From positions 1-64,000 of the forward strand of contig CACJQT010000005.1 of the NCBI GenBank assembly GCA_902595635.1: DNA of 64,000 bases. Reading direction: 5' to 3'. Source of the DNA: an uncultured Pelagibacteraceae bacterium (GTDB taxonomy: Bacteria; Pseudomonadota; Alphaproteobacteria; Pelagibacterales; Pelagibacteraceae). The first letter of the stretch is position 1, and each line of letters starts with the position of its first letter. Both the position numbers and the translations under genes were made by a program. The notes under the pieces are model-generated. The model did not search any database. It saw only the letters and a list, made by a program, of their open reading frames with translations, and had not been told where the DNA came from. Shown here one piece after another: positions 1 to 64,000 of this stretch.

Positions 1-396
1 AACGCTGCATTGAAAAGAAAATTTACAATTCCTATAAAATTTATTGGAAATACTCACGAAAAAAAAGAAATTAATTCTCAAATAAAACAATTAGGTCTTT
101 CAATTCAGTGTGGGGGTAGAGTCGCTAACCTTGGTGACAAAGTTAATAAATCTAAAGCAATTAATGTATTCTTAAAAATGGTTAAAAGTAAAATTAAAAA
201 TCCGATCAAAACTATTGGGGTTGGGGACAATCATAATGATATAAACATGCTTAAAAATACTGATATTCCATGCTTAGTTTTCAATAAGTATTTTAAGACA
301 ACTAACTTAAATATAAAAAAATTAATAACTTCCAGTAAGCCATCTCCTCAGGGCTGGGCTGATGTGATCAAAAAGGCGGTACTTAAATTAAAATAA
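1..396 (+). CDS. Glucosyl/mannosyl-3-phosphoglycerate phosphatase, HAD family (5' end cut off)
   Basis: This is the C-terminal part of a HAD-superfamily phosphatase. The reading frame is open to the left edge, so the TTG at 10 in the ORF track is not the true start. The motif GVGDNHNDINML matches HAD motif IV (GDxxND), which binds the catalytic magnesium, and an upstream lysine in VNKSKAINVF fits the conserved lysine of the family. The next gene, 17 bases downstream, is a GpgS-like glucosyltransferase. The likely job is therefore to remove phosphate from glucosyl-3-phosphoglycerate to give glucosylglycerate, a compatible solute without nitrogen. The sequence alone does not separate glucosyl from mannosyl substrates; the choice rests on the neighbour. 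The catalytic aspartate region lies outside the window. Confidence 0.75.
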   Translation, partial: NAALKRKFTIPIKFIGNTHEKKEINSQIKQLGLSIQCGGRVANLGDKVNKSKAINVFLKMVKSKIKNPIKTIGVGDNHNDINMLKNTDIPCLVFNKYFKTTNLNIKKLITSSKPSPQGWADVIKKAVLKLK

Positions 397-413
397 TGTG
401 ATTAGTAGCAGCC

Positions 414-1634
414 ATGAGTGAATTTTCACAAAATGGAATAGTCTCAACATTGCATGATTTTGGGACCAAATCCACCAAAGAAATAGAAGGTGAACTATTA
501 AAATTTTCTAGTGAGAGAAAAATGGAATTAATTTTACCATGTCTCTTCTCTGAGATTGAAGGTGATGCTTTACCCAATATCGTTTCAGAAATAAAAAAAA
601 CTAATTATTTAAATCACATAATTATAGGTCTCGATAAGGCTAACGAGGATCAAGCTAGAAAGGCATGGACTTTTTTCGAGCAACTTGAAACACCTTTTAC
701 AATTTTATGGAATGACGGACCAAATTTAAAAAAGTTAGACAAAGAATTAAAAAAAAAGGATTTAGCCCCAAGTGAAAAAGGTAAGGGTAGAAATGTATGG
801 TATTGTATAGGAATGTCAATTGCTAGAGATACAGCAAGATCTGTGGCTTTACATGATTGTGATATAAAAACTTATGACAGACGCATGCTAGCTAAATTGT
901 TTTATCCTGTTGTAAATCCTCTTTTTAATTTTGAGTTTTGTAAAGGATACTATCCAAGAGTTGCTGATGGTAAAATGAATGGCAGAGTTGCAAGATTATT
1001 AGTTTTTCCTTTATTGACAGCTTTAGAAAAAACTATTGGTAAAAGTGATTATCTAGATTTCATGAAATCTTTTAAATATCCTCTCGCAGGGGAATTTTCA
1101 TTTAGGCGTAATGTTTTACCTGAATTAAGGATTTCCTCTGACTGGGGTATAGAAATTGGAATTTTATCTGAAATGCAAAGGAGTTATTCTCCACAAAACA
1201 TATGTCAGGTTGATCTTGCAGAAACTTATGATCACAAGCACCAGAAACTATCTATTGATGATGAAACAAAAGGTTTGTCTAGAATGTCTATAGACATTAT
1301 AAAAACTTTTATTAAAAAATTAGCTACACAAGGACATTCTTTTAGTAGAGAAAAATTTAGATCTTTGAAAGCAACTTATTATAGGTCAGCTTTAGATTTA
1401 ATTGATATATATAGAAGTGATGCACAAATGAATGGTCTAAAATTTGATTCTCACACCGAAGAAAAGGCTGTTGAACTTTTTGCGATAAATATAATGAAAG
1501 CTGGTGAAGCATTTTATTTAAATCCTATGGATACACCATTTATTCCAACTTGGAGCAGAGTTAAAAGTGCTATTCCTGATTTTTTAGATAGGCTTCAAGA
1601 TGCTGTAAATGAAGATAACAAGCAATACATTTAA
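414..1634 (+). CDS. gpgS: Glucosyl-3-phosphoglycerate synthase-like glycosyltransferase
   Basis: A 406-residue GT-A-fold glycosyltransferase resembling GpgS (family GT81), which transfers glucose from an NDP-glucose to 3-phosphoglycerate. The segment ALHDCDIKTYDRRM near residue 145 carries the DxD-type metal and nucleotide-sugar site, and EFSFRR near residue 226 is in the acceptor-binding half. The length is typical for the family. The ATG at 414 is preceded in frame by a stop at 399, so the start is well fixed. It lies directly after the phosphatase gene, and the pair forms the two-step glucosylglycerate route. Mannosylglycerate synthesis is the alternative. The 3' end overlaps the convergent methyltransferase gene by four bases. 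Confidence 0.8.
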   Translation: MSEFSQNGIVSTLHDFGTKSTKEIEGELLKFSSERKMELILPCLFSEIEGDALPNIVSEIKKTNYLNHIIIGLDKANEDQARKAWTFFEQLETPFTILWNDGPNLKKLDKELKKKDLAPSEKGKGRNVWYCIGMSIARDTARSVALHDCDIKTYDRRMLAKLFYPVVNPLFNFEFCKGYYPRVADGKMNGRVARLLVFPLLTALEKTIGKSDYLDFMKSFKYPLAGEFSFRRNVLPELRISSDWGIEIGILSEMQRSYSPQNICQVDLAETYDHKHQKLSIDDETKGLSRMSIDIIKTFIKKLATQGHSFSREKFRSLKATYYRSALDLIDIYRSDAQMNGLKFDSHTEEKAVELFAINIMKAGEAFYLNPMDTPFIPTWSRVKSAIPDFLDRLQDAVNEDNKQYI

Positions 1635-2287
1635 TTTTTTTTTTTATTACAAACAAAAAATAATTTTCTTGGAAAAGAACCCTCTTCGAAATAATCAATA
1701 GACAAATTTTCATATCCATTTATTAAATTTTGTATTGTATTTTTTGAAAAAAAATGAATTATAAAACCATCTATTTCATATAAATCTTCTCCTCTATGAA
1801 TTCCTTTTTTATAGTCCCCATCATCAGTATTTCTGACTGTGTAAATATTTATTCCTCCCGGTTTTAAAATTCTATGAATCTCGCTATTAAGTTTGTCCAA
1901 ATCTTTCTGAGTTAAAGCCATGCAATAAAGCATATGTGAATAACAAGCATCAACTGAATTACTCTCAAATGGCAAGTCCTCTCTTATATCAAATTTTAAT
2001 GTAGAAATTGAAGATGTTAGATTTTCTTTTTTTATTTTTTCATTGATAACTTTAATTCCATTTTCACTATAGTCTAATGCGGTAACATTTATCGAATTTT
2101 TTCCAAAGTAAATGCTATCTCTTCCTAGGCCTGCTCCTAACTCAACAATTTTAGAACAATTGTTTTCTTTGAAAATATTTAAAGCTTTTTTTGCAGGTAA
2201 ACTTGGTTCTAAACCAAACATCTCAGGCTTATTTGAGAAATTAGTTTCCCAATGCTGAGATTGTCGGTTTAAAATATTTTTATCCAA
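1631..2287 (-). CDS. Class I SAM-dependent methyltransferase
   Basis: A 218-residue methyltransferase with a Rossmann fold. Motif I (VELGAGLGRDS, about residue 48) binds S-adenosylmethionine, the acidic end of strand 2 is ALDYSENGI, and the motif IV region is SVDACYSHMLYCM, followed by HRILKPGG, which is typical of methyltransferase domain 11/TehB-like proteins. The N-terminus (QSQHWETNFSNKPEMFG) resembles small thiol or metalloid methyltransferases, but the substrate cannot be read from the sequence. It is one base from the peroxiredoxin gene upstream on the same strand and is probably cotranscribed with it, which would suit a detoxification role. That link is inference. Confidence 0.75.
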   Translation of the reverse strand: MDKNILNRQSQHWETNFSNKPEMFGLEPSLPAKKALNIFKENNCSKIVELGAGLGRDSIYFGKNSINVTALDYSENGIKVINEKIKKENLTSSISTLKFDIREDLPFESNSVDACYSHMLYCMALTQKDLDKLNSEIHRILKPGGINIYTVRNTDDGDYKKGIHRGEDLYEIDGFIIHFFSKNTIQNLINGYENLSIDYFEEGSFPRKLFFVCNKKKN

Positions 2288-2288
2288 T

Positions 2289-2948
2289 TTACTTAGAGGG
2301 ATCTGGGACCTTTCTTAGATAAGGTTTTACAGTTTCCCATCCATCTGGATATATTTTTTTAGCTTCATCATCTTTAATCGCTGGCAAAATAACAACATCC
2401 TCTCCCTTTTTCCAATTAGCAGGAGTAGCTACTTTATGTTTAGCTGTTAGCTGCATAGAGTCTATTGCACGCAAAATCTCTAAAAAGTTTCTTCCAGTTG
2501 CCATAGGATATGTAAGATATAATCCAATTCTCTTATCAGGTCTGATTACAAAAATAGTTCTTACAGTTTCATTATCAACTGCAGTTCTACCCATTGAGGT
2601 TGTTCCAGCATCTGCTTCCAACATATTAAACAATTTTGCTACTTTTAAATCTTCATCAGCAATAATTGGATAATTTGGTTTTGTACCAGATACATCTTTA
2701 ATATCATCTAGCCATTTTTTATGATCCTCTACCCCATCAACGCTTAAACCAATTACTTTGACATTTCTTTTATCGAATTCATCTTTCATTAATCCTAAAG
2801 CACCAAGTTCTGTAGTACAAACTGGTGTAAAATCTTTAGGGTGTGAAAAAATAACTCCCCAACTATCACCTAACCATTCGTGAAAAGAAATATCTCCTTC
2901 AGTTGTTTTAGCTTGAAAATCAGGACACATACTATTTATTTTTAACAT
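2289..2948 (-). CDS. 1-Cys peroxiredoxin (Prx6 type)
   Basis: A 219-residue AhpC/TSA-family peroxidase that reduces hydrogen peroxide and organic peroxides in the cytoplasm. The peroxidatic cysteine is C44 in HPKDFTPVCTTELGA, the standard Prx active site. The long C-terminal part (about residues 150-219, with GEDVVILP and the closing KPYLRKVPDP) is characteristic of the Prx6 subgroup. No second resolving cysteine is evident; the other cysteine, near residue 8, is in the N-terminal strand. A very good ribosome binding site (AAGGAGGAGACA) precedes the ATG, and a promoter with a perfect TATAAT lies just upstream. The methyltransferase gene follows directly. Confidence 0.92.
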   Translation of the reverse strand: MLKINSMCPDFQAKTTEGDISFHEWLGDSWGVIFSHPKDFTPVCTTELGALGLMKDEFDKRNVKVIGLSVDGVEDHKKWLDDIKDVSGTKPNYPIIADEDLKVAKLFNMLEADAGTTSMGRTAVDNETVRTIFVIRPDKRIGLYLTYPMATGRNFLEILRAIDSMQLTAKHKVATPANWKKGEDVVILPAIKDDEAKKIYPDGWETVKPYLRKVPDPSK

Positions 2949-2971
2949 TGTCTCCTCCTTATAAAAAAAAT

Positions 2972-3000
2972 ATTATATGAAAGATTGTTTTACTAAGCAA
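2972..3000 (-). promoter_or_regulatory. Sigma70-type promoter of the peroxiredoxin gene
   Basis: Read on the minus strand, TTGCTT (2995-3000) and a perfect TATAAT (2972-2977) are separated by exactly 17 bases. The predicted start of transcription is near 2965, giving a short leader with the AAGGAGG ribosome binding site. The 74-base gap to the divergent persulfide dioxygenase gene must also hold that gene's promoter. Confidence 0.5.
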
Positions 3001-3022
3001 ACTTTTATAAAGTTAAGTATTT

Positions 3023-3718
3023 ATGATATTTGAACAACTTTTCGATCAAAAATCTTCTACATACACTTATATAATTGCAAGTGGTGAAGGTAGAGAAGCA
3101 TTAATAATTGATCCAGTCATTGAACATTCTGATGAGTATTCAACTATATTAAATAATTTAGATCTTAAACTTGTAAAAGTAATTGATACTCACATTCATG
3201 CTGATCACATCTCAGCATTAAATGAATTAAATAAAAGAACAAACTGTATAAGAGTTATGGGAGAAAAATCTAAATCAGAAGTGATAGATCTAAGAATTAA
3301 AGATGGTGAAAAAATTAAAGTTGAAGAAGTTGAACTTCAAGCAATTTATACTCCTGGTCATACTGATTGCTCATATAGTTTTTTGATGAATGATAGAGTT
3401 TTTACTGGAGATACACTTTTAATAAATGGAAGTGGTAGAACAGATTTTCAAAATGGTAATGCTTACGATGCTTACGATTCTATATTTAATAAACTATTAA
3501 AACTACCCGAAAAAACTCTCGTATTTCCTGCTCATGATTATAATGGCAAGAAATTTTCCACTATTGAAAATGAAAAAAATAATAATCCAAGATTACAAGT
3601 AAGCTCAAAAGAAGAATACGCAGACATAATGAACAATCTAAATCTTGCAAATCCTAAAATGATGGATGTCGCAGTGCCTGCTAATGTAAAAGGGCTTACT
3701 TTAGACAATATTAATTAA
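3023..3718 (+). CDS. ETHE1-like persulfide dioxygenase (MBL fold)
   Basis: A 231-residue metallo-beta-lactamase-fold protein. The metal motif is THIHADHIS (H57, H59, D61, H62), with TPGHTD near residue 112 and GDTLLINGSGRTDFQNG near residue 135. The last stretch and the C-terminal PAHDYNGKKFSTIENEKNNNP and VAVPANVKG are signatures of ETHE1-type persulfide dioxygenase rather than of glyoxalase II. The enzyme oxidises glutathione persulfide to sulfite. It stands 37 bases upstream of cysE and cysK on the same strand, so persulfide or sulfide removal and cysteine synthesis appear to be coordinated. No clear ribosome binding site precedes the ATG. Confidence 0.85.
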   Translation: MIFEQLFDQKSSTYTYIIASGEGREALIIDPVIEHSDEYSTILNNLDLKLVKVIDTHIHADHISALNELNKRTNCIRVMGEKSKSEVIDLRIKDGEKIKVEEVELQAIYTPGHTDCSYSFLMNDRVFTGDTLLINGSGRTDFQNGNAYDAYDSIFNKLLKLPEKTLVFPAHDYNGKKFSTIENEKNNNPRLQVSSKEEYADIMNNLNLANPKMMDVAVPANVKGLTLDNIN

Positions 3719-3755
3719 CTTTAAATTTCAACATTAATAACTATATAGGCAGTCT

Positions 3756-4331
3756 ATGAATGACTATTTGCAATCAATTATTGATAGGGATCCAGCGGCA
3801 AGATCTAAGTTAAGTGTAATATTAACGTACCCTGGCGTTAAGGCTGTATTTTTTCACAGAATTGCAAATTTTTTTGCTACTGCAAAATTCGATCTTATCG
3901 CAAGAATAATTTCTCAATTTTCAAGATTTTTAACTGGTATTGAAATTCATCCAAGAGCTAAGATAGGTAAAAATTTATTTATTGATCACGGTATGGGCGT
4001 CGTTATAGGTGAAACATCTGACATTGCAGATAACGTAACAATTTATCATATGGTTACTTTAGGTGGAATATCTCCAAGCATAAATTCCAATGATCAAAGA
4101 GAAATTAAAAGACACCCTACTCTTCATGATAATGTTGTTGTTGGTTCAGGGGCACAAATTTTGGGGCCTGTAGTTGTAGGGAAAAATGCAAGAATTGGTG
4201 CTAATGCAGTTGTAACAAAAAATGTTCCTGAAAATGCTGTTATGGTAGGAATACCTGCTAAGAATGTTGGAACAGCAACTGAAGAATTTAAACCTTATGC
4301 TGTTACAAATGGCAATGAGGAAAAAGAATAA
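3756..4331 (+). CDS. cysE: Serine O-acetyltransferase
   Basis: A 191-residue short-form serine acetyltransferase. It makes O-acetylserine from serine and acetyl-CoA, the first step of cysteine synthesis. Left-handed beta-helix hexapeptide repeats run from about residue 66 ([23 protein letters not shown]) to 175, and the [13 protein letters not shown] and VTLGG segments include the acetyl-CoA and active-site regions. The N-terminal helical domain is shorter than in E. coli CysE, as in many short bacterial forms. The stop codon overlaps the start of cysK by one base (TAATG), so the two are translationally coupled. Confidence 0.93.
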
Positions 4332-5332
4332 TGAAAAATTACAAGGATGATTTTATCCAATCAATTGGAAATACTCCTTTAATAAAACTGAAAGCTGCAT
4401 CTGAAATAACTGGCTGTAACATTTATGGTAAAGCCGAATATTTAAATCCAGGAGGATCTGTAAAAGACAGAGCAGCACTTGCTTTAATAAGGGATGCTGA
4501 ACAAAAAAAATTAATATTTAAAGGTGGAATAATTGTAGAAGGAACTGCAGGAAACACTGGCATTGGTTTATGCCTTATTGGAAATTCACTTGGTTACAAA
4601 ACGATTATTGTAATGAATGATAATCAAACTCAAGAAAAAAAAGATACATTAAGAAATATTGGTGCAGATTTAAAATTAGTTCCACCAAAACCTTATAAAG
4701 ATGAAAATAACTTTGTTAAAGTTGCTGCTAGAATGGCTGAAGACCTAAAAAGTTCAAATAATCACGGAGTTGTTTGGGCAAATCAATTTGATAATACAGC
4801 AAACTCAAAAGGTCACTATAATACAACGGGTCCTGAGATATGGGAACAAACTGAAGGTAAAGTTGATGGATTTGTATGTTCTTCTGGAACTGGGGGAACT
4901 ATTGGTGGAGTAAGTAGTTTTTTAAAAGAAAAAAATAAAGATATAAAAATTTATCTATCAGATCCAAAGGGATCCTCTCTTTACAATCACATTGAAAACG
5001 GTGAGTTAAAAGCTGAAGGTGGATCAATAACTGAAGGCATTGGATCCAGCAGAGTAACTGCTAATTTTGCAGAAGCAAAAATAGATGGAGCCTTTTCAAT
5101 TGAAGATAAAGAGTCTTTGCCAATACTATATGATTTAATCAAAAATGAAGGTTTAAGTCTTGGAACAAGTTGTGGAGTAAATATTGCAGGCGCAATAAGA
5201 TTGGGTAAAAAATTAGGACCAGGAAAAACTATTGTCACTATTCTTTGCGACAAATCAGACAGATACAACTCAAAGATGTTTAATAAACCTTTTTTAATTG
5301 AAAAAGGTTTACCTTATCCCGATTGGATATAA
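4331..5332 (+). CDS. cysK: Cysteine synthase (O-acetylserine sulfhydrylase)
   Basis: A 333-residue PLP enzyme of fold type II. The lysine carrying PLP is K45 in NPGGSVKDRAAL, the phosphate-binding loop is SSGTGGTIGG (about residue 185), and the substrate loop is EGTAGNTGIG (about residue 76). It joins O-acetylserine and sulfide to form cysteine. The asparagine loop reads GTAGNTG where many CysK proteins have GTSGNTG, as in several cystathionine-synthase-like members; the cysE partner still favours cysteine synthase. It is the last gene of the dioxygenase-cysE-cysK operon. Confidence 0.9.
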   Translation: MKNYKDDFIQSIGNTPLIKLKAASEITGCNIYGKAEYLNPGGSVKDRAALALIRDAEQKKLIFKGGIIVEGTAGNTGIGLCLIGNSLGYKTIIVMNDNQTQEKKDTLRNIGADLKLVPPKPYKDENNFVKVAARMAEDLKSSNNHGVVWANQFDNTANSKGHYNTTGPEIWEQTEGKVDGFVCSSGTGGTIGGVSSFLKEKNKDIKIYLSDPKGSSLYNHIENGELKAEGGSITEGIGSSRVTANFAEAKIDGAFSIEDKESLPILYDLIKNEGLSLGTSCGVNIAGAIRLGKKLGPGKTIVTILCDKSDRYNSKMFNKPFLIEKGLPYPDWI

Positions 5333-5348
5333 TCACGCATATCAGCAC

Positions 5349-5371
5349 TGTAATAAAACCATTACATTTTT
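5349..5371 (+). terminator. Weak terminator-like hairpin after cysK
   Basis: TGTAAT and ATTACA form a 6-bp stem with a six-base loop, followed by five T. The stem is weak and AT-rich, so it may be chance, but it is correctly placed at the end of the sulfur operon. Confidence 0.3.
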
Positions 5372-5414
5372 AACTTACAATAAATAATAATAATTAAAAA
5401 ATTAAGGAAATTTT

Positions 5415-5789
5415 ATGGACGCAAAAGAAGTAGTTAAAAAAGGATATGAACTTTTTGGCAAAGGAGATATGGAGGGATTTATGGAAATGGTACATGATGA
5501 TATCACTTGGATTTATCCTGGGGATAAGCATCCAATGTCAGGAACTCATAAAGGCAAAGAGGCATATATGAAAACCATGATGCAAGTTCCAAATCTTTGG
5601 AGTAATTTTTCAGTAACCCCTGATATGATGATTAGTGAGGGGAATAAAGTGTTTGTTAAAGCAACTGCTAAGGCAGATGGCATGGATACTATTTTTGGTC
5701 ATTATTTTGAAGTAGGCGATGATGGTAAACTGACATTATTTATTGCGTTTGATGACACACTAAGCATGTTCAATGCAATTAAGAAGTAA
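5415..5789 (+). CDS. SnoaL/NTF2-like small protein
   Basis: A 124-residue protein with an NTF2/SnoaL-like alpha-beta cone pattern: an N-terminal helix (VVKKGYELFGKGDMEGFMEMV), then HDDITWIYPGD, then strands ending in FIAFDDTLSMFNAIKK. Members include ketosteroid isomerases, epoxide hydrolases and many proteins with no known activity, so no reaction is assigned. A good ribosome binding site (AAGGAAATTTT) precedes the ATG. It is the first gene of a run of ten small genes on the same strand, reaching 9200 with very short gaps, and is likely cotranscribed with them. A second SnoaL-like gene lies at 7623. Confidence 0.75.
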   Translation: MDAKEVVKKGYELFGKGDMEGFMEMVHDDITWIYPGDKHPMSGTHKGKEAYMKTMMQVPNLWSNFSVTPDMMISEGNKVFVKATAKADGMDTIFGHYFEVGDDGKLTLFIAFDDTLSMFNAIKK

Positions 5790-5795
5790 GAGTTT

Positions 5796-6263
5796 ATGAA
5801 AAAATTATATTTTATTTTAATTTTCGTATTTATGTCGAGTACAGCTTTTGCTGAGCAAGGACAAATTAAACAAACTGGTTTTTTCTCTGGCACTTCTAAA
5901 GTTATAGGTGATGATAAAGGCAATTTTTCGATAATATATGAAGGAACTATTGGTAATAAAGCTATTGAGGGAACAACTTTTGGTGACAGATCTTCATCAT
6001 ATTGTGTTGGATCAATTGTTGGACTTAAAGGAAAAGGTTTTGAGACAGGCGTTTGTATAAACAAATTTGAAGATGGTAGTACTACAACAACACATTACGA
6101 AGGCGTAATGGGAAAAATATTAAGATGGAAGTTTGTAAGTGGAACAGGGAAATATGAGAATATTTCTGGAGGTGGAACAACATCTTATGCGCAAATTGAT
6201 TCAGCTAAAGATGGAGTTGTACAATCTTACAATCAAATCGTTGGTACTTATAATTTGAACTAA
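5796..6263 (+). CDS. Secreted beta-barrel protein of unknown function
   Basis: A 155-residue protein with a clear Sec signal peptide (MKKLYFILIFVFMSSTAFA, cleavage after AFA). The mature part is almost all beta strand, rich in glycine and threonine. The segment FVSGTGKYENISGGG is similar in style to the gap-loop motif of allene-oxide-cyclase/dirigent-type barrels, which suggests a small-molecule-binding barrel in the periplasm. Two cysteines (SSYCVG and TGVCIN) could form a disulfide. I do not recognise a specific family, and the barrel suggestion is only pattern-based. It lies six bases after the SnoaL-like gene. Confidence 0.6.
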   Translation: MKKLYFILIFVFMSSTAFAEQGQIKQTGFFSGTSKVIGDDKGNFSIIYEGTIGNKAIEGTTFGDRSSSYCVGSIVGLKGKGFETGVCINKFEDGSTTTTHYEGVMGKILRWKFVSGTGKYENISGGGTTSYAQIDSAKDGVVQSYNQIVGTYNLN

Positions 6264-6276
6264 CTGAAAGGAAAAA

Positions 6277-6675
6277 ATGAAAAAAACAATTTTAGTATTA
6301 ATTTTAAGTTTATTTACAGCTAATGTTTACGCAGATAGCCATGTAAAGAGAATTTTATCAACAAGTCAAACAGGAATGGGAAATGATATTGTATACCCTA
6401 CAGGAAAAGCAAAAATAACAGCTTTTGAATTTACTGTACCTGTAGGAGCTCCAGTAACTCCTCATACGCACTCATTTCCAGTTCTAATTATGATTCAGCA
6501 AGGTGAAATTGAATTAATTCATGAAGGAAAAACCCAAGTATTCAAAGCTGGTGATGCATTTGTTGAAGATGTTGGAATTGTACACGAGTCGAAAAATATT
6601 GGAAATGTTCCAGTTAAAGCGATTGTAGTTGCAATTGGTGTCGAAGGACAGAAAATTATGACACCGGTAAAATAA
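6277..6675 (+). CDS. Secreted single-domain cupin
   Basis: A 132-residue protein with a signal peptide (MKKTILVLILSLFTANVYA) and one cupin domain. Motif 1 is seen in TPHTHSFPVLIMIQQGEIELIHEG (metal-type histidines in PHTHS) and motif 2 in GDAFVEDVGIVHESKNIG. The metal ligands H, H, E-like and H appear plausible, but no substrate can be named. The protein would act in the periplasm, beside the secreted barrel protein encoded just upstream. A ribosome binding site (GAAAGGAAAAA) is present. Confidence 0.8.
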   Translation: MKKTILVLILSLFTANVYADSHVKRILSTSQTGMGNDIVYPTGKAKITAFEFTVPVGAPVTPHTHSFPVLIMIQQGEIELIHEGKTQVFKAGDAFVEDVGIVHESKNIGNVPVKAIVVAIGVEGQKIMTPVK

Positions 6676-6688
6676 AAAGGAAAAAGAA

Positions 6689-6979
6689 ATGATCATAAAA
6701 ATAGAAGAAAATATAAAATCATTTTCATCTTGGATGAATATGGTAAAAGCGAATGCTGAAAAAATTAAAGGATTTGGTGCTACGATTATTTTTGCAGGTG
6801 TATCAAAAGAAGACCCTACAAAATTTACTGTAATCGTTAAGTATGCAACCATGGAAGGTTTTGAAGCATTTAAAAATGACAAAGAACTTCATGCAGCAAG
6901 AGCTGAAGCAGGCGTGGATTTAGATTCAGCAAAGGTTACACCGATGCATGAAGATTTTATGGAAAATTTTAGTGGATAA
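6689..6979 (+). CDS. Small ABM-like alpha/beta protein (DUF3764-like)
   Basis: A 96-residue cytoplasmic protein with the alternating strand and helix pattern of dimeric ferredoxin-like (ABM) barrels: strand MIIKIEENI, helix SFSSWMNMVKANAEKIKG, then strands TIIFAGVS and FTVIVKYAT and helix EGFEAFKND. It resembles its neighbour at 7007 in length and layout and may be a distant tandem paralogue. The family guess (DUF3764) is from memory and untested. Its function is unknown. Confidence 0.55.
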   Translation: MIIKIEENIKSFSSWMNMVKANAEKIKGFGATIIFAGVSKEDPTKFTVIVKYATMEGFEAFKNDKELHAARAEAGVDLDSAKVTPMHEDFMENFSG

Positions 6980-7006
6980 ACAATCAATATAAAGAAAGGA
7001 TAAAAT

Positions 7007-7297
7007 ATGGAAACAGAAACACTAGTAGTAGCTCATTTAAAAGAAGGTATGTTAGAAAAATTTATGGGCTTTATGCAATCAGATGCTGGTATGGCAGAAA
7101 GATCGAAAGTTGCAAATGTATCAAAAACAATTGGAACAGTTGCACCTGACAAAAAAACAGTAATGTTTAAAATTTTTGTGACCGATAAAGCTGCTCTTAA
7201 AGCTTTTATAGATGGAAGCAATCCAGTATCAGCTCCAGTTATGAAAGAAGTTATGGAAAGTTACAGTGTCTACGAATTAAATAAAGTAGATATGTAA
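7007..7297 (+). CDS. Small ABM-like alpha/beta protein (DUF3764-like)
   Basis: A 96-residue protein with the same length and secondary structure order as the gene before it (strand, helix LEKFMGFMQSDAGMAERS, two strands with VMFKIFVTD, helix KAALKAFIDGSNP, final strand ESYSVYELNKVDM). The helix-strand plan suggests a ferredoxin-like dimeric barrel. A strong ribosome binding site (AAAGAAAGGATAAAAT) is present. The function is unknown; the context is a cluster of small barrel and cone proteins. Confidence 0.55.
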   Translation: METETLVVAHLKEGMLEKFMGFMQSDAGMAERSKVANVSKTIGTVAPDKKTVMFKIFVTDKAALKAFIDGSNPVSAPVMKEVMESYSVYELNKVDM

Positions 7298-7320
7298 TAA
7301 TTTTTGTAATAAGGTTTGTA

Positions 7321-7611
7321 ATGCCTTCAGGATATATCATATTAAATATTAATGTGTTAAATCCTGAAAATTACAAAGAGTATTTGGAAAAAGCTCCTCC
7401 AACTGCTCAAATGTTTGGTGGCGAGTACATAATAAGAGGTGGCGAAAATGAAGTCATTGAAGGTGAGTGGAAATATCCAAGAACTGTTGTAATTAAATTC
7501 CCATCTTATGAAAAAGTTTTTGAGTGGTACAATTCAGAAATATATAAACCTATCAGACAAATTAGATTAGATAATACAGTATCAAATACATTAATAATTA
7601 AAGGAGCATAA
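7321..7611 (+). CDS. DUF1330 family protein
   Basis: A 96-residue protein matching the DUF1330 pattern: GYIILNINVLNPENYKEYL at the start, then FGGEYIIRGGENEVIEGEW and RTVVIKFPSYEKVFEWYNSEIYKPIRQIR, close to the family's usual ending. Family members form ferredoxin-like dimers; their biochemical role is not established. It sits in the small-protein operon, third of three dimeric-barrel-type proteins in a row. Confidence 0.85.
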   Translation: MPSGYIILNINVLNPENYKEYLEKAPPTAQMFGGEYIIRGGENEVIEGEWKYPRTVVIKFPSYEKVFEWYNSEIYKPIRQIRLDNTVSNTLIIKGA

Positions 7612-7622
7612 AGGAGAAAAAA

Positions 7623-7943
7623 ATGTCAATATTAGAAAAATATAGTGCTGCAATTAAAAATAAAGATGAAGCAGCAATGAACGAACTTTTGCATGATGAT
7701 TTTAAATTCACAATGCATAAATCAGGGAGTGTTTTAACTAAAAGTGATGTTATCAAATGGGCAATGAGTGGTGACATTAAGCAAGATAAAACTAGAATTG
7801 TTTATGAAAATGATGAAGTTGGTGTTCACCATGCGTTTGTAACATTTGATGATGGTAATGTAGAAGCAGTTATGGCAGTCTACAAATACAAAGATGGCAA
7901 AATGATTAGTTTAGAAACTGGCGCAACGCCAATGCCAAAATAA
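7623..7943 (+). CDS. SnoaL/NTF2-like small protein
   Basis: A 106-residue protein with the NTF2-like order: helix MSILEKYSAAIKNKDEAAMNELL, then HDDFKFTMHKSGSVLTKSDVIKW, strands DEVGVHHAFVTFDDGNVEAVMAVYKYKDGKM. The HDDF step parallels HDDI in the first SnoaL-like protein of the operon. No catalytic assignment is possible. The ribosome binding site AAAGGAGAAAAA is good. The next gene begins on the base after the stop codon. Confidence 0.7.
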   Translation: MSILEKYSAAIKNKDEAAMNELLHDDFKFTMHKSGSVLTKSDVIKWAMSGDIKQDKTRIVYENDEVGVHHAFVTFDDGNVEAVMAVYKYKDGKMISLETGATPMPK

Positions 7944-8540
7944 GTGAACAACATAGATTTTTATTTTTCTATTGGAAGTACTTATACTTATCTTTCGGTT
8001 ACTCGAGCACTAGAAGCAGAAAAACAACATCAAATTAAGTTTAACTGGACTCCTTTTAGTGTGAGAGCAATAATGAAAGAAATGAACAATGTTCCCTTTC
8101 CTAAAGAAAAAAAAAATAAAGTAGATTACATGTGGAGAGACATAGAAAGACGAGCAAAAAATTATGGATTTTTTGCTAAAACACCAGTCCCTTACCCTTT
8201 AACAGAATTTGATTTAGCTAATAAAATTGCAATATTAGGTTTAAAAAATAATTGGGGTGTAGATTACGTTCAGCTTACGTATAAACGATGGTTTCAAGAA
8301 GGAAAAGAGCCTGCTGTTGAACCAAACTTGAGTGAAATCTGCGAAAAACTAAGCTTAGATAAAGAAAAGATTGTTTCAGAGGCAAGCTCTGAGGAAGTTA
8401 ATAATATTTATTTATCAAATACAGAAAAGGCTAGAAAAAATAAAATATTTGGAAGTCCGTCATTTATTGTAAAAAATGAAATATTCTGGGGAGATGATAG
8501 AATGGAAGATGCAATCAAATGGTCGAAGGCAAATGAATAA
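7944..8540 (+). CDS. DsbA/GST-kappa-fold protein, 2-hydroxychromene-2-carboxylate isomerase-like
   Basis: A 198-residue thioredoxin-fold protein with an inserted helical domain. IDFYFSIGSTYTYLSVTRA at the start matches the HCCA isomerase/GST-kappa opening, where a serine and aromatic residues bind glutathione. The C-terminal FGSPSFIVKNEIFWGDDRMEDA is the usual FGVPTF...FWGQDRL ending of the family. Those enzymes are glutathione-dependent isomerases in aromatic degradation, but no other aromatic pathway gene is here. The start is a GTG immediately after the previous stop, and no other plausible start exists. Its 3' end overlaps the SMR gene. Confidence 0.82.
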   Translation: MNNIDFYFSIGSTYTYLSVTRALEAEKQHQIKFNWTPFSVRAIMKEMNNVPFPKEKKNKVDYMWRDIERRAKNYGFFAKTPVPYPLTEFDLANKIAILGLKNNWGVDYVQLTYKRWFQEGKEPAVEPNLSEICEKLSLDKEKIVSEASSEEVNNIYLSNTEKARKNKIFGSPSFIVKNEIFWGDDRMEDAIKWSKANE

Positions 8541-8868
8541 TATAACTGCTTATATAATTTTATTAATCGCAGTAATTCTTGGAACAGCATCTAACAGTTT
8601 TGCTAAAAGTGCTCAAGGTTTTACATTATTAATACCTAGTATAATCACAGCAGTAACAATTGTTGGATGCATGTATACTTTGTCTTTAGTTATGAAAAGT
8701 ATACCAGTTGGAATAACGTATGCCTCTTTTGCGGGCCTATGTATAATTGCTACAGCTGCTGTTGGTGTTATAAAATTTAATCAAGTACCAAATTTTTATA
8801 CAATAATTGGATTGATTTTAATTATATCGGGTGTCTTAATAGTTAACTTATTAGGAACAAATAAATGA
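8533..8868 (+). CDS. SMR-type four-helix membrane protein, subunit 1 (no Glu14)
   Basis: A 111-residue protein with four membrane helices and the small-multidrug-resistance layout (QGFTLLIPS, then SIPVGITYASFAGL, then GLILIISGVLIVNLLG). I chose the ATG at 8533 rather than the track's 8476, because this start places helix 1 at the N-terminus as in all SMR proteins and overlaps the previous stop by eight bases. Aligned without gaps to EmrE from the K22/GF region, the essential E14 is glycine (G17 here) and W63 is phenylalanine. It forms a pair with the next gene (ATGA overlap), like the heteromeric EbrAB and MdtIJ systems. Proton-coupled drug export is doubtful without the glutamate. Confidence 0.82.
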   Translation: MNNITAYIILLIAVILGTASNSFAKSAQGFTLLIPSIITAVTIVGCMYTLSLVMKSIPVGITYASFAGLCIIATAAVGVIKFNQVPNFYTIIGLILIISGVLIVNLLGTNK

Positions 8869-9200
8869 AACCATTATCTGGTTATATTTATTTAGTATTA
8901 GCTATATCAACAGGAATTGCCGCAAATAGTTTTGCTAAAATTTCAGATGGATTTTCAAAATTAACTCCAACGATATTATCAATAGCTTTTATGTGTATAA
9001 CTATGTATGGACTTGCAAAAGCTATGTCTATGATACCAGTAGGTTTTACTTATGCTACTTATAGCGGGATAACAGTGGCTGCTATTTTAGTCTTCGGTAT
9101 GATTAAATATAACCAGATACCAAATATGTATGGGTTAATTGGGATTTTTTTAATTATTATTGGCGTTGTAATGGTTAATTATCTTGGAAGAATTAATTAG
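8865..9200 (+). CDS. SMR-type four-helix membrane protein, subunit 2 (no Glu14)
   Basis: A 111-residue partner of the previous gene, with the same four-helix plan and clear sequence similarity to it (ANSFAKISDGFSKLTPT against SNSFAKSAQGFTLLIPS). The motif AISTGIAANSFAK aligns with AIATEITGTLSMK of MdtJ, so the membrane glutamate is again glycine (G17), and the position of EmrE W63 is tyrosine (TYATYSG). The two proteins probably make a heterodimer in the inner membrane. The start overlaps the previous stop (ATGA). The 3' end overlaps the convergent EamA gene. Confidence 0.82.
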   Translation: MKPLSGYIYLVLAISTGIAANSFAKISDGFSKLTPTILSIAFMCITMYGLAKAMSMIPVGFTYATYSGITVAAILVFGMIKYNQIPNMYGLIGIFLIIIGVVMVNYLGRIN

Positions 9201-10096
9201 CTCTTATTAAGTAATAAAATTAGTACTCCTACTACAAATATAATTATCCCTAAAATTTCTGTAATTTTAACTTTTTCTTTAAACATATACTTTGAAGACA
9301 CGTAGCTAAATAATAATTCTATTTGGCCGATAGCTCTAACAAATGAAGACTGTATTAATGTAAAAGCGTAAAACCAAGATAATGTTGCAAGAAATCCAGC
9401 TAACCCTGCTGTCAAACATTCGTACTTGTTTTCATATAATTTTTTAAACTGTGTCTTTTCAAATATAATTAAATAAATAGTAACTAATGTTGTTTGTATA
9501 ACTAGACCAAAAAATAGGGTTGCTATAGCTTTTTCAAAGTTATTACTAAAATTTTCCAATGTTAATGCTGATGCTCTAAAATATACAACGCTTAAACCCA
9601 GGAATAGCCCTGCGGATAAACCAATTAAAGTTGTTTTTGAAAATAAGTTTTTTAGAAATAAACTTAAGTCTTTAATCGAAAGTATAATTACTCCAATTGT
9701 AGATACGATAATACCTGTTATTCCAAATTTATTTAATTTGTCCCCTATTATCAAATATTCAAAAATTGCAACCTGAATAACTTCAGTCTTACTTAATGAA
9801 GTTCCAACTACAAAATTAGCAAATCTAAATAAGTAAAGTAAAACAAATGTAAAAATTATTTGGAAAATTGAACCTAATAATACGTTAAATATAAATTTTT
9901 TTTGACTTAGAATTTCAGGGATTACATTTAAGTCTTGAAAATACAAAAAAAATAAAATTGTCCCAAATGGTAATGCAAAAGCAAATCTTACATAAGTAGA
10001 TGCAATAGTTGATACCTTTTGATTAAGTTTTTTCTGTAAAGTTGATCTAAGATTTTGAAAAAAAGCCCCAGAAATAGCTACAATTATCCAATTCAT
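9197..10096 (-). CDS. EamA-type drug/metabolite transporter (DMT family)
   Basis: A 299-residue inner-membrane protein with about ten hydrophobic helices in two repeated halves, the standard EamA layout. The first half ends near VIILSIKDLS (about residue 145), and the second repeat ends with ILGIIIFVVGVLILLLNKS. The substrate is unknown; DMT exporters and importers handle amino acids, nucleotide sugars and many metabolites. It converges on the SMR pair and overlaps it by four bases, so it has a separate promoter. Its start is only 75 bases from the divergent dctP gene. Confidence 0.82.
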   Translation of the reverse strand: MNWIIVAISGAFFQNLRSTLQKKLNQKVSTIASTYVRFAFALPFGTILFFLYFQDLNVIPEILSQKKFIFNVLLGSIFQIIFTFVLLYLFRFANFVVGTSLSKTEVIQVAIFEYLIIGDKLNKFGITGIIVSTIGVIILSIKDLSLFLKNLFSKTTLIGLSAGLFLGLSVVYFRASALTLENFSNNFEKAIATLFFGLVIQTTLVTIYLIIFEKTQFKKLYENKYECLTAGLAGFLATLSWFYAFTLIQSSFVRAIGQIELLFSYVSSKYMFKEKVKITEILGIIIFVVGVLILLLNKS

Positions 10097-10111
10097 TGAT
10101 GATTATTAATA

Positions 10112-10140
10112 TTGTATTTAATTTTAAAGTCGACTTAAAT
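10112..10140 (+). promoter_or_regulatory. Possible dctP promoter with a palindromic operator
   Basis: TTGTAT (10112-10117), a 17-base spacer and TTAAAT (10135-10140) could be a sigma70-type promoter. The perfect 10-base palindrome AAGTCGACTT (10127-10136) lies across the spacer and the -10 element, where a bound repressor would block RNA polymerase. Both calls are by eye and tentative. Confidence 0.35.
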
Positions 10141-10171
10141 AGTATCATTTAACAAAAAAGAGGGAAATAAC

Positions 10172-11161
10172 ATGAAAATCTTAAAAAGAATAATATTTTC
10201 TCTGATTTTCGTTTCTTTTGCCAGTGCAAGTTTGGCAGAAACAAAAATGAGAATTACGCTTCAATTACCATTAAAGGCTCACTTAGGTCAGAACCTTTTG
10301 GTATTTAAAAAAGAATTAGAATCTAGATCAGACATTAAAGTAGAGATTTACGACTCTGCACAACTTTACAAAGATAAAGAGGTACCACAAGCTGTAGGTT
10401 CAGGAGCGATCGAAGCTGGTGTTGCATCTATAACAAGATTTGCAGGAACTAATCCTGAAGTTGATGTTTTTTATCTTCCATTCTTATTTGATTCAGAACA
10501 AAAAGTAAGAAAAGCAACTCAAGCTGGATCTGAGATAAGAGCTATTCTTGATCCTGCAATAGCAAAGACAGGAGCAGTTCCACTTTATTATCAAGCTTAT
10601 GGATCAGCAATTATGTTGTCCAATGGTGGCCCGATGAAAACTCCAGCTGACTTTAAAGACAAAAAAATCAGAGTATTTGGAAAAACACTTGGAGCTTTTG
10701 TAAGTTCTTTAGGTGGTAAACCAGCTTTAATATCTGGATCTGAGCAATATTTAGCTTACCAAAGAAATACTGTTGATGCAGGTATGACCGGTGTATCTGG
10801 TGTAAAATCTAGAAAATTATATCAAGTAATGGATACTTTAACCGTTACAAACCATGGCGATATCGAATTCGTTGTTGTTGCTAATGACAAATGGCTAAGC
10901 TCATTAACTCAAAAACAAAGAGACGCTATAGCTGAAGCATCAAAAGTAGCTGAAAAAGCTGTTAGAGATGACATGGCTAATATCGAAGCTGGGGCTTACA
11001 AAGAAGCAAAAGCAAATGGAATGAACATTGTAAACCTAAGTAGTTCTGAAGTTTCTGCTCTTAAAAAAGCATCGTCATCTGTTATTGATGATTACATTTC
11101 TAGAACAGGTGGAGCTGGTGGAGTTGGTGATCAACTTGTAAAAGCTGCAAACAAACTTTAA
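10172..11161 (+). CDS. dctP: TRAP transporter solute-binding protein, DctP family
   Basis: A 329-residue periplasmic binding protein with a signal peptide (ending SFASASLA). The DctP fold is shown by VPQAVGSGAIEAGVAS, PFLFDSEQKVRKA and the conserved arginine region DKKIRVFGKTLGAFVSSLGG (about residues 167-187), where an arginine usually pairs with the substrate carboxylate. The ligand is therefore probably a carboxylic acid. The closing EISRT-like segment (VIDDYISRTGG) is also typical. The ribosome binding site GAGGGAAATAAC is good. A strong hairpin follows directly, before the membrane subunits. The downstream lyase and hydroxyacid dehydrogenase suggest a branched or hydroxylated dicarboxylate, but this is inference. 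Confidence 0.92.
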   Translation: MKILKRIIFSLIFVSFASASLAETKMRITLQLPLKAHLGQNLLVFKKELESRSDIKVEIYDSAQLYKDKEVPQAVGSGAIEAGVASITRFAGTNPEVDVFYLPFLFDSEQKVRKATQAGSEIRAILDPAIAKTGAVPLYYQAYGSAIMLSNGGPMKTPADFKDKKIRVFGKTLGAFVSSLGGKPALISGSEQYLAYQRNTVDAGMTGVSGVKSRKLYQVMDTLTVTNHGDIEFVVVANDKWLSSLTQKQRDAIAEASKVAEKAVRDDMANIEAGAYKEAKANGMNIVNLSSSEVSALKKASSSVIDDYISRTGGAGGVGDQLVKAANKL

Positions 11162-11173
11162 ATCGTATAAATA

Positions 11174-11197
11174 CCCCGCACGTAAGTGCGGGGTTTT
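11174..11197 (+). terminator. Intercistronic terminator/attenuator between dctP and dctQ
   Basis: CCCCGCAC (11174-11181), loop GTAA, GTGCGGGG (11186-11193), then TTTT. The 8-bp GC-rich stem is striking in this AT-rich DNA. It ends seven bases before the dctQ ATG, and its right arm holds the only G-rich stretch that could serve as a ribosome binding site for dctQ. Confidence 0.85.
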
Positions 11198-11200
11198 CAA

Positions 11201-11677
11201 ATGAATACCTACGACAAAATTGTAAAATATTCTGGCTATTTAGCTTCAGCGTTATTTATTATGATAGGCTTTATAGTTTCTTATGAAGTTATCATGAGAT
11301 ACATATTTAATTCACCTACTATTTGGGTAAATGAAATTTCTCGATTTTTACAAATTTGGGCCACTTATTTAGCTTTAACTTATACTTTTCATAAAAATGA
11401 TTTTATCAGAATAACAGTTATATATGACAAAGTAGGAGATAAAGGAAAAAAGATATTAGATTTAATAAGTGCAATATTCATTTTAATTTTTAGTGGATTT
11501 GTACTTTATTTTGGATGGTTAATTGCTTACGACTCTCTTAAAGTTGGGAGAACAAGCTCTACAATTTTAGATGTTCCATCCTTTCTTACAGAATTTGCGA
11601 TACCATTATGTTTTGCATTTTTAGTAATAAGAGTGCTTTTTGAAGTACCTAAATACATCAAAGATATAATTAAATGA
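11201..11677 (+). CDS. dctQ: TRAP transporter small permease, DctQ family
   Basis: A 158-residue inner-membrane protein with four hydrophobic helices. The family pattern is clear in YEVIMRYIFNSPTIWVNEISRFLQIWATYLAL, matching the usual RYxF..P..W..E..R.L..W..F. I reject the track's GTG at 11186, because it lies inside the terminator stem; ATG 11201 gives a normal DctQ N-terminus. It ends in an ATGA overlap with dctM. Together with DctP and DctM it makes a sodium-driven TRAP importer. Confidence 0.9.
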   Translation: MNTYDKIVKYSGYLASALFIMIGFIVSYEVIMRYIFNSPTIWVNEISRFLQIWATYLALTYTFHKNDFIRITVIYDKVGDKGKKILDLISAIFILIFSGFVLYFGWLIAYDSLKVGRTSSTILDVPSFLTEFAIPLCFAFLVIRVLFEVPKYIKDIIK

Positions 11678-12945
11678 CAGTAGCAATAATCTTATTTTTG
11701 TTATTTTTTGTACTTTTTTTAGGAGTGCCAATAGCATTTGGTTTAGGTTCCATAGGATTGGGTTTAATGTTATTTGGAGATATTTCTCCTTTAATGATCC
11801 CACAAACTTTTTACAGTGTGGCAGATAACTTTATTTTATTAGCTGTTCCGATGTTTTTGATGATGTCTAATATATTGTTAAAAGCAGGTGTTGGAGAAGA
11901 TCTTTTTAATTTTGCTCAAAGCTGGGTTGGAAATTTTCCAGGGGGTTTAGCAATAGCAACTATTGTTTCTTGCAGTATTTTTGCTGCTATATCTGGATCA
12001 TCAGTGGCTACTGCTGCAACAATCTCAACTGTAGCATTTCCTGCAATGATTAATAGAGGTTATCACAGAAATTTTACTTTAGGTATTTTGGCAGCGGGTG
12101 GAACTTTAGGGATTTTAATTCCTCCATCAATTCCAATGATTGTTTATGCATTTGTTGTTGAAGAGTCTGTACTAAGTATGTTTCTTGCAGGAATTGGGCC
12201 AGGAATAGTTTTAGCATTATTTTTTATTATCTTTTCAGTTTTTTACGTAAAATTTTTTAATAAAGAAGTTCAAAATGTATCCAGTACTTTAGAAGAAAAA
12301 ATTAAATACACAAAAAGAGGTTTGCCAATATTATTAATGGCCTTCATCATGCTAGGTGGAATTTATGCTGGAATTTATACACCAACAGAGGCAGGTGGTA
12401 TTGGTTTTTTAATATCATTTATCTATGTTGTGGCTAAAAAAAGATTAGATTTTAAAGGTTTTATCGAAGCTGGTTTGGAGACAATGAAAACTACAGTTAC
12501 TATATTTATAATTATTGCAGGAGCTAAAGTTTTTGGTAAAGCAATTTCTCTTTATAGAATTCCTCAAGATTTATCATCTTTCATAGTTACTAATATTAAT
12601 GAGACTGGTTTATTTATACTAGTTGTTTGTATTACTTTGTTAATCTTAGGATTTATAATGGAAACTCTTTCATTAATTTTAATCATGATGCCTATATTTT
12701 CGATTTCAATCGCTGCAATGAATATTGATTTAATTTGGTTTGGAATAATTTTTACACTAATGATTGAGTGTGCATTAATTACACCACCCGTTGGACTAAA
12801 TATTTATGTTCTCCAAGCAATTGGTAAAGCAAAAATGTCAGAAATAGCTAAAGGTGTGATACCTTTTGTCATTATAATGTTATTTACAGTATTTGTTATT
12901 TACTTATTCCCTGACCTAGCATTATATATACCTTTTAAATTATAA
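11674..12945 (+). CDS. dctM: TRAP transporter large permease, DctM family
   Basis: A 423-residue membrane protein with about a dozen hydrophobic segments, the transport channel of the TRAP system. Family signatures include GVPIAFGLGSIGL at the start, ISGSSVATAATISTVAFPAM near residue 108, GILIPPSIPMIVYA near residue 147, and YTPTEAGGIG near residue 237. The length is normal. It starts inside the dctQ stop codon and is followed two bases later by the lyase gene, so transport and catabolism are in one operon. Confidence 0.94.
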   Translation: MTVAIILFLLFFVLFLGVPIAFGLGSIGLGLMLFGDISPLMIPQTFYSVADNFILLAVPMFLMMSNILLKAGVGEDLFNFAQSWVGNFPGGLAIATIVSCSIFAAISGSSVATAATISTVAFPAMINRGYHRNFTLGILAAGGTLGILIPPSIPMIVYAFVVEESVLSMFLAGIGPGIVLALFFIIFSVFYVKFFNKEVQNVSSTLEEKIKYTKRGLPILLMAFIMLGGIYAGIYTPTEAGGIGFLISFIYVVAKKRLDFKGFIEAGLETMKTTVTIFIIIAGAKVFGKAISLYRIPQDLSSFIVTNINETGLFILVVCITLLILGFIMETLSLILIMMPIFSISIAAMNIDLIWFGIIFTLMIECALITPPVGLNIYVLQAIGKAKMSEIAKGVIPFVIIMLFTVFVIYLFPDLALYIPFKL

Positions 12946-12947
12946 AT

Positions 12948-13823
12948 ATGTTTTCAAAAATAAAATCAAAAGATAAAGCAGAACAATTAAGACAATTATT
13001 AAATGGACCAGAAATAATTGTAATGCCAGGATGCTTTGATGCATTATCAGCAAAATTAATTGAAAGAGAAGGTTTGAAAGTTGGATTTATGTCTGGCTTC
13101 AGTGTTTCATCTACAAAGCTTGGTATGCCGGACACAGGTTTAATTTCTTTTTCTGAAATGGCAGAACAAGTAAGAAATATATGTAATGCTACATCAATTC
13201 CAATAATATTTGATGGGGATACTGGATATGGAAATTCAGTGAACGTATTTAGAACTGTAAGAGGATATGCGGATGCAGGAGCAGCTGGTGTGATGATTGA
13301 AGACCAAAAGTGGCCAAAAAAATGTGGTCACACAAAGGGTAAAGATGTTGTCGATCTTGATGAGGCAAACTCAAGAATTAAAGCTGCGGTGGATGCAAGA
13401 GAATATGGAAATAAAGATATCTTAATAATGGCAAGAACTGATGCCATAGCAACTAGAGGATTAGATGATGCAATTAAAAGAATGCAATCTTTTTCAAAAC
13501 TTGGTGTTGATATTTTATTTATTGAAGCTGTTAAAAATAAAGAAGATATGAAAAGAATTATTAAAGAAGTTCCAGGTCATCATATGTTAAATTTGATCGA
13601 AGATGGTGAAACCCCATTATTGGAAATTAATGAAATAGAGGAAATTGGTTATAAAATTGCTGTAATGCCTCTAACCCTAATGAGTGCATCAGTAAAAACG
13701 ATGCAAGAATGTTTGAATAATATGAAAAATAAAGTTTATAATAAAAATGTTTCTAAATTTTCAGACTTAAGAGATATAGTTGGCTTCAACGAATATTACG
13801 ATATTGAAGACAAATATAAATAA
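12948..13823 (+). CDS. Isocitrate lyase/PEP mutase-family lyase
   Basis: A 291-residue TIM-barrel enzyme. The family signatures are PGCFDALSAKLIEREG, FDGDTGYGN (metal-binding aspartates), MIEDQKWPKKCGHTKGK, and MARTDAIATRG. The catalytic-loop cysteine of true lyases is present (KKCGH), so a carbon-carbon lyase such as methylisocitrate or 2,3-dimethylmalate lyase is more likely than a phosphonate mutase. LGMPDTGLISFSEM resembles the dimethylmalate-lyase/oxaloacetate-decarboxylase subgroup. It is cotranscribed with the TRAP transporter, whose substrate may be its substrate or a precursor. The exact reaction remains open. Confidence 0.82.
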   Translation: MFSKIKSKDKAEQLRQLLNGPEIIVMPGCFDALSAKLIEREGLKVGFMSGFSVSSTKLGMPDTGLISFSEMAEQVRNICNATSIPIIFDGDTGYGNSVNVFRTVRGYADAGAAGVMIEDQKWPKKCGHTKGKDVVDLDEANSRIKAAVDAREYGNKDILIMARTDAIATRGLDDAIKRMQSFSKLGVDILFIEAVKNKEDMKRIIKEVPGHHMLNLIEDGETPLLEINEIEEIGYKIAVMPLTLMSASVKTMQECLNNMKNKVYNKNVSKFSDLRDIVGFNEYYDIEDKYK

Positions 13824-14044
13824 TGTTTCCAAAAAAATTTTCTAAAATTCTTTTCGTTTTTTTTATGGGTTTAGGAATGAGTTTGTTAATGACCCTAATT
13901 ATTACATTTATAAATACAGGTTATGATGAATTTTATTATAAAAGATTTTTCAAAGCTTGGTCTATTAGTTTGCCAGTTGCATTAGTTGCAACGACTTTTG
14001 TTGCACCATTGGTTAATAAATTAGTGGAAAAAATTACTAAATAG
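13823..14044 (+). CDS. DUF2798-type two-helix membrane protein
   Basis: A 73-residue protein with two membrane helices (FFMGLGMSLLMTLIITFI and ISLPVALVATTFVAPLVNKLV) and the KRFFKAWSISLPVAL segment typical of DUF2798. The function of this family is unknown. Its ATG shares one base with the stop codon of the lyase gene, so it is coupled to the TRAP operon. Confidence 0.75.
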   Translation: MFPKKFSKILFVFFMGLGMSLLMTLIITFINTGYDEFYYKRFFKAWSISLPVALVATTFVAPLVNKLVEKITK

Positions 14045-14056
14045 AGAGGATGTCAT

Positions 14057-14971
14057 ATGAGTGAAAATATAGCTTTTATAGGAGTTGGTAATATGGGAAA
14101 CCCAATGGCCTGTAATTTAAAAAATGCTGGGAAAAAAGTTAAGGTTTTTGATGTTTCTAAAGAGATGATTGATAAAGCCATTGAAAATAATCTTGATGTT
14201 GAGAAGGATTTTGGAAAGCTAATCAATAGCGAAACATCTGTAGTAATCACTATGTTACCCGAGGGAAAACATTCAAAAGAAGTTTATTTAAAAGAAAATG
14301 GTGTTCTAGATAAAGTTTCTAAAAATTGTCTACTAATAGATTGTTCAACAATCGATATAGATACCTCTAAAGAAATAGGAAAGAAAGCAAATGAAAAAGG
14401 TATTAAGATGATTGATGCACCAGTAAGTGGTGGAGTGATGGGTGCACAAAAAGCAACTTTAAATATTATGGTTGGTGGATCAAATGATGCATTTAATCAA
14501 GCTTTACCTATTTTAAAATTAATGGGTAAAAATATTTATCATGCTGGAGAGATAGGAAGCGGAAACGGCGCAAAGATTTGTAACAACATGTCTCTTGGAA
14601 TAACAATGATTGCTGCTTCAGAGTCATTAATGTTAGCAAGAAGATTGAATATAGATATAAAGAAAGTTCATGAAATTATGAAAAATGCTTCCGGAAATAG
14701 TTGGCCTATTTCAGTTTATCCACCTTTACCTGGATTAATTGAAGGAACTCCATCTAACAATAAATATAAGCCCGGCTTTTCTGCAGGTATGATGAACAAA
14801 GATTTAAAACTTGCAAATGAATGTGCTAAAAATGCAAATGCATCTACTCCATTAGGAGAGATGGCATTAGAAATATTTTCAAAGTTTTGTGAAGATGGAA
14901 ACGGTTTGAAAGATTTTTCAGCTATATCAAAGGTTATTGGTGGAGATGCTTGGGATTATCCAATAGAATAA
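14057..14971 (+). CDS. Beta-hydroxyacid dehydrogenase (3-hydroxyisobutyrate dehydrogenase family)
   Basis: A 304-residue NAD(P)-dependent dehydrogenase. The N-terminal Rossmann motif is FIGVGNMGNPMACNLKNAG, the substrate-binding segment is DAPVSGGVMGAQKATL (about residue 121), and the catalytic lysine lies in GSGNGAKICNNM (about residue 174). The family includes 3-hydroxyisobutyrate, tartronate-semialdehyde and 2-(hydroxymethyl)glutarate dehydrogenases. The KPGFSAGMMNKDLKLA segment is common in 3-hydroxyisobutyrate dehydrogenases. The position at the end of the TRAP-lyase operon suggests a shared pathway. The ribosome binding site AGAGAGGATGTCAT is good. The end abuts the convergent DUF924 gene. 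Confidence 0.85.
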   Translation: MSENIAFIGVGNMGNPMACNLKNAGKKVKVFDVSKEMIDKAIENNLDVEKDFGKLINSETSVVITMLPEGKHSKEVYLKENGVLDKVSKNCLLIDCSTIDIDTSKEIGKKANEKGIKMIDAPVSGGVMGAQKATLNIMVGGSNDAFNQALPILKLMGKNIYHAGEIGSGNGAKICNNMSLGITMIAASESLMLARRLNIDIKKVHEIMKNASGNSWPISVYPPLPGLIEGTPSNNKYKPGFSAGMMNKDLKLANECAKNANASTPLGEMALEIFSKFCEDGNGLKDFSAISKVIGGDAWDYPIE

Positions 14972-15544
14972 TTACCAAGAGGAATTTGGACTTTCCAAAA
15001 ATTTTAACTCATCTGGTGTAGATTTTCTTCCCATAACTTTATTTCGATGAGGATATCTATGAAATCTTTTAATTGCAGCGGTATGATCCTTCCAAAATTT
15101 TTTTATCTCATTATAGTTTGGATGGCTAGATAAATAGTTATCCAACAATTTATATGCTCTATCATGATCTATTACTTCTTCGCTGTGAATGTATGGTAGT
15201 AACATAAAAAAACGCTGATATTCATCCATTTGATCAAGATACCCGTTATAGACTGCATCATTTACAATCAGTCTTGCTTTATGGTCAAACTCGAAAGCTT
15301 TTTTATCGTCTCTATATAAATTTCTTGAAAATTGATCCAATAAAATAACTAAAGCCAGAGTGCTTAATGGTTCATCTTGCCAATCATCATATTCATTCAA
15401 AGTAGCTTTTTCATGATCATCTTTGAATTTGTCTCTAATCAATTGATCAAAATTATCATCTCTTTTAAATCGCTTTTCAACGACCATATCATCAAACCAA
15501 AAATCTAATATTGCTTTGGCTCTATCATTCATAAACTTTGTCAA
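14972..15544 (-). CDS. DUF924 family protein
   Basis: A 190-residue all-helical protein. AKAILDFWFDD near the start and LALVILLDQFSRNLYRDDKKAFEFDHKA near residue 63 are the family signatures, followed by YQRFFMLLPYIHSEEV. DUF924 proteins have a TPR-like fold and no established activity. Its start overlaps the end of the AhpD-like gene by 20 bases, so the two are cotranscribed. Confidence 0.88.
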   Translation of the reverse strand: MTKFMNDRAKAILDFWFDDMVVEKRFKRDDNFDQLIRDKFKDDHEKATLNEYDDWQDEPLSTLALVILLDQFSRNLYRDDKKAFEFDHKARLIVNDAVYNGYLDQMDEYQRFFMLLPYIHSEEVIDHDRAYKLLDNYLSSHPNYNEIKKFWKDHTAAIKRFHRYPHRNKVMGRKSTPDELKFLESPNSSW

Positions 15545-15917
15545 CTTTTACCTGATATGACTCAACAAGTCTGTTGGTTTCATTTGCCATTGCTACAACT
15601 GCAATAAGTTCACTTAACATCTCTGTAGTAGCACCTTTAGATTTAGCAGCGATACTGTGAGATTTAATACAATACTCACAACTATTTGTCATTGAAACTG
15701 CTACATAAATAAGCTCTTTTGTCATTTCATCTAAAGCGCCTTTTTTCATCACTTGCTGTATAGAAGTCCAAGTTCTCTCTAAAGTTTCTGGGTTGTTGGC
15801 TAACATTTTCCAAAAATTGTTTATGTAGTCTGTATTTCTCTTCTTTTTAATATCTTCAAATACCTCTTTTACCTTTCCTGTTGCATCAGCTTCTTCAATC
15901 ATATTAAAAACTGCCAT
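15525..15917 (-). CDS. Carboxymuconolactone decarboxylase/AhpD-like protein
   Basis: A 130-residue helical protein of the AhpD-like superfamily. The CxxC redox pair with its nearby histidine is present in MTNSCEYCIKSHSIAAKSKG, which points to an alkylhydroperoxidase-type activity rather than to true carboxymuconolactone decarboxylase. The ribosome binding site AAGGAGGTGAA is nearly perfect. It lies nine bases downstream of the ABC ATPase gene on the same strand and upstream of the DUF924 gene, so it may be part of the transporter operon. Confidence 0.85.
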   Translation of the reverse strand: MAVFNMIEEADATGKVKEVFEDIKKKRNTDYINNFWKMLANNPETLERTWTSIQQVMKKGALDEMTKELIYVAVSMTNSCEYCIKSHSIAAKSKGATTEMLSELIAVVAMANETNRLVESYQVKVDKVYE

Positions 15918-15926
15918 TTCACCTCC

Positions 15927-17609
15927 TTAATTGTAAATTGTTTCTATTTTAGGCATTAATCTTAATAATTCCTTAGTATATTCATGATTTGGATTTTTAA
16001 ACAACTCTTCTGTCTCAGATACCTCGCATAGTTTTCCATTTCTTAAAACTCCAATGTCATCACACATTTGTCGTACAACTGGTAGATCATGACTTATAAA
16101 AAGTATAGTTAAATTAAGTTGTTCCTGTAAATCTTTAAGTAAATTTAGTATTTGTGCCTGAATACTCACATCCAAAGCAGATGTTGGTTCATCACAAACT
16201 AATAATCTTGGTTTTGTTGCTAACGCTCTTGCAATAGAAATTCTTTGTCTTTGTCCTCCTGAAAACTCATGAGGATATCTTTCGGATGAAGACTTGGATA
16301 ATTCCACAGAGTCTAAGAGATCATTTATATACTCATTTAATTCATTAGAACTAATATTTTTATCATGTAACTTTATAGGTTCGGCAATGATATCTTTAAC
16401 TTTAAGCCTGCCATTCAATGAAGAGTATGGATCTTGAAATATCATTTGAATTTGTTTTCTAAATTTAAGTAATTCTTTGTTACTTTTGATATTATTGATA
16501 CATACATCATCAAAATAAATTTCACCTGAAGTGGGTTTAAATAAATTAACAATCATTTTTGCAATTGTAGTCTTTCCACTGCCACTTTCACCAACAAGTC
16601 CGAAAGATTTTCCTTCTTGTATATTAAATGAAACAGTATCAACTGCTAATACATTATTTTGAGACTTTTCTGTAAAAAAACCTTCATTAAAAGTTTTACA
16701 AAGATTTTTTATTTGAACTAAATCTTTTTTAAAAATCTCTCTTTTATTCCATCTATTTAGAATTTTTAAATTAATATTTTCCTGGTTATTATTTTCTTTA
16801 TCTATAATTTTAAATCTGGATATCTTTTTATTTGTGGGAGGAACAGAACTAACTAAACTTTTTGTATAAGTTTCTTTTGGTTCTGTTAATATTTGCTTTG
16901 TTGTTCCCAATTCTACCAAATTACCATTTTTCATTACAGCAACTCTATTGGTAGTCTCTGCTATAACTCCCATATCATGTGTTATTAATATAACTGCTAA
17001 ATTTCTTTCTTTAGTCAGCTTTTTGATAAGTTCTAATATTTGTGATTGTATTGATACATCAAGTGCAGTTGTGGGCTCATCTGCAATTAACAACTCTGGT
17101 TCACAACATAGGGAAAGTGATATAACAACCCTCTGTCTCATACCTCCTGAAAATTGATGAGGATAATCATTAAATCTTTTTTCAGCATCTTTTATGCCTA
17201 CTTCTTTTAAAAGATTTATTGATTTTTCTTTTGCTTCTGAGTTACTGAGGTTAAGATGAGTCTGGATTGTTTCAATAAGTTGTTGTCCAATTGTTAAGAT
17301 AGGATTTAAAGATGTCTGGGGATCTTGAAAAATAAATCCAATTTTTTTTCCTCTTAAACTTAGAATATTTTTTTTATTTTCATGAATATTTATGTCACTT
17401 AAATAAATTGATCCTTCAGATACTTTCCCTGGTTCGTCAATTAAATCAATTATTGCATTTGCTACGGTACTTTTTCCAGACCCAGATTCCCCAACTAATC
17501 CTACAATTTCTCCTCTTTTTATCTCAATATTAATGTCTTTTGCAGCATGAACCGTCTCTTTTCTCAATTTATAATCCACGCTTAAATTTTGTATTTTTAA
17601 AAAACTCAT
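15927..17609 (-). CDS. Fused dipeptide/opine-type ABC transporter ATPase
   Basis: A 560-residue protein with two complete nucleotide-binding domains, as in GsiA, instead of separate DppD and DppF. The first has Walker A GESGSGKST (about residue 40), signature FSGGMRQR and Walker B LLIADEPTTALD. The second has Walker A GESGSGKTT (about residue 337), signature FSGGQRQR and Walker B LLVCDEPTSALD. It powers import by the two permeases encoded immediately upstream, with a four-base overlap. The linker carries the short oligopeptide-transporter C-terminal motif region (SLVSSVPP). Confidence 0.93.
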   Translation of the reverse strand: MSFLKIQNLSVDYKLRKETVHAAKDINIEIKRGEIVGLVGESGSGKSTVANAIIDLIDEPGKVSEGSIYLSDINIHENKKNILSLRGKKIGFIFQDPQTSLNPILTIGQQLIETIQTHLNLSNSEAKEKSINLLKEVGIKDAEKRFNDYPHQFSGGMRQRVVISLSLCCEPELLIADEPTTALDVSIQSQILELIKKLTKERNLAVILITHDMGVIAETTNRVAVMKNGNLVELGTTKQILTEPKETYTKSLVSSVPPTNKKISRFKIIDKENNNQENINLKILNRWNKREIFKKDLVQIKNLCKTFNEGFFTEKSQNNVLAVDTVSFNIQEGKSFGLVGESGSGKTTIAKMIVNLFKPTSGEIYFDDVCINNIKSNKELLKFRKQIQMIFQDPYSSLNGRLKVKDIIAEPIKLHDKNISSNELNEYINDLLDSVELSKSSSERYPHEFSGGQRQRISIARALATKPRLLVCDEPTSALDVSIQAQILNLLKDLQEQLNLTILFISHDLPVVRQMCDDIGVLRNGKLCEVSETEELFKNPNHEYTKELLRLMPKIETIYN

Positions 17610-18535
17610 TTTTTTAATTTAGGATTAAGTGTGTCTCTCATCCAATCTCCTAATAAATTAATCGAAAAAGCTAAAACAACTAAGAATATTGCTGGAAAAA
17701 AGGTAATCCACCATTCACCGGAAAATAAAAAGTCATTTCCAAGTCTAATTAAAGTTCCTAAAGAAGGAGTAGTTGGAGGAACACCAACACCCAGAAAACT
17801 CAATGTGGCTTCCGCAATGATTGCTAATGCAAGACCTATAGTTCCTATAACAAGAACTGGTCTCATTATATTTGGAAGAATATGCTTAAACATTACTATA
17901 AAATTAGAAACTCCAATGATTGTTGAAGCTGAAACATAATCTTTATTTTTTTCAACTAAAGTTGCTGCTCTTGATACTCTTGCAAACTGTGGCCACTCTG
18001 AAATACCAATTGCAAAAATTAAAACATATATTGCCATTTCGTCATGAAGTTCACGCGAAATTATACCTCGCGCAATACCATCAACAAGAAGTGCCATCAA
18101 AATACTTGGAACTGTTAACTGAACATCTGTTAATCTCATAACAATCATTTCATACTTGCCACCAAAAAAACCAGCGGTAAGACCTAATCCAACTCCTAAA
18201 ATTAAACTAAATAAAATTGCTGAGAAACCAACTATTAAAGATATTCTAGATCCATAAAGAATAGTAGATAACATATCTCTTCCTTGTCCATCAGTACCAA
18301 GTAAAAATTCTACTTTTCCTTCGCTAGTCCAAGATGGTGGGGTGAATGCGTCCATTAAAGATAAAGATGATGGATCGAATGGATTATAAGGTGTAATAAA
18401 TTCTACAAAAAATGAACAAAAAAATATTATTGCTAATAAAATCGATGAAACTATTGCTGTAGGAGATTTTATAAAACTGAAATAAATTTCACTATCTTTT
18501 ATTTTATCCCAAGTTGTTAAAGCTTTATTATCCAC
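17606..18535 (-). CDS. ABC transporter permease, DppC family
   Basis: A 309-residue inner-membrane protein with six helices. The N-terminal OppC-type domain is followed by GTDGQGRDMLSTILYGSRISLIVG, a hallmark of DppC/GsiD proteins, and the cytoplasmic coupling loop is near EWPQFARVSRAATLVEKNKDYVSAS. Its end overlaps the ATPase gene and its start overlaps the DppB-like gene by eight bases, so the whole transporter is one operon. Confidence 0.92.
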   Translation of the reverse strand: MDNKALTTWDKIKDSEIYFSFIKSPTAIVSSILLAIIFFCSFFVEFITPYNPFDPSSLSLMDAFTPPSWTSEGKVEFLLGTDGQGRDMLSTILYGSRISLIVGFSAILFSLILGVGLGLTAGFFGGKYEMIVMRLTDVQLTVPSILMALLVDGIARGIISRELHDEMAIYVLIFAIGISEWPQFARVSRAATLVEKNKDYVSASTIIGVSNFIVMFKHILPNIMRPVLVIGTIGLALAIIAEATLSFLGVGVPPTTPSLGTLIRLGNDFLFSGEWWITFFPAIFLVVLAFSINLLGDWMRDTLNPKLKK

Positions 18536-19511
18536 TAGCTGAATCTCCTTTAACTCTGATTCTTGGATCTATAATGTAATACAAGATATCGACTATAAAA
18601 TTTATCATTACAAAAACGAATGCTATAAATACTAAATATGCTGACATAATTGGAATATCTACAAACTGAACAGCTTGAATGAAAAGAAATCCCATACCTG
18701 GCCATTGAAATACTGTTTCTGTAATAATTGAAAATGCAATTAATGTTCCAATATTTATACCAGCAATAGTTATTACTGGAATTAGTCCATTTTTAAGTGC
18801 GTGCTTATAATTAATGCTTTTTTCATTAATGCCTCTGGCTCTTGCAAACTTTATGTAATCAGTCTGAAGTATTTCCATCATTTCAGCTCTAACTAGTCTT
18901 ATTATATAGGTCATTTGAAAAAGACTTAAAGTAACTGATGGTAATATGATTGCTTTTAATCCTGATATGGTTAAAAAGCCTGTCGACCAAAATCCTAGAT
19001 CTACCACCTCGCCTCTTCCAAACGATGGTAGAACGCCCAATATAACTGCAAAAAGATAAATAAATAAAATACCAATTACAAAAGTTGGAAGAGAAACACC
19101 TAATAAAGAAACTGCTAAGATAAAATCACTCAAAAAACCTTTTCTTTTTATGCCTGTATATACTCCCAATAAAGTACCTGAAACCAATGCAATTAAAGCA
19201 GATATTAAAACTAATTCAATTGTTGCCGGTAATCTTTCAATGATTAATTCTGATACAGGTCTTCTTAATTGATAAGATATTCCAAATTCTCCTTTTGAGG
19301 CATTAATTATAAACCTAGTAAATTGCACATGAATTGGGTCCATTAAACCCAAAGTTTCTCTTAACTCAGCTCTTTCTTCATCAGATGTTTCCTCACCTAC
19401 CATGTTATTTATTGGGTCTCCGACAAAATTAAAAAGAGAGAATGATACAAAAGCTACGACAAGCATAACCATTGCAGATTGAAACAATCGTTTGAAAAAA
19501 TACTTTATCAA
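18528..19511 (-). CDS. ABC transporter permease, DppB family
   Basis: A 327-residue inner-membrane permease with six helices. YFFKRLFQSAMVMLVVAFVSFSLF at the N-terminus, the LGLMDPIHVQFTRFI segment and the coupling loop MTYIIRLVRAEMMEILQTDYIKFARARGI are typical of DppB. It follows the binding-protein gene after a strong hairpin. Peptides, opines or nickel-type substrates are all handled by this class; nothing here narrows the choice. Confidence 0.92.
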   Translation of the reverse strand: MIKYFFKRLFQSAMVMLVVAFVSFSLFNFVGDPINNMVGEETSDEERAELRETLGLMDPIHVQFTRFIINASKGEFGISYQLRRPVSELIIERLPATIELVLISALIALVSGTLLGVYTGIKRKGFLSDFILAVSLLGVSLPTFVIGILFIYLFAVILGVLPSFGRGEVVDLGFWSTGFLTISGLKAIILPSVTLSLFQMTYIIRLVRAEMMEILQTDYIKFARARGINEKSINYKHALKNGLIPVITIAGINIGTLIAFSIITETVFQWPGMGFLFIQAVQFVDIPIMSAYLVFIAFVFVMINFIVDILYYIIDPRIRVKGDSASG

Positions 19512-19532
19512 TTTATGAAATTTTATTTTTAT

Positions 19533-19560
19533 ACAAGCCCTTAAATTAAAAAGGGCTTGT
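19533..19560 (-). terminator. Hairpin between the family 5 binding-protein gene and its permease
   Basis: ACAAGCCCTT and AAGGGCTTGT form a perfect 10-bp stem with an eight-base loop. There is no T tract after it on the minus strand (the sequence is A-rich), so it may protect the 3' end of the binding-protein message or slow the polymerase rather than terminate. Confidence 0.6.
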
Positions 19561-19570
19561 AATAAATTAT

Positions 19571-21133
19571 TTAGTCAAAGCTCGCAAAACGGAATAACGG
19601 TTCGTTATTCGGTCTTATCGGAACATTAACATCTTTTTTTGCAGCCCAAGATATAACTTGGTGATGTAAAGGAAGATAAGAAATATCATCTTTTACTATT
19701 TTCCAAGCTTTAGCTATCGCAGCATTTCTCTTATCTAGGTTAACTTCACCTTCCATAACTCTTATCGCGGCATCTACATCAGAGTTACTAAAGTTAACTC
19801 TGTTCCAGCTTGCTCCACTTTCATATAAGTAATGGAAAACATAATGACTATCTAAAGTTGGAACTCCCCAACCTAACATATAAAAGTCACCTTGATTATC
19901 TTTTAGTTCTTTAAAGTGCTTACTTTTTGTTTGAGCAAATAAATTTACTTTAACACCGATTTTACCTAACATACCAACAACAGCTGTACATATAGCTTCA
20001 TCATTTACATACCTGTCATTTGGACATCTAAGCTCAACTTCAAATCCATTTGGATATCCAGCATCAGCTAAAAGTTTTTTTGCAGCAGCTACATCATAAG
20101 GAAGTCTCTTATCAAGTTCCTCTGTGTATCCATTAACACCTGGAAAAGTAATTATTCCAGCAGGTTCACTTAAACCTCTCATTACTTTTTTCTTAATAGC
20201 CTCAATATCTATTGCTTGATAGAGAGCTTGTCTTACTGCTTTCTTTTTAAATGGGTTATCACCTGTATTACCTGTTCTAAGTTTATCTGCTCCCTGATCC
20301 ATTCCTAGGAATATAGTTCTCATTTGAGCAGTGCTTTCCACTTTGTGAGCAGGTGAATTTTTAATTCTAGCCAAATCCTGCACAGGTGCATCAGTAACAA
20401 CATCAATTTCACCAGATAAAAGAGCTGCAACTCTAGTAGCTGCATTTTTTATAGGTAGTAGATGAATTTCAGTTACTTTATCATCTTTCATTGTTCCCCA
20501 CCATTTTTTATTACGTTTGAAAACTGTTTTAGTGTTTGGTTCTCTTAATGTAATTTTAAATGGTCCAGTCCCCATAGCATTTGTGGCTGAAAATGTTTCT
20601 TGTCCAGCATCCCAGTTCTGCGCCATAACTGCAAAATTCTTTTCACTCCATTTTTTTGACATTATAAAAATGTTTGAAAGTTGGTTTAAAAGAATTGGAT
20701 TTGGTTTACTTGTTGTTATTTCTACTGTGTAGTCATTAACTGCTTTTACACCTGATACTGTACTTATATATTCTTTAAAATCAGATGTTCTTTGTTTTGC
20801 TCTTAAAATACTAAATACAACATCTTCAGATGTAAATGGAGTTCCATCAGAAAATTTAACATCTTCTCTTAATTTAAAGATCCAAGTATTAGGACCTTGA
20901 GTTCTCCATTCTGTTGCCAGTTGAGGTCCAATTTTCATATCTAATCCTCTAGTAACTAGAGCTTCATATACTTGTCTAGATACTTGAGTGGTAGGACCTT
21001 CGTTTTGAGCATGAGGATCAAGTGTTAAACTATCACCCTGCATTGACCATTTAATAGTTTTTGCAAATGCTTGTGTTGGAGCAAAAGCTAGAAAAAAAGC
21101 CAATAAAATTTTTATAAAATACCCATACTTCAT
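19571..21133 (-). CDS. ABC transporter substrate-binding protein, family 5 (DppA-like)
   Basis: A 520-residue periplasmic binding protein with a signal peptide (LLAFFLAFAPTQAFA). The family 5 pattern is clear: SLTLDPHAQNEGPTTQVSRQVYEALVT, LREDVKFSDGTPFTSEDVVFSI, GTGPFKI near residue 187, and AVRQALYQAIDIEAIKKKVMRG near residue 300. The ligand of such proteins ranges from oligopeptides to opines and glutathione and is not evident here. A good ribosome binding site (AGGAGAGAGAA) is present. A hairpin follows before the permease genes. Confidence 0.93.
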   Translation of the reverse strand: MKYGYFIKILLAFFLAFAPTQAFAKTIKWSMQGDSLTLDPHAQNEGPTTQVSRQVYEALVTRGLDMKIGPQLATEWRTQGPNTWIFKLREDVKFSDGTPFTSEDVVFSILRAKQRTSDFKEYISTVSGVKAVNDYTVEITTSKPNPILLNQLSNIFIMSKKWSEKNFAVMAQNWDAGQETFSATNAMGTGPFKITLREPNTKTVFKRNKKWWGTMKDDKVTEIHLLPIKNAATRVAALLSGEIDVVTDAPVQDLARIKNSPAHKVESTAQMRTIFLGMDQGADKLRTGNTGDNPFKKKAVRQALYQAIDIEAIKKKVMRGLSEPAGIITFPGVNGYTEELDKRLPYDVAAAKKLLADAGYPNGFEVELRCPNDRYVNDEAICTAVVGMLGKIGVKVNLFAQTKSKHFKELKDNQGDFYMLGWGVPTLDSHYVFHYLYESGASWNRVNFSNSDVDAAIRVMEGEVNLDKRNAAIAKAWKIVKDDISYLPLHHQVISWAAKKDVNVPIRPNNEPLFRFASFD

Positions 21134-21194
21134 TTCTCTCTCCTATATTATTAAAATAAAAATCTAACTTATTAATTATGTAAACTAAAGTGAT

Positions 21195-21920
21195 TTAATT
21201 CACTATTTTTTTGAAGTTTTCGTAAAGAATTTTAGAATATTTGTTCATAGATTGAATATTGTCTTTCGCATCACTATCAAATTTATTAAGAGCTCCCCGT
21301 CCTAACTGACTCTCTAAAGCAGACTTATATTCAGGCACACATCCCCAGTCTCCTACAGTAGTATCTTTTATCTCTATATGAAATTGAATACCGTAAGCAT
21401 GTTTTTTATATTTAAAAATTTGGTATTTCGTTTCAGGAGATGACGCTAAAAGAGTTATATCATTATTATTTTCTAGATTTTGAACTTCATATGAGTGCCA
21501 TTGAAGTGATTTAATAATATCAGGATATTCTTTAAATAATAAATCATCCTTTTTACTATTTAAAAAATTAATATCTAAAATACCTATTTCTGGATTTTTT
21601 GATTTAACTACTTTACCTCCAACTACCTCTCCTAATAATTGACAACCTAAACAAAAACCTAAATACGGTTTATTTAAATCTACAACAAATTCTTTGATTT
21701 TCTTTTTCTCATCTATTAACCACGGGTAATCTTTTACCATCCAAGTATCCATTGGTCCACCCATACAAAACATTGCATCAAATCCAGTTAAATCATCAGG
21801 TATCTTTTCACCCTCATCAAGTTCTATAGTTTTAATATTAACTTTATCCTCTAACATTAAATCTTTAATATAACCAGGATCCTCAATTTTGATGTGTTGA
21901 AGAACAATTATATTTTTCAT
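21195..21920 (-). CDS. Class I glutamine amidotransferase-like protein
   Basis: A 241-residue stand-alone GATase1 protein. The nucleophile elbow is YLGFCLGCQLLGEVVGG (about residue 90) and the catalytic histidine and glutamate lie in YGIQFHIEIKD (about residue 175). The usual HPE reads HIE here, keeping both catalytic residues. Stand-alone members hydrolyse glutamine or gamma-glutamyl compounds, or partner with an unlinked synthetase; the substrate is unknown. Its start overlaps the end of the inositol-phosphatase-like gene by four bases. Confidence 0.85.
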   Translation of the reverse strand: MKNIIVLQHIKIEDPGYIKDLMLEDKVNIKTIELDEGEKIPDDLTGFDAMFCMGGPMDTWMVKDYPWLIDEKKKIKEFVVDLNKPYLGFCLGCQLLGEVVGGKVVKSKNPEIGILDINFLNSKKDDLLFKEYPDIIKSLQWHSYEVQNLENNNDITLLASSPETKYQIFKYKKHAYGIQFHIEIKDTTVGDWGCVPEYKSALESQLGRGALNKFDSDAKDNIQSMNKYSKILYENFKKIVN

Positions 21921-22720
21921 GTGGCTGGCTTGAGCAATTTTAAAATTTTTTTATGATTTGATGAATTATTTGAAACAATTATATTTCCACCTAATGAAGC
22001 ATCCTTATTATCCCATGTAGTAATTATTCCACCTGATGCTTTTATAATTGGTATTATTGGATGTATATCCCAAATTTTGTTAGCACATTGAGCTACAACA
22101 TCTAATCTTCCTTCTGCTAATTGACAGTATGTTAGTGCATCGAAACATGGAAACTGCATTCTCTTAATAAATTTCATAATTTTTTTTTGTTTTTGAAAAG
22201 ACAAAGTTCCATGAAAAGCCGCAGCTAACTTTAAATAATTAAATTTAATTTTTTTGTTAACTTTTAATTTTCTTCTTTTTCCATTTTCAAATACAAAAGC
22301 AAATTTGTCATTTTGATTTAAATAGTATCTTCTCATTCTTGGGAAATTGGCTAAACCAACCATTGGTTTATTCTTATAATTTAAAGAAATTAAATTGCTC
22401 CATGTAGGATTACCAGCAACGAATGATCTTGTTCCATCAATTGGATCAATTATCCAAGAAAATAGACTTTTTGTTTTTTTTACTCCAAACTCTTCACCAA
22501 TAATTTGATGATCTGGGAACTTGTCATTAATCTTTTGTCTTATAAATTTTTCAAAAGCTTTATCAGCACTGGTAACTGGATCGTAACCTTTGCCTTTTAA
22601 CTTGTTATTAATTGTAAAAGTTTTGTTAAGTTTAGTGTAATAGAAATTATTTAAATCCTTAGCAAGCTTATTCAAAAAGGTGTAATAAATCTTGAAATCT
22701 TTTGTTTTTTTGAAGGTCAT
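21917..22720 (-). CDS. Inositol monophosphatase-family phosphatase (HisN-like)
   Basis: A 267-residue magnesium-dependent phosphatase. Metal-binding motifs are IIGEEFG (about residue 75), WIIDPIDGTRSFVAGNPTW (about residue 89) and IWDIHPIIPIIKASGG (about residue 218). DGTRSF is the form usual in histidinol-phosphatases of the HisN type, while inositol phosphatases more often have DGTxNF. A role in histidine synthesis is therefore plausible but not proven; no other his gene is nearby. It is the first gene of a two-gene operon with the amidotransferase. Confidence 0.8.
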   Translation of the reverse strand: MTFKKTKDFKIYYTFLNKLAKDLNNFYYTKLNKTFTINNKLKGKGYDPVTSADKAFEKFIRQKINDKFPDHQIIGEEFGVKKTKSLFSWIIDPIDGTRSFVAGNPTWSNLISLNYKNKPMVGLANFPRMRRYYLNQNDKFAFVFENGKRRKLKVNKKIKFNYLKLAAAFHGTLSFQKQKKIMKFIKRMQFPCFDALTYCQLAEGRLDVVAQCANKIWDIHPIIPIIKASGGIITTWDNKDASLGGNIIVSNNSSNHKKILKLLKPAT

Positions 22721-22807
22721 TTATCAGATGAGTAATAGTTAAAATATACAACTAGTTCAAATAAAATATCTTGAAAATTTTAGAATTTGGTAGAAGAATC
22801 CAGATAG

Positions 22808-23911
22808 ATGAAAATAGAAATCGATTCTAAAAAAGTATTTATAAATAGTGGAGATAATAAAGAAGAAATACATCCTTTTTGGCTTAGAGAAAGAATTAAT
22901 AACGAAGATGCTCTGGATAAAGGAAATCAACAAAGATTATTTGATCCAAATTCTATAAATACTAATATTGATATAGAAAAAATTGAGAATAAAGATGGAT
23001 TGCTTAATTTATTTTTCAATGATGGAACCAATTATAAAATAAAAGAAGATCAAATATTAAGTGAGTATAAATCACAAAATCTTGATCCTATTTCAATTGA
23101 TAAAATTAAATGGGATTCAAATTTTAATAATTTTCAAAAATTTAAATTTGAAAATGATATTTTTGAAAAAAAAATCATGTATGATTTATTGGTATCATTT
23201 TATAAATATGGTTTTGTAGTTTTAACTAATGTTCCAACTGAAGATAATTTTATTATAAAATTTGCAAATTCAATTGGTAGTGTCAGAAGAACAAATTTTG
23301 GTGAATTTTTTAATGTAAGATCTGTTCCTAATCCAAATGATTTGGCTTATACATCGTTAGCATTATCTCCACATACAGATAATCCATACAGAAAACCAGT
23401 TCCTTGTGTTCAATTATTGCATTGTATTACAAATAATGTGAGTGGAGGAAATTCTACCTTGGTTGATGGTTACACAGTAAGCGAAAAAATCAATAAGGAT
23501 TATCCAGAATATTATGAAATTTTATCTTCAGTTAAAGTAAAATTTAAATTTATAGATAAAACAGTTGTTCTAGAAGATATGTCTGAGTTAATTAAACTAG
23601 ATGAAAAAAATAATTTTAAACAAGTTAGATTTAGTCCAAGATTAGATTATGCTCCGATATTAGAAAAATCGAAATTGGATTTATTCTATAAAGCTAGAAA
23701 TAAAATTTCTGAATTATACAACTCTGATAAATATAAAGTTGAGTTCAAATTAGAAAATGGAGATTTATTAATGATGGACAATCACAGATTACTTCATGGT
23801 AGAACAAAGTATGATGTCAATGAAGGTGATAGATATTTACAAGGATGCTACATTGATTTCGACAGTACAGAAGGTAAACTTAGACATTTAAAAAGAAAAT
23901 TTAATCTTTAA
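22808..23911 (+). CDS. Gamma-butyrobetaine-hydroxylase-like Fe(II)/2-oxoglutarate dioxygenase
   Basis: A 367-residue TauD-superfamily enzyme. The N-terminal domain (about residues 1-90, with HPFWLRERINNEDA) is the GBBH-type N-domain, and the catalytic domain carries H189-x-D191 (SPHTDNPYR) and the distal histidine H331 in DNHRLLHGR, followed by the 2-oxoglutarate-binding arginine. Relatives hydroxylate gamma-butyrobetaine, trimethyllysine or trimethylaminoethylphosphonate. The N-domain cysteines that bind zinc in human BBOX1 (WLRDNCPCSDC) are absent here. It is a monocistronic gene, convergent with the azoreductase and overlapping it by 11 bases. Confidence 0.8.
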   Translation: MKIEIDSKKVFINSGDNKEEIHPFWLRERINNEDALDKGNQQRLFDPNSINTNIDIEKIENKDGLLNLFFNDGTNYKIKEDQILSEYKSQNLDPISIDKIKWDSNFNNFQKFKFENDIFEKKIMYDLLVSFYKYGFVVLTNVPTEDNFIIKFANSIGSVRRTNFGEFFNVRSVPNPNDLAYTSLALSPHTDNPYRKPVPCVQLLHCITNNVSGGNSTLVDGYTVSEKINKDYPEYYEILSSVKVKFKFIDKTVVLEDMSELIKLDEKNNFKQVRFSPRLDYAPILEKSKLDLFYKARNKISELYNSDKYKVEFKLENGDLLMMDNHRLLHGRTKYDVNEGDRYLQGCYIDFDSTEGKLRHLKRKFNL

Positions 23912-24488
23912 ATAATTCTTTTATTTTTTCTTCAGCGTTTTTTATCGATTTTTCATAATCTAAAGCCATTTGATCTGCTGCAACTATATCGATTTTTTTA
24001 ATACCAAAAAAATTTAACATATGTATCAGCCATGGAGTTAAAAAGTCTTCTTCCCCTTGTATTTTTGTTCCACCAGAAGTAATTACTAGATAGACCTGCT
24101 TATCTTCTAATAAACCTTTTCTTCTTCCGTCATCCCCGTATTTAAATGTCAATTTTACTCTGGCTGCAAGATCAGCCCAAGCTTTCAGTGTTGCTGGTGG
24201 GCCAAAATTATAAATTGGCACTGATATAATGATTACATCACATTCTTTTAACTCCGATACTAACTTGTCAGACAATTCAAACATTTTTTTATGTTCGTCT
24301 GTTTGCTCATTCTCTGGAATTTTCATTCCAGACTCAGTTAAACCAGATATAAAAAGCATTTCGTCATCTAGGTCTCTATAAATGACCTCATCATTATCTT
24401 TTTTAACTTTATCAAGTATTTTTTTTGCAAGCATCCTTGAGGTAGAACCTTCTTTTCTAGCACTGCAATCGATTTGGTATATTTTCAT
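23901..24488 (-). CDS. FMN-dependent NADH azoreductase/quinone reductase (AzoR-like)
   Basis: A 195-residue flavodoxin-fold protein. The phosphate-binding loop of FMN is IDCSARKEGSTSRML, and PIYNFGPPATLKAWADLAARVKLTFKYG is the conserved AzoR segment, followed by the ITSGGT loop. I start it at the ATG at 24488; the 299-residue track ORF adds about 100 residues that are the antisense-like shadow of ccdA in another frame. Members reduce quinones and azo compounds with NADH. The start is two bases after the ccdA stop, so the two are probably cotranscribed. Confidence 0.87.
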   Translation of the reverse strand: MKIYQIDCSARKEGSTSRMLAKKILDKVKKDNDEVIYRDLDDEMLFISGLTESGMKIPENEQTDEHKKMFELSDKLVSELKECDVIIISVPIYNFGPPATLKAWADLAARVKLTFKYGDDGRRKGLLEDKQVYLVITSGGTKIQGEEDFLTPWLIHMLNFFGIKKIDIVAADQMALDYEKSIKNAEEKIKELFKD

Positions 24489-24490
24489 TT

Positions 24491-25198
24491 TTATCCAAGT
24501 TTTTGAAGTATAGGAAAATACTTTAATATGTAAAATCCTAAAGCTTGCAACTGGTTTGTAATCATTAATATTCCTGTTATCAATAATAATCCTCCACCAA
24601 GTCTTGAAATAGTTATCATTTTTGATTTTAGATTTTTTGTAACAACCATAAAACGTTGAATCAAATAACCTGATGCAATAAATGGCAATGCTAACCCTAG
24701 CGAATAAGACACAAGTAACAATATACCTCGATTCAAACTTTGCTCGATCGAAGCTAAAGCTAATATTGATCCCAAAATAGGACCAATACATGGAGTCCAT
24801 CCAAATCCAAAAGCCATACCAACTAATATGGAGCTAAAATTTCCTGATTTAATCTCAGTATTAATTCTTTTTTCATAATTTAAAAACTTAATATTAATTA
24901 ATCCCATAATATGAAGGGAGAAAATGATTATAATACTTCCTGCGATAATTCTTAATTCAAAAGAGTTACTCAAAATTAAAGAACCTAAAAAAGTTGCGGT
25001 AGCTCCAAAGCTTATAAAAACAATTGAAAAACCAAAAGTAAATAAAACTATAGGGAATATATTAATTGTTTTTTTTTCTAATAACTCATTTAAAGAGCTT
25101 CCAGAAATATAAGATATATATCCAGGTATTAATGGAAGTACACATGGAGACAAAAAGCTTATCAATCCAGCTCCAAATGCAACAAATAATTCTATCAT
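24491..25198 (-). CDS. ccdA: Cytochrome c biogenesis/thiol-disulfide transporter CcdA
   Basis: A 235-residue membrane protein with six helices. LFVAFGAGLISFLSPCVLPLIPGYISYISG at the start and GMAFGFGWTPCIGPILGSI near residue 127 contain the two redox cysteines that carry electrons from cytoplasmic thioredoxin to periplasmic thiol proteins. No partner thioredoxin-like protein is encoded beside it. It starts on the base next to the ppc stop codon. Confidence 0.92.
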   Translation of the reverse strand: MIELFVAFGAGLISFLSPCVLPLIPGYISYISGSSLNELLEKKTINIFPIVLFTFGFSIVFISFGATATFLGSLILSNSFELRIIAGSIIIIFSLHIMGLINIKFLNYEKRINTEIKSGNFSSILVGMAFGFGWTPCIGPILGSILALASIEQSLNRGILLLVSYSLGLALPFIASGYLIQRFMVVTKNLKSKMITISRLGGGLLLITGILMITNQLQALGFYILKYFPILQKLG

Positions 25199-27880
25199 TT
25201 AACCAGTATTTTTCATCGCAGCTGAAATACCTGCAATAGAAGTTAATAATGCATCATTAAGATCATTTTTTTTATCTGAATTTAATTTTTTGTTTTTGAT
25301 TTTATTCATAACTACTGCTTGAATTATATTTAATACTTCTGTGTAAATATTTCTTACAATAACTCCTGATCTAAATTTTTTTCTTTCATTTATAATTTCT
25401 TTTGGCGTAATCTTTTTATTTAATTTCTTAATAACTCTAAATTGGAACCTAAGTTTTTTTCCAACTCTTTTTAAATCTTTGTCAGCTAAATACTCCTCAT
25501 ATATTTTTGAAATATCTGGGTCCACTTTTGAAATTACCATATCCAAGATATCCATCATTGAATTGAAGAAAGGCCAGTTTTTTTCCATATCTATTAGTGT
25601 TTTTTCAAATTTTTTAATTGATGAATATCTTAAAGCTTCTGCACTTCCAAGCCATGCTGGTAGCATTAGTCTTATTTGTGTCCAAGCAAATACCCAGGGT
25701 ATTGCTCTTAAACCTTTGATATTATCAATATTCTTTCTTTTAGACGGTCTTGATCCAATTGAAAGTTTTCCTAAAGACACATGTGGCGTAACGGTTTTAA
25801 AATATTTAATAAAATCTGAGCTTTGATTAATATTTTTTCTATATGAACTTTTTGAAATATCAGACATTTTTTCAATTAGATTTCTCCAATCTTTTTTAGG
25901 GACTGGCGGTGGGGTTAATGTTGCCTCCATTACAGCTCCTATATAGCTACATAAATTATAAATTGCTAAAGGCTGATATCCATATTTCTGTTGAATTACT
26001 TCTCCTTGATCTGTTATTCTGATTTTTCCATTTACCGTATTTGGTGGTTGAGATTTTAAAGTAGCTTGAATTGGACCTCCGCCTCTACCCGCAGAACCTC
26101 CTCTTCCGTGAAAGAACGTAACATCTATGTTATATTTTTTAGCAATTTTAATAATTTCTTCTTGAGCCTTATATTGATGCCAACTTGCACAAATTTTTCC
26201 AGCATCTTTGCTTGAATCTGAATATCCAATCATGACTTCTTGTTTATTTTTTATTAAATCTCTATACCACTTTAATGAAAACAAACTGGCCATTATTGAT
26301 TTTGCGTTAATTAAGTCATCTAATGTTTCAAATAAAGGGACAACTCTTAATTTGTTTTTAATATTTGCTTCTTTTTGTAAATATAAAACGGATAGAATGT
26401 CAGATGCAGATGATGTCATTGAAATAACATAAGCTCCTAAACATTCAGACGGCTCTTCAGATAAAATTTTAAATGTTGACCAAACTTCTTTATTTTCTTT
26501 ATTTTTAAAATTAAAATTTTTTATGAAATTTAATTTTTTTTTCATCTTCGATGATAAAAATTTAATTTTTTCCTCCTCACTCCATTTTAAATAATTAAGT
26601 TTATTTTTTTTCTTAACAAGTTCATTCATTAACTGTGAGTGTCTAGACGATTCTTGTCTAATATCTAGTTTTGCCAGATTAATTCCAAAACATTTTGCTC
26701 TTCTCATTAAATCTAATAATTCGCCACTTGCTATATTTTCACTTTGATTTTCCTCTAAAGACTCACGTACAATTCTAAGAGGTTTTAAAATTTCCTCTTT
26801 CGAGTTTAGCAATTTTTTATAGTCCAAAGGTTTTTTATTCACTATGAACTGTTCAATTGCTCGGTGAGTAAATCTCATTTTATCCCTTAAAGGTCTTAAG
26901 AAAACTCTGTAAGGCTCAAATGATTTTCCTGTTAGTTTTTGAATTTTTTTCGAACATTTTCTCATTGAATACGATCTAATTAATTTTGTGAGTTCTTTTT
27001 CGTACAATTTTGCTGCTTCCCATCTTGATAATAACAAAACTTCTTTAGTTACTTTTGATGTTACATTTGGGTTTCCATCTCTATCACCACCCATCCATGA
27101 TCCAAACTCGATAGGATTAAAATTTTTTGGCAAACCTTTGCCCATATTTTTTAAAAATATCTCATTGAGTCTTCTGTAGACTTTGGGAACAGTCTCCCAA
27201 AGACTATCCTCTATTATAGCTAGACCCCATCGTGCTTCATCGGTCGGGGAAGGTTTCGATCTTTTTAAGTCATCTGTATTCCAGATAATGGTAAATTCAT
27301 CGTGAATTTTTTTATTTAAAGATTTTATTTTCAAAGAGTGATCTTTAAATAACTCTCTGTCTTCAAGTATTTCTGTAATTTTATGATATTTTTGAATTAA
27401 AGTTCTTCTTTTGACCTCTGTTGGATGAGCTGTCAAAACTATTCCAATATTTAGATTTTTTGCAAAACTATAAATTTTATTATTATTAATTTTTTTATTT
27501 TTAAATAATTGCTCAAAAATTTCCTCTATAAAAATATTTTTTTGATTTTTATCGTCTCTTTTATTTTCATATTGATTAAGTTGTCTAGATGCATCAATAG
27601 ATTCTGCTAGATTTATAAAATTCATAAAATGATTAAATGCTCTTGCAATCTTGTAAGTATTTTTTGGATTTATACTTTTTATTTCTTTAGATATTTTTTT
27701 ATATGATCTTTTTTGTTTTCTGTTTGCTTTTGATAACTTTCTAATTTTTTCAACAAGATTATAAAAACTTTCTCCTTCTTGTTCTTTAATTACATTCCCA
27801 AGTACAGTTCCTAAAAATTTAACATCTTCTCTTAAAGTTTTCGTGGGTATTCTCTCATAATAAAGATCTCTTTTTATCAT
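25199..27880 (-). CDS. ppc: Phosphoenolpyruvate carboxylase
   Basis: An 893-residue enzyme (E. coli 883) that fixes bicarbonate onto PEP to give oxaloacetate. Signatures are LTAHPTEVKRRT (catalytic histidine, about residue 155), GSWMGGDRDGNPNVT, GYSDSSKDAG (about residue 551), FHGRGGSAGRGGGP (catalytic loop) and the C-terminal NTG that lines the active site. It begins with an ATGA overlap on the SMP-30 gene, at the end of the sugar-oxidation run, so anaplerotic carbon flow appears to be transcribed with sugar use. Confidence 0.97.
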   Translation of the reverse strand: MIKRDLYYERIPTKTLREDVKFLGTVLGNVIKEQEGESFYNLVEKIRKLSKANRKQKRSYKKISKEIKSINPKNTYKIARAFNHFMNFINLAESIDASRQLNQYENKRDDKNQKNIFIEEIFEQLFKNKKINNNKIYSFAKNLNIGIVLTAHPTEVKRRTLIQKYHKITEILEDRELFKDHSLKIKSLNKKIHDEFTIIWNTDDLKRSKPSPTDEARWGLAIIEDSLWETVPKVYRRLNEIFLKNMGKGLPKNFNPIEFGSWMGGDRDGNPNVTSKVTKEVLLLSRWEAAKLYEKELTKLIRSYSMRKCSKKIQKLTGKSFEPYRVFLRPLRDKMRFTHRAIEQFIVNKKPLDYKKLLNSKEEILKPLRIVRESLEENQSENIASGELLDLMRRAKCFGINLAKLDIRQESSRHSQLMNELVKKKNKLNYLKWSEEEKIKFLSSKMKKKLNFIKNFNFKNKENKEVWSTFKILSEEPSECLGAYVISMTSSASDILSVLYLQKEANIKNKLRVVPLFETLDDLINAKSIMASLFSLKWYRDLIKNKQEVMIGYSDSSKDAGKICASWHQYKAQEEIIKIAKKYNIDVTFFHGRGGSAGRGGGPIQATLKSQPPNTVNGKIRITDQGEVIQQKYGYQPLAIYNLCSYIGAVMEATLTPPPVPKKDWRNLIEKMSDISKSSYRKNINQSSDFIKYFKTVTPHVSLGKLSIGSRPSKRKNIDNIKGLRAIPWVFAWTQIRLMLPAWLGSAEALRYSSIKKFEKTLIDMEKNWPFFNSMMDILDMVISKVDPDISKIYEEYLADKDLKRVGKKLRFQFRVIKKLNKKITPKEIINERKKFRSGVIVRNIYTEVLNIIQAVVMNKIKNKKLNSDKKNDLNDALLTSIAGISAAMKNTG

Positions 27881-28767
27881 AAGTTAATTTTAAATTTTTT
27901 ATTAATCATTCCAAATACATTTGTTTTAATTTTAAAAAGATTTCCAGAAAGAGGAAAGAGTTTTAACTCTTTTTTGCTCATACCCTTTATTGCAGTAGTG
28001 ACAAATAACTCTGAATTTCTGTAACCTCCAAATGTACAATTTGTTATATTTTTTGTAGGCATATTAACACTATGCAACTTATTACCTTTCTTATTATAAA
28101 CTGAAATACAAGATCCATTGTAATGACAAATCCATAAGTTTTGGTAATTATCTAATGTCATTCCATCAGGAGATCCCTCATTTTTACGAAATTTAATAAA
28201 TATTTTTTTACTTATAACTTTTAAGTTTTTATCTATATAAATTTTATAAACTATTTTTTTCTTACTATCAGTATGGTAAAAACATCTTTTATTTATAAAT
28301 GCTGGTCCATTTGTTATCATATAATTTTTATCTACTTGATTTAAATTTAAATTACTATCTAGACAATAGAGAGATCCATTGTGAATATTTCTCTCTAAGT
28401 TATCCATAGTTCCAAACCATAATCTTCCTTGATGGTCTGTTTTCCCATCATTTATTCTATTATTTTTAAATTTTTTCTCTATTTTAATTGAAATTTTTTT
28501 ATTTTTTTTTTTTAAATCAACTATTCTAATTTCACCTTGTAAACCTAATACAAAAGTATTTTTTGAAACATGTGCTAAAAATCCAATTTCTTTTTCGATC
28601 TTGTAAATTTTTTTATTTTTGTTTTTGTAATTAAGCTTGAATATCTTTTTTCTTTTTATATCGACATAATAAAGTGAATTATGTTCTTTAACCCAAGTTA
28701 CTCCTTCGCCTAAAATGCATTTTGAATTCCATAAAACTTCTGGTTGCGAGGTTTTAATTTTATGCAT
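27877..28767 (-). CDS. SMP-30/gluconolactonase-family sugar lactonase
   Basis: A 296-residue beta-propeller hydrolase. The metal-binding glutamate is in CILGEGVTW near the start; NDGKTDHQGRLWFGTMDN (about residue 101) and SPDGMTLDNYQNLWICHYNG (about residue 200) are the other family motifs. It opens aldonolactones to aldonates. In this cluster it fits between the XylB-like aldose dehydrogenase and the XylD-like aldonate dehydratase, like Caulobacter XylC. The protein is unusually rich in lysine, as are other proteins of this AT-rich DNA. Confidence 0.87.
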   Translation of the reverse strand: MHKIKTSQPEVLWNSKCILGEGVTWVKEHNSLYYVDIKRKKIFKLNYKNKNKKIYKIEKEIGFLAHVSKNTFVLGLQGEIRIVDLKKKNKKISIKIEKKFKNNRINDGKTDHQGRLWFGTMDNLERNIHNGSLYCLDSNLNLNQVDKNYMITNGPAFINKRCFYHTDSKKKIVYKIYIDKNLKVISKKIFIKFRKNEGSPDGMTLDNYQNLWICHYNGSCISVYNKKGNKLHSVNMPTKNITNCTFGGYRNSELFVTTAIKGMSKKELKLFPLSGNLFKIKTNVFGMINKKFKINL

Positions 28768-28789
28768 TAATAAATATAAAATTTCAAAA

Positions 28790-29632
28790 TTATATTTGTA
28801 TCACTTTTGAATTTTGCTCACCTAAGTTATCTATATTTAATTTAAGTACATCTCCAGCTTTTAAAAATTGTTGTGGCTTCATTCCCATTCCTACACCTGG
28901 CGGTGTTCCGGTAGTTATAATATCTCCTGGCTGAAGAGACATAAATTTACTTACATAAGAAACAATTTTATCAACATTAAAAATCATAGTATTTGTATTT
29001 CCTGTTTGCATTCTAATACCATTCAAATCTAAGCTCATATTAAGGTTATTTACATCTGATATTTCATCTTTTGTAACTAGATATGGTCCAATAGGTCCGT
29101 AGGTATCATGAGATTTTCCCTTAACCCATTGTCCCATTTTTTCTATTTGCCACTCTCTTTCACTCAGGTCATTTACTAAGCAGTATCCTAAAATATAATC
29201 TTGAGACTGATTTTCTTTAATATGCTTTGCTTCTTTTCCTATTACAATTCCCAACTCCACTTCCCAATCTAATTTTTTTGATCCACTAACAAGTTCAATA
29301 TTATCATTTGGTCCAGAAATACAACTCGTTGCTTTCATAAATACTATTGGTTCAGTTGGTGGTTCTGCTCCGGTTTCAGCAGCATGATCTGAATAATTAA
29401 GTCCAATTGCAATAAATTTTCCTGGATTAGCAACACAAGAACCTATTCTTTCATTTGAAGAAATTTCGGGTAAATCAGATAAATTAGTTTCTTGCAACCT
29501 AGATATGATTTTAAAATTTAATGTGCGAGGCTCTAAGTCAGACAAAATAGAACTTATATCTCTTATTTTTCCATTTTTGTCTAAAGCTGCTGGTTTTTCA
29601 TTTCCATTAGATCCAATTCTTAGTAATTTCAT
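28790..29632 (-). CDS. FAH-family hydrolase, 2,4-diketo-3-deoxy-aldonate hydrolase type
   Basis: A 280-residue fumarylacetoacetate-hydrolase-family protein. KFIAIGLNYSDHAAETGAEPP and FMKATSCISGPND, the metal site LDWEVELGIVIG, VNDLSEREWQ and TTGTPPGVGMGMKPQQFLKAGD match the L-fuconate/L-rhamnonate pathway hydrolases that split 2,4-diketo-3-deoxy acids into pyruvate and a short hydroxyacid. The upstream gene is the matching type of dehydrogenase. Acylpyruvase or other FAH activities are possible. The ribosome binding site AAAGGAGATAAA is very good. Confidence 0.82.
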   Translation of the reverse strand: MKLLRIGSNGNEKPAALDKNGKIRDISSILSDLEPRTLNFKIISRLQETNLSDLPEISSNERIGSCVANPGKFIAIGLNYSDHAAETGAEPPTEPIVFMKATSCISGPNDNIELVSGSKKLDWEVELGIVIGKEAKHIKENQSQDYILGYCLVNDLSEREWQIEKMGQWVKGKSHDTYGPIGPYLVTKDEISDVNNLNMSLDLNGIRMQTGNTNTMIFNVDKIVSYVSKFMSLQPGDIITTGTPPGVGMGMKPQQFLKAGDVLKLNIDNLGEQNSKVIQI

Positions 29633-29649
29633 TTTATCTCCTTTAATTA

Positions 29650-30393
29650 TTAAATTGTCATTCCTCCATCTACAGAAAAAACATTTCCAGTAGTAAAAGT
29701 TGATTCATCACTTCCGAGATATATCGCAAAATCAGCGATTTCTTGTGCAGTGCCTAACCGCCCCATTGGTTGTCTTGCAATAAAGTCTTTTTTTGCTTTT
29801 ACAGGGTCTTTGCTTTGCCTTACTCTATCTTCCCATGATGGAGTAAATACTGTTCCAGGTGCAATTGCATTACATCTTATATTGTTTTTAACAAAATCAG
29901 AAGCAATAGATTTAGTAAGCCCTATAATAGCAGCTTTTGTAGCTCCATATACAAATCTATTTGGCAAACCTTTAATGCTAGAAACTACAGATGAAATATT
30001 AATTATACTGCCTGAATTATTTTTTAACATAATTGGTAGTGCTGATTTACACATAAAATACATTGATTTGATATTAACATTAAATGAAAAGTCCCAGTCA
30101 TTTTCGTCACATTCTAAAATTGTTCCATGATGAACAAATCCTACTGCATTAAATAGAATATCTATCTTATCAAATTTATTAATAAATTTTTTTATTGAAT
30201 CATTATCTGTTGAGTCAAGTTTCTGAACTTCAATTTTTGGAAACTCTTTTTTCAATTCATTTAAAGTTTTGTCATTTATATCTGTTGCAATTACCTTGGC
30301 CCCCTCATTACTAAATGCAATAGCTGTAGCTTTACCTATTCCTTGACCGGCAGCTGTCACTATTGCAATTTTATCTTTCAATCTATTTGCCAT
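29650..30393 (-). CDS. SDR dehydrogenase, 2-keto-3-deoxy-aldonate dehydrogenase type (DHRS6/BDH2-like)
   Basis: A 247-residue short-chain dehydrogenase. The cofactor motif TAAGQGIG (about residue 13) and an acidic residue in ATDIND indicate NAD. The stretch VGFVHHGTILECDENDWDF, the active site YGATKAA, and RCNAIAPGTVFTPSWEDR follow the DHRS6/BDH2 group very closely; bacterial members oxidise 2-keto-3-deoxy-L-fuconate. The next gene encodes the matching hydrolase. The start overlaps the upstream gene by 11 bases. 3-Hydroxybutyrate dehydrogenase is the alternative reading. Confidence 0.83.
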   Translation of the reverse strand: MANRLKDKIAIVTAAGQGIGKATAIAFSNEGAKVIATDINDKTLNELKKEFPKIEVQKLDSTDNDSIKKFINKFDKIDILFNAVGFVHHGTILECDENDWDFSFNVNIKSMYFMCKSALPIMLKNNSGSIINISSVVSSIKGLPNRFVYGATKAAIIGLTKSIASDFVKNNIRCNAIAPGTVFTPSWEDRVRQSKDPVKAKKDFIARQPMGRLGTAQEIADFAIYLGSDESTFTTGNVFSVDGGMTI

Positions 30394-31258
30394 TTCTGTT
30401 TAACTCCTCAATTTGTATGTACAATGAACTATGATCTTTATCAGAATGATTATTATTAACTAAATTTTGATACATTTCTTTAATTAATTTAGAAATTGGT
30501 AGTTTGAAATTGACGTTTTCTGCACTTTCTAAAATATTATTCATATCTTTTAAATGTGTAGATGTTTTACCACCTGGTTCAAAATTATTCTCTATCATTT
30601 TTTTTCCATGATTTTTAAGTATTTTGCTATCAGCAAAACCACCTTCGACTGCTTTAATAAATTTATTTGGGTCTGCTCCAGCTTTTTTACAAAGATGTAT
30701 AGCTTCTGCTACAGCTCCAATAGTAATACCTACAATTATTTGATTAGCTAATTTTGCTATTTGACCACATCCTATAGGTCCTACTAATGTTGGATTACCC
30801 ATTGTATTTAATAGATTTAGTGCTTTATTAAAAACTTCTTTTTCTCCTCCAACCATTATAGCTAAATTACCATTTTTGGCTCCCGACGTTCCACCAGAAA
30901 CAGGTGCATCTAAAAAATATGTTTCTTTTTTTTTTAAAATTTCATTAATCTTTTTTGATGTAATTGGTTTTGTAGAACTCATATCTATAACAATTGAATT
31001 CTTTTTTATATTTTCCAAAAAATCTTTATTGCTAATTACTGATAAAACTGCATCATCATCTGAGAGCATAGTTATTATAATTTTGGATTTTTCAACTGCT
31101 TCCTTAATTGAATTTACTACCTCAGCTCCATTTTTTGATAAACCTTGTGCTTTTTTATTTGTTCTATTAAATGCAGTAAGATTAAAACCTGCCTTAAGGA
31201 TATTTTGTGCCATTGGGTAACCCATTAAACCAGTTCCTATTATTGATACGTTTTCCAT
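30383..31258 (-). CDS. Beta-hydroxyacid dehydrogenase family oxidoreductase
   Basis: A 291-residue enzyme with the N-terminal cofactor motif IIGTGLMGYPMAQNILKAG, the substrate motif DAPVSGGTSGAKNGNLAIMVGG (about residue 117) and the catalytic lysine in GCGQIAKLANQ (about residue 170). The order is that of GarR/GlxR tartronate-semialdehyde reductases and 3-hydroxyisobutyrate dehydrogenases. Here it lies between the aldonate dehydratase and the keto-deoxy-acid dehydrogenase, so it may act on a short product such as glycolate-level or tartronate-level intermediates. That assignment is a guess. Confidence 0.82.
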   Translation of the reverse strand: MENVSIIGTGLMGYPMAQNILKAGFNLTAFNRTNKKAQGLSKNGAEVVNSIKEAVEKSKIIITMLSDDDAVLSVISNKDFLENIKKNSIVIDMSSTKPITSKKINEILKKKETYFLDAPVSGGTSGAKNGNLAIMVGGEKEVFNKALNLLNTMGNPTLVGPIGCGQIAKLANQIIVGITIGAVAEAIHLCKKAGADPNKFIKAVEGGFADSKILKNHGKKMIENNFEPGGKTSTHLKDMNNILESAENVNFKLPISKLIKEMYQNLVNNNHSDKDHSSLYIQIEELNRNGK

Positions 31259-31260
31259 GT

Positions 31261-33036
31261 TTAATGTGAATGTCTTGGAGTTCCTTTTTTTTCAACAATT
31301 CTATTATAAACTGATCTAGTTTTAATACATGCTCCATCCTCTAATTGACCCACTGTTAATCTAGACAGTTCTTGCCATGGAGTTTGATTATTAATTATTT
31401 TAATTTTATTTTTAGATCTTCTTTTTTTAAATTCGTTAGCTGATATTAGAAGATCAACTCTTTTTTTATTTAAATCAATTTTTATTTTATCTCCTGTTTT
31501 GATTATACCTATGTCTCCACCCGCAGCTGACTCTGGTGAAACGTGAAGTATAGAGGGGCTTTCTGAAGTTCCACTTTGTCTACCATCACCAAGTGTTGGT
31601 AATGCATTTACACCTTTTTTAAGCAAAGCATCTGGTGGTTGCATATTAACTACCTCTGCAGAACCTGGATATCCTATAGGTCCACAACCCCTAATGATTA
31701 AAATTGATTTCTCATCTATATTTAATTTTTTACTATTAATTCTTTTGTGATAGTCCTCAGGTCCTTCGAATACTACTGCTTTACATATAAATGAATTAGG
31801 TCTATCTCGGTCAGATAAATATCTTTTTTTAAATTCATCGCTTATTACAGATGTCTTCATAATTGCAGAATTAAAGAAATTTCCTTTAAGTACTAAAAAA
31901 CCAGCATTCTGGGACAGATTTTTTTGGAAAGTTTTAATAACTTTTGAATTAACTTTAATCTTGCTTTTTAAATTTTGACCCAAATTTTTTCCTGTAACTG
32001 TTTTTACTTTTATATTTAGTTTTTTGTTTTTTATTAACTCTTTCATTACTGCTGGCACACCTCCTGCTTTATAAAACCCTTCCATTAAATATTTTCCAGC
32101 AGGTTGGCAATCAACAAGAAGAGGTATTTTGTGTCCTAATTTTTGCCAATTTGATAAATCGAATTTTATGCCCATATGCTTAGCAATAGCTAACAAATGA
32201 GTAGTTGCATTACTTGATCCTCCAATCGCGCTAGCAACTACAACTGCATTTTCAAATGCTTTTTTTGTCATTATTTTTGATGGAGTTAAATTTTCTCTGA
32301 CCATATTTACAATTCTTTGACCAGTTTTATAAGAAATTTTTTTTCTTTCTGGGTAAGGTGCGGGTATAATTGCACAACCAGGTAGCGACATACCTAATGC
32401 TTCTGCAATCGAATTCATTGTAGACGCGGTCCCCATAGTATTACAATGTCCGACACTTGGTGAAGATGCGGTAGCCATATCCATAAACTGATCATAATCA
32501 ATTTCACCTTTTGAATACAATTTTCTTGCTTCCCAAATTATTGTTCCTGATCCAGCTTTTTGTCCTTTGTAATGACCATCTAACATGGGTCCACCTGAGA
32601 GAATAATTGATGGAATATTTACAGTAGCTGCAGCCATTAATGCTGCGGGTGTAGTTTTATCGCAACCAGTTGTTAAAACTACTCCATCTAAGGGGTAGCC
32701 ATATAATACTTCAACTAAAGATAAATAACTTAGATTTCTATCTAAAGCAGCTGTTGGTCTTTTTCCAGTTTCTTGAATTGGATGAGTTGGAAATTCCATA
32801 GGAACTCCTCCAGCGTTCAAAATTCCTTTTTTTATATTTTTACTTAAATCTAAAATATGCCTGTTGCATGGAGAAAGATCACTTCCAGATTGAGCTATAC
32901 CAATTATTGGCTTACCTGACTGCAAATCTTTTCTTTTTAATCCGTAGTTTAAATATCTCTCTAAGTAAAGCGCAGTAAGGCCTGGGTCTTTGGGATTATC
33001 AAACCATTCTTTACTTCTTAATTTAATTTTTTTCAC
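31261..33036 (-). CDS. Aldonate dehydratase, IlvD/Edd family (XylD-like)
   Basis: A 591-residue iron-sulfur dehydratase. The three cluster cysteines are C57 (SDLSPCNRH), C125 (TTGCDKTTP) and C198 (GHCNTMGTAST). The N-terminus SKEWFDNPKDPGLTALYLERY, the metal-site region GPIGYPGSAEVVNMQPPDALL and the end TPRHSH follow Caulobacter D-xylonate dehydratase XylD closely, more so than Edd or IlvD. It converts an aldonate to 2-keto-3-deoxyaldonate. D-xylonate is the best guess; related L-arabonate or L-fuconate substrates are possible. Confidence 0.9.
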   Translation of the reverse strand: MKKIKLRSKEWFDNPKDPGLTALYLERYLNYGLKRKDLQSGKPIIGIAQSGSDLSPCNRHILDLSKNIKKGILNAGGVPMEFPTHPIQETGKRPTAALDRNLSYLSLVEVLYGYPLDGVVLTTGCDKTTPAALMAAATVNIPSIILSGGPMLDGHYKGQKAGSGTIIWEARKLYSKGEIDYDQFMDMATASSPSVGHCNTMGTASTMNSIAEALGMSLPGCAIIPAPYPERKKISYKTGQRIVNMVRENLTPSKIMTKKAFENAVVVASAIGGSSNATTHLLAIAKHMGIKFDLSNWQKLGHKIPLLVDCQPAGKYLMEGFYKAGGVPAVMKELIKNKKLNIKVKTVTGKNLGQNLKSKIKVNSKVIKTFQKNLSQNAGFLVLKGNFFNSAIMKTSVISDEFKKRYLSDRDRPNSFICKAVVFEGPEDYHKRINSKKLNIDEKSILIIRGCGPIGYPGSAEVVNMQPPDALLKKGVNALPTLGDGRQSGTSESPSILHVSPESAAGGDIGIIKTGDKIKIDLNKKRVDLLISANEFKKRRSKNKIKIINNQTPWQELSRLTVGQLEDGACIKTRSVYNRIVEKKGTPRHSH

Positions 33037-33048
33037 GGAATAAGAATA

Positions 33049-33810
33049 TTACGTTATACCAGCATCAACAATAAAGTTTTGTTTTGTGCATCCAGATGAT
33101 TGATCTGATGCTAAAAACATTACCATTTGAGCTACATCATTCGGTTTTAATTGTCTTTTTAAAGCCTGACTATCTAAAATAAGCTTTTTGTATTTAGGGG
33201 TTAACCAATGTTTTATTTGTCTTTCAGTAGCTATAGATCCAGGTGTTACTGAGTTTGTTCTGATATTATATTTTCCATATTCTTGTGCAAAGGATCTAGT
33301 CAAACCTACTACTGCAGATTTTGCAGTTTCATACACAACTTTATCTCCCTCACCTAACATCCACGAAACTGAACTTAAATTTACAATCGATCCAGCTTTA
33401 ATTTTTTTCATTGATTTAACAACAGCTTTTGCTGCAAAAAAATAATGTTTTAAATTGATTGCAATTCTATTTTCCCAATATTTTTCATCCACCTCATCTG
33501 TAGTATGTCTATCATCATTAGCTGCATTATTAATTAAAGCATGTATTGGACCTTTTTGTGTAATAATATTTCTAATTATTTTTTCTAATTTATTGATATC
33601 TAATAAATTGCATTTGATGAAAATGGGCGCTTTAAACTTATTTTTCTTAATTTTGTTTAAAAGTTTTTTAGTTTCTTTTAAATTAATATCTACAAAATAA
33701 ACTTCACTTCCTTGTTCACAAAAGTGTTCTACTATTGAGGCTCCAATACCTGAACCACCACCAGTAATAAATACCCTTTTATTTTTTAAATCTGAATATT
33801 TAACTTGCAT
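33049..33810 (-). CDS. Aldose 1-dehydrogenase, SDR family (Caulobacter XylB-like)
   Basis: A 253-residue short-chain dehydrogenase. The cofactor motif is TGGGSGIG (residues 16-23) and the catalytic pair is Y160 and K164 (YETAK). INNAANDDRHTTDEVDEKYWENRIAINLKH and SSVSWMLGEGDKVVYETAKS match D-xylose dehydrogenase XylB of Caulobacter at almost every conserved step. I use the ATG at 33810 because AAAGGATATAAA precedes it; the track start adds ten residues from the ATPase gene end. It oxidises an aldose to its lactone. Confidence 0.88.
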   Translation of the reverse strand: MQVKYSDLKNKRVFITGGGSGIGASIVEHFCEQGSEVYFVDINLKETKKLLNKIKKNKFKAPIFIKCNLLDINKLEKIIRNIITQKGPIHALINNAANDDRHTTDEVDEKYWENRIAINLKHYFFAAKAVVKSMKKIKAGSIVNLSSVSWMLGEGDKVVYETAKSAVVGLTRSFAQEYGKYNIRTNSVTPGSIATERQIKHWLTPKYKKLILDSQALKRQLKPNDVAQMVMFLASDQSSGCTKQNFIVDAGIT

Positions 33811-33811
33811 T

Positions 33812-34906
33812 TTATATCCTTTCATCAGTTTTAGCATCAAATAATGATATTTGAGTTACATCAAAAAATAATTTAGTTTCTTTTGCTAATTCAATTTTAA
33901 TTGTTGAAGGAAATTTGGCTAAGATCTCTTGATTAGCATAATCAAAAGTTATTATCTGTTCATGACCAATATACTCACTTAAATTTGCTCTTAAATTGAT
34001 TTCAAAATCAATTTCATTAGATTTTTTAAAATAAATATGCTCTGGCCTTATACCAAAGTAAATTTCTTTATTATTTAAATTAGATTTATCTTTAAATTCA
34101 TAATCTTTAATTGGAATTTCAACATTAGAGCCACTGGCTGTAAACAATATTTCACCTGAACTTTCTTTTAAGCTTCCCTTAATTAAATTCATAGATGGTG
34201 ATCCAATAAAATCAGCTACAAACATATTACTTGGTTTATTATAAATATTTTCAGGTGTATCATTTTGCTGAATAACTCCATGGTTCATAATCGCTATCCT
34301 TGTTCCTAAACTCATTGCTTCAGTTTGATCATGAGTTACATAAACAACTGTTGTTTTCAGCTGTTGGTGAAGTTTTTTGATCTCTCTTCTCATCTCAACC
34401 CTTAGTTTTGCATCCAAGTTAGACAAAGGTTCATCAAATAAAAATATTCTTGGCTCCCTTACAAGAGCTCTACCAATTGCAACACGTTGTCTTTGACCAC
34501 CAGATAATTGTGAAGGTTTCCTCTCTAATAACTGATCAACTTGTAAAAATTTTGATACTTTTTCTAATTGTTCCTCTATTTTTTCCTTGGATGTTTTTGC
34601 TTGTTTAAGACCAAAGATCATGTTCTCTCTAACATTCATTGATGGATATAAAGCGTAAGATTGAAAAACCATCGCGATATTTCGGTCTTTTGGCTCGACT
34701 TTACTTACATTGTAATCATCAATAAAAACATTTCCTTCGTTAATAGTTTCTAAGCCAGCGATTATATTTAGTAATGTTGATTTTCCACAACCAGATGGTC
34801 CTAACAGAACCAAAAAATTACCCTCATCAATCTCTAGCTTGATTTTTCTTAAAACTTCAGTTGATCCAAAGTTTTTTGACAATTCTTCAATTTTCAACGT
34901 TTTCAT
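33812..34906 (-). CDS. Sugar ABC transporter ATPase, MalK/UgpC family
   Basis: A 364-residue ATPase with Walker A GPSGCGKST (about residue 36), signature LSGGQRQR, Walker B IFLFDEPLSNLD and a C-terminal OB-type regulatory domain (about residues 240-364, including YFGIRPEHIYFKK). This is the MalK type that energises CUT1 sugar importers. It is two bases downstream of the MalG-like permease gene and one base upstream of the XylB-like gene, so import and oxidation are one transcription unit. Confidence 0.94.
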   Translation of the reverse strand: MKTLKIEELSKNFGSTEVLRKIKLEIDEGNFLVLLGPSGCGKSTLLNIIAGLETINEGNVFIDDYNVSKVEPKDRNIAMVFQSYALYPSMNVRENMIFGLKQAKTSKEKIEEQLEKVSKFLQVDQLLERKPSQLSGGQRQRVAIGRALVREPRIFLFDEPLSNLDAKLRVEMRREIKKLHQQLKTTVVYVTHDQTEAMSLGTRIAIMNHGVIQQNDTPENIYNKPSNMFVADFIGSPSMNLIKGSLKESSGEILFTASGSNVEIPIKDYEFKDKSNLNNKEIYFGIRPEHIYFKKSNEIDFEINLRANLSEYIGHEQIITFDYANQEILAKFPSTIKIELAKETKLFFDVTQISLFDAKTDERI

Positions 34907-34908
34907 TT

Positions 34909-35814
34909 TTATCCTTTTACAGCTCCTGAAGTTAATCCTCTGATAAAATATTTACCTGCCAATACATATACTATTAGTGTTGGAATACCGGCTATAATAG
35001 CTGAAGCCATATCTACATTGTATTCTTTTACACTTGTACTTGATAAAACCATATTGTTTAAAGCAACTTGTATAGGTGCCGCTTCACCAAAAGAAAAAGT
35101 TGATCCAAATAAAAAATCATTCCATATTTGTGTAAATTGCCAAATTATCGTTACAACAATAATCGGTGCAGATATTGGAAGTAAAATTTTAAAAAATATT
35201 TTAAAAAATCCGGCCCCGTCTATTCTAGCAGCTTTAACTAATTCCGTTGGCACAGAAACATAATAATTTCTAAAAAATAATGTTGTAAAAGGAATTCCAT
35301 AAACTGTATGCACTAATACTAATCCAACAACAGAATTTGATATTCCTAATACTCCAAGAGTTCTAGCCATAGGTAACAATATTGCTTGAAAAGGTATAAA
35401 ACATCCAAACAATAAAAAAAGGAAAACCCACTGATCTCCTTTAAATCTCCATTTAGTTAAAACATAACCTGTCATCGCTCCAATGAATGTTGAAAAAAAT
35501 ACCGCTGGCACAACCATCTTGATTGAATTCCAAAAATATGGTCTTAAAAAAGTGTCACCAGCTCCATATCCTCGTCCTCCCCATGCTACAGCCCAGGAAT
35601 CCAAATTTAATCCACTAGGCCAACTTAAAAGTGTTCCTTGACGGATCTCTTCCATTGTTTTTAATGAAGTAACAATCATCACATAAAGTGGAAAAATAAA
35701 ATATGAAGCAAAAAGAATTAAAATAAAATATAAAAACCATCTCAAAAATATATTGGTGTATTTGGATTTTTGTTCTAACCGGTGATAAGAAGTGGATTTC
35801 AAACTATCTTGCAT
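34909..35814 (-). CDS. Sugar ABC transporter permease, MalG family
   Basis: A 301-residue inner-membrane permease with six helices. The coupling loop VPTELVKAARIDGAGFFKIFFKILLPISAP is the EAA motif of CUT1 transporters. YFIFPLYVMIVTSLKTMEEI at the N-terminus and the C-terminal YFIRGLTSGAVKG are typical of MalG-like proteins; the latter is nearly invariant in glucose/mannose-type importers. The start overlaps the MalF-like gene by 11 bases. Confidence 0.94.
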   Translation of the reverse strand: MQDSLKSTSYHRLEQKSKYTNIFLRWFLYFILILFASYFIFPLYVMIVTSLKTMEEIRQGTLLSWPSGLNLDSWAVAWGGRGYGAGDTFLRPYFWNSIKMVVPAVFFSTFIGAMTGYVLTKWRFKGDQWVFLFLLFGCFIPFQAILLPMARTLGVLGISNSVVGLVLVHTVYGIPFTTLFFRNYYVSVPTELVKAARIDGAGFFKIFFKILLPISAPIIVVTIIWQFTQIWNDFLFGSTFSFGEAAPIQVALNNMVLSSTSVKEYNVDMASAIIAGIPTLIVYVLAGKYFIRGLTSGAVKG

Positions 35815-36679
35815 TCTCTCTCCTTAACTCTGAGTATAAATATGGGATAATCACAGCAGCTACGGCCATAAACATCATCATTGCGCTTGCTGCAGACAAA
35901 CCAACTTGGCTTTTATGAAATGCAGTTTGTGTCATATACAAAGCAGGCATAGTTGTTGATATACCTGGGCCACCTTGTGTCAGTGCTACGATAAGATCAT
36001 AACTTTTTATAGATATATGAACTAAAATCACAAAACTTGTAAAAAAAACAGGTCTCATCATTGGAAGTAAAATCTTCCAGTAAACCGTAAATAAACTTGC
36101 GCCATCTATTTTTGCTGCCTTAACAATTTCATCTTCTACTGACCTTAATCCTGCTAAAAATAGCGCCATCACGAACCCCGCAGATTGCCAAACACCTGCT
36201 ATAACTATAGTATAGATGGCCATCTCCCTATCTACCAACCAATCAAAGGTAAAGTTCTCAAAACCCCAATCTCTAAACATTTTTTGGATACCTAAAGTTG
36301 GATTTAATATCCATTTCCAAGCAGTTCCTGTAACAATAAAAGATAGCGCCATTGGATATAAATAAATCGTTCTTAGCAAACCCTCTGCTCTGATTTTTTG
36401 ATCTAAAAAAATTGCAAGAATTATTCCTATAACAACACAGAAGATTAAAAATAAAGCTGTAAAAATAAGCAAGTTATCTACTGCAATAAGCCATTTCCTT
36501 GATGCCCAAAGTTTTTCATATTGTCCAAATCCCCAAAGCTCATACTTTGGTAGAATTTTAGAATTTGTAAAAGATATATATAAAGTCCAAAGTACAAATC
36601 CATAAACAAACCAGCCAATTAAACCAACAGCTGGGGCCATTACAATTTTGGGTAAATTTTTTTCTAACCACCTGAACAT
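35804..36679 (-). CDS. Sugar ABC transporter permease, MalF family
   Basis: A 291-residue permease with six membrane helices. The EAA motif is VEDEIVKAAKIDGASLFTVYWKILLPMMRP (about residue 186), and TQGGPGISTTMPALYMTQTAF is the conserved GGP segment of CUT1 importers. It follows the binding-protein gene across a strong terminator. No ribosome binding site is visible before its ATG. Confidence 0.93.
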   Translation of the reverse strand: MFRWLEKNLPKIVMAPAVGLIGWFVYGFVLWTLYISFTNSKILPKYELWGFGQYEKLWASRKWLIAVDNLLIFTALFLIFCVVIGIILAIFLDQKIRAEGLLRTIYLYPMALSFIVTGTAWKWILNPTLGIQKMFRDWGFENFTFDWLVDREMAIYTIVIAGVWQSAGFVMALFLAGLRSVEDEIVKAAKIDGASLFTVYWKILLPMMRPVFFTSFVILVHISIKSYDLIVALTQGGPGISTTMPALYMTQTAFHKSQVGLSAASAMMMFMAVAAVIIPYLYSELRRENAR

Positions 36680-36701
36680 TATAAATATTTTTTATTTTTA
36701 G

Positions 36702-36737
36702 ATTTAAAAAAGGCCACTTAATCCAAAGTGGCCTTTT
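36702..36737 (-). terminator. Intercistronic terminator after the hexose-type binding-protein gene
   Basis: On the minus strand AAAAGGCCACTT (36726-36737 read in reverse complement) and AAGTGGCCTTTT (36708-36719) make a 12-bp stem with a six-base loop, and the T run continues to TTTTTT. This is a canonical Rho-independent terminator between the binding-protein gene and its permease genes. Confidence 0.9.
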
Positions 36738-36749
36738 AATTTTTGATTA

Positions 36750-38006
36750 CTACATATTAGCTAAAACTGAGTCAGCTAAAGCGTTAGCAGCATCCACAGA
36801 TGACATGTCAGAGTTAAAGTGCTCTGTGATTATATCTTGTAAAGCAGCTTTCATAGTATTACCTTGTGCCATTCCATGAGCAAAACTTGGAACTAATCCA
36901 CCACTTGCACCTGCAGTTTTGATATCTGCATTAGATGTTTTTGCACATTTGTCGAATTCATCCATTGATACGTCTAAACGAGCTGGTATAGAACCTTTGT
37001 ATAGGTTGAAAACTTTTTGGAAGTTTTTACCCATCATAAGCTTAGCTAGTAACTTTTGACCAGCTTGTTTATCTGGATCGCTTGATTTATAAAAGATAAA
37101 ACTATCTACGTTATATAAGTATCCATTGTTTGAAGGAGTAGCAGCACAATAGTAATCTTTACCTGGAACTTTTCCAGCAGCTGTAAATTCACCTTTTGCC
37201 CAATCACCCATAATTTGGAAACCAGCTTTTCCTTCAATAACCATACCAGTAGCAACGTTCCAGTCTCTTCCTGGGCTACCTTCGTCAGTAAAACCTTGAA
37301 GTTTTCTCATTTGATCAAAAACTTTTACTGTTGTATCACTTCTTAAACAGCTTTCTTTAAGATCTACATAACAATTTTTGTAATAGTTATTTCCTCCGAT
37401 ACCCATGGCAACTGCCTCAAAAACTGTAGCATCTTGCCAAGCTTGACCACCATGAGCAAATGGAATTATTCCAGCAGCTTGTAATTTTTCGGCAGCAGCA
37501 TTTAACTCATCCCAAGTAGTTGGAACTGAAATACCGTTTGAATCGAAAACAGCTTTATTTGCCCACATCCAGTCAATTCTGTGTATGTTTACTGGCGCAG
37601 CACAATAGGGTCCGCTGTTATTTTCACACTTGTGAATAGCTGCAATCATTGGATCTAGTAAATTATCCCAGCCCTCTGATTTAGCAACTTCATCAATATT
37701 ATATGGAGCCACAACACCTTCTTGATCATACTCTTGAATTGTCGGTCCCTTAATTTGAGATGCTGATGGAGGATCTCCAGCAACAATTCTTGCTTTTAAT
37801 GCAACGTTAGCAGCGTCTCCACCACCACCTGTTACAGGCATGTCCATCCATTCACCACCATTCGCGGCGAAATCATCTTTTAAAACTTTAAGAGCAGCAG
37901 CTTCACCACCAGACGTCCACCAATGCAAAACCTCTATTTTTGGCCCTGCAATTGATGAAGTAGATGTGAACGCTAACGTAATTAAAGCAATTATTAATTT
38001 TTTCAT
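36750..38006 (-). CDS. Sugar ABC transporter binding protein, family 1 (glucose/mannose GtsA-like)
   Basis: A 418-residue periplasmic binding protein with a signal peptide (LIIALITLAFTSTSSIA). EVLHWWTSGGEAAALKVLKDDF at the mature start is the hallmark of GtsA-type glucose/mannose-binding proteins, and PVNIHRIDWMWANKAVF and GMVIEGKAGFQIMGDWAKGEF fit as well. The ligand is thus probably an aldohexose or a related aldose that feeds the oxidative genes of the run. The ribosome binding site AGAGGAAGAAG is very strong, and a terminator follows directly, both signs of high expression. Confidence 0.92.
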   Translation of the reverse strand: MKKLIIALITLAFTSTSSIAGPKIEVLHWWTSGGEAAALKVLKDDFAANGGEWMDMPVTGGGGDAANVALKARIVAGDPPSASQIKGPTIQEYDQEGVVAPYNIDEVAKSEGWDNLLDPMIAAIHKCENNSGPYCAAPVNIHRIDWMWANKAVFDSNGISVPTTWDELNAAAEKLQAAGIIPFAHGGQAWQDATVFEAVAMGIGGNNYYKNCYVDLKESCLRSDTTVKVFDQMRKLQGFTDEGSPGRDWNVATGMVIEGKAGFQIMGDWAKGEFTAAGKVPGKDYYCAATPSNNGYLYNVDSFIFYKSSDPDKQAGQKLLAKLMMGKNFQKVFNLYKGSIPARLDVSMDEFDKCAKTSNADIKTAGASGGLVPSFAHGMAQGNTMKAALQDIITEHFNSDMSSVDAANALADSVLANM

Positions 38007-38056
38007 ATCTTCTTCCTCTTTAATGTTTGTTTAGTTAACTATTTTTTAAAAAAGAA

Positions 38057-38086
38057 ACTATAAGTAGATTAATCGTTAATTGATAA
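38057..38086 (-). promoter_or_regulatory. Possible promoter of the hexose-type transporter operon
   Basis: On the minus strand TTATCA (38081-38086) and TATAGT (38057-38062) are 18 bases apart, giving a leader of about 45 bases before the binding-protein ATG. The match is moderate in very AT-rich DNA, so this is tentative. Confidence 0.3.
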
Positions 38087-38199
38087 CTAAAAAAATATAA
38101 TACAACTAATAATTGATATAAATATTTCTCTTAAATTAACAGTGTTTTTTTTTTTAAAAAAAATATTTTTTTTTTTGGATTCAATCTTTAATTGAAATT
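38087..38199. other. AT-only intergenic stretch with long A and T runs
   Basis: This gap between the ROK gene and the binding-protein gene has T11 (38145-38155), A8 (38156-38163) and T11 (38166-38176) in close order. On the minus strand this could act as a weak A-tract/T-tract terminator for the ROK gene or as an UP element for the next promoter. I see no gene in it. Confidence 0.4.
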
Positions 38200-39102
38200 T
38201 TAATATGTCGCGCCTCTTCCTAATCTTGCAGCACCACGAACACCACTAGCATCACCAAATTTTGGTTTTAAAAAGACTCCTTCGTACTCCCGTCCAATTA
38301 CAAATTTTCTTACCAATGAATCTACTTCATTTAAAAAATCTATTTCATTTGAAACTCCACCACCAAAAACAAAGGCATCTGGATCTAAAATATTTATAAT
38401 ACTTGAAAGTGACATTGCTAAATTAACTTTGAAATCGTCAATAAATCTTTCTGCATCTAAATCATGTTTTCTATTTAATTCAAAAATTTCGTTTGCTTTT
38501 AAATTTTTTCCATAAATTTTATTAAATCTTTTGGCTAAACCTAAACCTGATAAAAAACTTTCAATTTCTGCTTCTCGCGCATTACTAGAGTCAAATTTTT
38601 CTTTCTTGGCAGCAAAATACGGTATTTGATTATGACCCCATTCTCCTGCAACACCATTAGGACCACTGACAATTTTCTTATCAATTACTAAACCACCCCC
38701 AACTCCTGATCCTAAAATAATTCCATAAACAATTTTATAATGTTTTCCTGATCCATCGATTGCTTCAGATAAAGCAAAACAATTTGCATCATTTTCACAA
38801 AAGACTTCTTTTCCAAGTGCTCTACGTAAATCATTTTGAAAAGGTTTTTTTTCTAACCAAGTTATATTTGGACAATTTTTTACTAACCCTGTTTGAGGAG
38901 AATGGACACCTGGATGACAAACTCCAATTGGAAGTTCTTTGTTAAATTCTTGCTCTAATTTTTTATGTATATCTCTTATCGCAATTACAATTTGATTATA
39001 ATCTTTTGGACATAATATTCTAGATCTATGTTTCTCTTGTCCATCTTCTTCAAGTACTACACTTTCAATTTTAGTAGCTCCAACATCAATACCTATTTGC
39101 AT
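38200..39102 (-). CDS. ROK-family sugar kinase-like protein lacking the zinc motif
   Basis: A 300-residue ROK protein. The ATP phosphate motif is IGIDVGATKIESVVLEEDG at the N-terminus, the catalytic aspartate lies in FCENDANCFALSEA, and GVGGGLVIDKKIVSGPNGVAGEWGHN is the central signature. The usual zinc motif CxCGxxGCxE just after is replaced by FDSSNAREAEIES, with no cysteine, although the following FLSGLGLAKRF is normal. I prefer ATG 39102, one base after the SDR stop. Glucokinase, fructokinase or N-acetylhexosamine kinase activity cannot be separated. It lacks a DNA-binding domain, so it is not a NagC-type repressor. Confidence 0.85.
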   Translation of the reverse strand: MQIGIDVGATKIESVVLEEDGQEKHRSRILCPKDYNQIVIAIRDIHKKLEQEFNKELPIGVCHPGVHSPQTGLVKNCPNITWLEKKPFQNDLRRALGKEVFCENDANCFALSEAIDGSGKHYKIVYGIILGSGVGGGLVIDKKIVSGPNGVAGEWGHNQIPYFAAKKEKFDSSNAREAEIESFLSGLGLAKRFNKIYGKNLKANEIFELNRKHDLDAERFIDDFKVNLAMSLSSIINILDPDAFVFGGGVSNEIDFLNEVDSLVRKFVIGREYEGVFLKPKFGDASGVRGAARLGRGATY

Positions 39103-39103
39103 A

Positions 39104-39853
39104 TTAATAAGTAGCCCTTCCACCGCTCAAATCAAAAACAGCAGCTGTAGAGAATGAATTCTCTTCACTAGCCAACCAAGTTACTAACGATGCTAATTCT
39201 TCAACTTTAGCAAATTTATTTCTAGGGATTTTTGATAACATATAATTTATATGTTCTTTAGTCATTTGGTCAAAAATCCTCGTTTTTGCTGCTGCGGGAG
39301 TTACACAATTTACAGCTATATTTTTTTGTGCAAGCTCTTTACCTAATGACTTTGTTAATCCTATAACGCCTGCTTTAGATGTGCTATAAGCGCTCGCATT
39401 TGGATTTCCTTCTTTTCCAGCAATTGATGCAATATTTACTATTCTACCATAATTATTTTTTAACATAAATGGAACAACTGCTTTACAACAGTAAAAAACT
39501 GAATTTAGATTCAAATTCATTACTTTATTCCATTCGTCTAATGGATATTCTGCAACCGATGTATTCAAACCTGCAATACCTGCGTTATTTATAAAGATGT
39601 CAATTTTTCCATGTTTTTTTTCTAGTTCTTCTAAATTTTTATTTACTATTTTAAAATTAGTAACATCAACAACTTGATGACTAAGGTTTTCAGATTTTAA
39701 TTTATTAATTGCGTCTTTAATGGCACTTTCATCAATGTCCCAAATAATAACTTTTGCACCTGATTGTATAAATCTTTCTGTAATTGCAAATCCAAAACCT
39801 TGGGCACCACCTGTTATAACTGCAACTCTATTACTTAGATCAAACTTTATCAT
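39104..39853 (-). CDS. SDR-family NAD(P)-dependent dehydrogenase
   Basis: A 249-residue short-chain dehydrogenase: cofactor motif TGGAQGFG (about residue 15), NNAGIAG (about residue 89), active site YSTSKAG (about residue 155), and the ending AAVFDLSGGRATY in place of the more common VDGG. It resembles polyol and sugar-acid dehydrogenases of the FabG-like group; the substrate is unknown. It lies one base after the tctA stop region and one base before the ROK gene, so all belong to the tctCBA operon. Confidence 0.85.
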   Translation of the reverse strand: MIKFDLSNRVAVITGGAQGFGFAITERFIQSGAKVIIWDIDESAIKDAINKLKSENLSHQVVDVTNFKIVNKNLEELEKKHGKIDIFINNAGIAGLNTSVAEYPLDEWNKVMNLNLNSVFYCCKAVVPFMLKNNYGRIVNIASIAGKEGNPNASAYSTSKAGVIGLTKSLGKELAQKNIAVNCVTPAAAKTRIFDQMTKEHINYMLSKIPRNKFAKVEELASLVTWLASEENSFSTAAVFDLSGGRATY

Positions 39854-39854
39854 T

Positions 39855-41318
39855 TTATTTACTTCTCTTTATTAATGGAAAACTTAAAGCAATTAAAGAT
39901 AAAACAAAAAATGTTAAAGCTATAGGTCTTTGAAGGAACATTAACCAGTTTCCATCGAAAATAACAAGCGATTGTCTTAAAGTTCCCTCTACTAATTCAC
40001 CTAAAATTAAACCTATAATTACAGGTACAACTGAAAATCCATATCTTCTCATAAAAAAACCAATAACTCCAAATAATAGCATCAACCAAACATCAATAAT
40101 TGACTGATTTAAAGAATATGTTCCACAAACAGAAACTGCAAAAATCATCGGCCATAATAATTTATTCGGAACTAGAGTTATTCTTGCAAATATTTTAGCC
40201 CCAAAAAATCCTAATACGAAGAATAAAATATTTGCAATTAGCATTGATCCAAATATTCCATAAAGAAACTCAGGTTGCTCTCTAAATAAATCTGGACCCG
40301 GTCTTACACCATGTATGATTAATCCTGTAAGTATTACTGCTGTAGTCGCACTACCAGGAATGCCCAATGCTAGCGTTGGAACCATAGCTCCTCCGGTAGC
40401 AGCATTATTTGCTGCTTCAGCTCCAGCTATCCCTTCAATTGATCCTTTTCCAAAATCCTCAGGTTTTTTTGACCATCTTTTTGCTTCAGCATATCCTATT
40501 AATGATGCAACAGTTCCTCCCTCTGCTGGTAAAACACCAATGAATGATCCTATGCCGCTAGATCTAATTATTGTTTTCCAAGTTTTTTTATAATCATCGA
40601 TTGATGGAAGTTTAACTGCCTTTAAAGCTACTCTATTAAATATTTGATTAATTAAAGTAGATTGAGTTAACATTTCACTAATGGCAAACAAACCTACTAC
40701 CACTGGAATAAAACCAATACCTTCAGTCAATTCATTAATTCCAAATGTAAACCTATCTATAGATGTCATAAAATCTTTACCAACAGTTGAAATTAGAATT
40801 CCAAAAGCACCAGCAATTAAATTTTTTATAGGACTACCTTCGCCAATTGATGCAAGCATAGTTAATCCAAAAATTGCTAGAGCAAAATATTCAGGTTGAC
40901 CGAATTCGTAAGCTAAATTTGCAAGTAAAGGTGCAAAAAATATAAGAACTACAACACTAGCAATTCCACCAATTACGCTGGAAACAGTAGCCATACCTAA
41001 AGCTCTACCAGCTTCTCCTTTTTGTGCTAAAGGGTAACCATCTAAACATGTGGCTGCTGCTGCAGGGGTTCCAGGAGTATTTATTAAAATTGCGGTAATC
41101 GCACCTCCATAAGTTCCTGCACAATAAATTGCAGTAAGTAATACAATTGCAGATAGTGGATCTAGTGTCATCGTAAATGGTAATATTAAAGCACCGCCTG
41201 TTGTTGGTCCTAGTCCAGGAAGAACTCCAAGAATTAATCCAAAAATTGTTCCAAAAAATAAAACAATTAATAATTTATAACTAAATAAAGGAGCAAAGAT
41301 TAAACCTAAATTTTCCAT
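39855..41318 (-). CDS. tctA: Tripartite tricarboxylate transporter large permease, TctA family
   Basis: A 487-residue membrane protein with about eleven helices. GTIFGLILGVLPGLGPTTGGALILPFT near residue 19 and NTPGTPAAAATCLDGYPLAQKGEAGRALG near residue 74 are the TctA signatures, with the mirrored second half IGVLPAEGGTVASLIGYAEAKRWSK. It forms the ion-driven permease with TctB and takes substrate from TctC. Substrates of TTT systems are usually carboxylates; here a sugar acid is possible from the context. Confidence 0.95.
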   Translation of the reverse strand: MENLGLIFAPLFSYKLLIVLFFGTIFGLILGVLPGLGPTTGGALILPFTMTLDPLSAIVLLTAIYCAGTYGGAITAILINTPGTPAAAATCLDGYPLAQKGEAGRALGMATVSSVIGGIASVVVLIFFAPLLANLAYEFGQPEYFALAIFGLTMLASIGEGSPIKNLIAGAFGILISTVGKDFMTSIDRFTFGINELTEGIGFIPVVVGLFAISEMLTQSTLINQIFNRVALKAVKLPSIDDYKKTWKTIIRSSGIGSFIGVLPAEGGTVASLIGYAEAKRWSKKPEDFGKGSIEGIAGAEAANNAATGGAMVPTLALGIPGSATTAVILTGLIIHGVRPGPDLFREQPEFLYGIFGSMLIANILFFVLGFFGAKIFARITLVPNKLLWPMIFAVSVCGTYSLNQSIIDVWLMLLFGVIGFFMRRYGFSVVPVIIGLILGELVEGTLRQSLVIFDGNWLMFLQRPIALTFFVLSLIALSFPLIKRSK

Positions 41319-41319
41319 T

Positions 41320-41826
41320 TTATCCGTAATAAAGATTTGTAATAATTCCAGGTGGAAATCGTAATCCTAAAATTGTTTCAAAAAATACAAAAACAATTAA
41401 AGGAAATATAATTGATACCATTATTAAATAGGTAACTCTTCTTTCTCCCCAAAAGTAAGAAACTATGATTGAAAGTAATGCTATGCCTAAAAAGAAATCT
41501 AAAAATTTTGAAACAGTTACAAAAACAACAAATGAAAGTAAAGTGATATAAAATGAATTAGGTAATTTTTTTTCATTTTTCCAAGGATTTTTAAGAGAAA
41601 TAAAATAAGTTAATAAAGTTAGTGCAATAATTAAAATTAACAGGGCCTTTGGAAATGTTGCTGGTTGGATACCTCTATTTAATATAGGAGGTACTATATC
41701 AAAAGTAAAAGTAAAGTATAATAGGATTGAAGAAATTACTATTATTACAGCTGATACAATGAATGAACTTTTAAAAAAAAGGGACAAACTTTTGTTTGTC
41801 CCTTTTTCATTATGTACATCATTCAT
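41320..41826 (-). CDS. tctB: Tripartite tricarboxylate transporter small permease, TctB family
   Basis: A 168-residue protein with four hydrophobic helices and the TctB-type signature PPILNRGIQPATFPKALLILIIAL near residue 47. The annotated start (41826) has no visible ribosome binding site. Codons 8 to 19 encode NEKGTNKSLSLFFK by way of a perfect terminator-like hairpin, so either this N-terminal tail is translated through a terminator or the true start is further in. No other ATG exists before the first helix. Confidence 0.85.
   Translation of the reverse strand: MNDVHNEKGTNKSLSLFFKSSFIVSAVIIVISSILLYFTFTFDIVPPILNRGIQPATFPKALLILIIALTLLTYFISLKNPWKNEKKLPNSFYITLLSFVVFVTVSKFLDFFLGIALLSIIVSYFWGERRVTYLIMVSIIFPLIVFVFFETILGLRFPPGIITNLYYG
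41773..41807 (-). terminator. Terminator-like hairpin within the 5' end of tctB
   Basis: On the minus strand AAAAAGGGACAAAC, loop AAAA, GTTTGTCCCTTTTT form a 14-bp stem, and the T run extends to eight. It lies 37 bases after the tctC stop and inside the first 20 codons of the annotated tctB frame. By form it is the best intrinsic terminator in the window. Confidence 0.88.
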
Positions 41827-41844
41827 TTAAATGTACAAAATTTA

Positions 41845-42819
41845 TTAATTAATGTAACCCAATGCTTTGAGTTGAGCTGTCATTTCAGCAAGCATTTCTT
41901 CCATTTGCTTGCCCCACTCATCTGCACCTACAACACTCGTCTCATCAAGACCAATTTCTGTTAGGAAATTTTTATAGTAGTTGTGGCTCATAGCTTTCAT
42001 CATTCCAGCTTCTAGTTGTTTAACTCTGTCTGCTGGAGCACCTTTTTTAGTTACGAAACCTCTAACAGTAGATAAAGAAACAGGTATACCTAATTCTTTA
42101 GCTGTTGGAGAGTCTCCAATTTTAGCCATTCTATTATTTGCTAATACAACTGAAACACAAAGTTTTCCTTCATTAATTTCAGTTAGGGCCTCACCTAAAT
42201 TTAAAACTCCTACATCAATATCTCCTTTTATTAGATTAGTTTTAATTGGCGCAACACCTTTGTAAGCAACAATAGTTGGATCTTTTAATCCACCTTTTTT
42301 AGTAAATGCAATTGCACTAACATCATCAATTCCACCAGTGTGAGTTGTTCCATATTTTAGTGATTTTGATTTTTGCGTGCTAATAAATTTCTTAGCATCT
42401 TTAATGTCATTATTACAGTTAACAACAAATAGTTGAGGATCATCAGTTCCTCTAGCTAGCGGTTGCATATCACTTATTTTGACTTTTGTTTTACCTAAAG
42501 CCATTGATACAGCGTGACCAGTAGTCCAAGTCAAAGTGTGATTACCATCAGCAGGAAGTGTCATCATATAGTCCATGGATGCAGCTCCACCACCACCTTT
42601 TTTATTAACTAATTGCATGTCTTGTTTTAAAACTCTTCTTGCTCTTAACAACATCATTCTAGTAGTAACATCTGTTCCACCACCAAAACCAGCATGAGTA
42701 ATTGCTTGTATTGGATGACCATCTGCTTTTGCAGATGTAATCATAAGTGGAAGTGCTACAACGAAAAATTCAGTTACTAAAAATGCAGCAGCTAAAAATA
42801 GTTTAAAGCTTTTTTTCAT
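41845..42819 (-). CDS. tctC: Tripartite tricarboxylate transporter binding protein, TctC family
   Basis: A 324-residue periplasmic binding protein with a signal peptide ending SAKADG. AGFGGGTDVTTRMMLLRA near residue 44 is the TctC/Bug substrate-binding loop, and the second loop is near YGTTHTGGIDDVSAIAF. The ribosome binding site AAGAGGAAAATA is good. A terminator follows. Its divergent neighbour is the PdxA-family gene, 69 bases away, and the two may share a regulator. Confidence 0.93.
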   Translation of the reverse strand: MKKSFKLFLAAAFLVTEFFVVALPLMITSAKADGHPIQAITHAGFGGGTDVTTRMMLLRARRVLKQDMQLVNKKGGGGAASMDYMMTLPADGNHTLTWTTGHAVSMALGKTKVKISDMQPLARGTDDPQLFVVNCNNDIKDAKKFISTQKSKSLKYGTTHTGGIDDVSAIAFTKKGGLKDPTIVAYKGVAPIKTNLIKGDIDVGVLNLGEALTEINEGKLCVSVVLANNRMAKIGDSPTAKELGIPVSLSTVRGFVTKKGAPADRVKQLEAGMMKAMSHNYYKNFLTEIGLDETSVVGADEWGKQMEEMLAEMTAQLKALGYIN

Positions 42820-42864
42820 TATTTTCCTCTTAAGTTAATTTATATTTAAATATTTAATCATAAT

Positions 42865-42877
42865 CTGTTAGAAACAG
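42865..42877. promoter_or_regulatory. Inverted repeat between tctC and the PdxA-family gene
   Basis: CTGTT-AGA-AACAG is a small perfect inverted repeat in the 69-base divergent control region. It could be an operator that coordinates the transporter and the enzyme genes. The arms are only five bases, so chance is quite possible. Confidence 0.25.
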
Positions 42878-42888
42878 TAAGAAAAAAG

Positions 42889-43881
42889 ATGACAAATAAG
42901 AAAAAAAATATTGCTTTATTACTAGGAGATCCATCAGGTATTGGACCAGAACTTATATCAAAACTTTTGACCCAAAACGAACTATCGAATGCAAATATTA
43001 CTATAATTGGTGAAAAAAATATTTTAAACGCTGGAGATAAAATTTCAGGAAATAATTCAGACCTAGAAATTGTTACTGATTTTGATGAAATAAATTTTGA
43101 TAAAAAAAGTAAGTATTTTTTAGATATCTCTAAGGGCAAAAACAAAAATTATAATTTATCAGAGTGCTCTGCGGAATCTGGAGAAACAGTTTTAAATGCA
43201 TTAAATTTAGCACTAGAACTTGCGAAAGAAAAAAAAATTGATGCTATTAATTTTGGTCCTTTTAATAAGACAAGCTTAAAACTAGGTGGATGTAAATTTG
43301 ATGACGAATTACATCATATGGCTGATAAATTAAATGTAAAAAGTTTTTTTTGTGAATTTAATGTAGTAGATAATTTTTGGACTGCACGAGTGACATCTCA
43401 TATACCTATCAAAGAAGTTCCAGAACATATTAAGAAAGATAAAATAATGAAGCCAATAAAATTGATTAATGAAGCAATGAAATTAAACGGTATAGAAAAT
43501 CCAAGAGTTGCAGTTCAAGCTCTTAACCCTCATGCAGAGTTTGGTAATGAAGAAAAAGATGAGATAATACCAGCAATAGAGGAAGCAAAAAAACTTGGTA
43601 TTAATGCTGATGGTCCTTTGCCATGTGATACTTCTTTCATTACAGCATTTAAAAATAAAAATCATGATTGTATTGTTGGAATGTATCATGATGCTCTTCA
43701 ATCTGGACTAAAGGCTTTTGGATTTGATAGAGGAGTAACAGTTCAAGGTGGTCTTCCAATTCCAATAACAACACCTGCGCATGGAACTGCGTTTGATATT
43801 GCCGGAAAAAATCAGGCAAATTTGGAGCCAACATTGCAATCGTTTAAAATTGCATTAAGAATGGCTCAAAATTTAAATTAA
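42889..43881 (+). CDS. PdxA-family 4-phospho-hydroxyacid dehydrogenase (PdxA2-like)
   Basis: A 330-residue enzyme of the PdxA family. LLGDPSGIGPELISKLL starts it, and the metal-binding histidines are in TARVTSHIPIKEVP, the QALNPHAEFGNEE step and GMYHDALQSGLKAFGFDRGVTVQGGLP. True PdxA works in vitamin B6 synthesis on 4-phosphohydroxythreonine; the PdxA2 relatives oxidise 4-phospho-D-threonate or 4-phospho-D-erythronate. The adjacent sugar-acid dehydratase and divergent TctC transporter favour a catabolic PdxA2-type role. It is directly followed (no gap) by the dehydratase gene. Confidence 0.83.
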   Translation: MTNKKKNIALLLGDPSGIGPELISKLLTQNELSNANITIIGEKNILNAGDKISGNNSDLEIVTDFDEINFDKKSKYFLDISKGKNKNYNLSECSAESGETVLNALNLALELAKEKKIDAINFGPFNKTSLKLGGCKFDDELHHMADKLNVKSFFCEFNVVDNFWTARVTSHIPIKEVPEHIKKDKIMKPIKLINEAMKLNGIENPRVAVQALNPHAEFGNEEKDEIIPAIEEAKKLGINADGPLPCDTSFITAFKNKNHDCIVGMYHDALQSGLKAFGFDRGVTVQGGLPIPITTPAHGTAFDIAGKNQANLEPTLQSFKIALRMAQNLN

Positions 43882-45057
43882 ATGTCTAAAATTAAAGATA
43901 TAAGAACAAAAGTATATCAATGGAATGGTAAAACAGTTCCTCCACAAAATAATTTTTGCACAAATGCATCAGATTTACTTTATGAAAAATCAGATGCCAT
44001 GGGTTCTTTCAGATTTCATGAATGGTTAATTTGTGAAATTGAAACTGATGATGGTCATATTGGAATTGGTAATGCAGCTCTTGCACCTCAGTTAGTAAAA
44101 AAAACTATTGATGAGTATCTTAGACCATTAGTTATAGGAGAAGATCCTTTTGATTACGCTTACATCTGGGAAAAAATGTATAGAAGAACTCATGCATGGG
44201 GAAGAAGAGGTTTAGGTATGGTTGCAATATCTGCAATTGATATTGCTATTTGGGATATATTAGGAAAATTAACTAACAAACCCGTATTTAAATTGTTAGG
44301 GGGTAGAACAAAAGAAAAGATACCTGTTTATGCATCAAAACTTTATAGCCAACCAATCAAAGATTTACAAAATGAAGCTGAAAAATATAAAAAACAAGGT
44401 TTTAAAATGTTTAAAATGAGATTTGGTTGGGGGCCAAAAGATGGTCCTGAAGGTATGAGAAAAAACATTGAACTTGTAGAAGCTGTAAGAGAAGTAATCG
44501 GGGATGATACTGACTTAATGTTAGAATGTTATATGGGTTGGAACCTAGATTATTCTAAAAGAATGATACCTAAATTGGTAAAATTTAATCCAAGATGGTT
44601 AGAAGAACCAGTTATTGCTGATGATATTCATGGGTATGCGGAACTGAATAATATGAACGCTATACCAATTTCTGGGGGAGAACATGAATTTAATCTATTT
44701 GGTTTTAAACAATTGTTAGACCTCAAAGCAGTTAGCTACATTCAATATGATAATAATAGAGTTGGTGGATTTACAATCGCTCAGAAAATAAATGCTCTTG
44801 CAGAGGCTTATCAAGTTCCAGTAATTCCACATGCAGGTCAAATGCATAACTATCATTTAACAATGTCGAATTTTAATTGTCCTATCTCAGAGTTTTTTCC
44901 AGTTCATGATGTAGAAATTGGTAACGAACTATTTTATTATATTTTTGAAGGTGATCCTGCTCCAATAGATGGAATGATCGATCTAGATGATAATGTTCCA
45001 GGTCTTGGGCTTAAGATTACAGATAAATATAAATCAGAATTTAAAATTATTGAGTAA
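43882..45057 (+). CDS. Enolase-superfamily sugar-acid dehydratase (L-rhamnonate dehydratase-like)
   Basis: A 391-residue mandelate-racemase-family enzyme. The capping domain is N-terminal; the barrel has [21 protein letters not shown], metal ligands in [17 protein letters not shown] and ISGGEHEF, and the catalytic histidine in [17 protein letters not shown]. This pattern, with the RFGWGPKDG loop and the HAGQ histidine, is that of the rhamnonate-dehydratase subgroup. It dehydrates an aldonate to a 2-keto-3-deoxy acid. The exact sugar acid cannot be read. It is coupled to the PdxA-family gene and converges on the ribokinase-like gene with no gap. Confidence 0.87.
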
Positions 45058-45972
45058 TTAATAATTTTCTACTTCATTGATGCTTGGCATTGAATTTGCA
45101 GCCCCTTCTTTAGTTGTAGAAATGCCAGCAACTTTGTTAGAAAATTTTAATGCATCAACAATTTTTAACGATTTAGCTAATGCCACACTAAAAGCTCCAT
45201 TAAATGCATCTCCTGCTCCAGTAGTATCTTTTACATCGTCTTTTAATTTATGAGCATCTACAAAATGGCTTTCGGTTCCATTTGAAAAATAAACTCCTTT
45301 AGAACCTAGAGTTATTAGAATATTTTTTACTCCTTTTTTTAAAAATTCTTTAGCTGCATTTTCTATTTCAGATTTTGTTTCTATTTTTTTTTCTAAATAA
45401 AAACTAGCCTCAGTTTCATTTGGTGTAAAATAGTCTATGTTTTTAAAGTCATTCTCAGATATTTTTGAAGCCGGAGCTGGATTTAAAATTGTAATTGATC
45501 CAGTATCTTTGGCTTTTTGTAAAGCATAGCTTGTAACATCATATGGAGTTTCTAATTGTGTTAAAAATATATCTGAGTTTTCAATTGCTTTTAAATTATT
45601 ATCTATATCAGAACTATTTAAAGTGCCAGCAGCGCCTGGTATGATGTTTATTGCATTATCACCTGTATTAGTATTAATCATAATACCAGCAACACCAGTT
45701 GAGTGATTTTTGTCTTTAATAATATAATCAGTATTTACTCCAGAGGATTTATATAAATTTAGTGCCATTTCAGCATTATTATCATCACCTATTTTTGTAA
45801 TAAAACTTATGTTTCCGCCAAGTCTTGCTGCAGCAATGGCTTGGTTAGATCCTTTTCCACCAGGTCCTATTAAGTGTTTTGTTCCTAAAATAGTTTGCCC
45901 CACTTCAGGAATTTTTTCACCAATAAAACATAAGTCTGCAACAAATACTCCAAATACACATATAGATTTCAT
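45058..45972 (-). CDS. rbsK: Ribokinase-like PfkB-family sugar kinase
   Basis: A 304-residue PfkB kinase. The sugar-binding motif GPGGKGSNQAIAAARLGG (about residue 36) is the classic ribokinase form, and the ATP and catalytic-base motif is DTTGAGDAFNGAF (about residue 248). It is last in the operon after a RbsABC-type importer and a FucU-type mutarotase, the order expected for a ribose-like sugar. Because IolD is encoded upstream in the same run, it could instead serve as a 5-dehydro-2-deoxygluconokinase substitute, but GGKGSNQA argues for ribokinase. Confidence 0.85.
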   Translation of the reverse strand: MKSICVFGVFVADLCFIGEKIPEVGQTILGTKHLIGPGGKGSNQAIAAARLGGNISFITKIGDDNNAEMALNLYKSSGVNTDYIIKDKNHSTGVAGIMINTNTGDNAINIIPGAAGTLNSSDIDNNLKAIENSDIFLTQLETPYDVTSYALQKAKDTGSITILNPAPASKISENDFKNIDYFTPNETEASFYLEKKIETKSEIENAAKEFLKKGVKNILITLGSKGVYFSNGTESHFVDAHKLKDDVKDTTGAGDAFNGAFSVALAKSLKIVDALKFSNKVAGISTTKEGAANSMPSINEVENY

Positions 45973-45976
45973 TTAA

Positions 45977-46438
45977 TTAAGACCAGACTTTACCGTCAGG
46001 AAGAATAACTCCTTTAGTAATAATAAAACATCCAAAAGGTCGAGCATCTGTAGTGGTTACAATACAATATGCTTTTTTTGCTTCTTCATAAAAATTTTGT
46101 CTTGAAATTGATCCAACTTTCCATTGGGGACCAGAATTATTTTTTACTGCTTCAATAAATTCTTTATGAGTCTCAGTAAGTTCTTCTGGTTTATCATCTA
46201 CTTCCATTCTAAGTGCAGGTGAGCCCCCTTGTGATACGGTAAAACTATCTAATGGAAAAACAGATAAAATTGCATTTGCTGCACTTTTAATATCTACCCC
46301 ATCTAATCGTATTACATTCTTGTTCATAGAGTTTGCAGGAAAATTAGCATCAGCAAGAATAATTTTCTCGCCATGACCCATAGATCTTAAATGAAAAAGT
46401 AAATCAGGGCTTAAAACTGGGTTAATATTTATTAACAT
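45977..46438 (-). CDS. FucU/RbsD-family sugar mutarotase
   Basis: A 153-residue protein. MGHGEKIILADANFPANSMN with H22 and D30, and the ending DARPFGCFIITKGVI, follow L-fucose mutarotase FucU more closely than ribose pyranase RbsD. These proteins interconvert anomers or ring forms of an imported sugar before phosphorylation or oxidation. It is four bases from the kinase gene and follows the binding-protein gene across a strong terminator. Confidence 0.87.
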   Translation of the reverse strand: MLININPVLSPDLLFHLRSMGHGEKIILADANFPANSMNKNVIRLDGVDIKSAANAILSVFPLDSFTVSQGGSPALRMEVDDKPEELTETHKEFIEAVKNNSGPQWKVGSISRQNFYEEAKKAYCIVTTTDARPFGCFIITKGVILPDGKVWS

Positions 46439-46456
46439 TAAAAGATTATATTACAT

Positions 46457-46492
46457 AAAAAAAAAGGGTGGAATAAAATTCCACCCTTTTTT
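46457..46492 (-). terminator. Intercistronic terminator after the RbsB-like gene
   Basis: On the minus strand AAAAAAGGGTGGAA, loop TTTTA, TTCCACCCTTTTTT form a 14-bp stem and the T run extends to nine. It separates the binding-protein gene from the FucU-type gene. Confidence 0.9.
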
Positions 46493-46511
46493 AAATGTTA
46501 TAGACTAATGA

Positions 46512-47444
46512 TTATTTAAAATCGTTAGCGTTTTCTTTTGTCACTAGTTGTGTTCCAGTATCAATGTTTGGATCAATACTTCCACCATTAGCTAGCTCAA
46601 GTGCATATTTAACACCGTAAGCACCCATGTTATATGAGAACTGAGCAATAGTTGCAGTCATTTCACCTTTTAAGATACTTGTAGCAGCATCTGGAGTTGC
46701 ATCAAAACCAACAACGACAACATCATTCATATCTGCATCTTTAAGAGCTTGCATAGCACCTAAGCCCATATTGTCATTTGAAGCAAATATTGCTTTGATG
46801 TTAGGATTTTTCAAAATAATAGACTCAGTAACTGATCTACCTTTCGCAGTATCCCACTCAGCTGTTTGAGTAGCAACTATATTTAAACCACAATTTTTAA
46901 ATCCTTTAATTGCACCATCTCTTCTTAGTAAAGCTGTTGATTGAGACTCTATTCCAGTCAAAATTGCAACATCTGAACCTTTTGGAGTTTTGTCACAAAT
47001 GAATTTAGCAGCTAATTCTGCTCCATTCATATTGTTAGTTCCAATAAAAGTAACACCTTCATTGATCCCTTTTGTATCTACGAATACAACTGGAACACCA
47101 CTTTTGATAGCATCATCTACAATTGGAGCAAATGCATTTGGATCTCCTGGTGCAAGAGCTAAAGCATCAACACCTTTAGCAAGTTGGTCTTCCACTTGGT
47201 TAATTTGTGCTTGAACATCACCTTCTTGAGGTGGCGCAACCAAGATTAACTTGACACCTAATTTTTTAGCTTCTTCTTCAGCACCTTTAGTAACAGAAGC
47301 CCAGAAAGGATTTCCAGACCCAGGACCTTTAATACTGAATAAGATTTTTTTACCATGACCATCAGCAAAAGAAGCTGAAATCATGCTTATCGATAAAAAA
47401 ATTGCTGATACTAAAACAACAATTTTTCTTGATAGTTCTCTCAT
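46512..47444 (-). CDS. Sugar ABC transporter binding protein, RbsB family
   Basis: A 310-residue periplasmic binding protein (peripla_BP_4) with a signal peptide (VVLVSAIFLSISMISASFA). KGPGSGNPFWASVTKGAEEEAKKLG is the RbsB-type first strand-helix unit; AIFASNDNMGLGAMQALKDA and VVVGFDATPDAATSILKGEMTATIAQ are the later ligand-site units. The ligand is a monosaccharide or polyol. It is encoded after its ATPase and permease, so the binding protein is third in the order. Confidence 0.93.
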   Translation of the reverse strand: MRELSRKIVVLVSAIFLSISMISASFADGHGKKILFSIKGPGSGNPFWASVTKGAEEEAKKLGVKLILVAPPQEGDVQAQINQVEDQLAKGVDALALAPGDPNAFAPIVDDAIKSGVPVVFVDTKGINEGVTFIGTNNMNGAELAAKFICDKTPKGSDVAILTGIESQSTALLRRDGAIKGFKNCGLNIVATQTAEWDTAKGRSVTESIILKNPNIKAIFASNDNMGLGAMQALKDADMNDVVVVGFDATPDAATSILKGEMTATIAQFSYNMGAYGVKYALELANGGSIDPNIDTGTQLVTKENANDFK

Positions 47445-47551
47445 AAATTTCCCCTTTAATAATTATTAAAGCTTAATTTAATAAAATTTTTAAAAAAAAT
47501 TCAACTGTTTACAGGGTCTCTTATGATAGCATCTATTCAACTTTGACGTGT

Positions 47552-48565
47552 TTATTTTCTTGTGCCAAAATCTCTTCTTAAAACATCCACGTAAACTGCT
47601 AATACAATGATCGAGCCAATTAATACCTGTTGCCAGAAAGAGCTTACATCCATCAAATTAAGTCCATTTCTTAAAATTCCCATAATCATTACTCCGGCAA
47701 ATACTCCAAGAACAGTTCCTCTACCACCAAAGAAACTAGCTCCACCAATTATACATGCTGCGATAGCATCCAATTCAGATTGTAATCCTGCATTAGGATA
47801 ACCAGAGTCTGTTCTTCCTGCTAAAATTAATGCTCCAATACCTGATAAAAAACCACAAAGTGAATAAACAATTATTAAAATTTTATTAACATTAATTCCT
47901 GAGGCTCTTGCTGCGCTTGGGTTGCCACCAATTGCATAAATCCACTTTCCTGTTCGACTGTGATTCAAGAAAACCCAAAAAACAAAATATACAAAAGCTA
48001 TTAAAACTAAGCTTACAGGTAGATATTGAGATTTCTCTAATCCTAACCAAGTAAGATCAATTCTACCATGACCTAAGTACCTAACTTCATCGGTAAATCC
48101 ACTTATGGGTGTTCCGCCTGATATTAAGTTTCCTGTTCCTCTAAAAATATAAAGAGTTCCTAAAGTCATTATAAAAGGATGAGGCATTCTTAAAAGTGTT
48201 ATCCCCAAACCATTTATCAACCCGCATAAAAATCCAGCAAACAAAGGTACTAGAACAACTATAAACCAAGGTGCTCCAGCTTTAGCTACTATTGCTAAAA
48301 TCATCAATGAAAGCATCATTATTGAGCCAACTGATAGATCTATACCCGCAGTCACAATAACCATAAAAACACCTAAAGCTAACATTGATTGCCAAGATAT
48401 TTGTTTGAATACGTTTGTTACATTTCTCCAAGACAAGAAGACATCTGGTTGCAAAATATGCATTACCAAGATCATGATAACTAATAAAAGTAAAATCCCA
48501 TATTTTTCAAAATATGGAATAAGTTTTACGTATAAGCTATCTTGTTTTTTTTCCTTATCGTCCAT
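47552..48565 (-). CDS. Sugar ABC transporter permease, RbsC family
   Basis: A 337-residue inner-membrane permease with about nine helices. VTAGIDLSVGSIMMLSLMI near residue 85 and GGNPSAARASGINVNKILIIVYSLCGFLSG near residue 215 are RbsC signatures, with ELDAIAACIIGGASFFGGRGT near the end. I start it at ATG 48565, two bases after the ATPase stop; the track start lies inside the ATPase gene. It pairs with the ATPase upstream and the binding protein downstream. Confidence 0.92.
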   Translation of the reverse strand: MDDKEKKQDSLYVKLIPYFEKYGILLLLVIMILVMHILQPDVFLSWRNVTNVFKQISWQSMLALGVFMVIVTAGIDLSVGSIMMLSLMILAIVAKAGAPWFIVVLVPLFAGFLCGLINGLGITLLRMPHPFIMTLGTLYIFRGTGNLISGGTPISGFTDEVRYLGHGRIDLTWLGLEKSQYLPVSLVLIAFVYFVFWVFLNHSRTGKWIYAIGGNPSAARASGINVNKILIIVYSLCGFLSGIGALILAGRTDSGYPNAGLQSELDAIAACIIGGASFFGGRGTVLGVFAGVMIMGILRNGLNLMDVSSFWQQVLIGSIIVLAVYVDVLRRDFGTRK

Positions 48566-48566
48566 T

Positions 48567-49316
48567 TTATTTTTTTCCCATAATCCAACCAATGACTTCA
48601 TCTCTTGAAGTTTTATCTAATTGAGACTCAGCAAAGTTTGTTCCTTGAAAAAGTGCCATTACTCTGTCGCAAACAGTAAAAATATCATCCATTCTATGAC
48701 TTATTACTATAACACCTACGCCAGTACTTTTTAATTTGTTAATTAAGTCTAATACTTTTCCAACTTCTTTTATTGCTAAAGCAGCAGTTGGTTCATCCAT
48801 TATAACAACTTTGGCATTAAATGCTGTTGACCTAGCTATTGCAACCGCTTGTCTTTGTCCTCCAGATAATTCCTCTACTTTCTGATCAGCACTTTTAACA
48901 TTTATTTTTAGTTTCTCTAAGTGTGCGCTTGTCATTTCTTGAATTTTTTTAAAATCTAGAAATTTTAAGAAGCCAATATTTTTTGTTGGCTCTCTTCCTA
49001 AGAATATATTTTCTCCAATAGGTAAATTACCTGCCAATGCAAGATCTTGATAAACCATTTCCAAACCTAAATTTTGAGAGTCTTTTGGACTATCTAATAC
49101 GTGTTCTTTACCCTCAAAAAATAAAGCACCTGCACTTGGTTTGTACAAACCAGATAAAACTTTCATTAGTGTAGATTTGCCTGCACCATTATCTCCCACT
49201 ACACCCAAACATTCACCTTCGTGCACTTTTAAATTTACATTTTCTAAAGCAGTTATTGTTCCAAAATACTTTGTGATACCTTTAGCCTCTAAGAGCAATT
49301 TATTTGTTGAAGTCAT
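48567..49316 (-). CDS. Sugar ABC transporter ATPase, single-domain RbsA/FrcA type
   Basis: A 249-residue ATPase with Walker [10 protein letters not shown] (about residue 41), signature LSGGQRQA, Walker B VVIMDEPTAAL and the H-loop ISHRMDD. Only one nucleotide-binding domain is present, as in FrcA, unlike the duplicated RbsA, so it must act as a homodimer. It follows the hydroxyacid dehydrogenase gene by 22 bases in the run that begins with iolD. Confidence 0.93.
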   Translation of the reverse strand: MTSTNKLLLEAKGITKYFGTITALENVNLKVHEGECLGVVGDNGAGKSTLMKVLSGLYKPSAGALFFEGKEHVLDSPKDSQNLGLEMVYQDLALAGNLPIGENIFLGREPTKNIGFLKFLDFKKIQEMTSAHLEKLKINVKSADQKVEELSGGQRQAVAIARSTAFNAKVVIMDEPTAALAIKEVGKVLDLINKLKSTGVGVIVISHRMDDIFTVCDRVMALFQGTNFAESQLDKTSRDEVIGWIMGKK

Positions 49317-49338
49317 TTAATTTAAATTAAAAAAAAAA

Positions 49339-50358
49339 TTAATTAATTGCAACAGGTTTTGACCTTAAAAGATGAACAGTTTTTCTTAGAGCTCTTTTAC
49401 AAAATCTTGGATTAAGATTTTTTGAAATTAATTTCATATCTTCAAAAACAATATTACCCATTTCCTTGAATGACTCGTCTAAAGCACCCGCTCTATGTGC
49501 AGAAAATAAAACATTTTTTAATTTTCTTATAGGGTCATTTTTTTTAACTGGTTCTTCCGGAAAAACATCAAGCGCTGCATAAATATCACCTTTTTTAAGC
49601 CTATTTTTTAAATCTTTAAAATTAACAACTGCAGCTCTACTCATTAGTATAAAAAGTGAGTTTGATTTCATAAGATTGAGTAATTTTTTATTAATCAGTC
49701 CTTTGTTTTTTGTAGTAATTGCAGCAAGCACATAAATAACTTCACATTCTTTAAACATTTTTTTTAAAGTAATTGGTTTAAATCCTTGATTAATAATTTT
49801 TTTGTTTGGTATCCAAGGATCATAGATATTTATTTTGCTCGAAAATGGTTTCAATAATGGAACCAAAGCTTTCCCTAGGTCTCCAAATCCCAATAATCCA
49901 ATTTTTTTGTCTGATAACAATGAAGACTTAAGATTTCCATCTAATCCGTACTTTTCCTTTTTATTAATGAAATCCTGATTTGCTCCATGAATATTTCTAA
50001 GAAGAGAGAGTGTAAATCCAAGCGCAATTTCTGCGACTGGTTTCGAGAAAACGGGTGAAGTTGCAATAACATGAATACCTTTATCAAAGCAATAATTATA
50101 ATCCATATTATCTAGAAAGTTACTTTCGACGTTTATTACTGCTTTCAACTTTTTTGCTTTCATTAACAAAAATTTAGGAAGATCAGGCTGTCCAATTATA
50201 AATTTCGCTTTATGAATATTATTAATATAAAATTTTTGTTTATTTGTTTTTGGTGCGAAAATAAGCTTAAATTTATTTTTTAACTCATTTAATTTTGGTT
50301 TTGAAAAAATAAGCTGCATAGTTCTTGGATACGGATCAACAATTGCAATATCTTTCAT
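49339..50358 (-). CDS. D-isomer 2-hydroxyacid dehydrogenase
   Basis: A 339-residue NAD(P)-dependent dehydrogenase. The cofactor motif GLLGFGDLGKAL (about residue 152) and the catalytic arginine (MSRAAVVN), glutamate (FPEEPV) and histidine (SAHRAG) are present. The N- and C-terminal parts make up the catalytic domain. The substrate is unknown. It lies three bases from the Gfo/Idh gene downstream of iolD, so it may process an inositol-derived hydroxyacid. Confidence 0.85.
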   Translation of the reverse strand: MKDIAIVDPYPRTMQLIFSKPKLNELKNKFKLIFAPKTNKQKFYINNIHKAKFIIGQPDLPKFLLMKAKKLKAVINVESNFLDNMDYNYCFDKGIHVIATSPVFSKPVAEIALGFTLSLLRNIHGANQDFINKKEKYGLDGNLKSSLLSDKKIGLLGFGDLGKALVPLLKPFSSKINIYDPWIPNKKIINQGFKPITLKKMFKECEVIYVLAAITTKNKGLINKKLLNLMKSNSLFILMSRAAVVNFKDLKNRLKKGDIYAALDVFPEEPVKKNDPIRKLKNVLFSAHRAGALDESFKEMGNIVFEDMKLISKNLNPRFCKRALRKTVHLLRSKPVAIN

Positions 50359-50361
50359 AAT

Positions 50362-51516
50362 CTATAAGAGAATTTTTTTTACTTCTTCTTCTGTAAATCT
50401 TTTTGGCTTTTCACACTTAGTTTTTATTTTTTGAGGTACTCCAGTTGTTGCAGCTTTCATAGTAGACTCAATTATATCTAAAACATGAAGAGATAGCTCT
50501 CCAGAACATCGATGTTTTTTCTTTTTTTCGATTGAAAATAACATCTCAGACATTCCAACACTTCTATAGTTTGCATTTGTTGGTGACTCATTAGATCTAC
50601 CACTGGCAGATGTAATATTTATTTTTCCTAAATGCATTTTATCAGTTTTATGTTCACCCCAACGACCACCCTCTGTAACAGAAATATAAACAGATCCACC
50701 AAACATATTCGGATCAGGAACGATAATTGATCCTTTAGTTCCATAAAGTTCCATGTGATTTCTTTGATGATTAATAACATCAAAAGATAGAGTAACTTGA
50801 ATAATTGCTTCATTATGAAATTGAATTGTTGCTAAATAAGTAGTTGGTGTTTCAACCTTAAATGTTTTTCCTTTATTTGGACCTGCTCTATAATTTCTTC
50901 TTTTAAACGCCGTTAATGTTCTTCCTTGCACCTGTTTAGCTGGCCCTAAAAGATTAACAAGCGTTGTAAAAAAATAAGGACCCATATCTATTACTGGTCC
51001 TCCCTCTTTTTTATACCAAGACTCTGGTTTTGGATGAAAGTTTTCAACACCAGGAAATGCAAAGATTGCATTTCCAAGTTTGATTTGCCCAATCAAATCA
51101 GAGTCGATTAATTCCTTTGCTTTTTGTCCACCTCCTCCAAGAAAAGTATCTGGCGCATTACCAATGTATAATTTTTTTTGTTTTGCCAAAGCCACCAACT
51201 CTTTTCCTTTTTGAAAGTATGTTGCTAATGGTTTTTCTGAATAAACATGCTTGCCTGCATTTAATACTTTTTTTGATACAGAATAATGTGATTGAGGAAT
51301 TGTTAAATTTAAAATTACCTCAATGTCTTTATCTTTTAATATTTCATTAACAGTCATTGATTTGATGTTGTATAATTTCGCACATTTTTCAGCTGCTTTT
51401 TGATTAATATCCGCACAAGCAACGATTTTGAAATTATTAAAATATTGGTGTCCCCTAAAATATGTTTCTGCGATATGGCCACATCCTATGAGACCAACCT
51501 TAAAAACTTTATTCAT
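50362..51516 (-). CDS. Gfo/Idh/MocA-family oxidoreductase
   Basis: A 384-residue oxidoreductase. The N-terminal Rossmann motif is GLIGCGHIAETYFRGH, the active-site lysine is in YSEKPLAT (about residue 96), and GPVIDMGPYFFTTLVNLLGP holds the aspartate and the helix where a catalytic histidine usually follows; here the position reads YFF. It may oxidise a cyclitol or sugar. It follows iolD by five bases, so an inositol-isomer or sugar-dehydrogenase role is plausible. Confidence 0.83.
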   Translation of the reverse strand: MNKVFKVGLIGCGHIAETYFRGHQYFNNFKIVACADINQKAAEKCAKLYNIKSMTVNEILKDKDIEVILNLTIPQSHYSVSKKVLNAGKHVYSEKPLATYFQKGKELVALAKQKKLYIGNAPDTFLGGGGQKAKELIDSDLIGQIKLGNAIFAFPGVENFHPKPESWYKKEGGPVIDMGPYFFTTLVNLLGPAKQVQGRTLTAFKRRNYRAGPNKGKTFKVETPTTYLATIQFHNEAIIQVTLSFDVINHQRNHMELYGTKGSIIVPDPNMFGGSVYISVTEGGRWGEHKTDKMHLGKINITSASGRSNESPTNANYRSVGMSEMLFSIEKKKKHRCSGELSLHVLDIIESTMKAATTGVPQKIKTKCEKPKRFTEEEVKKILL

Positions 51517-51521
51517 GAATT

Positions 51522-53366
51522 TTAGACACCTTGTCTTTGCTTTGATTTTCCTTCTTTATGAAGTTTTAATGCCTCTTCATTTTCTTTTGTTGATGGCATT
51601 TCTAAAGTAGGACTTTCCCAGTAAGCAGAACCTTCTAGCCACTCATAAGAATGAGTTTTTATTGAAATTAAGTAAGTCACATCAGATTTTTTAGCTCTTT
51701 TAAATGCTTCTTCTAATTCAGAAATAGATGATACCTCCTCAGATTTTGCACCCATACTCTCTGCATGTTTAGCAAAATTAACAGGTACAAGATTTGGAGC
51801 TTTTGAACTATTAAATAGACAATTAAATTCTTTCCCACCTTTAAATAATTGTAGCCTATTAATAACGGCATGGCCTCCATTATCACATAAAACTATTATT
51901 AATTTATTATTTGTTATAACTGATGAATAAATATCTGAATTAAAAAGCAAATAAGATCCATCTCCTACAAAAGCTATTACTTCTTTATCTGGGTTGGCCA
52001 TTTTTACTCCTAATGCACCAGAAATTTCATAACTCATACAGCTAAAACCCCATTCGGTTTCATGTGTATTTAATTCTTTTGGCCTCCAAATTTGTACAAC
52101 TTCTCCAACCAATCCACCTGCTGCAGTAACAGCAATGTCTGTTGGATCTGAATTACGATATATTGCTCCTACAGCGTGTGCATAACTAGGTAGTTCTTGA
52201 TTAGTTGGACCGCTTTCTTTATCTACATAATCATTCCAATTTTTTAATTCATCTCTTGATTTTTTATGCCATTCATCAGGTGCTTTCCAATCTCCCAAAG
52301 CATTTGATAGCTCTTGTAAGCTTACTTTTGCATCACCTATTACTGATTGCGCCAAATGCTTACTGGCATCAAATCTAGAGACATTAACACTAACAAGTGA
52401 AAAGTTTGGGTTCTCAAAATTTGCCCACGACCCAGTTGTGAAATCAGCTAACTTTGTTCCAACAGCAATAGCTAGGTCAGTTTGTTTTGCTAAATTATTT
52501 GCTGCTTTGCCACCAAGACCACCTATGGGACCTAAAAAATGAGAATGGTCTCTCTTCATTGTAGAGTAGCCCATAACTGTTTGTGTAACTGGTATATTGT
52601 GTTTAATTGCAAAATTACTTAGATCTTCCATTGCATCAGAGTAGAAAACCCCTCCACCTGAAATCAATAAAGGATTTTTAGATTTTTTAATTTGCTCAGC
52701 TGCTTGTTTTATTTGAAAATCATCAGGTCTTGGTCGTCTTATATTATGCACTCTCTCTTTAAAAAATTCCTCAGGATATTCATATGTTTCACCTTGAACA
52801 TCTTGAGATAATGATAAGCAAGCTGGTCCGCAATCTGCTGGATCTAACATTGTTTGGATTGCTTGAGGTAATGTTTGTAAAATTTGTTCTGGTCTTGTAA
52901 TTCTATCAAAATATTTTGTTACTGGCTTGAAAGCATCATTCTGAGTAATGCCAGGATTATTAAAATGCTCAACTTGTTGAAGAACTGGGTCAGGCATTCT
53001 GTTTGCATATGTATCTCCAGGTAAAAATAAAATTGGTAATCTGTTGCTCATAGCAACAGCTGAGGCTGTAACCATATTTGTAGATCCTGGTCCAACTGAA
53101 CTAGTTGCAACAAAAAATTGTCTTCTTCTTTTGGCTCTAGCATATGCTATTCCAGTCAGAGCCATATTTTGCTCATGATGCCCTCTATAAGTTGGTAATT
53201 TATCTTGATTTTCTTGTAGAGCTTGTCCTAAACAAGCAACATTGCCATGTCCAAAAATACCAAAAGCTCCAGCAAATAACTGCTCTTTTTTACCATCTAT
53301 TAAAATTTTTTGAGCAATAAGATGTTTTATTATTGCATGTGCACAAGTGAGCTTTATTTTTTTCAT
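51522..53366 (-). CDS. iolD: 3D-(3,5/4)-trihydroxycyclohexane-1,2-dione hydrolase
   Basis: A 614-residue thiamin-diphosphate enzyme of the inositol pathway that opens the cyclitol ring to 5-deoxyglucuronate. GIFGHGNVACLGQAL, LPTYRGHHEQNMALTGIAYARAKRRRQFFVATSSVGPGSTNM at the N-terminus, and the thiamin and magnesium motif GDGSYLLFNSDIYSSV near residue 470 are all typical of IolD. The length is normal. It heads a minus-strand run through the RbsABC-type importer to the ribokinase gene. The gap to the divergent aldehyde dehydrogenase gene is 52 bases. Confidence 0.93.
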   Translation of the reverse strand: MKKIKLTCAHAIIKHLIAQKILIDGKKEQLFAGAFGIFGHGNVACLGQALQENQDKLPTYRGHHEQNMALTGIAYARAKRRRQFFVATSSVGPGSTNMVTASAVAMSNRLPILFLPGDTYANRMPDPVLQQVEHFNNPGITQNDAFKPVTKYFDRITRPEQILQTLPQAIQTMLDPADCGPACLSLSQDVQGETYEYPEEFFKERVHNIRRPRPDDFQIKQAAEQIKKSKNPLLISGGGVFYSDAMEDLSNFAIKHNIPVTQTVMGYSTMKRDHSHFLGPIGGLGGKAANNLAKQTDLAIAVGTKLADFTTGSWANFENPNFSLVSVNVSRFDASKHLAQSVIGDAKVSLQELSNALGDWKAPDEWHKKSRDELKNWNDYVDKESGPTNQELPSYAHAVGAIYRNSDPTDIAVTAAGGLVGEVVQIWRPKELNTHETEWGFSCMSYEISGALGVKMANPDKEVIAFVGDGSYLLFNSDIYSSVITNNKLIIVLCDNGGHAVINRLQLFKGGKEFNCLFNSSKAPNLVPVNFAKHAESMGAKSEEVSSISELEEAFKRAKKSDVTYLISIKTHSYEWLEGSAYWESPTLEMPSTKENEEALKLHKEGKSKQRQGV

Positions 53367-53418
53367 TATTCTATATATAAATCTTTAACTTTTAACAATT
53401 AAACACAATTTAAAAAAT

Positions 53419-54861
53419 ATGTATAGCAATTTTGGTCAATTCATTGATGGTCAGTGGCAACAAGCAGAAAAAAAAGAAACTTATAAAGTTATCAATCCAG
53501 CAACAGAAGAAGTTTTAGGAGAAGCATCAAAAGCGTCCTCTGTTGACGTTCAAAAAGCTTTAAAATCAGCAGAGAAAGGACTCGAAACTTGGAAAAATAC
53601 CACTCCATGGCAGAGGTCTTATGTAATAAGAAAAATTGCAGATTTGATGCGTGAAAGAAAAGATGTATTGGCTAAATGGATTACACTTGAAGTTGGAAAA
53701 CCTCTTAAAGAAGCAATTGGAGAAGTTGGTGGTGGAGCAGATATATTTGAATGGAATGCAGAAGAAACTAAGAGAATTTATGGTGAAACATTACAAAGTA
53801 GATTTCCAGAAACAAGAGTTCATGTTTACTATCAGCCAGTAGGTGTTGTAGCAGCACTTGTGCCATGGAATTTTCCTATAGTTTTAGCATCTAGAAAAAT
53901 TTCAACTGCACTGGCTGCTGGTTGTTCAGTTATTTGTAAACCAGATGTAATTACGCCTGGAGCAGTTATGGAACTTGTAAATATTTGTAAAGATGCTGGA
54001 GTTCCTGATGGAGTAGTTAATTTATTATCTGGAGACCCAGCTGAAATATCAAACGAATTACTTGAATCAGATATAATAAAAAAAGTTTCTATAACTGGCT
54101 CAACACGTGTTGGAAAATTAATACTTAAAAAAGCTGCAGATAAAGTTCAAAGAGTTACAATGGAATTAAGTGGTCATTCTCCATTTATAGTATTTGACGA
54201 TGTTGACATGAATAAAGTTGCAGATATGGCAATAACAGCAAAATTTCGTAACAATGGTCAAGTTTGTATATCCCCAAATAGGTTTTACATTCAAGAAACA
54301 AGAAAAGAAGAATTTGTAAATGCTTTCGTAGATAGAGCAAAAAAATTAAAAATTGGAAATGGTATGGATGAAGGTACTGACTTAGGACCTTTAACAACAG
54401 CAAAACGTTTGGAGGAGATTGAAAAATTAGTTGAGACGACAAAGAGTGAAGGTGCAAAAGTTGTTTTAGGAGGGGGTAGACCTTCAGGATTTAATAAAGG
54501 TTATTATTTTGAACCAACAGTATTTGATGAAGTGCAGGACAATTTTACAATTATGAAAGAAGAACCTTTTGGTCCCTTAGTGCCGGTTTTAACTTTCAAG
54601 GATTTTGATGAAGTAGTTGAGAGAGCAAATAATAATGACCTGGGACTCTGTAGTTATTTGTACACAAACTCGATGGACAAAGCTAATAGAGCATCTGAAA
54701 TGATGGAAACTGGTTGCGTAGCAGTCAATACGGCGGCAGTTGCAGTTGCTGAAGCTCCATTCGGTGGAATAAAACAAACCGGTTATGGTCGTGAAGGTGG
54801 ATCTATGGCTATAAAAGATTACCTTAATATAAAGTATACCCATATGGGTCTCAAAACCTGA
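53419..54861 (+). CDS. NAD(P)-dependent aldehyde dehydrogenase
   Basis: A 480-residue aldehyde dehydrogenase. VPWNFPIVLASRKISTALAAGCSVICKP holds the catalytic asparagine and cofactor lysine, ELSGHSPFIVFDDVD the general-base glutamate (ELSG in place of the usual ELGG), and NNGQVCISPNRFYI the nucleophilic cysteine. EEPFGPLVPVLTF is the second conserved glutamate region. It resembles succinate- and ketoglutarate-semialdehyde dehydrogenases rather than CoA-acylating IolA. It leads an operon with an HpcH/HpaI aldolase four bases later, so the aldolase product may be its substrate. Confidence 0.9.
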   Translation: MYSNFGQFIDGQWQQAEKKETYKVINPATEEVLGEASKASSVDVQKALKSAEKGLETWKNTTPWQRSYVIRKIADLMRERKDVLAKWITLEVGKPLKEAIGEVGGGADIFEWNAEETKRIYGETLQSRFPETRVHVYYQPVGVVAALVPWNFPIVLASRKISTALAAGCSVICKPDVITPGAVMELVNICKDAGVPDGVVNLLSGDPAEISNELLESDIIKKVSITGSTRVGKLILKKAADKVQRVTMELSGHSPFIVFDDVDMNKVADMAITAKFRNNGQVCISPNRFYIQETRKEEFVNAFVDRAKKLKIGNGMDEGTDLGPLTTAKRLEEIEKLVETTKSEGAKVVLGGGRPSGFNKGYYFEPTVFDEVQDNFTIMKEEPFGPLVPVLTFKDFDEVVERANNNDLGLCSYLYTNSMDKANRASEMMETGCVAVNTAAVAVAEAPFGGIKQTGYGREGGSMAIKDYLNIKYTHMGLKT

Positions 54862-54865
54862 GTAA

Positions 54866-55657
54866 ATGAGAAAAAATAAAGCCAAAGAAATAATTAAAAA
54901 TGGCAAAACTGTAATCAATGGTTGGTTACAAATACCAAGTACTGTTTCGGCAGAAACAATGGCTCAACAAGGATGGGACTCATTAACAGTTGATATGCAA
55001 CACGGGCTTGTTGATTACTCAAATGCAATGCCAATGATGCAAGTGATTTCAGCGACAGAAGTCGTGCCTTTGGCAAGAGTTAATTGGAATGAACCTGGTC
55101 AAATTATGAAAATTTTAGATGCTGGGTGTTATGGAATCATTTGCCCAATGGTGAGTAATCGAAAAGAAGCAGAAAGGTTTGTTCAAGCATGTAAATATCC
55201 ACCAGATGGATATAGAAGTTTCGGTCCTGTAAGAGGATTAATATACGGAGGACCTGATTACGCAGATCATGCAAACGATGAAATATTAAAAATGGCTATG
55301 ATTGAAACTAAAGAAGCTTTAGAAAATCTTGATGAAATTATGAGTACCCCAGGCCTTGATGGTATCTACATAGGGCCTGCTGATTTAAGTTTGGCTATAG
55401 GAGAAAAGCCTGGTTTTGACAAAGGTGAAGATACTAAAGCTTATTCAGAAATACTTAGAATATTAGAGCATGCAAAAAAAAACAATATATTTGCTGGAAT
55501 TCATAACGGAAGTACTGACTATGCAAAAAAAATGATTGAAAAAGGTTTTCAATTTGTAACAGTTGGAGCAGACTCCAGATTTATAAGTGCGAGTGCGAAA
55601 AATACAGTTGAAAATTTAAAAGGCACAGTGAAATCAGAATTATCTAAAGCCTATTAA
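54866..55657 (+). CDS. HpcH/HpaI-family class II aldolase
   Basis: A 263-residue metal-dependent aldolase. The motifs are WDSLTVDMQHGLVDYSN (aspartate and histidine), VPLARVNWNEPGQIMKILDAG (arginine), ICPMVSNRKEAE, YPPDGYRSFGPVRG and DGIYIGPADLSLAIG (metal-site aspartate). It cleaves 2-keto-3-deoxy acids into pyruvate and an aldehyde, as RhmA and GarL do. The upstream aldehyde dehydrogenase and downstream hydroxyacid dehydrogenase would use the products. Confidence 0.9.
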   Translation: MRKNKAKEIIKNGKTVINGWLQIPSTVSAETMAQQGWDSLTVDMQHGLVDYSNAMPMMQVISATEVVPLARVNWNEPGQIMKILDAGCYGIICPMVSNRKEAERFVQACKYPPDGYRSFGPVRGLIYGGPDYADHANDEILKMAMIETKEALENLDEIMSTPGLDGIYIGPADLSLAIGEKPGFDKGEDTKAYSEILRILEHAKKNNIFAGIHNGSTDYAKKMIEKGFQFVTVGADSRFISASAKNTVENLKGTVKSELSKAY

Positions 55658-55681
55658 TAAATAAAGTATAAACTTTTACGT

Positions 55682-56641
55682 ATGAAAAAAATCTTAATTA
55701 TAGGATCGATACATAATCATGGTATTGATTTGCTAAAAGGAAATAAAAATTTTGAATTTGAAGTTGTAGACAATACAGATACAGAATTTTTGAAAGATAA
55801 AATAAAAGACTGTGATGCAATAAGTATTAGAACATCTAAATTGTCAAAAGAAATTATAGACTCAGCTAAGAATTTAAAAGTGATATCTAGACATGGTGTA
55901 GGCTATGATAATATAGATCTTGAAGCAACCAAGCAAAACAATATCACATTAACAATAACAGCTACAGCAAATGCTCAAGCTGTAGCAGAACATGTTTTAT
56001 TTATGCTATTCAGCATCGCAAAAAGAAATAATATGTACAACCAGACTGTAAAAACTGGAAAGTTCAGTGACAGAACTAAGCTTCCTAAAACAATTGAGTT
56101 ATGGAATAAAAGTATCTTAATTGCAGGTTTTGGTCGAATTGGAAAATGCTTACTTAAAAAATGTAAGGGTTTAGAAATGAACATTTTTGTTTATGATCCT
56201 TTTGTAAGCGAAGTGGAAATTAAAAAAGTTGGTGGTACTAAAATTAATGATTTAAATGAGAGTTTAAATAAGATGGATGTAATTTCAATTCATATGCCTC
56301 TAAACAAAAATACAAAACATTTAATCAATTATGAAATGATAAAAAAAATGAAAAAAAATTGCATTTTAATTAATGCTGCAAGAGGTGGTATTATTAATGA
56401 GGATGATCTTAATAAGGCATTAAACGAAGATTTAATTTTTGGTGCAGGGCTTGATGTTTTTGAAAAGGAACCTCCATCTTTAGATAATCCATTGCTAAAA
56501 AATGAGAAAGCATTTTTAAGCCCTCATTCAGCAGTATTTACGGAAGAATGTTTGTCTAGAATGGGTATTGAAACAGTCCAAAATATTATTGATTTTTTTG
56601 AGAATAAATTGGAAAAGTCAAAAATAGTTAAAATTTCATGA
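55682..56641 (+). CDS. 2-hydroxyacid dehydrogenase (phosphoglycerate-dehydrogenase-like)
   Basis: A 319-residue enzyme with the SerA-type catalytic core and no C-terminal ACT domain. The cofactor motif is AGFGRIGKCL (about residue 145), and the catalytic arginine (NAARGGIINE), glutamate (EKEPPSLDNP) and histidine (SPHSAVFTEE) are all present. RHGVGYDNIDLEA is the family's substrate loop. Hydroxypyruvate or another 2-keto acid is the likely substrate. Its end overlaps the next gene by four bases. Confidence 0.88.
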   Translation: MKKILIIGSIHNHGIDLLKGNKNFEFEVVDNTDTEFLKDKIKDCDAISIRTSKLSKEIIDSAKNLKVISRHGVGYDNIDLEATKQNNITLTITATANAQAVAEHVLFMLFSIAKRNNMYNQTVKTGKFSDRTKLPKTIELWNKSILIAGFGRIGKCLLKKCKGLEMNIFVYDPFVSEVEIKKVGGTKINDLNESLNKMDVISIHMPLNKNTKHLINYEMIKKMKKNCILINAARGGIINEDDLNKALNEDLIFGAGLDVFEKEPPSLDNPLLKNEKAFLSPHSAVFTEECLSRMGIETVQNIIDFFENKLEKSKIVKIS

Positions 56642-57138
56642 GTTTAAAATTAAAAAATTTTGGATTGTTAGAGTTTCTTATCATTATATCGGCTGTTTAT
56701 GTTGTAGGAATGTTGATGTGGACAGCGAGTACAAGACCTGAAGTTGAAGCTCGTGCAAATTTAGTAAAAGAAAATCATAAAAAAGTTGTCGATTTTATTA
56801 ATGGCGAGATTAATAATTGCGGAAATAATGATGAAGGGAAAATAACAGTTTGGGGTGATCCGTGTAATGCTGAATGGATTGCTGAAAAGGTTGTTAATCA
56901 TATAAATGATAATCTTAAGATTGAAAATCCATTTTCAGATGACAATAAAGTTAAAACAGATCCTGACCCGAGAATAAAAGCAGAGGGAAAAGCTGGTCAG
57001 TCAGTAGAAATGGGTGTTATTTTTATAATGTCATCAAATTTTCTAGCAGAACCAGGATCAGAGTGGATAGTTGGAACTTGTTTTAAATCTCCATGTGTTG
57101 CTGCTGGTAATAATGAATTAACTTCTTTATATAGATAG
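56638..57138 (+). CDS. Membrane-anchored periplasmic protein of unknown function
   Basis: A 166-residue protein I do not recognise. One hydrophobic helix near the N-terminus (LLEFLIIISAVYVVGMLMW) is followed by a soluble domain with four cysteines (NNCGNN, DPCNAE, GTCFKSPC) that could form disulfides in the periplasm. The start overlaps the hydroxyacid dehydrogenase stop (ATGA), so it is coupled to a metabolic operon. It ends one base before the convergent iolE. Confidence 0.6.
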   Translation: MSLKLKNFGLLEFLIIISAVYVVGMLMWTASTRPEVEARANLVKENHKKVVDFINGEINNCGNNDEGKITVWGDPCNAEWIAEKVVNHINDNLKIENPFSDDNKVKTDPDPRIKAEGKAGQSVEMGVIFIMSSNFLAEPGSEWIVGTCFKSPCVAAGNNELTSLYR

Positions 57139-58041
57139 CTAATTATTTTCGATTTCTAAATTTGCACTTTTTAAAGTTTCAATTAGATATTTGTATCCAA
57201 TTTTAGCATATTCAAAAGGATTTGCTTTTGCGGGATCTTGCTCCGCTTCTACAACTAACCAACCAGAATAATTTTGTTCTTTTAACAAGTCAAAAAAAGG
57301 TTTGTAATCAATACAACCATCTCCTGGAACAGTGAAGGCTCCTTCTAAAAAAGCCTGTCTAAAACTATAATCGTGATTTAATGAATTATTTAAAACATTT
57401 TTTCTCATATCTTTGCAATGTATATGAATTATTCTTTCTTTAAATTCTTTATAAATTTTCAAACTATCCCCTTTTGCAAATAACATATGTCCAGTATCTA
57501 AAGTTAGTTTGACACTACCATCAGTGTTTTCTAATAACCTTCTTGTATCTTCTTCACTTTCAATACAAGTTCCCATATGATGATGGTAAGCAAGAGGCAT
57601 GTCTTGATCCTCTAGATATTTTCCCATTTCTGAAATTTTTTTATAATATTTTTTAGCCTCGTCTAAATCCATTTTAGGTCTTTTAGATAAATTTATATTT
57701 GGATCGCCTTGAATAGAACCATAAACTTCTGCAAAAACCATGCAGGGTGCTTTACAATCTTGAAATAGTTTCAATTGGTTTTGAATTTTTGTTTTTTCCT
57801 CTTCAAAAGTATTTTTTCTTAAATTTGCTCCATACCAACCAGAACATAATTTTAAATTATATTTATTTAATATAGGAATTAATTCTTTTGATGTTTTTGG
57901 AAATTTTCCTCCAGATTCTATTCCTTTAAATCCTGCTTCACTAGCTTCGGAAAGACATTGTTCAAGCGGAGTATCACCACCAAGCTCAGGCATGTCATCA
58001 TTGCTCCAAGCTATTGGGGCTATACCTAATTTTACTGACAT
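57139..58041 (-). CDS. iolE: Myo-inosose-2 dehydratase (IolE-like TIM barrel)
   Basis: A 300-residue xylose-isomerase-like TIM-barrel enzyme. LGIAPIAWSNDDMPELGGDTPLEQCLSEASEAGFKGIESGGKFP is the IolE N-terminus; YHHHMGTCIESEEDTRRLLENTD and LTLDTGHMLFAKGD provide metal ligands, and IHCKDMRKNV and PGDGCIDYKPFFDLLKEQNYSGWLVVEAEQDPA complete the family pattern. It dehydrates 2-keto-myo-inositol to the dione used by IolD. Its start lies only 26 bases from the divergent Gfo/Idh gene. Confidence 0.92.
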   Translation of the reverse strand: MSVKLGIAPIAWSNDDMPELGGDTPLEQCLSEASEAGFKGIESGGKFPKTSKELIPILNKYNLKLCSGWYGANLRKNTFEEEKTKIQNQLKLFQDCKAPCMVFAEVYGSIQGDPNINLSKRPKMDLDEAKKYYKKISEMGKYLEDQDMPLAYHHHMGTCIESEEDTRRLLENTDGSVKLTLDTGHMLFAKGDSLKIYKEFKERIIHIHCKDMRKNVLNNSLNHDYSFRQAFLEGAFTVPGDGCIDYKPFFDLLKEQNYSGWLVVEAEQDPAKANPFEYAKIGYKYLIETLKSANLEIENN

Positions 58042-58067
58042 AAATAATAGTTTTGTTATGATATTAG

Positions 58068-59213
58068 ATGCTTCAAAAAATTAAACCTAAAAAATTTAAA
58101 CTTGGAATTGTTGGAGGAGGACCTGGATCTTGGATCGGGCATGTTCATAGGATTTCATCTAGATATGATGACAAATACGAAATCGTTGCAGGGGTATTTT
58201 CCAGAAGTGTTGATAAGTCTAGGAAATTTGGACAAAGTATAGGTTTAGATAAGTCTAGATGTTATTCAAATTACAAGGAGATGTCTGAAAAAGAAGCGAA
58301 AAGAAAAGATGGTATTAAAGTTGTAGCAATAATGACTCCGCCATCAAGTCATCAAATTATTGCAGAGAATTTTATAAAAAAAAATATACATGTAATTTCA
58401 GACAAACCATTTGCTGGAAATCTTGAGCAAGGAAAAAAACTTTATAAAGCAATAAAAAATAACAAAAAAATTAAATATGCACTGACTCACAACTATTCAT
58501 CTTATCCAATGGTAAGAGAGGCAAAAAATTTAGTGGAAAAAGGAAAAATTGGAAAAGTTGAATATATCAATGTTGAATATATTCAGGATTGGACAGATGG
58601 TAATAAAATTTCAAAAATAAATTCAAAAAAGGTTTTTAAATGGAAAGTTGATAAAAAAATTGTCGGTGTATCAGCAGTTCTCAATGAAATAGGATCACAC
58701 GCATATCATCTAGCAATTTATATTACAGGCCTTAAAGGAGAAAAACTGATAGCCGATGTAAGTAAATATTCGAAGGACGTTAATATGGATAATAACGCAC
58801 AAGTTTTTGTTAATTTTAATAATGGTGCGAAAGGAATTGTATGGACATGTGTAACAGCTAAAGGTGGTGTTTATGGTTTAAGAATTAGAGTATATGGATC
58901 TAAAGGAAGTTTAGAATGGGTTCAAAATGATCCAAATTATCTAAAATTTAATCCAAGCAAAGGAGCAGTAAAGTTTTTAGAAAGAGGTTATACAAAGGCA
59001 AATTTTTCAAAAAAATTTTCTAGAGTAAAATTTGGTCACCCTGAAGGATATTTAGATGCTTTTGCAAATATATATAAGGAATTTGCTGAATATTTGAAAA
59101 CAAATACAAAAAAAAGATTTTATTTTCCTAACGAAGAAGAGGGTTTGGAGACTGCTAAATTCATTGATGCATGTAAGAAATCATCATTAAAAAAACAATG
59201 GGTAAAAATTTAA
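58068..59213 (+). CDS. Gfo/Idh/MocA-family oxidoreductase
   Basis: A 381-residue oxidoreductase. The cofactor motif is LGIVGGGPGSWIGHVHR and the active-site lysine is in ISDKPFAG (about residue 106). NEIGSHAYHLAIYITG has the histidines of the active site. The GPGSWIG.VHR start is common in inositol-cluster members that oxidise inositol isomers or glucosides. Its 3' end overlaps the IolG-like gene by 16 bases. Confidence 0.87.
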   Translation: MLQKIKPKKFKLGIVGGGPGSWIGHVHRISSRYDDKYEIVAGVFSRSVDKSRKFGQSIGLDKSRCYSNYKEMSEKEAKRKDGIKVVAIMTPPSSHQIIAENFIKKNIHVISDKPFAGNLEQGKKLYKAIKNNKKIKYALTHNYSSYPMVREAKNLVEKGKIGKVEYINVEYIQDWTDGNKISKINSKKVFKWKVDKKIVGVSAVLNEIGSHAYHLAIYITGLKGEKLIADVSKYSKDVNMDNNAQVFVNFNNGAKGIVWTCVTAKGGVYGLRIRVYGSKGSLEWVQNDPNYLKFNPSKGAVKFLERGYTKANFSKKFSRVKFGHPEGYLDAFANIYKEFAEYLKTNTKKRFYFPNEEEGLETAKFIDACKKSSLKKQWVKI

Positions 59214-60211
59214 TTAACGTAGCATTATTCGGTTTGGGAAGAATAGGACTAATGCATGCGAATAATTTAATAAATAATAAAAATTTTAATCTTAAATATA
59301 TTTTCGATGTTAATAGAAAACTTGCAAAAAAAGTTTCAAAAAATCTAACTTGTCAAAATATTGAAAGTCCTCAAATAGCATATAAAGATAAAAAAATTGA
59401 TTGTATTTTTATCTCTTCCACTACATCAACTCATCTTAAATTTATATATGAAAGTATAAAAAACAATAAAACAGTATTTTGTGAAAAACCTTTAGATTTA
59501 AATTTAAAAAAAATTCAAAATTACGAAAAAAAAATAAATAAATTTAATCATAAAATTCAAATTGGATTTAACAGAAGATATGATCCAGGTCATAGTTCTC
59601 TAAAAAATAATTTAATAAAAGGCAAGATAGGAAAGCTAGAGAAAATCATTATTACTAGCAGAGATCCAGCTGCTCCATCTATAAATTATTTAAAAGCCTC
59701 AGGTGGTATTTTTAAAGATATGATGATCCATGATTTCGATCTAGCAAGATATTATGCTGGTAAAGATGAATTTGTTTCTATATTTGCTACAGGGAGCAAT
59801 ATTTCTAATAAATACTTCAATAAACTAAGAGATTTCGAACTTGCAACGGCAATTTTGAAAACAAAAAATGGAGTTCAATGCATTATAAGTAATTCGAGAC
59901 ATTGTAGTTTTGGATATGATCAAAGAGTAGAGCTCTTTGGAAGCAAAGGTATGATTATTTCTGATAATATCAAAGAAAATGAGATTAGTTTTTATTCTAA
60001 TAAAAGTACGAATGCACGATCAAGCTTTAAACATTTTTTTATAGAAAGATATGACCAGGCATACAAAGAACAGTTAAATGATCTTGCTAAATTATTCAGA
60101 TCAAATTTGAAACCTAAAAGTGGTTTTATTGATGGAAAGATTTCAATACAAATTGCAGAGAGTGCAATCCGGTCACTAAAATCAAAAAAGTTTGAAAAAA
60201 TAAAATATTAA
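59198..60211 (+). CDS. iolG: Inositol 2-dehydrogenase (IolG-like)
   Basis: A 337-residue Gfo/Idh/MocA dehydrogenase. ALFGLGRIGLMHANNL binds NAD, the catalytic lysine is in FCEKPLDL (about residue 95), and IQIGFNRRYDPGHSSLKNNLIKGKIGKLEKIIITSRDPA followed by KASGGIFKDMMIHDFDLARY is the IolG signature with its catalytic aspartate and histidine. It oxidises myo-inositol to 2-keto-myo-inositol, the IolE substrate. It is followed by an RbsABC-type importer. Confidence 0.9.
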   Translation: MGKNLINVALFGLGRIGLMHANNLINNKNFNLKYIFDVNRKLAKKVSKNLTCQNIESPQIAYKDKKIDCIFISSTTSTHLKFIYESIKNNKTVFCEKPLDLNLKKIQNYEKKINKFNHKIQIGFNRRYDPGHSSLKNNLIKGKIGKLEKIIITSRDPAAPSINYLKASGGIFKDMMIHDFDLARYYAGKDEFVSIFATGSNISNKYFNKLRDFELATAILKTKNGVQCIISNSRHCSFGYDQRVELFGSKGMIISDNIKENEISFYSNKSTNARSSFKHFFIERYDQAYKEQLNDLAKLFRSNLKPKSGFIDGKISIQIAESAIRSLKSKKFEKIKY

Positions 60212-60280
60212 AAATCAACTTTAGGTTGAATACAACCTGCTTCTTTACAATCTAAATAATTTTATGTTAGCTTTAATGTT

Positions 60281-60296
60281 TAAAAGTTAACTTTTA
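60281..60296. promoter_or_regulatory. Palindrome upstream of the inositol-locus binding-protein gene
   Basis: TAAAAGTTAACTTTTA is a perfect 16-base palindrome 20 bases before the binding-protein ATG, in a 105-base gap. It is a candidate operator. I found no convincing -35/-10 pair in the gap, so the promoter position is open. Confidence 0.4.
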
Positions 60297-60316
60297 TTTA
60301 AGAGAGGAAATTAAAA

Positions 60317-61240
60317 ATGAAAACAATAAAGAACTTTATATTAGCTGTTACTGCATGGGCAATGATGTCTGTATCAGCGTTAGCAACTGATATAATTGTT
60401 GTCTCACATGGTCAAGCTAATGACCCTTTTTGGTCGGTGGCTAAAAATGGAGTTGATGCTGCTTGTAAAGATATGGGAGTATCTTGCAAATATACTGCGC
60501 CTGGAACTTTTGACATGGTTGAAATGGCAAAACTAATTGATAACGCTGTATCACAAAAACCAAAAGGTATTGTAATTACTTTACCTGATGCAGCTGCATT
60601 AGGAAAATCTGTTAAAGCAGCAATAGCTGCAGGTATACCAGTAGTTTCTATGAACTCTGGTTCGGATGACTATGCATCACTAGGAATTAGTGCACACGTG
60701 GGTCAAACTGAATTTGAAGCTGGCGTTGGTGGCGGACAAAAAATGAAAGCTGCTGGTGGAAAGAAAGCTTTATGTGTTAACCACGAAGTTGGAAACGTAG
60801 CACTTGATAGAAGATGTGCAGGTTTCAAAAAAGGTTTTGGTGGATCTGTTGATATTCTTGGAACATCAAATGACCCAACTGAAATTCAAAAAGCTGTTGC
60901 TGCAAAATTAGGTGGTGGATATGACACTATTCTAACTTTAGGAGCTGGTTTATCTGGTGAAGCAGCACTAAAAGCTTTAGAAGCTGCTGGTAAAGTTGGA
61001 AATGTTAAATTAGGAACATTTGATATGTCGCCTAACATGTTAAAAGCTGCTGCTGCAGGTAAAGTAGAGTTTTTAATTGACCAACAACAATATCTACAAG
61101 GTTATTTGCCAATAGCTATTTTTGCTCAGTACATGAGATGGGGAACAATGCCTGCTGGTGTAGTTATGACTGGACCAGGATTTGTTACTCCTGATAATGC
61201 TGCTAAAGTAATTAAATGGGCCGCTCAAGGTTATAGATAA
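60317..61240 (+). CDS. Sugar/inositol ABC transporter binding protein, RbsB family
   Basis: A 307-residue periplasmic binding protein with a signal peptide (FILAVTAWAMMSVSALA). VVSHGQANDPFWSVAKNGVDAACKDMGV, the LIDNAVSQKPKGIVITLPDA unit and GIPVVSMNSGSDDY follow the family. It is encoded after iolG, so myo-inositol or a derivative is the likely ligand. Two cysteine pairs may form disulfides. The ribosome binding site AGAGAGGAAATTAAAA is strong. A terminator follows directly. Confidence 0.92.
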   Translation: MKTIKNFILAVTAWAMMSVSALATDIIVVSHGQANDPFWSVAKNGVDAACKDMGVSCKYTAPGTFDMVEMAKLIDNAVSQKPKGIVITLPDAAALGKSVKAAIAAGIPVVSMNSGSDDYASLGISAHVGQTEFEAGVGGGQKMKAAGGKKALCVNHEVGNVALDRRCAGFKKGFGGSVDILGTSNDPTEIQKAVAAKLGGGYDTILTLGAGLSGEAALKALEAAGKVGNVKLGTFDMSPNMLKAAAAGKVEFLIDQQQYLQGYLPIAIFAQYMRWGTMPAGVVMTGPGFVTPDNAAKVIKWAAQGYR

Positions 61241-61251
61241 AATCTATATTT

Positions 61252-61286
61252 AAGGCCTGACTAAATTTTATAGTCAGGCCTTTTTT
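61252..61286 (+). terminator. Intercistronic terminator after the inositol-type binding-protein gene
   Basis: AAGGCCTGACTA (61252-61263), a seven-base loop, TAGTCAGGCCTT (61271-61282) and a run of six T. The 12-bp stem ends ten bases before the permease ATG, which has no visible ribosome binding site. Confidence 0.9.
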
Positions 61287-61296
61287 CAAAATTTAA

Positions 61297-62424
61297 ATGT
61301 CATTAAAATCAAAAAGTATTTCATCAAAAAGTAATCTTAGTGAAGACGAACGTCTAAAAAAAATTTCACCACTAAGAGTTTTATTGAATAGGCCTGAGCT
61401 GGGTGCATTAGGTGGCTCAATACTTGTATTTATATTTTTTGGAATTGTAGCTGGCGATACTGGTATGTTTAGCGCCTATGGAATGCTTAATTTCCTCGAT
61501 GTTTCAGCTAATTTAGGAATTATAGCAATAGCAGCAGCGATGTTAATGATTGGCGGTGAATTTGATTTGTCAATTGGATCAATGATTGGCTTTGCTGGAA
61601 TTTGTATTGCAATTCCTGCGATTTATTGGGGTTGGCCTTTATGGATGAGTATAGTTTTTGCTTTCGCTATGGCAGTATTGGTTGGATACTTCAATGGCAT
61701 AATGGTGGTCAAAACTGGTTTGCCATCTTTTATTGTAACACTTGCAATGCTTTTTATTTTAAGAGGTTTGACATTAGCAATAACAAGATTGATTACTGGT
61801 AGAACTCAAATTCCAGGACTAAGAGTATTAATTGAAGATGATCCATTAGCTTGGTTATTTGCTACAGATACTTTTAAATGGCTTTTTACTTGGTTGGGAT
61901 CATTAAAATTAATTGAACTAAGGACTGATGGAACTCCTCTTGCAACTGGAATACCTCCATCAGTTATTTGGTTTATTGCATTAACATTGTTTGCAACGTG
62001 GATATTGATGAAAACAAGATACGGTAATTGGATCTTCGCATCTGGAGGCGATAAGGTTGGAGCAACAAATGTGGGTGTGCCTGTTGGAAGGGTAAAAATA
62101 AGTCTATTTATTGGTACGGCAGTCGCTTCTACTATTTTTGCTTGTATTCAAGTATTAGATGCGGGTTCTGCAGATACTATGAGAGGTACTTTAAAAGAAC
62201 TAGAAGCTATTGCAGCTGCTGTTGTTGGTGGGTGTCTCTTAACTGGAGGTTATGGATCTGCAATAGGTGCAGCTTTTGGTGCAATTATATTTGGGACTGT
62301 ATCAATGGGAATATTTTATACAGATGTTGACACTGATTGGTTTAAAGTTTTCTTAGGAGCAATGATGTTGATAGCTGTAGTGTTTAATAACTATATCAGA
62401 AAGAAAGTGACTGAGAGTAAATAA
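61297..62424 (+). CDS. Sugar/inositol ABC transporter permease, RbsC family
   Basis: A 375-residue inner-membrane permease with about ten helices. [22 protein letters not shown] near residue 85 and [32 protein letters not shown] near residue 250 are RbsC-family signatures, with [24 protein letters not shown] near the end. A polar N-terminal tail of about 35 residues precedes the first helix. It shares a base with the following ATPase gene (TAATG). Confidence 0.92.
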
Positions 62425-63221
62425 TGTCAGACTATCTCGTTCAATTTAATAATATTAGTAAGTTTTTTGGGAAGGTAATAGCACTTAAAGATGTCACTAT
62501 GAGATTAAAAAAAGGTGAGATCATGTGCCTACTTGGAGATAATGGAGCAGGAAAGTCGACTTTAATTAAAACTTTAGCAGGTGTTCATAAACCAGATGAA
62601 GGAGAAATTATATTTGAAGATAATAAAATTGTTTTTGACTCACCTAAAGATGCTTTAGATATTGGTATAGGAACAGTTTATCAAGATCTAGCATTAGTTC
62701 CTTTAATGAGTGTTACTAGAAATTTTTTTATGGGAAGAGAGCCTCAAAAAGGTATTCCTTTCCTTAAAACTTTTGATGTGGAGAAAGCAAATAAGATTGC
62801 AGCAGATAGAATGGGACAGATAGGTATTGATGTTAGAGATCCATCTCAGGCAGTTGGAACTATGTCCGGTGGTGAAAGACAATGCCTAGCAATATCACGA
62901 GCTATATATTTTGGAGCAAAAGTTTTAGTTTTAGATGAACCAACTTCTGCTTTAGGAGTTCATCAAGCATCAATGGTATTAAAATATATTGTAAAGGCCG
63001 CGTCTGAGGGATTGGCTGTAATTTTAATTACTCATAATGTACATCATGCTTACCCTGTTGGTAATAGTTTCACTGTACTTAACCGAGGAAAAAGTATGGG
63101 TACATTCCAAAAAAAAGATATTTCTAGAGAAAAGCTTCTTAGTATGATGGCTGGTGGTGAAGAATTAGACAAACTTGAAGTCGAACTTCAAGAAATGGAT
63201 AGAATTCACAACAAAAATTAG
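62424..63221 (+). CDS. Sugar/inositol ABC transporter ATPase, single-domain type
   Basis: A 265-residue ATPase with Walker [10 protein letters not shown] (about residue 38), signature MSGGERQC, Walker [13 protein letters not shown] and the H-loop [10 protein letters not shown]. It has one nucleotide-binding domain like the ATPase at 48567, to which it is clearly related, so each of the two importers uses an ATPase homodimer. It completes the binding protein-permease-ATPase operon after iolG. Confidence 0.93.
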
Positions 63222-63244
63222 ATATTACGCCATATATCTTTACC

Positions 63245-64000
63245 ATGACAAAATCATTTCCTTTGCTCTTTATATTATTATGGTCATCGGCATTCATATC
63301 TGGGAAAGAAATTGTTCAAAATGCTTCTCCATTTGCAGCTTTAGCATTTAGATTTGGGATTGTAACAATTGGTTTTCTTGTATTTGCTTATCTCAGTAAT
63401 GATAAAATTTTCGGAAAATTAAAAAATATTATTGAAAGTCTTTCAACAGGTATTTTATTTCATGGAATTTACTTAGGTGGATGTTGGTATGCATTTTCAA
63501 TTGGTATGCCAGCTGCAATTGTAGCTTTAATAGTTACACTTCAACCGATTTTAACAAATATTTTATCTGGTCCTATTTTTGGAGAAAAAATATCTTGGAA
63601 ACAGTGGGCAGGTATCAGTTTAGGTTTCATTGGTTCTGTCACTGTCTTAGGTATTGATTTTGGAAAAGAAATTCCTCCTTTAGGATTGTTAGCTACAGTC
63701 TTAGCTTTATTTGCAATAACGGCTGGAACACTGTGGCAAAAAAAATTGAGTGGAAATTTAGCTTTGTCAGTTAACAATGCTTATCAAGCAGTTGGTGGTT
63801 GCCTTTTTAATCTATTATTAATGTTTATATTTGAAAATGCTTACATAAATTTTACAACTAGTTTTATATTGGGTATGTCTCACCAAATTATATTAGTTTC
63901 ATTTGGAGCTTTTACTATTCTTATGTTTTTAATCAAAAGAGGTACTGTGGGCAAAACTACTACTTTATTTTTTTTAGTACCTCCTACTTCAGCAGTGATG
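63245..64000 (+). CDS. EamA-type drug/metabolite transporter (3' end cut off)
   Basis: An open frame not listed in the ORF track, because it runs off the right edge. The ATG at 63245 begins MTKSFPLLFILLWSSAFISG, the typical first EamA helix, followed by ASPFAALAFRFGIVT and further helices, including YAFSIGMPAAIVALIVTLQPILTNILSG, the conserved end of the first EamA repeat. 252 codons are visible, about 85 percent of a normal protein. It begins 23 bases after the inositol importer ATPase gene. The substrate is unknown. Confidence 0.85.
   Translation, partial: MTKSFPLLFILLWSSAFISGKEIVQNASPFAALAFRFGIVTIGFLVFAYLSNDKIFGKLKNIIESLSTGILFHGIYLGGCWYAFSIGMPAAIVALIVTLQPILTNILSGPIFGEKISWKQWAGISLGFIGSVTVLGIDFGKEIPPLGLLATVLALFAITAGTLWQKKLSGNLALSVNNAYQAVGGCLFNLLLMFIFENAYINFTTSFILGMSHQIILVSFGAFTILMFLIKRGTVGKTTTLFFLVPPTSAVM

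Follow-up and report, generated by a model that had tools for sequence, protein, structure and literature searches.

The locus lies in a window of 64,000 nucleotides, the whole stretch of DNA that was analysed, whose host is a SAR11 bacterium (Pelagibacteraceae). It holds ten small genes, g1 to g10, which make up an island that in Pelagibacter begins immediately 3' of cysK. The initial annotation described ten genes on one strand, and all ten open reading frames were located on the + strand, with the positions confirmed as follows:

3023..5332, + strand: upstream anchor, comprising an MBL-fold hydrolase (GloB/persulfide-dioxygenase-like), cysE and cysK
5415..5789, + strand: g1, 124 aa, SnoaL_2 (NTF2-like; Pfam 1.8e-12); accessory, 22/79 loci
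5796..6263, + strand: g2, 155 aa, signal-peptide-like N-terminus and predicted allene-oxide-cyclase/dirigent-type barrel (AlphaFold); accessory, 25/79 loci
6277..6675, + strand: g3, 132 aa, Cupin_2 (Pfam 4e-12) with signal-peptide-like N-terminus; accessory, 6/79 loci
6689..6979, + strand: g4, 96 aa, DUF3764 (Pfam 4.8e-6) with weak DUF1330/ABM similarity, dimeric alpha+beta-barrel; accessory, 17/79 loci
7007..7297, + strand: g5 (ABM5), 96 aa, predicted dimeric alpha+beta-barrel fold (AlphaFold); core
7321..7611, + strand: g6, 96 aa, DUF1330 (Pfam 4e-29); 44/79 loci
7623..7943, + strand: g7 (S7), 106 aa, DUF4440/SnoaL_2, NTF2-like (Pfam); core, 68/79 loci
7944..8540, + strand: g8, 198 aa, GTG start, DsbA/kappa-GST-like (Pfam DSBA 1.4e-26); 25/79 loci
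8533..8868, + strand: g9, SMR-like protein with four transmembrane (TM) segments, Gly replacing Glu14 (Pfam Multi_Drug_Res)
8865..9200, + strand: g10, second SMR-like four-TM protein, Gly replacing Glu14 (Pfam Multi_Drug_Res)
9197..10096, − strand: convergent EamA-type transporter, the right-hand border in the window's subclade

Successive genes are separated by 6, 13, 13, 27, 23, 11 and 0 b, and the last two junctions are overlaps of 8 and 4 b. The frames are genuine and not chance, as the same frames occur in near-identical strains and purifying selection acts on the families. As described initially, the run contains neither a regulator nor a large enzyme; the four fold types counted at that time are, on our count, six (NTF2-like, AOC/dirigent barrel, cupin, dimeric alpha+beta barrel, thioredoxin/kappa-GST-like and SMR). 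The DUF1330 gene g6 has paralogues at other places in the window's genome. An Rfam search of positions 1–16000 returned two chance matches only, far below the gathering score.

For two proteins with no Pfam match above cut-off, g5 and g2, AlphaFold models agree with the folds first proposed. The g5 model (pLDDT 94.8), a monomer prediction, shows a ferredoxin-like alpha+beta fold whose Foldseek neighbours are LsrG, ABM and NIPSNAP proteins (probability 1.00), with SnoaB, FasU, OAC and WhiE-ORFI also among them. This supports the ABM-like assignment of g5, which has about 10–19% identity to solved relatives in this group of dimeric alpha+beta-barrel proteins; g4 and g6 are placed in the same group by Pfam. 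The g2 model (pLDDT 85.9) resembles the eight-stranded AOC-type barrel at a TM score of about 0.5, a likeness at the level of fold only, and its Foldseek neighbours are dirigent proteins, allene oxide cyclase (AOC) and DUF3224 proteins as well as the Diels-Alderase PyrI4. Unlike the barrels it resembles, to which it is about 7–17% identical, g2 is bacterial and carries a signal-peptide-like N-terminus. These neighbours would suit a role in natural-product tailoring, in which the ABM, SnoaL, cupin and AOC/dirigent-barrel proteins act as cofactor-free oxygenases or cyclases of aromatic polyketide pathways. However, the loci examined show no polyketide synthase or other scaffold-forming enzyme within the island or next to it, and we consider such a role very unlikely.

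Among the remaining soluble proteins, g1 has NTF2-like relatives in the PDB (3fgy and 3ebt), while g7 gives only a marginal match to PDB sequences, and searches of PDB sequences with g4 and with the SCO and F50 families returned no match. By sequence, g8 is a relative of the kappa-GST-like 2-hydroxychromene-2-carboxylate (HCCA) isomerase, with a nearly full-length alignment (PDB 2imd, 7.6e-14). It retains the Ser that is catalytic in HCCA isomerase together with the GxP...WGxDR motifs, including the cis-Pro loop; it differs in reading STYTY instead of SPFSY and in lacking naphthalene or other aromatic pathway neighbours.

The membrane proteins g9 and g10 match the four-TM SMR profile above the Pfam cut-off (Multi_Drug_Res), and they resemble EmrE and other SMR exporters in length and in an alignment across 105 residues. 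In place of the membrane-embedded glutamate of proton-coupled exporters (EmrE Glu14), however, all 187 distinct SMR-like proteins carry Gly, which bears out their description as Glu-free. They also have no charged residue in TM1 from −8 to +3 around this site, and an invariant Asn and Lys lie shortly past it. Because the proton-coupling glutamate is missing, the export role first suggested for the pair is doubtful. The pair is also not a fixed part of the locus, as many loci hold a single SMR gene, have one encoded on the other strand, or lack SMR genes altogether.

To describe the locus across relatives, we used Pelagibacter genomes picked by cysK alone, which gave 79 usable loci. We preferred this sample to an earlier one (47 arrangements in 83 loci) because the earlier loci had been selected by g7 or DUF1330. 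Of the 80 sampled genomes in which the contig continues beyond cysK, 79 carry the island there and one (L250) lacks it; the island ranges up to about 14 tiny proteins drawn from about 25 small families. The 79 loci have 68 distinct gene contents, and no family is found in all of them; one locus (L223) holds about eleven genes, and a few (such as L237, L225 and L254) are reduced to fragments, with L237 retaining barely more than two SMR genes at the site. Packing is tight throughout, with a median gap of 11 b and 85% of the 639 gaps below 30 b. The relative order of the genes is conserved, being 95.2% consistent over 119 family pairs, 90 of which are never inverted, compared to 61% for a shuffled null. 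When each clade is represented by one locus, consistency is still 93.7%, against a null of 67%. The locus is almost certainly a mosaic operon. The window holds one version of it, neither an accident of that genome nor a fixed ten-gene system: 68 contents in 79 loci refute a fixed unit, and relatives keep the genes together, where scattered genes would have marked the operon as an accident. The initial annotation is supported in that small-molecule-binding folds, some cytoplasmic and some periplasmic, form a real and recurring cluster, one that is apparently undescribed.

A defence or competition island, too, would keep its position while its content varied and was often exchanged. Nevertheless, none of the ten proteins has a PADLOC match, g5 and g7 have no relatives on the viral contigs searched, and nuclease, NTPase or toxin-like genes were not recognised. 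PHROG matches are confined to the SMR pair, which hits QacE-like morons and unknown families. A defence function is therefore extremely improbable.

Between near-identical strains, the differences consist of single genes, deletion scars and alleles of only 75–83% identity set between flanks that are 95–100% identical. For g2, such strains show alleles of 75% nucleotide identity as well as deletion scars, and for g3 the alleles are 79–83% identical between flanks of 95–100%. The g5 gene can be as little as 40% identical between strains whose cysK is more than 93% identical, and can reach 100% identity between strains whose cysK is less than 85% identical. Exchange also extends beyond the genus. 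In a sister genus (g229), g5 is nested inside Pelagibacter g5 in the tree at 93–96% identity, against 58–60% for cysK. As PEP carboxylase, intended as the core-gene yardstick, found no match in g229, the claim of transfer rests on this tree and on the comparison of g5 with cysK identities. Horizontal exchange is very probable. The families are under purifying selection, with dN/dS of 0.11 for S7, 0.09 for HCCA, 0.05 for CUP2, 0.06 for F50 and 0.05 for GYD, alongside 0.08 for cysK; values rise in families that combine several subtypes (ABM4, 0.81; BAR, 0.56), and saturation is close for many pairs.

Outside Pelagibacter, the cluster sits away from cysK both in the sister genus and in an apparently HIMB59-like family (f32). 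The gene order has exceptions there, with DUF1330 before ABM5 in g229 and CUP2 before F50 in f32. The smallest version of the cluster in these lineages is g5 plus g7, and f32 has g5 followed by g7 in 21/21 loci examined. Within Pelagibacter, g5 is present in 55 of the 79 loci and g7 accompanies it in 55/55. Since this pair is the smallest version elsewhere and g5 never occurs without g7, we take the ABM-like and SnoaL-like proteins to be the minimal core of the operon. Among the genomes searched, g5 is restricted to SAR11 and the HIMB59-like family.

These data bear on whether the site is simply a neutral recombination hot spot, where unrelated, tolerated small genes gather behind cysK. Such a site would be expected to show very rapid turnover, strain-to-strain exchange and no universal gene. 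The order, however, is far above that of shuffled loci even across clades, selection is purifying, g5 always travels with g7, two more lineages keep the same families together elsewhere on the chromosome, and the range of folds is narrow. We therefore regard a neutral hot spot as improbable.

A second possibility is thiol-based electrophile detoxification, in which cysteine from cysE-cysK would feed glutathione and the kappa-GST-like g8, a VOC glyoxalase, the upstream GloB-like MBL protein and a nearby peroxiredoxin would detoxify electrophiles. In agreement with this, GloB and Blh are the best NCBIfam matches of the MBL protein, whose gene has that of a 1-Cys peroxiredoxin beside it in relatives, the window's genome encodes a GCS2-type glutamate-cysteine ligase, and some islands include a VOC (glyoxalase-type) gene. 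However, the cluster is not beside cysK outside Pelagibacter, and both VOC and the glutathione-type g8 (25/79 loci) are minority members. A tie between the cluster and the metabolism of cysteine or glutathione is thus not supported; the link is weak and the detoxification scheme is improbable. In strain HTCC1062, cysK and cysE show no response to sulfur limitation (PMC5069961), which speaks neither for nor against the link.

The explanation that we favour is a mosaic, order-conserved SAR11 operon acting on small molecules, although as a whole we give it only an even chance. Coexisting strains swap small, self-sufficient proteins, one gene at a time and by homologous recombination and deletion, into and out of slots of fixed relative order behind cysK, and the products would act jointly on small molecules. 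The core pair, g5 and g7, may carry out cofactor-free chemistry (isomerisation, cyclisation or oxidation) on a reactive compound of carbonyl, enol or quinone-like type that is probably hydrophobic. Accessory proteins may broaden the substrate range, in the cytoplasm with alpha+beta-barrel, NTF2, cupin, VOC and HCCA-isomerase-like folds and in the periplasm with AOC-barrel, cupin and cupredoxin folds. The Glu-free SMR-like proteins could serve as carriers or facilitators without coupling, instead of as proton antiporters, and each strain's gene set would fit the compounds of its niche. Most likely, the island's products are exchangeable enzymes, mostly cofactor-free, and binding proteins that deal with reactive small molecules, and handling of such a molecule is a reasonable putative role. 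A single common task has an even chance, the shared folds being versatile; an electrophile or oxidised substrate is possible, but somewhat unlikely. A bolder proposal, which we consider unlikely, is that g5 and g7 form a new two-protein cofactor-free catalytic core, limited to SAR11 and HIMB59-like bacteria, for a common reactive marine compound; that the SMR-like proteins are a new glutamate-free carrier class; and that the operon undergoes combinatorial evolution at the scale of populations, with single accessory enzymes recombined into fixed slots to tune each strain's substrate range. A literature search for expression, genetic or biochemical data on the cluster genes found none, and the SAR11 papers searched in connection with DUF1330, SnoaL, ABM, cupin/cysteine synthase or SMR do not report the locus.

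SAR11 bacteria rank among Earth's most abundant cells, and their genomes are streamlined; even so, about ten tiny genes are retained at a single site and continually reshuffled. If our reading is correct, the surface ocean harbours a widespread small-molecule system that had gone undescribed, together with an operon in which evolution alters the content gene by gene and leaves the order fixed. The minimal pair g5 and g7 and the glutamate-free SMR subfamily are both directly testable.

Among known systems, the closest parallels are the flexible genomic islands (fGIs) or hypervariable regions of SAR11 and HIMB59, which have a fixed position, variable content and presumed equivalent function, and spread by homologous recombination (PMC2217521, PMC4033161, PMC10734472). 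Like them, the island keeps its chromosomal position in most strains and varies in content among close relatives through homologous recombination; its versions have fold types in common. Unlike them, it is a compact, tightly spaced operon on one strand that turns over single genes while keeping their order, and it holds tiny small-molecule-binding folds rather than surface polysaccharide, transport and phosphate genes; an island of this type is not reported in the fGI literature searched. Integron cassette arrays likewise consist of interchangeable one-gene units, but here the order is conserved and no integrase was recognised in the loci read. An attC site is longer than these gaps, and the short median spacing leaves no room for integron recombination sites between the genes. 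Finally, the Arctic SAR11 glycine-betaine island also contains an SMR gene, but the rest of its gene set is different.

The initial annotation described a ten-gene operon that ends in a membrane pair and may handle or export a reactive small molecule, possibly an aromatic or electrophile. All ten ORFs lie on a single strand at the positions it gave, spaced by 0–27 bases or overlapping slightly, and Pfam backs the protein types it assigned to g1, g3, g4 and g6–g10.

5415–9200, + strand: ten small ORFs, g1 to g10
g1 (family S1): SnoaL_2, Pfam
g2 (BAR): no Pfam match above cut-off
g3 (CUP): Cupin_2, Pfam
g4 (ABM4): DUF3764/ABM-like, Pfam
g5 (ABM5): no Pfam match above cut-off
g6 (DUF1330): DUF1330, Pfam
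g7 (S7): DUF4440/SnoaL, Pfam
g8 (HCCA-like): DSBA, Pfam
g9 and g10 (SMR), 8533–9200: Multi_Drug_Res, Pfam

AlphaFold models of g5 and g2 were made with family alignments. A ferredoxin-like α+β fold is confidently predicted for g5 (pLDDT 94.8), whose closest solved structures are dimeric barrels of the ABM, LsrG and NIPSNAP type, and a barrel for g2 (pLDDT 85.9), with dirigent proteins and allene oxide cyclases as its nearest structural neighbors. Alignment of g8 with 2-hydroxychromene-2-carboxylate isomerase covers nearly the whole protein, and the Ser and GxP...WGxDR motifs of that enzyme are conserved in g8.

In congeners, the stretch 3′ of the MBL-fold hydrolase gene, cysE and cysK holds the same kinds of gene in other combinations. 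Loci were chosen by cysK, because selection by an island gene was to be avoided: 80 from genomes of at least 90% completeness, plus the window, minus L179 (cut at a contig end) and L250 (without an island), leaving 79. Each island carries 2–14 genes on the coding strand, with a median gap of 11 bases (85% below 30), and the 79 loci show 68 distinct ordered contents built from about 25 families. The commonest are SMR (74 loci), S7 (68), DUF2798 (58) and ABM5 (55), followed by SEC11 and TM4 (54 each), DUF1330 (44), SCO4226-like (40) and F50 (31); HCCA-like and BAR (25 each) and S1 (22) are less frequent, and CUP2 (19), GYD (18), ABM4 (17) and CUP (6), among others, rarer still. Relatives of g7 lie on Pelagibacteraceae (SAR11) contigs, mostly of single-cell genomes.

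Across the 68 contents, 95.2% of ordered pairs match the majority order (119 family pairs co-occurring at least 5 times), compared with 60.9% after shuffling (maximum 63.5%), and 90 of the 119 are never inverted. Because order in relatives can be shared by descent, the test was repeated with one locus for each of 21 cysK clusters (85% nucleotide identity), giving 93.7% versus 67.4% in shuffles (maximum 72.7%).

Content changes even among near-identical strains. There, some strains carry g2, some an alternative allele of it that is about 75% alike, and some just a scar between g1 and g3 made of its signal-peptide start and last bases (L031, 8361–8490; L034, 8415–8545); such scars indicate that the gene was lost through an internal deletion. 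One such strain (L083) lacks g1–g4 altogether, and g3 is only 79–83% alike where neighboring genes are 95–100% alike. Near-identical mature g2-type proteins carry different signal peptides in L088 (1404–1868) and L134 (2846–3325) versus L060 and L127. A common signal-peptide/RBS sequence may serve as the recombination joint. The identity of g5 barely tracks that of cysK (Spearman 0.13 across the sample): some pairs have cysK more than 93% alike yet g5 only 40% alike, and g5 can be identical where cysK is below 85%. Unlike g5, g8 tracks cysK (0.85). Median dN/dS (Nei–Gojobori, dS 0.1–1.2) is 0.05–0.21 in most island families, close to cysK (0.08); it is higher in ABM5, TM4, SMR, DUF2798, BAR and ABM4, a group in which several families combine more than one subtype.

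Of 197 genomes sampled from the order, 87 encode a g5 relative, as do 40 of 52 from family f32, which we take to be HIMB59-like; outside SAR11 and f32, none was found among 289 class and 399 phylum genomes sampled. Since ABM5 is followed by S7 in all 21 f32 loci, either immediately or after an intervening CUP2 or CUP2-F50, and Pelagibacter ABM5 is always accompanied by S7 (55/55), we take g5 and g7 as the core. In g229, a sister genus of Pelagibacter, the set SEC11-DUF1330-ABM5-(SCO)-TM4-x-GYD lies away from cysK; its ABM5 shares 93–96% identity with certain Pelagibacter ABM5 sequences and branches within them in the tree, with good support at the forks, and its cysK is 58–60% identical to the window's. 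A cysteine or glutathione link of the island, with which the GCS2-type glutamate-cysteine ligase encoded in the window's genome agrees, is weakened because clusters sit elsewhere than cysK in other lineages.

The best reading, held with moderate confidence, is that island members share one small-molecule task, because they have the folds of small-molecule enzymes and binding proteins that work without a cofactor or with a metal. That the substrate is an electrophile is less supported, and readings of the island as a defense locus, a natural-product locus or a neutral hot spot are also less well supported than a common task. The membrane pair is not an obligatory ending across the loci examined. 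That it lacks the EmrE glutamate holds: the Glu14 position is Gly in 187/187 distinct sequences, with invariant Asn (+4) and Lys (+8) after it and no charged residue in TM1 from −8 to +3; proton-coupled antiport of the EmrE type therefore seems unlikely. The pair and its relatives form a whole SMR-like subfamily with the Gly and the invariant Asn and Lys.

In position and variability the island matches the flexible genomic islands described for SAR11 and HIMB59 (PMC2217521, PMC10734472). What sets it apart is its compact operon form, in which single genes turn over while their order is conserved. We found no description of it in the open-access papers searched, where absence is not proof of novelty. 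A gene-transfer study of a tropical-ocean single-cell collection identified, by its criteria, a phosphonate operon as the only recent Pelagibacterales–HIMB59 share (PMC12416821).

Other genes were seen nearby. Family F17 (L184 and others), often at the island's far end, is carboxymuconolactone-decarboxylase/AhpD-like (130 aa, CxxC). Between cysK and the small genes, L052 (10069–11223) has a gene apparently related to FMN-dependent lactate dehydrogenase, and a 385-aa gene occupies the same place in L215. A 1-Cys peroxiredoxin gene (L031, 4866–5525, − strand) diverges from MBL-cysE-cysK, as in many relatives, and adjoins a gene similar to the methyltransferase portion of MduS. On contig C3 of the window's own genome, a DUF1330 paralogue lies directly 3′ of a small CysE-like acyltransferase gene (L039, 9026–9830), with a TM4 gene about 2 kb away.
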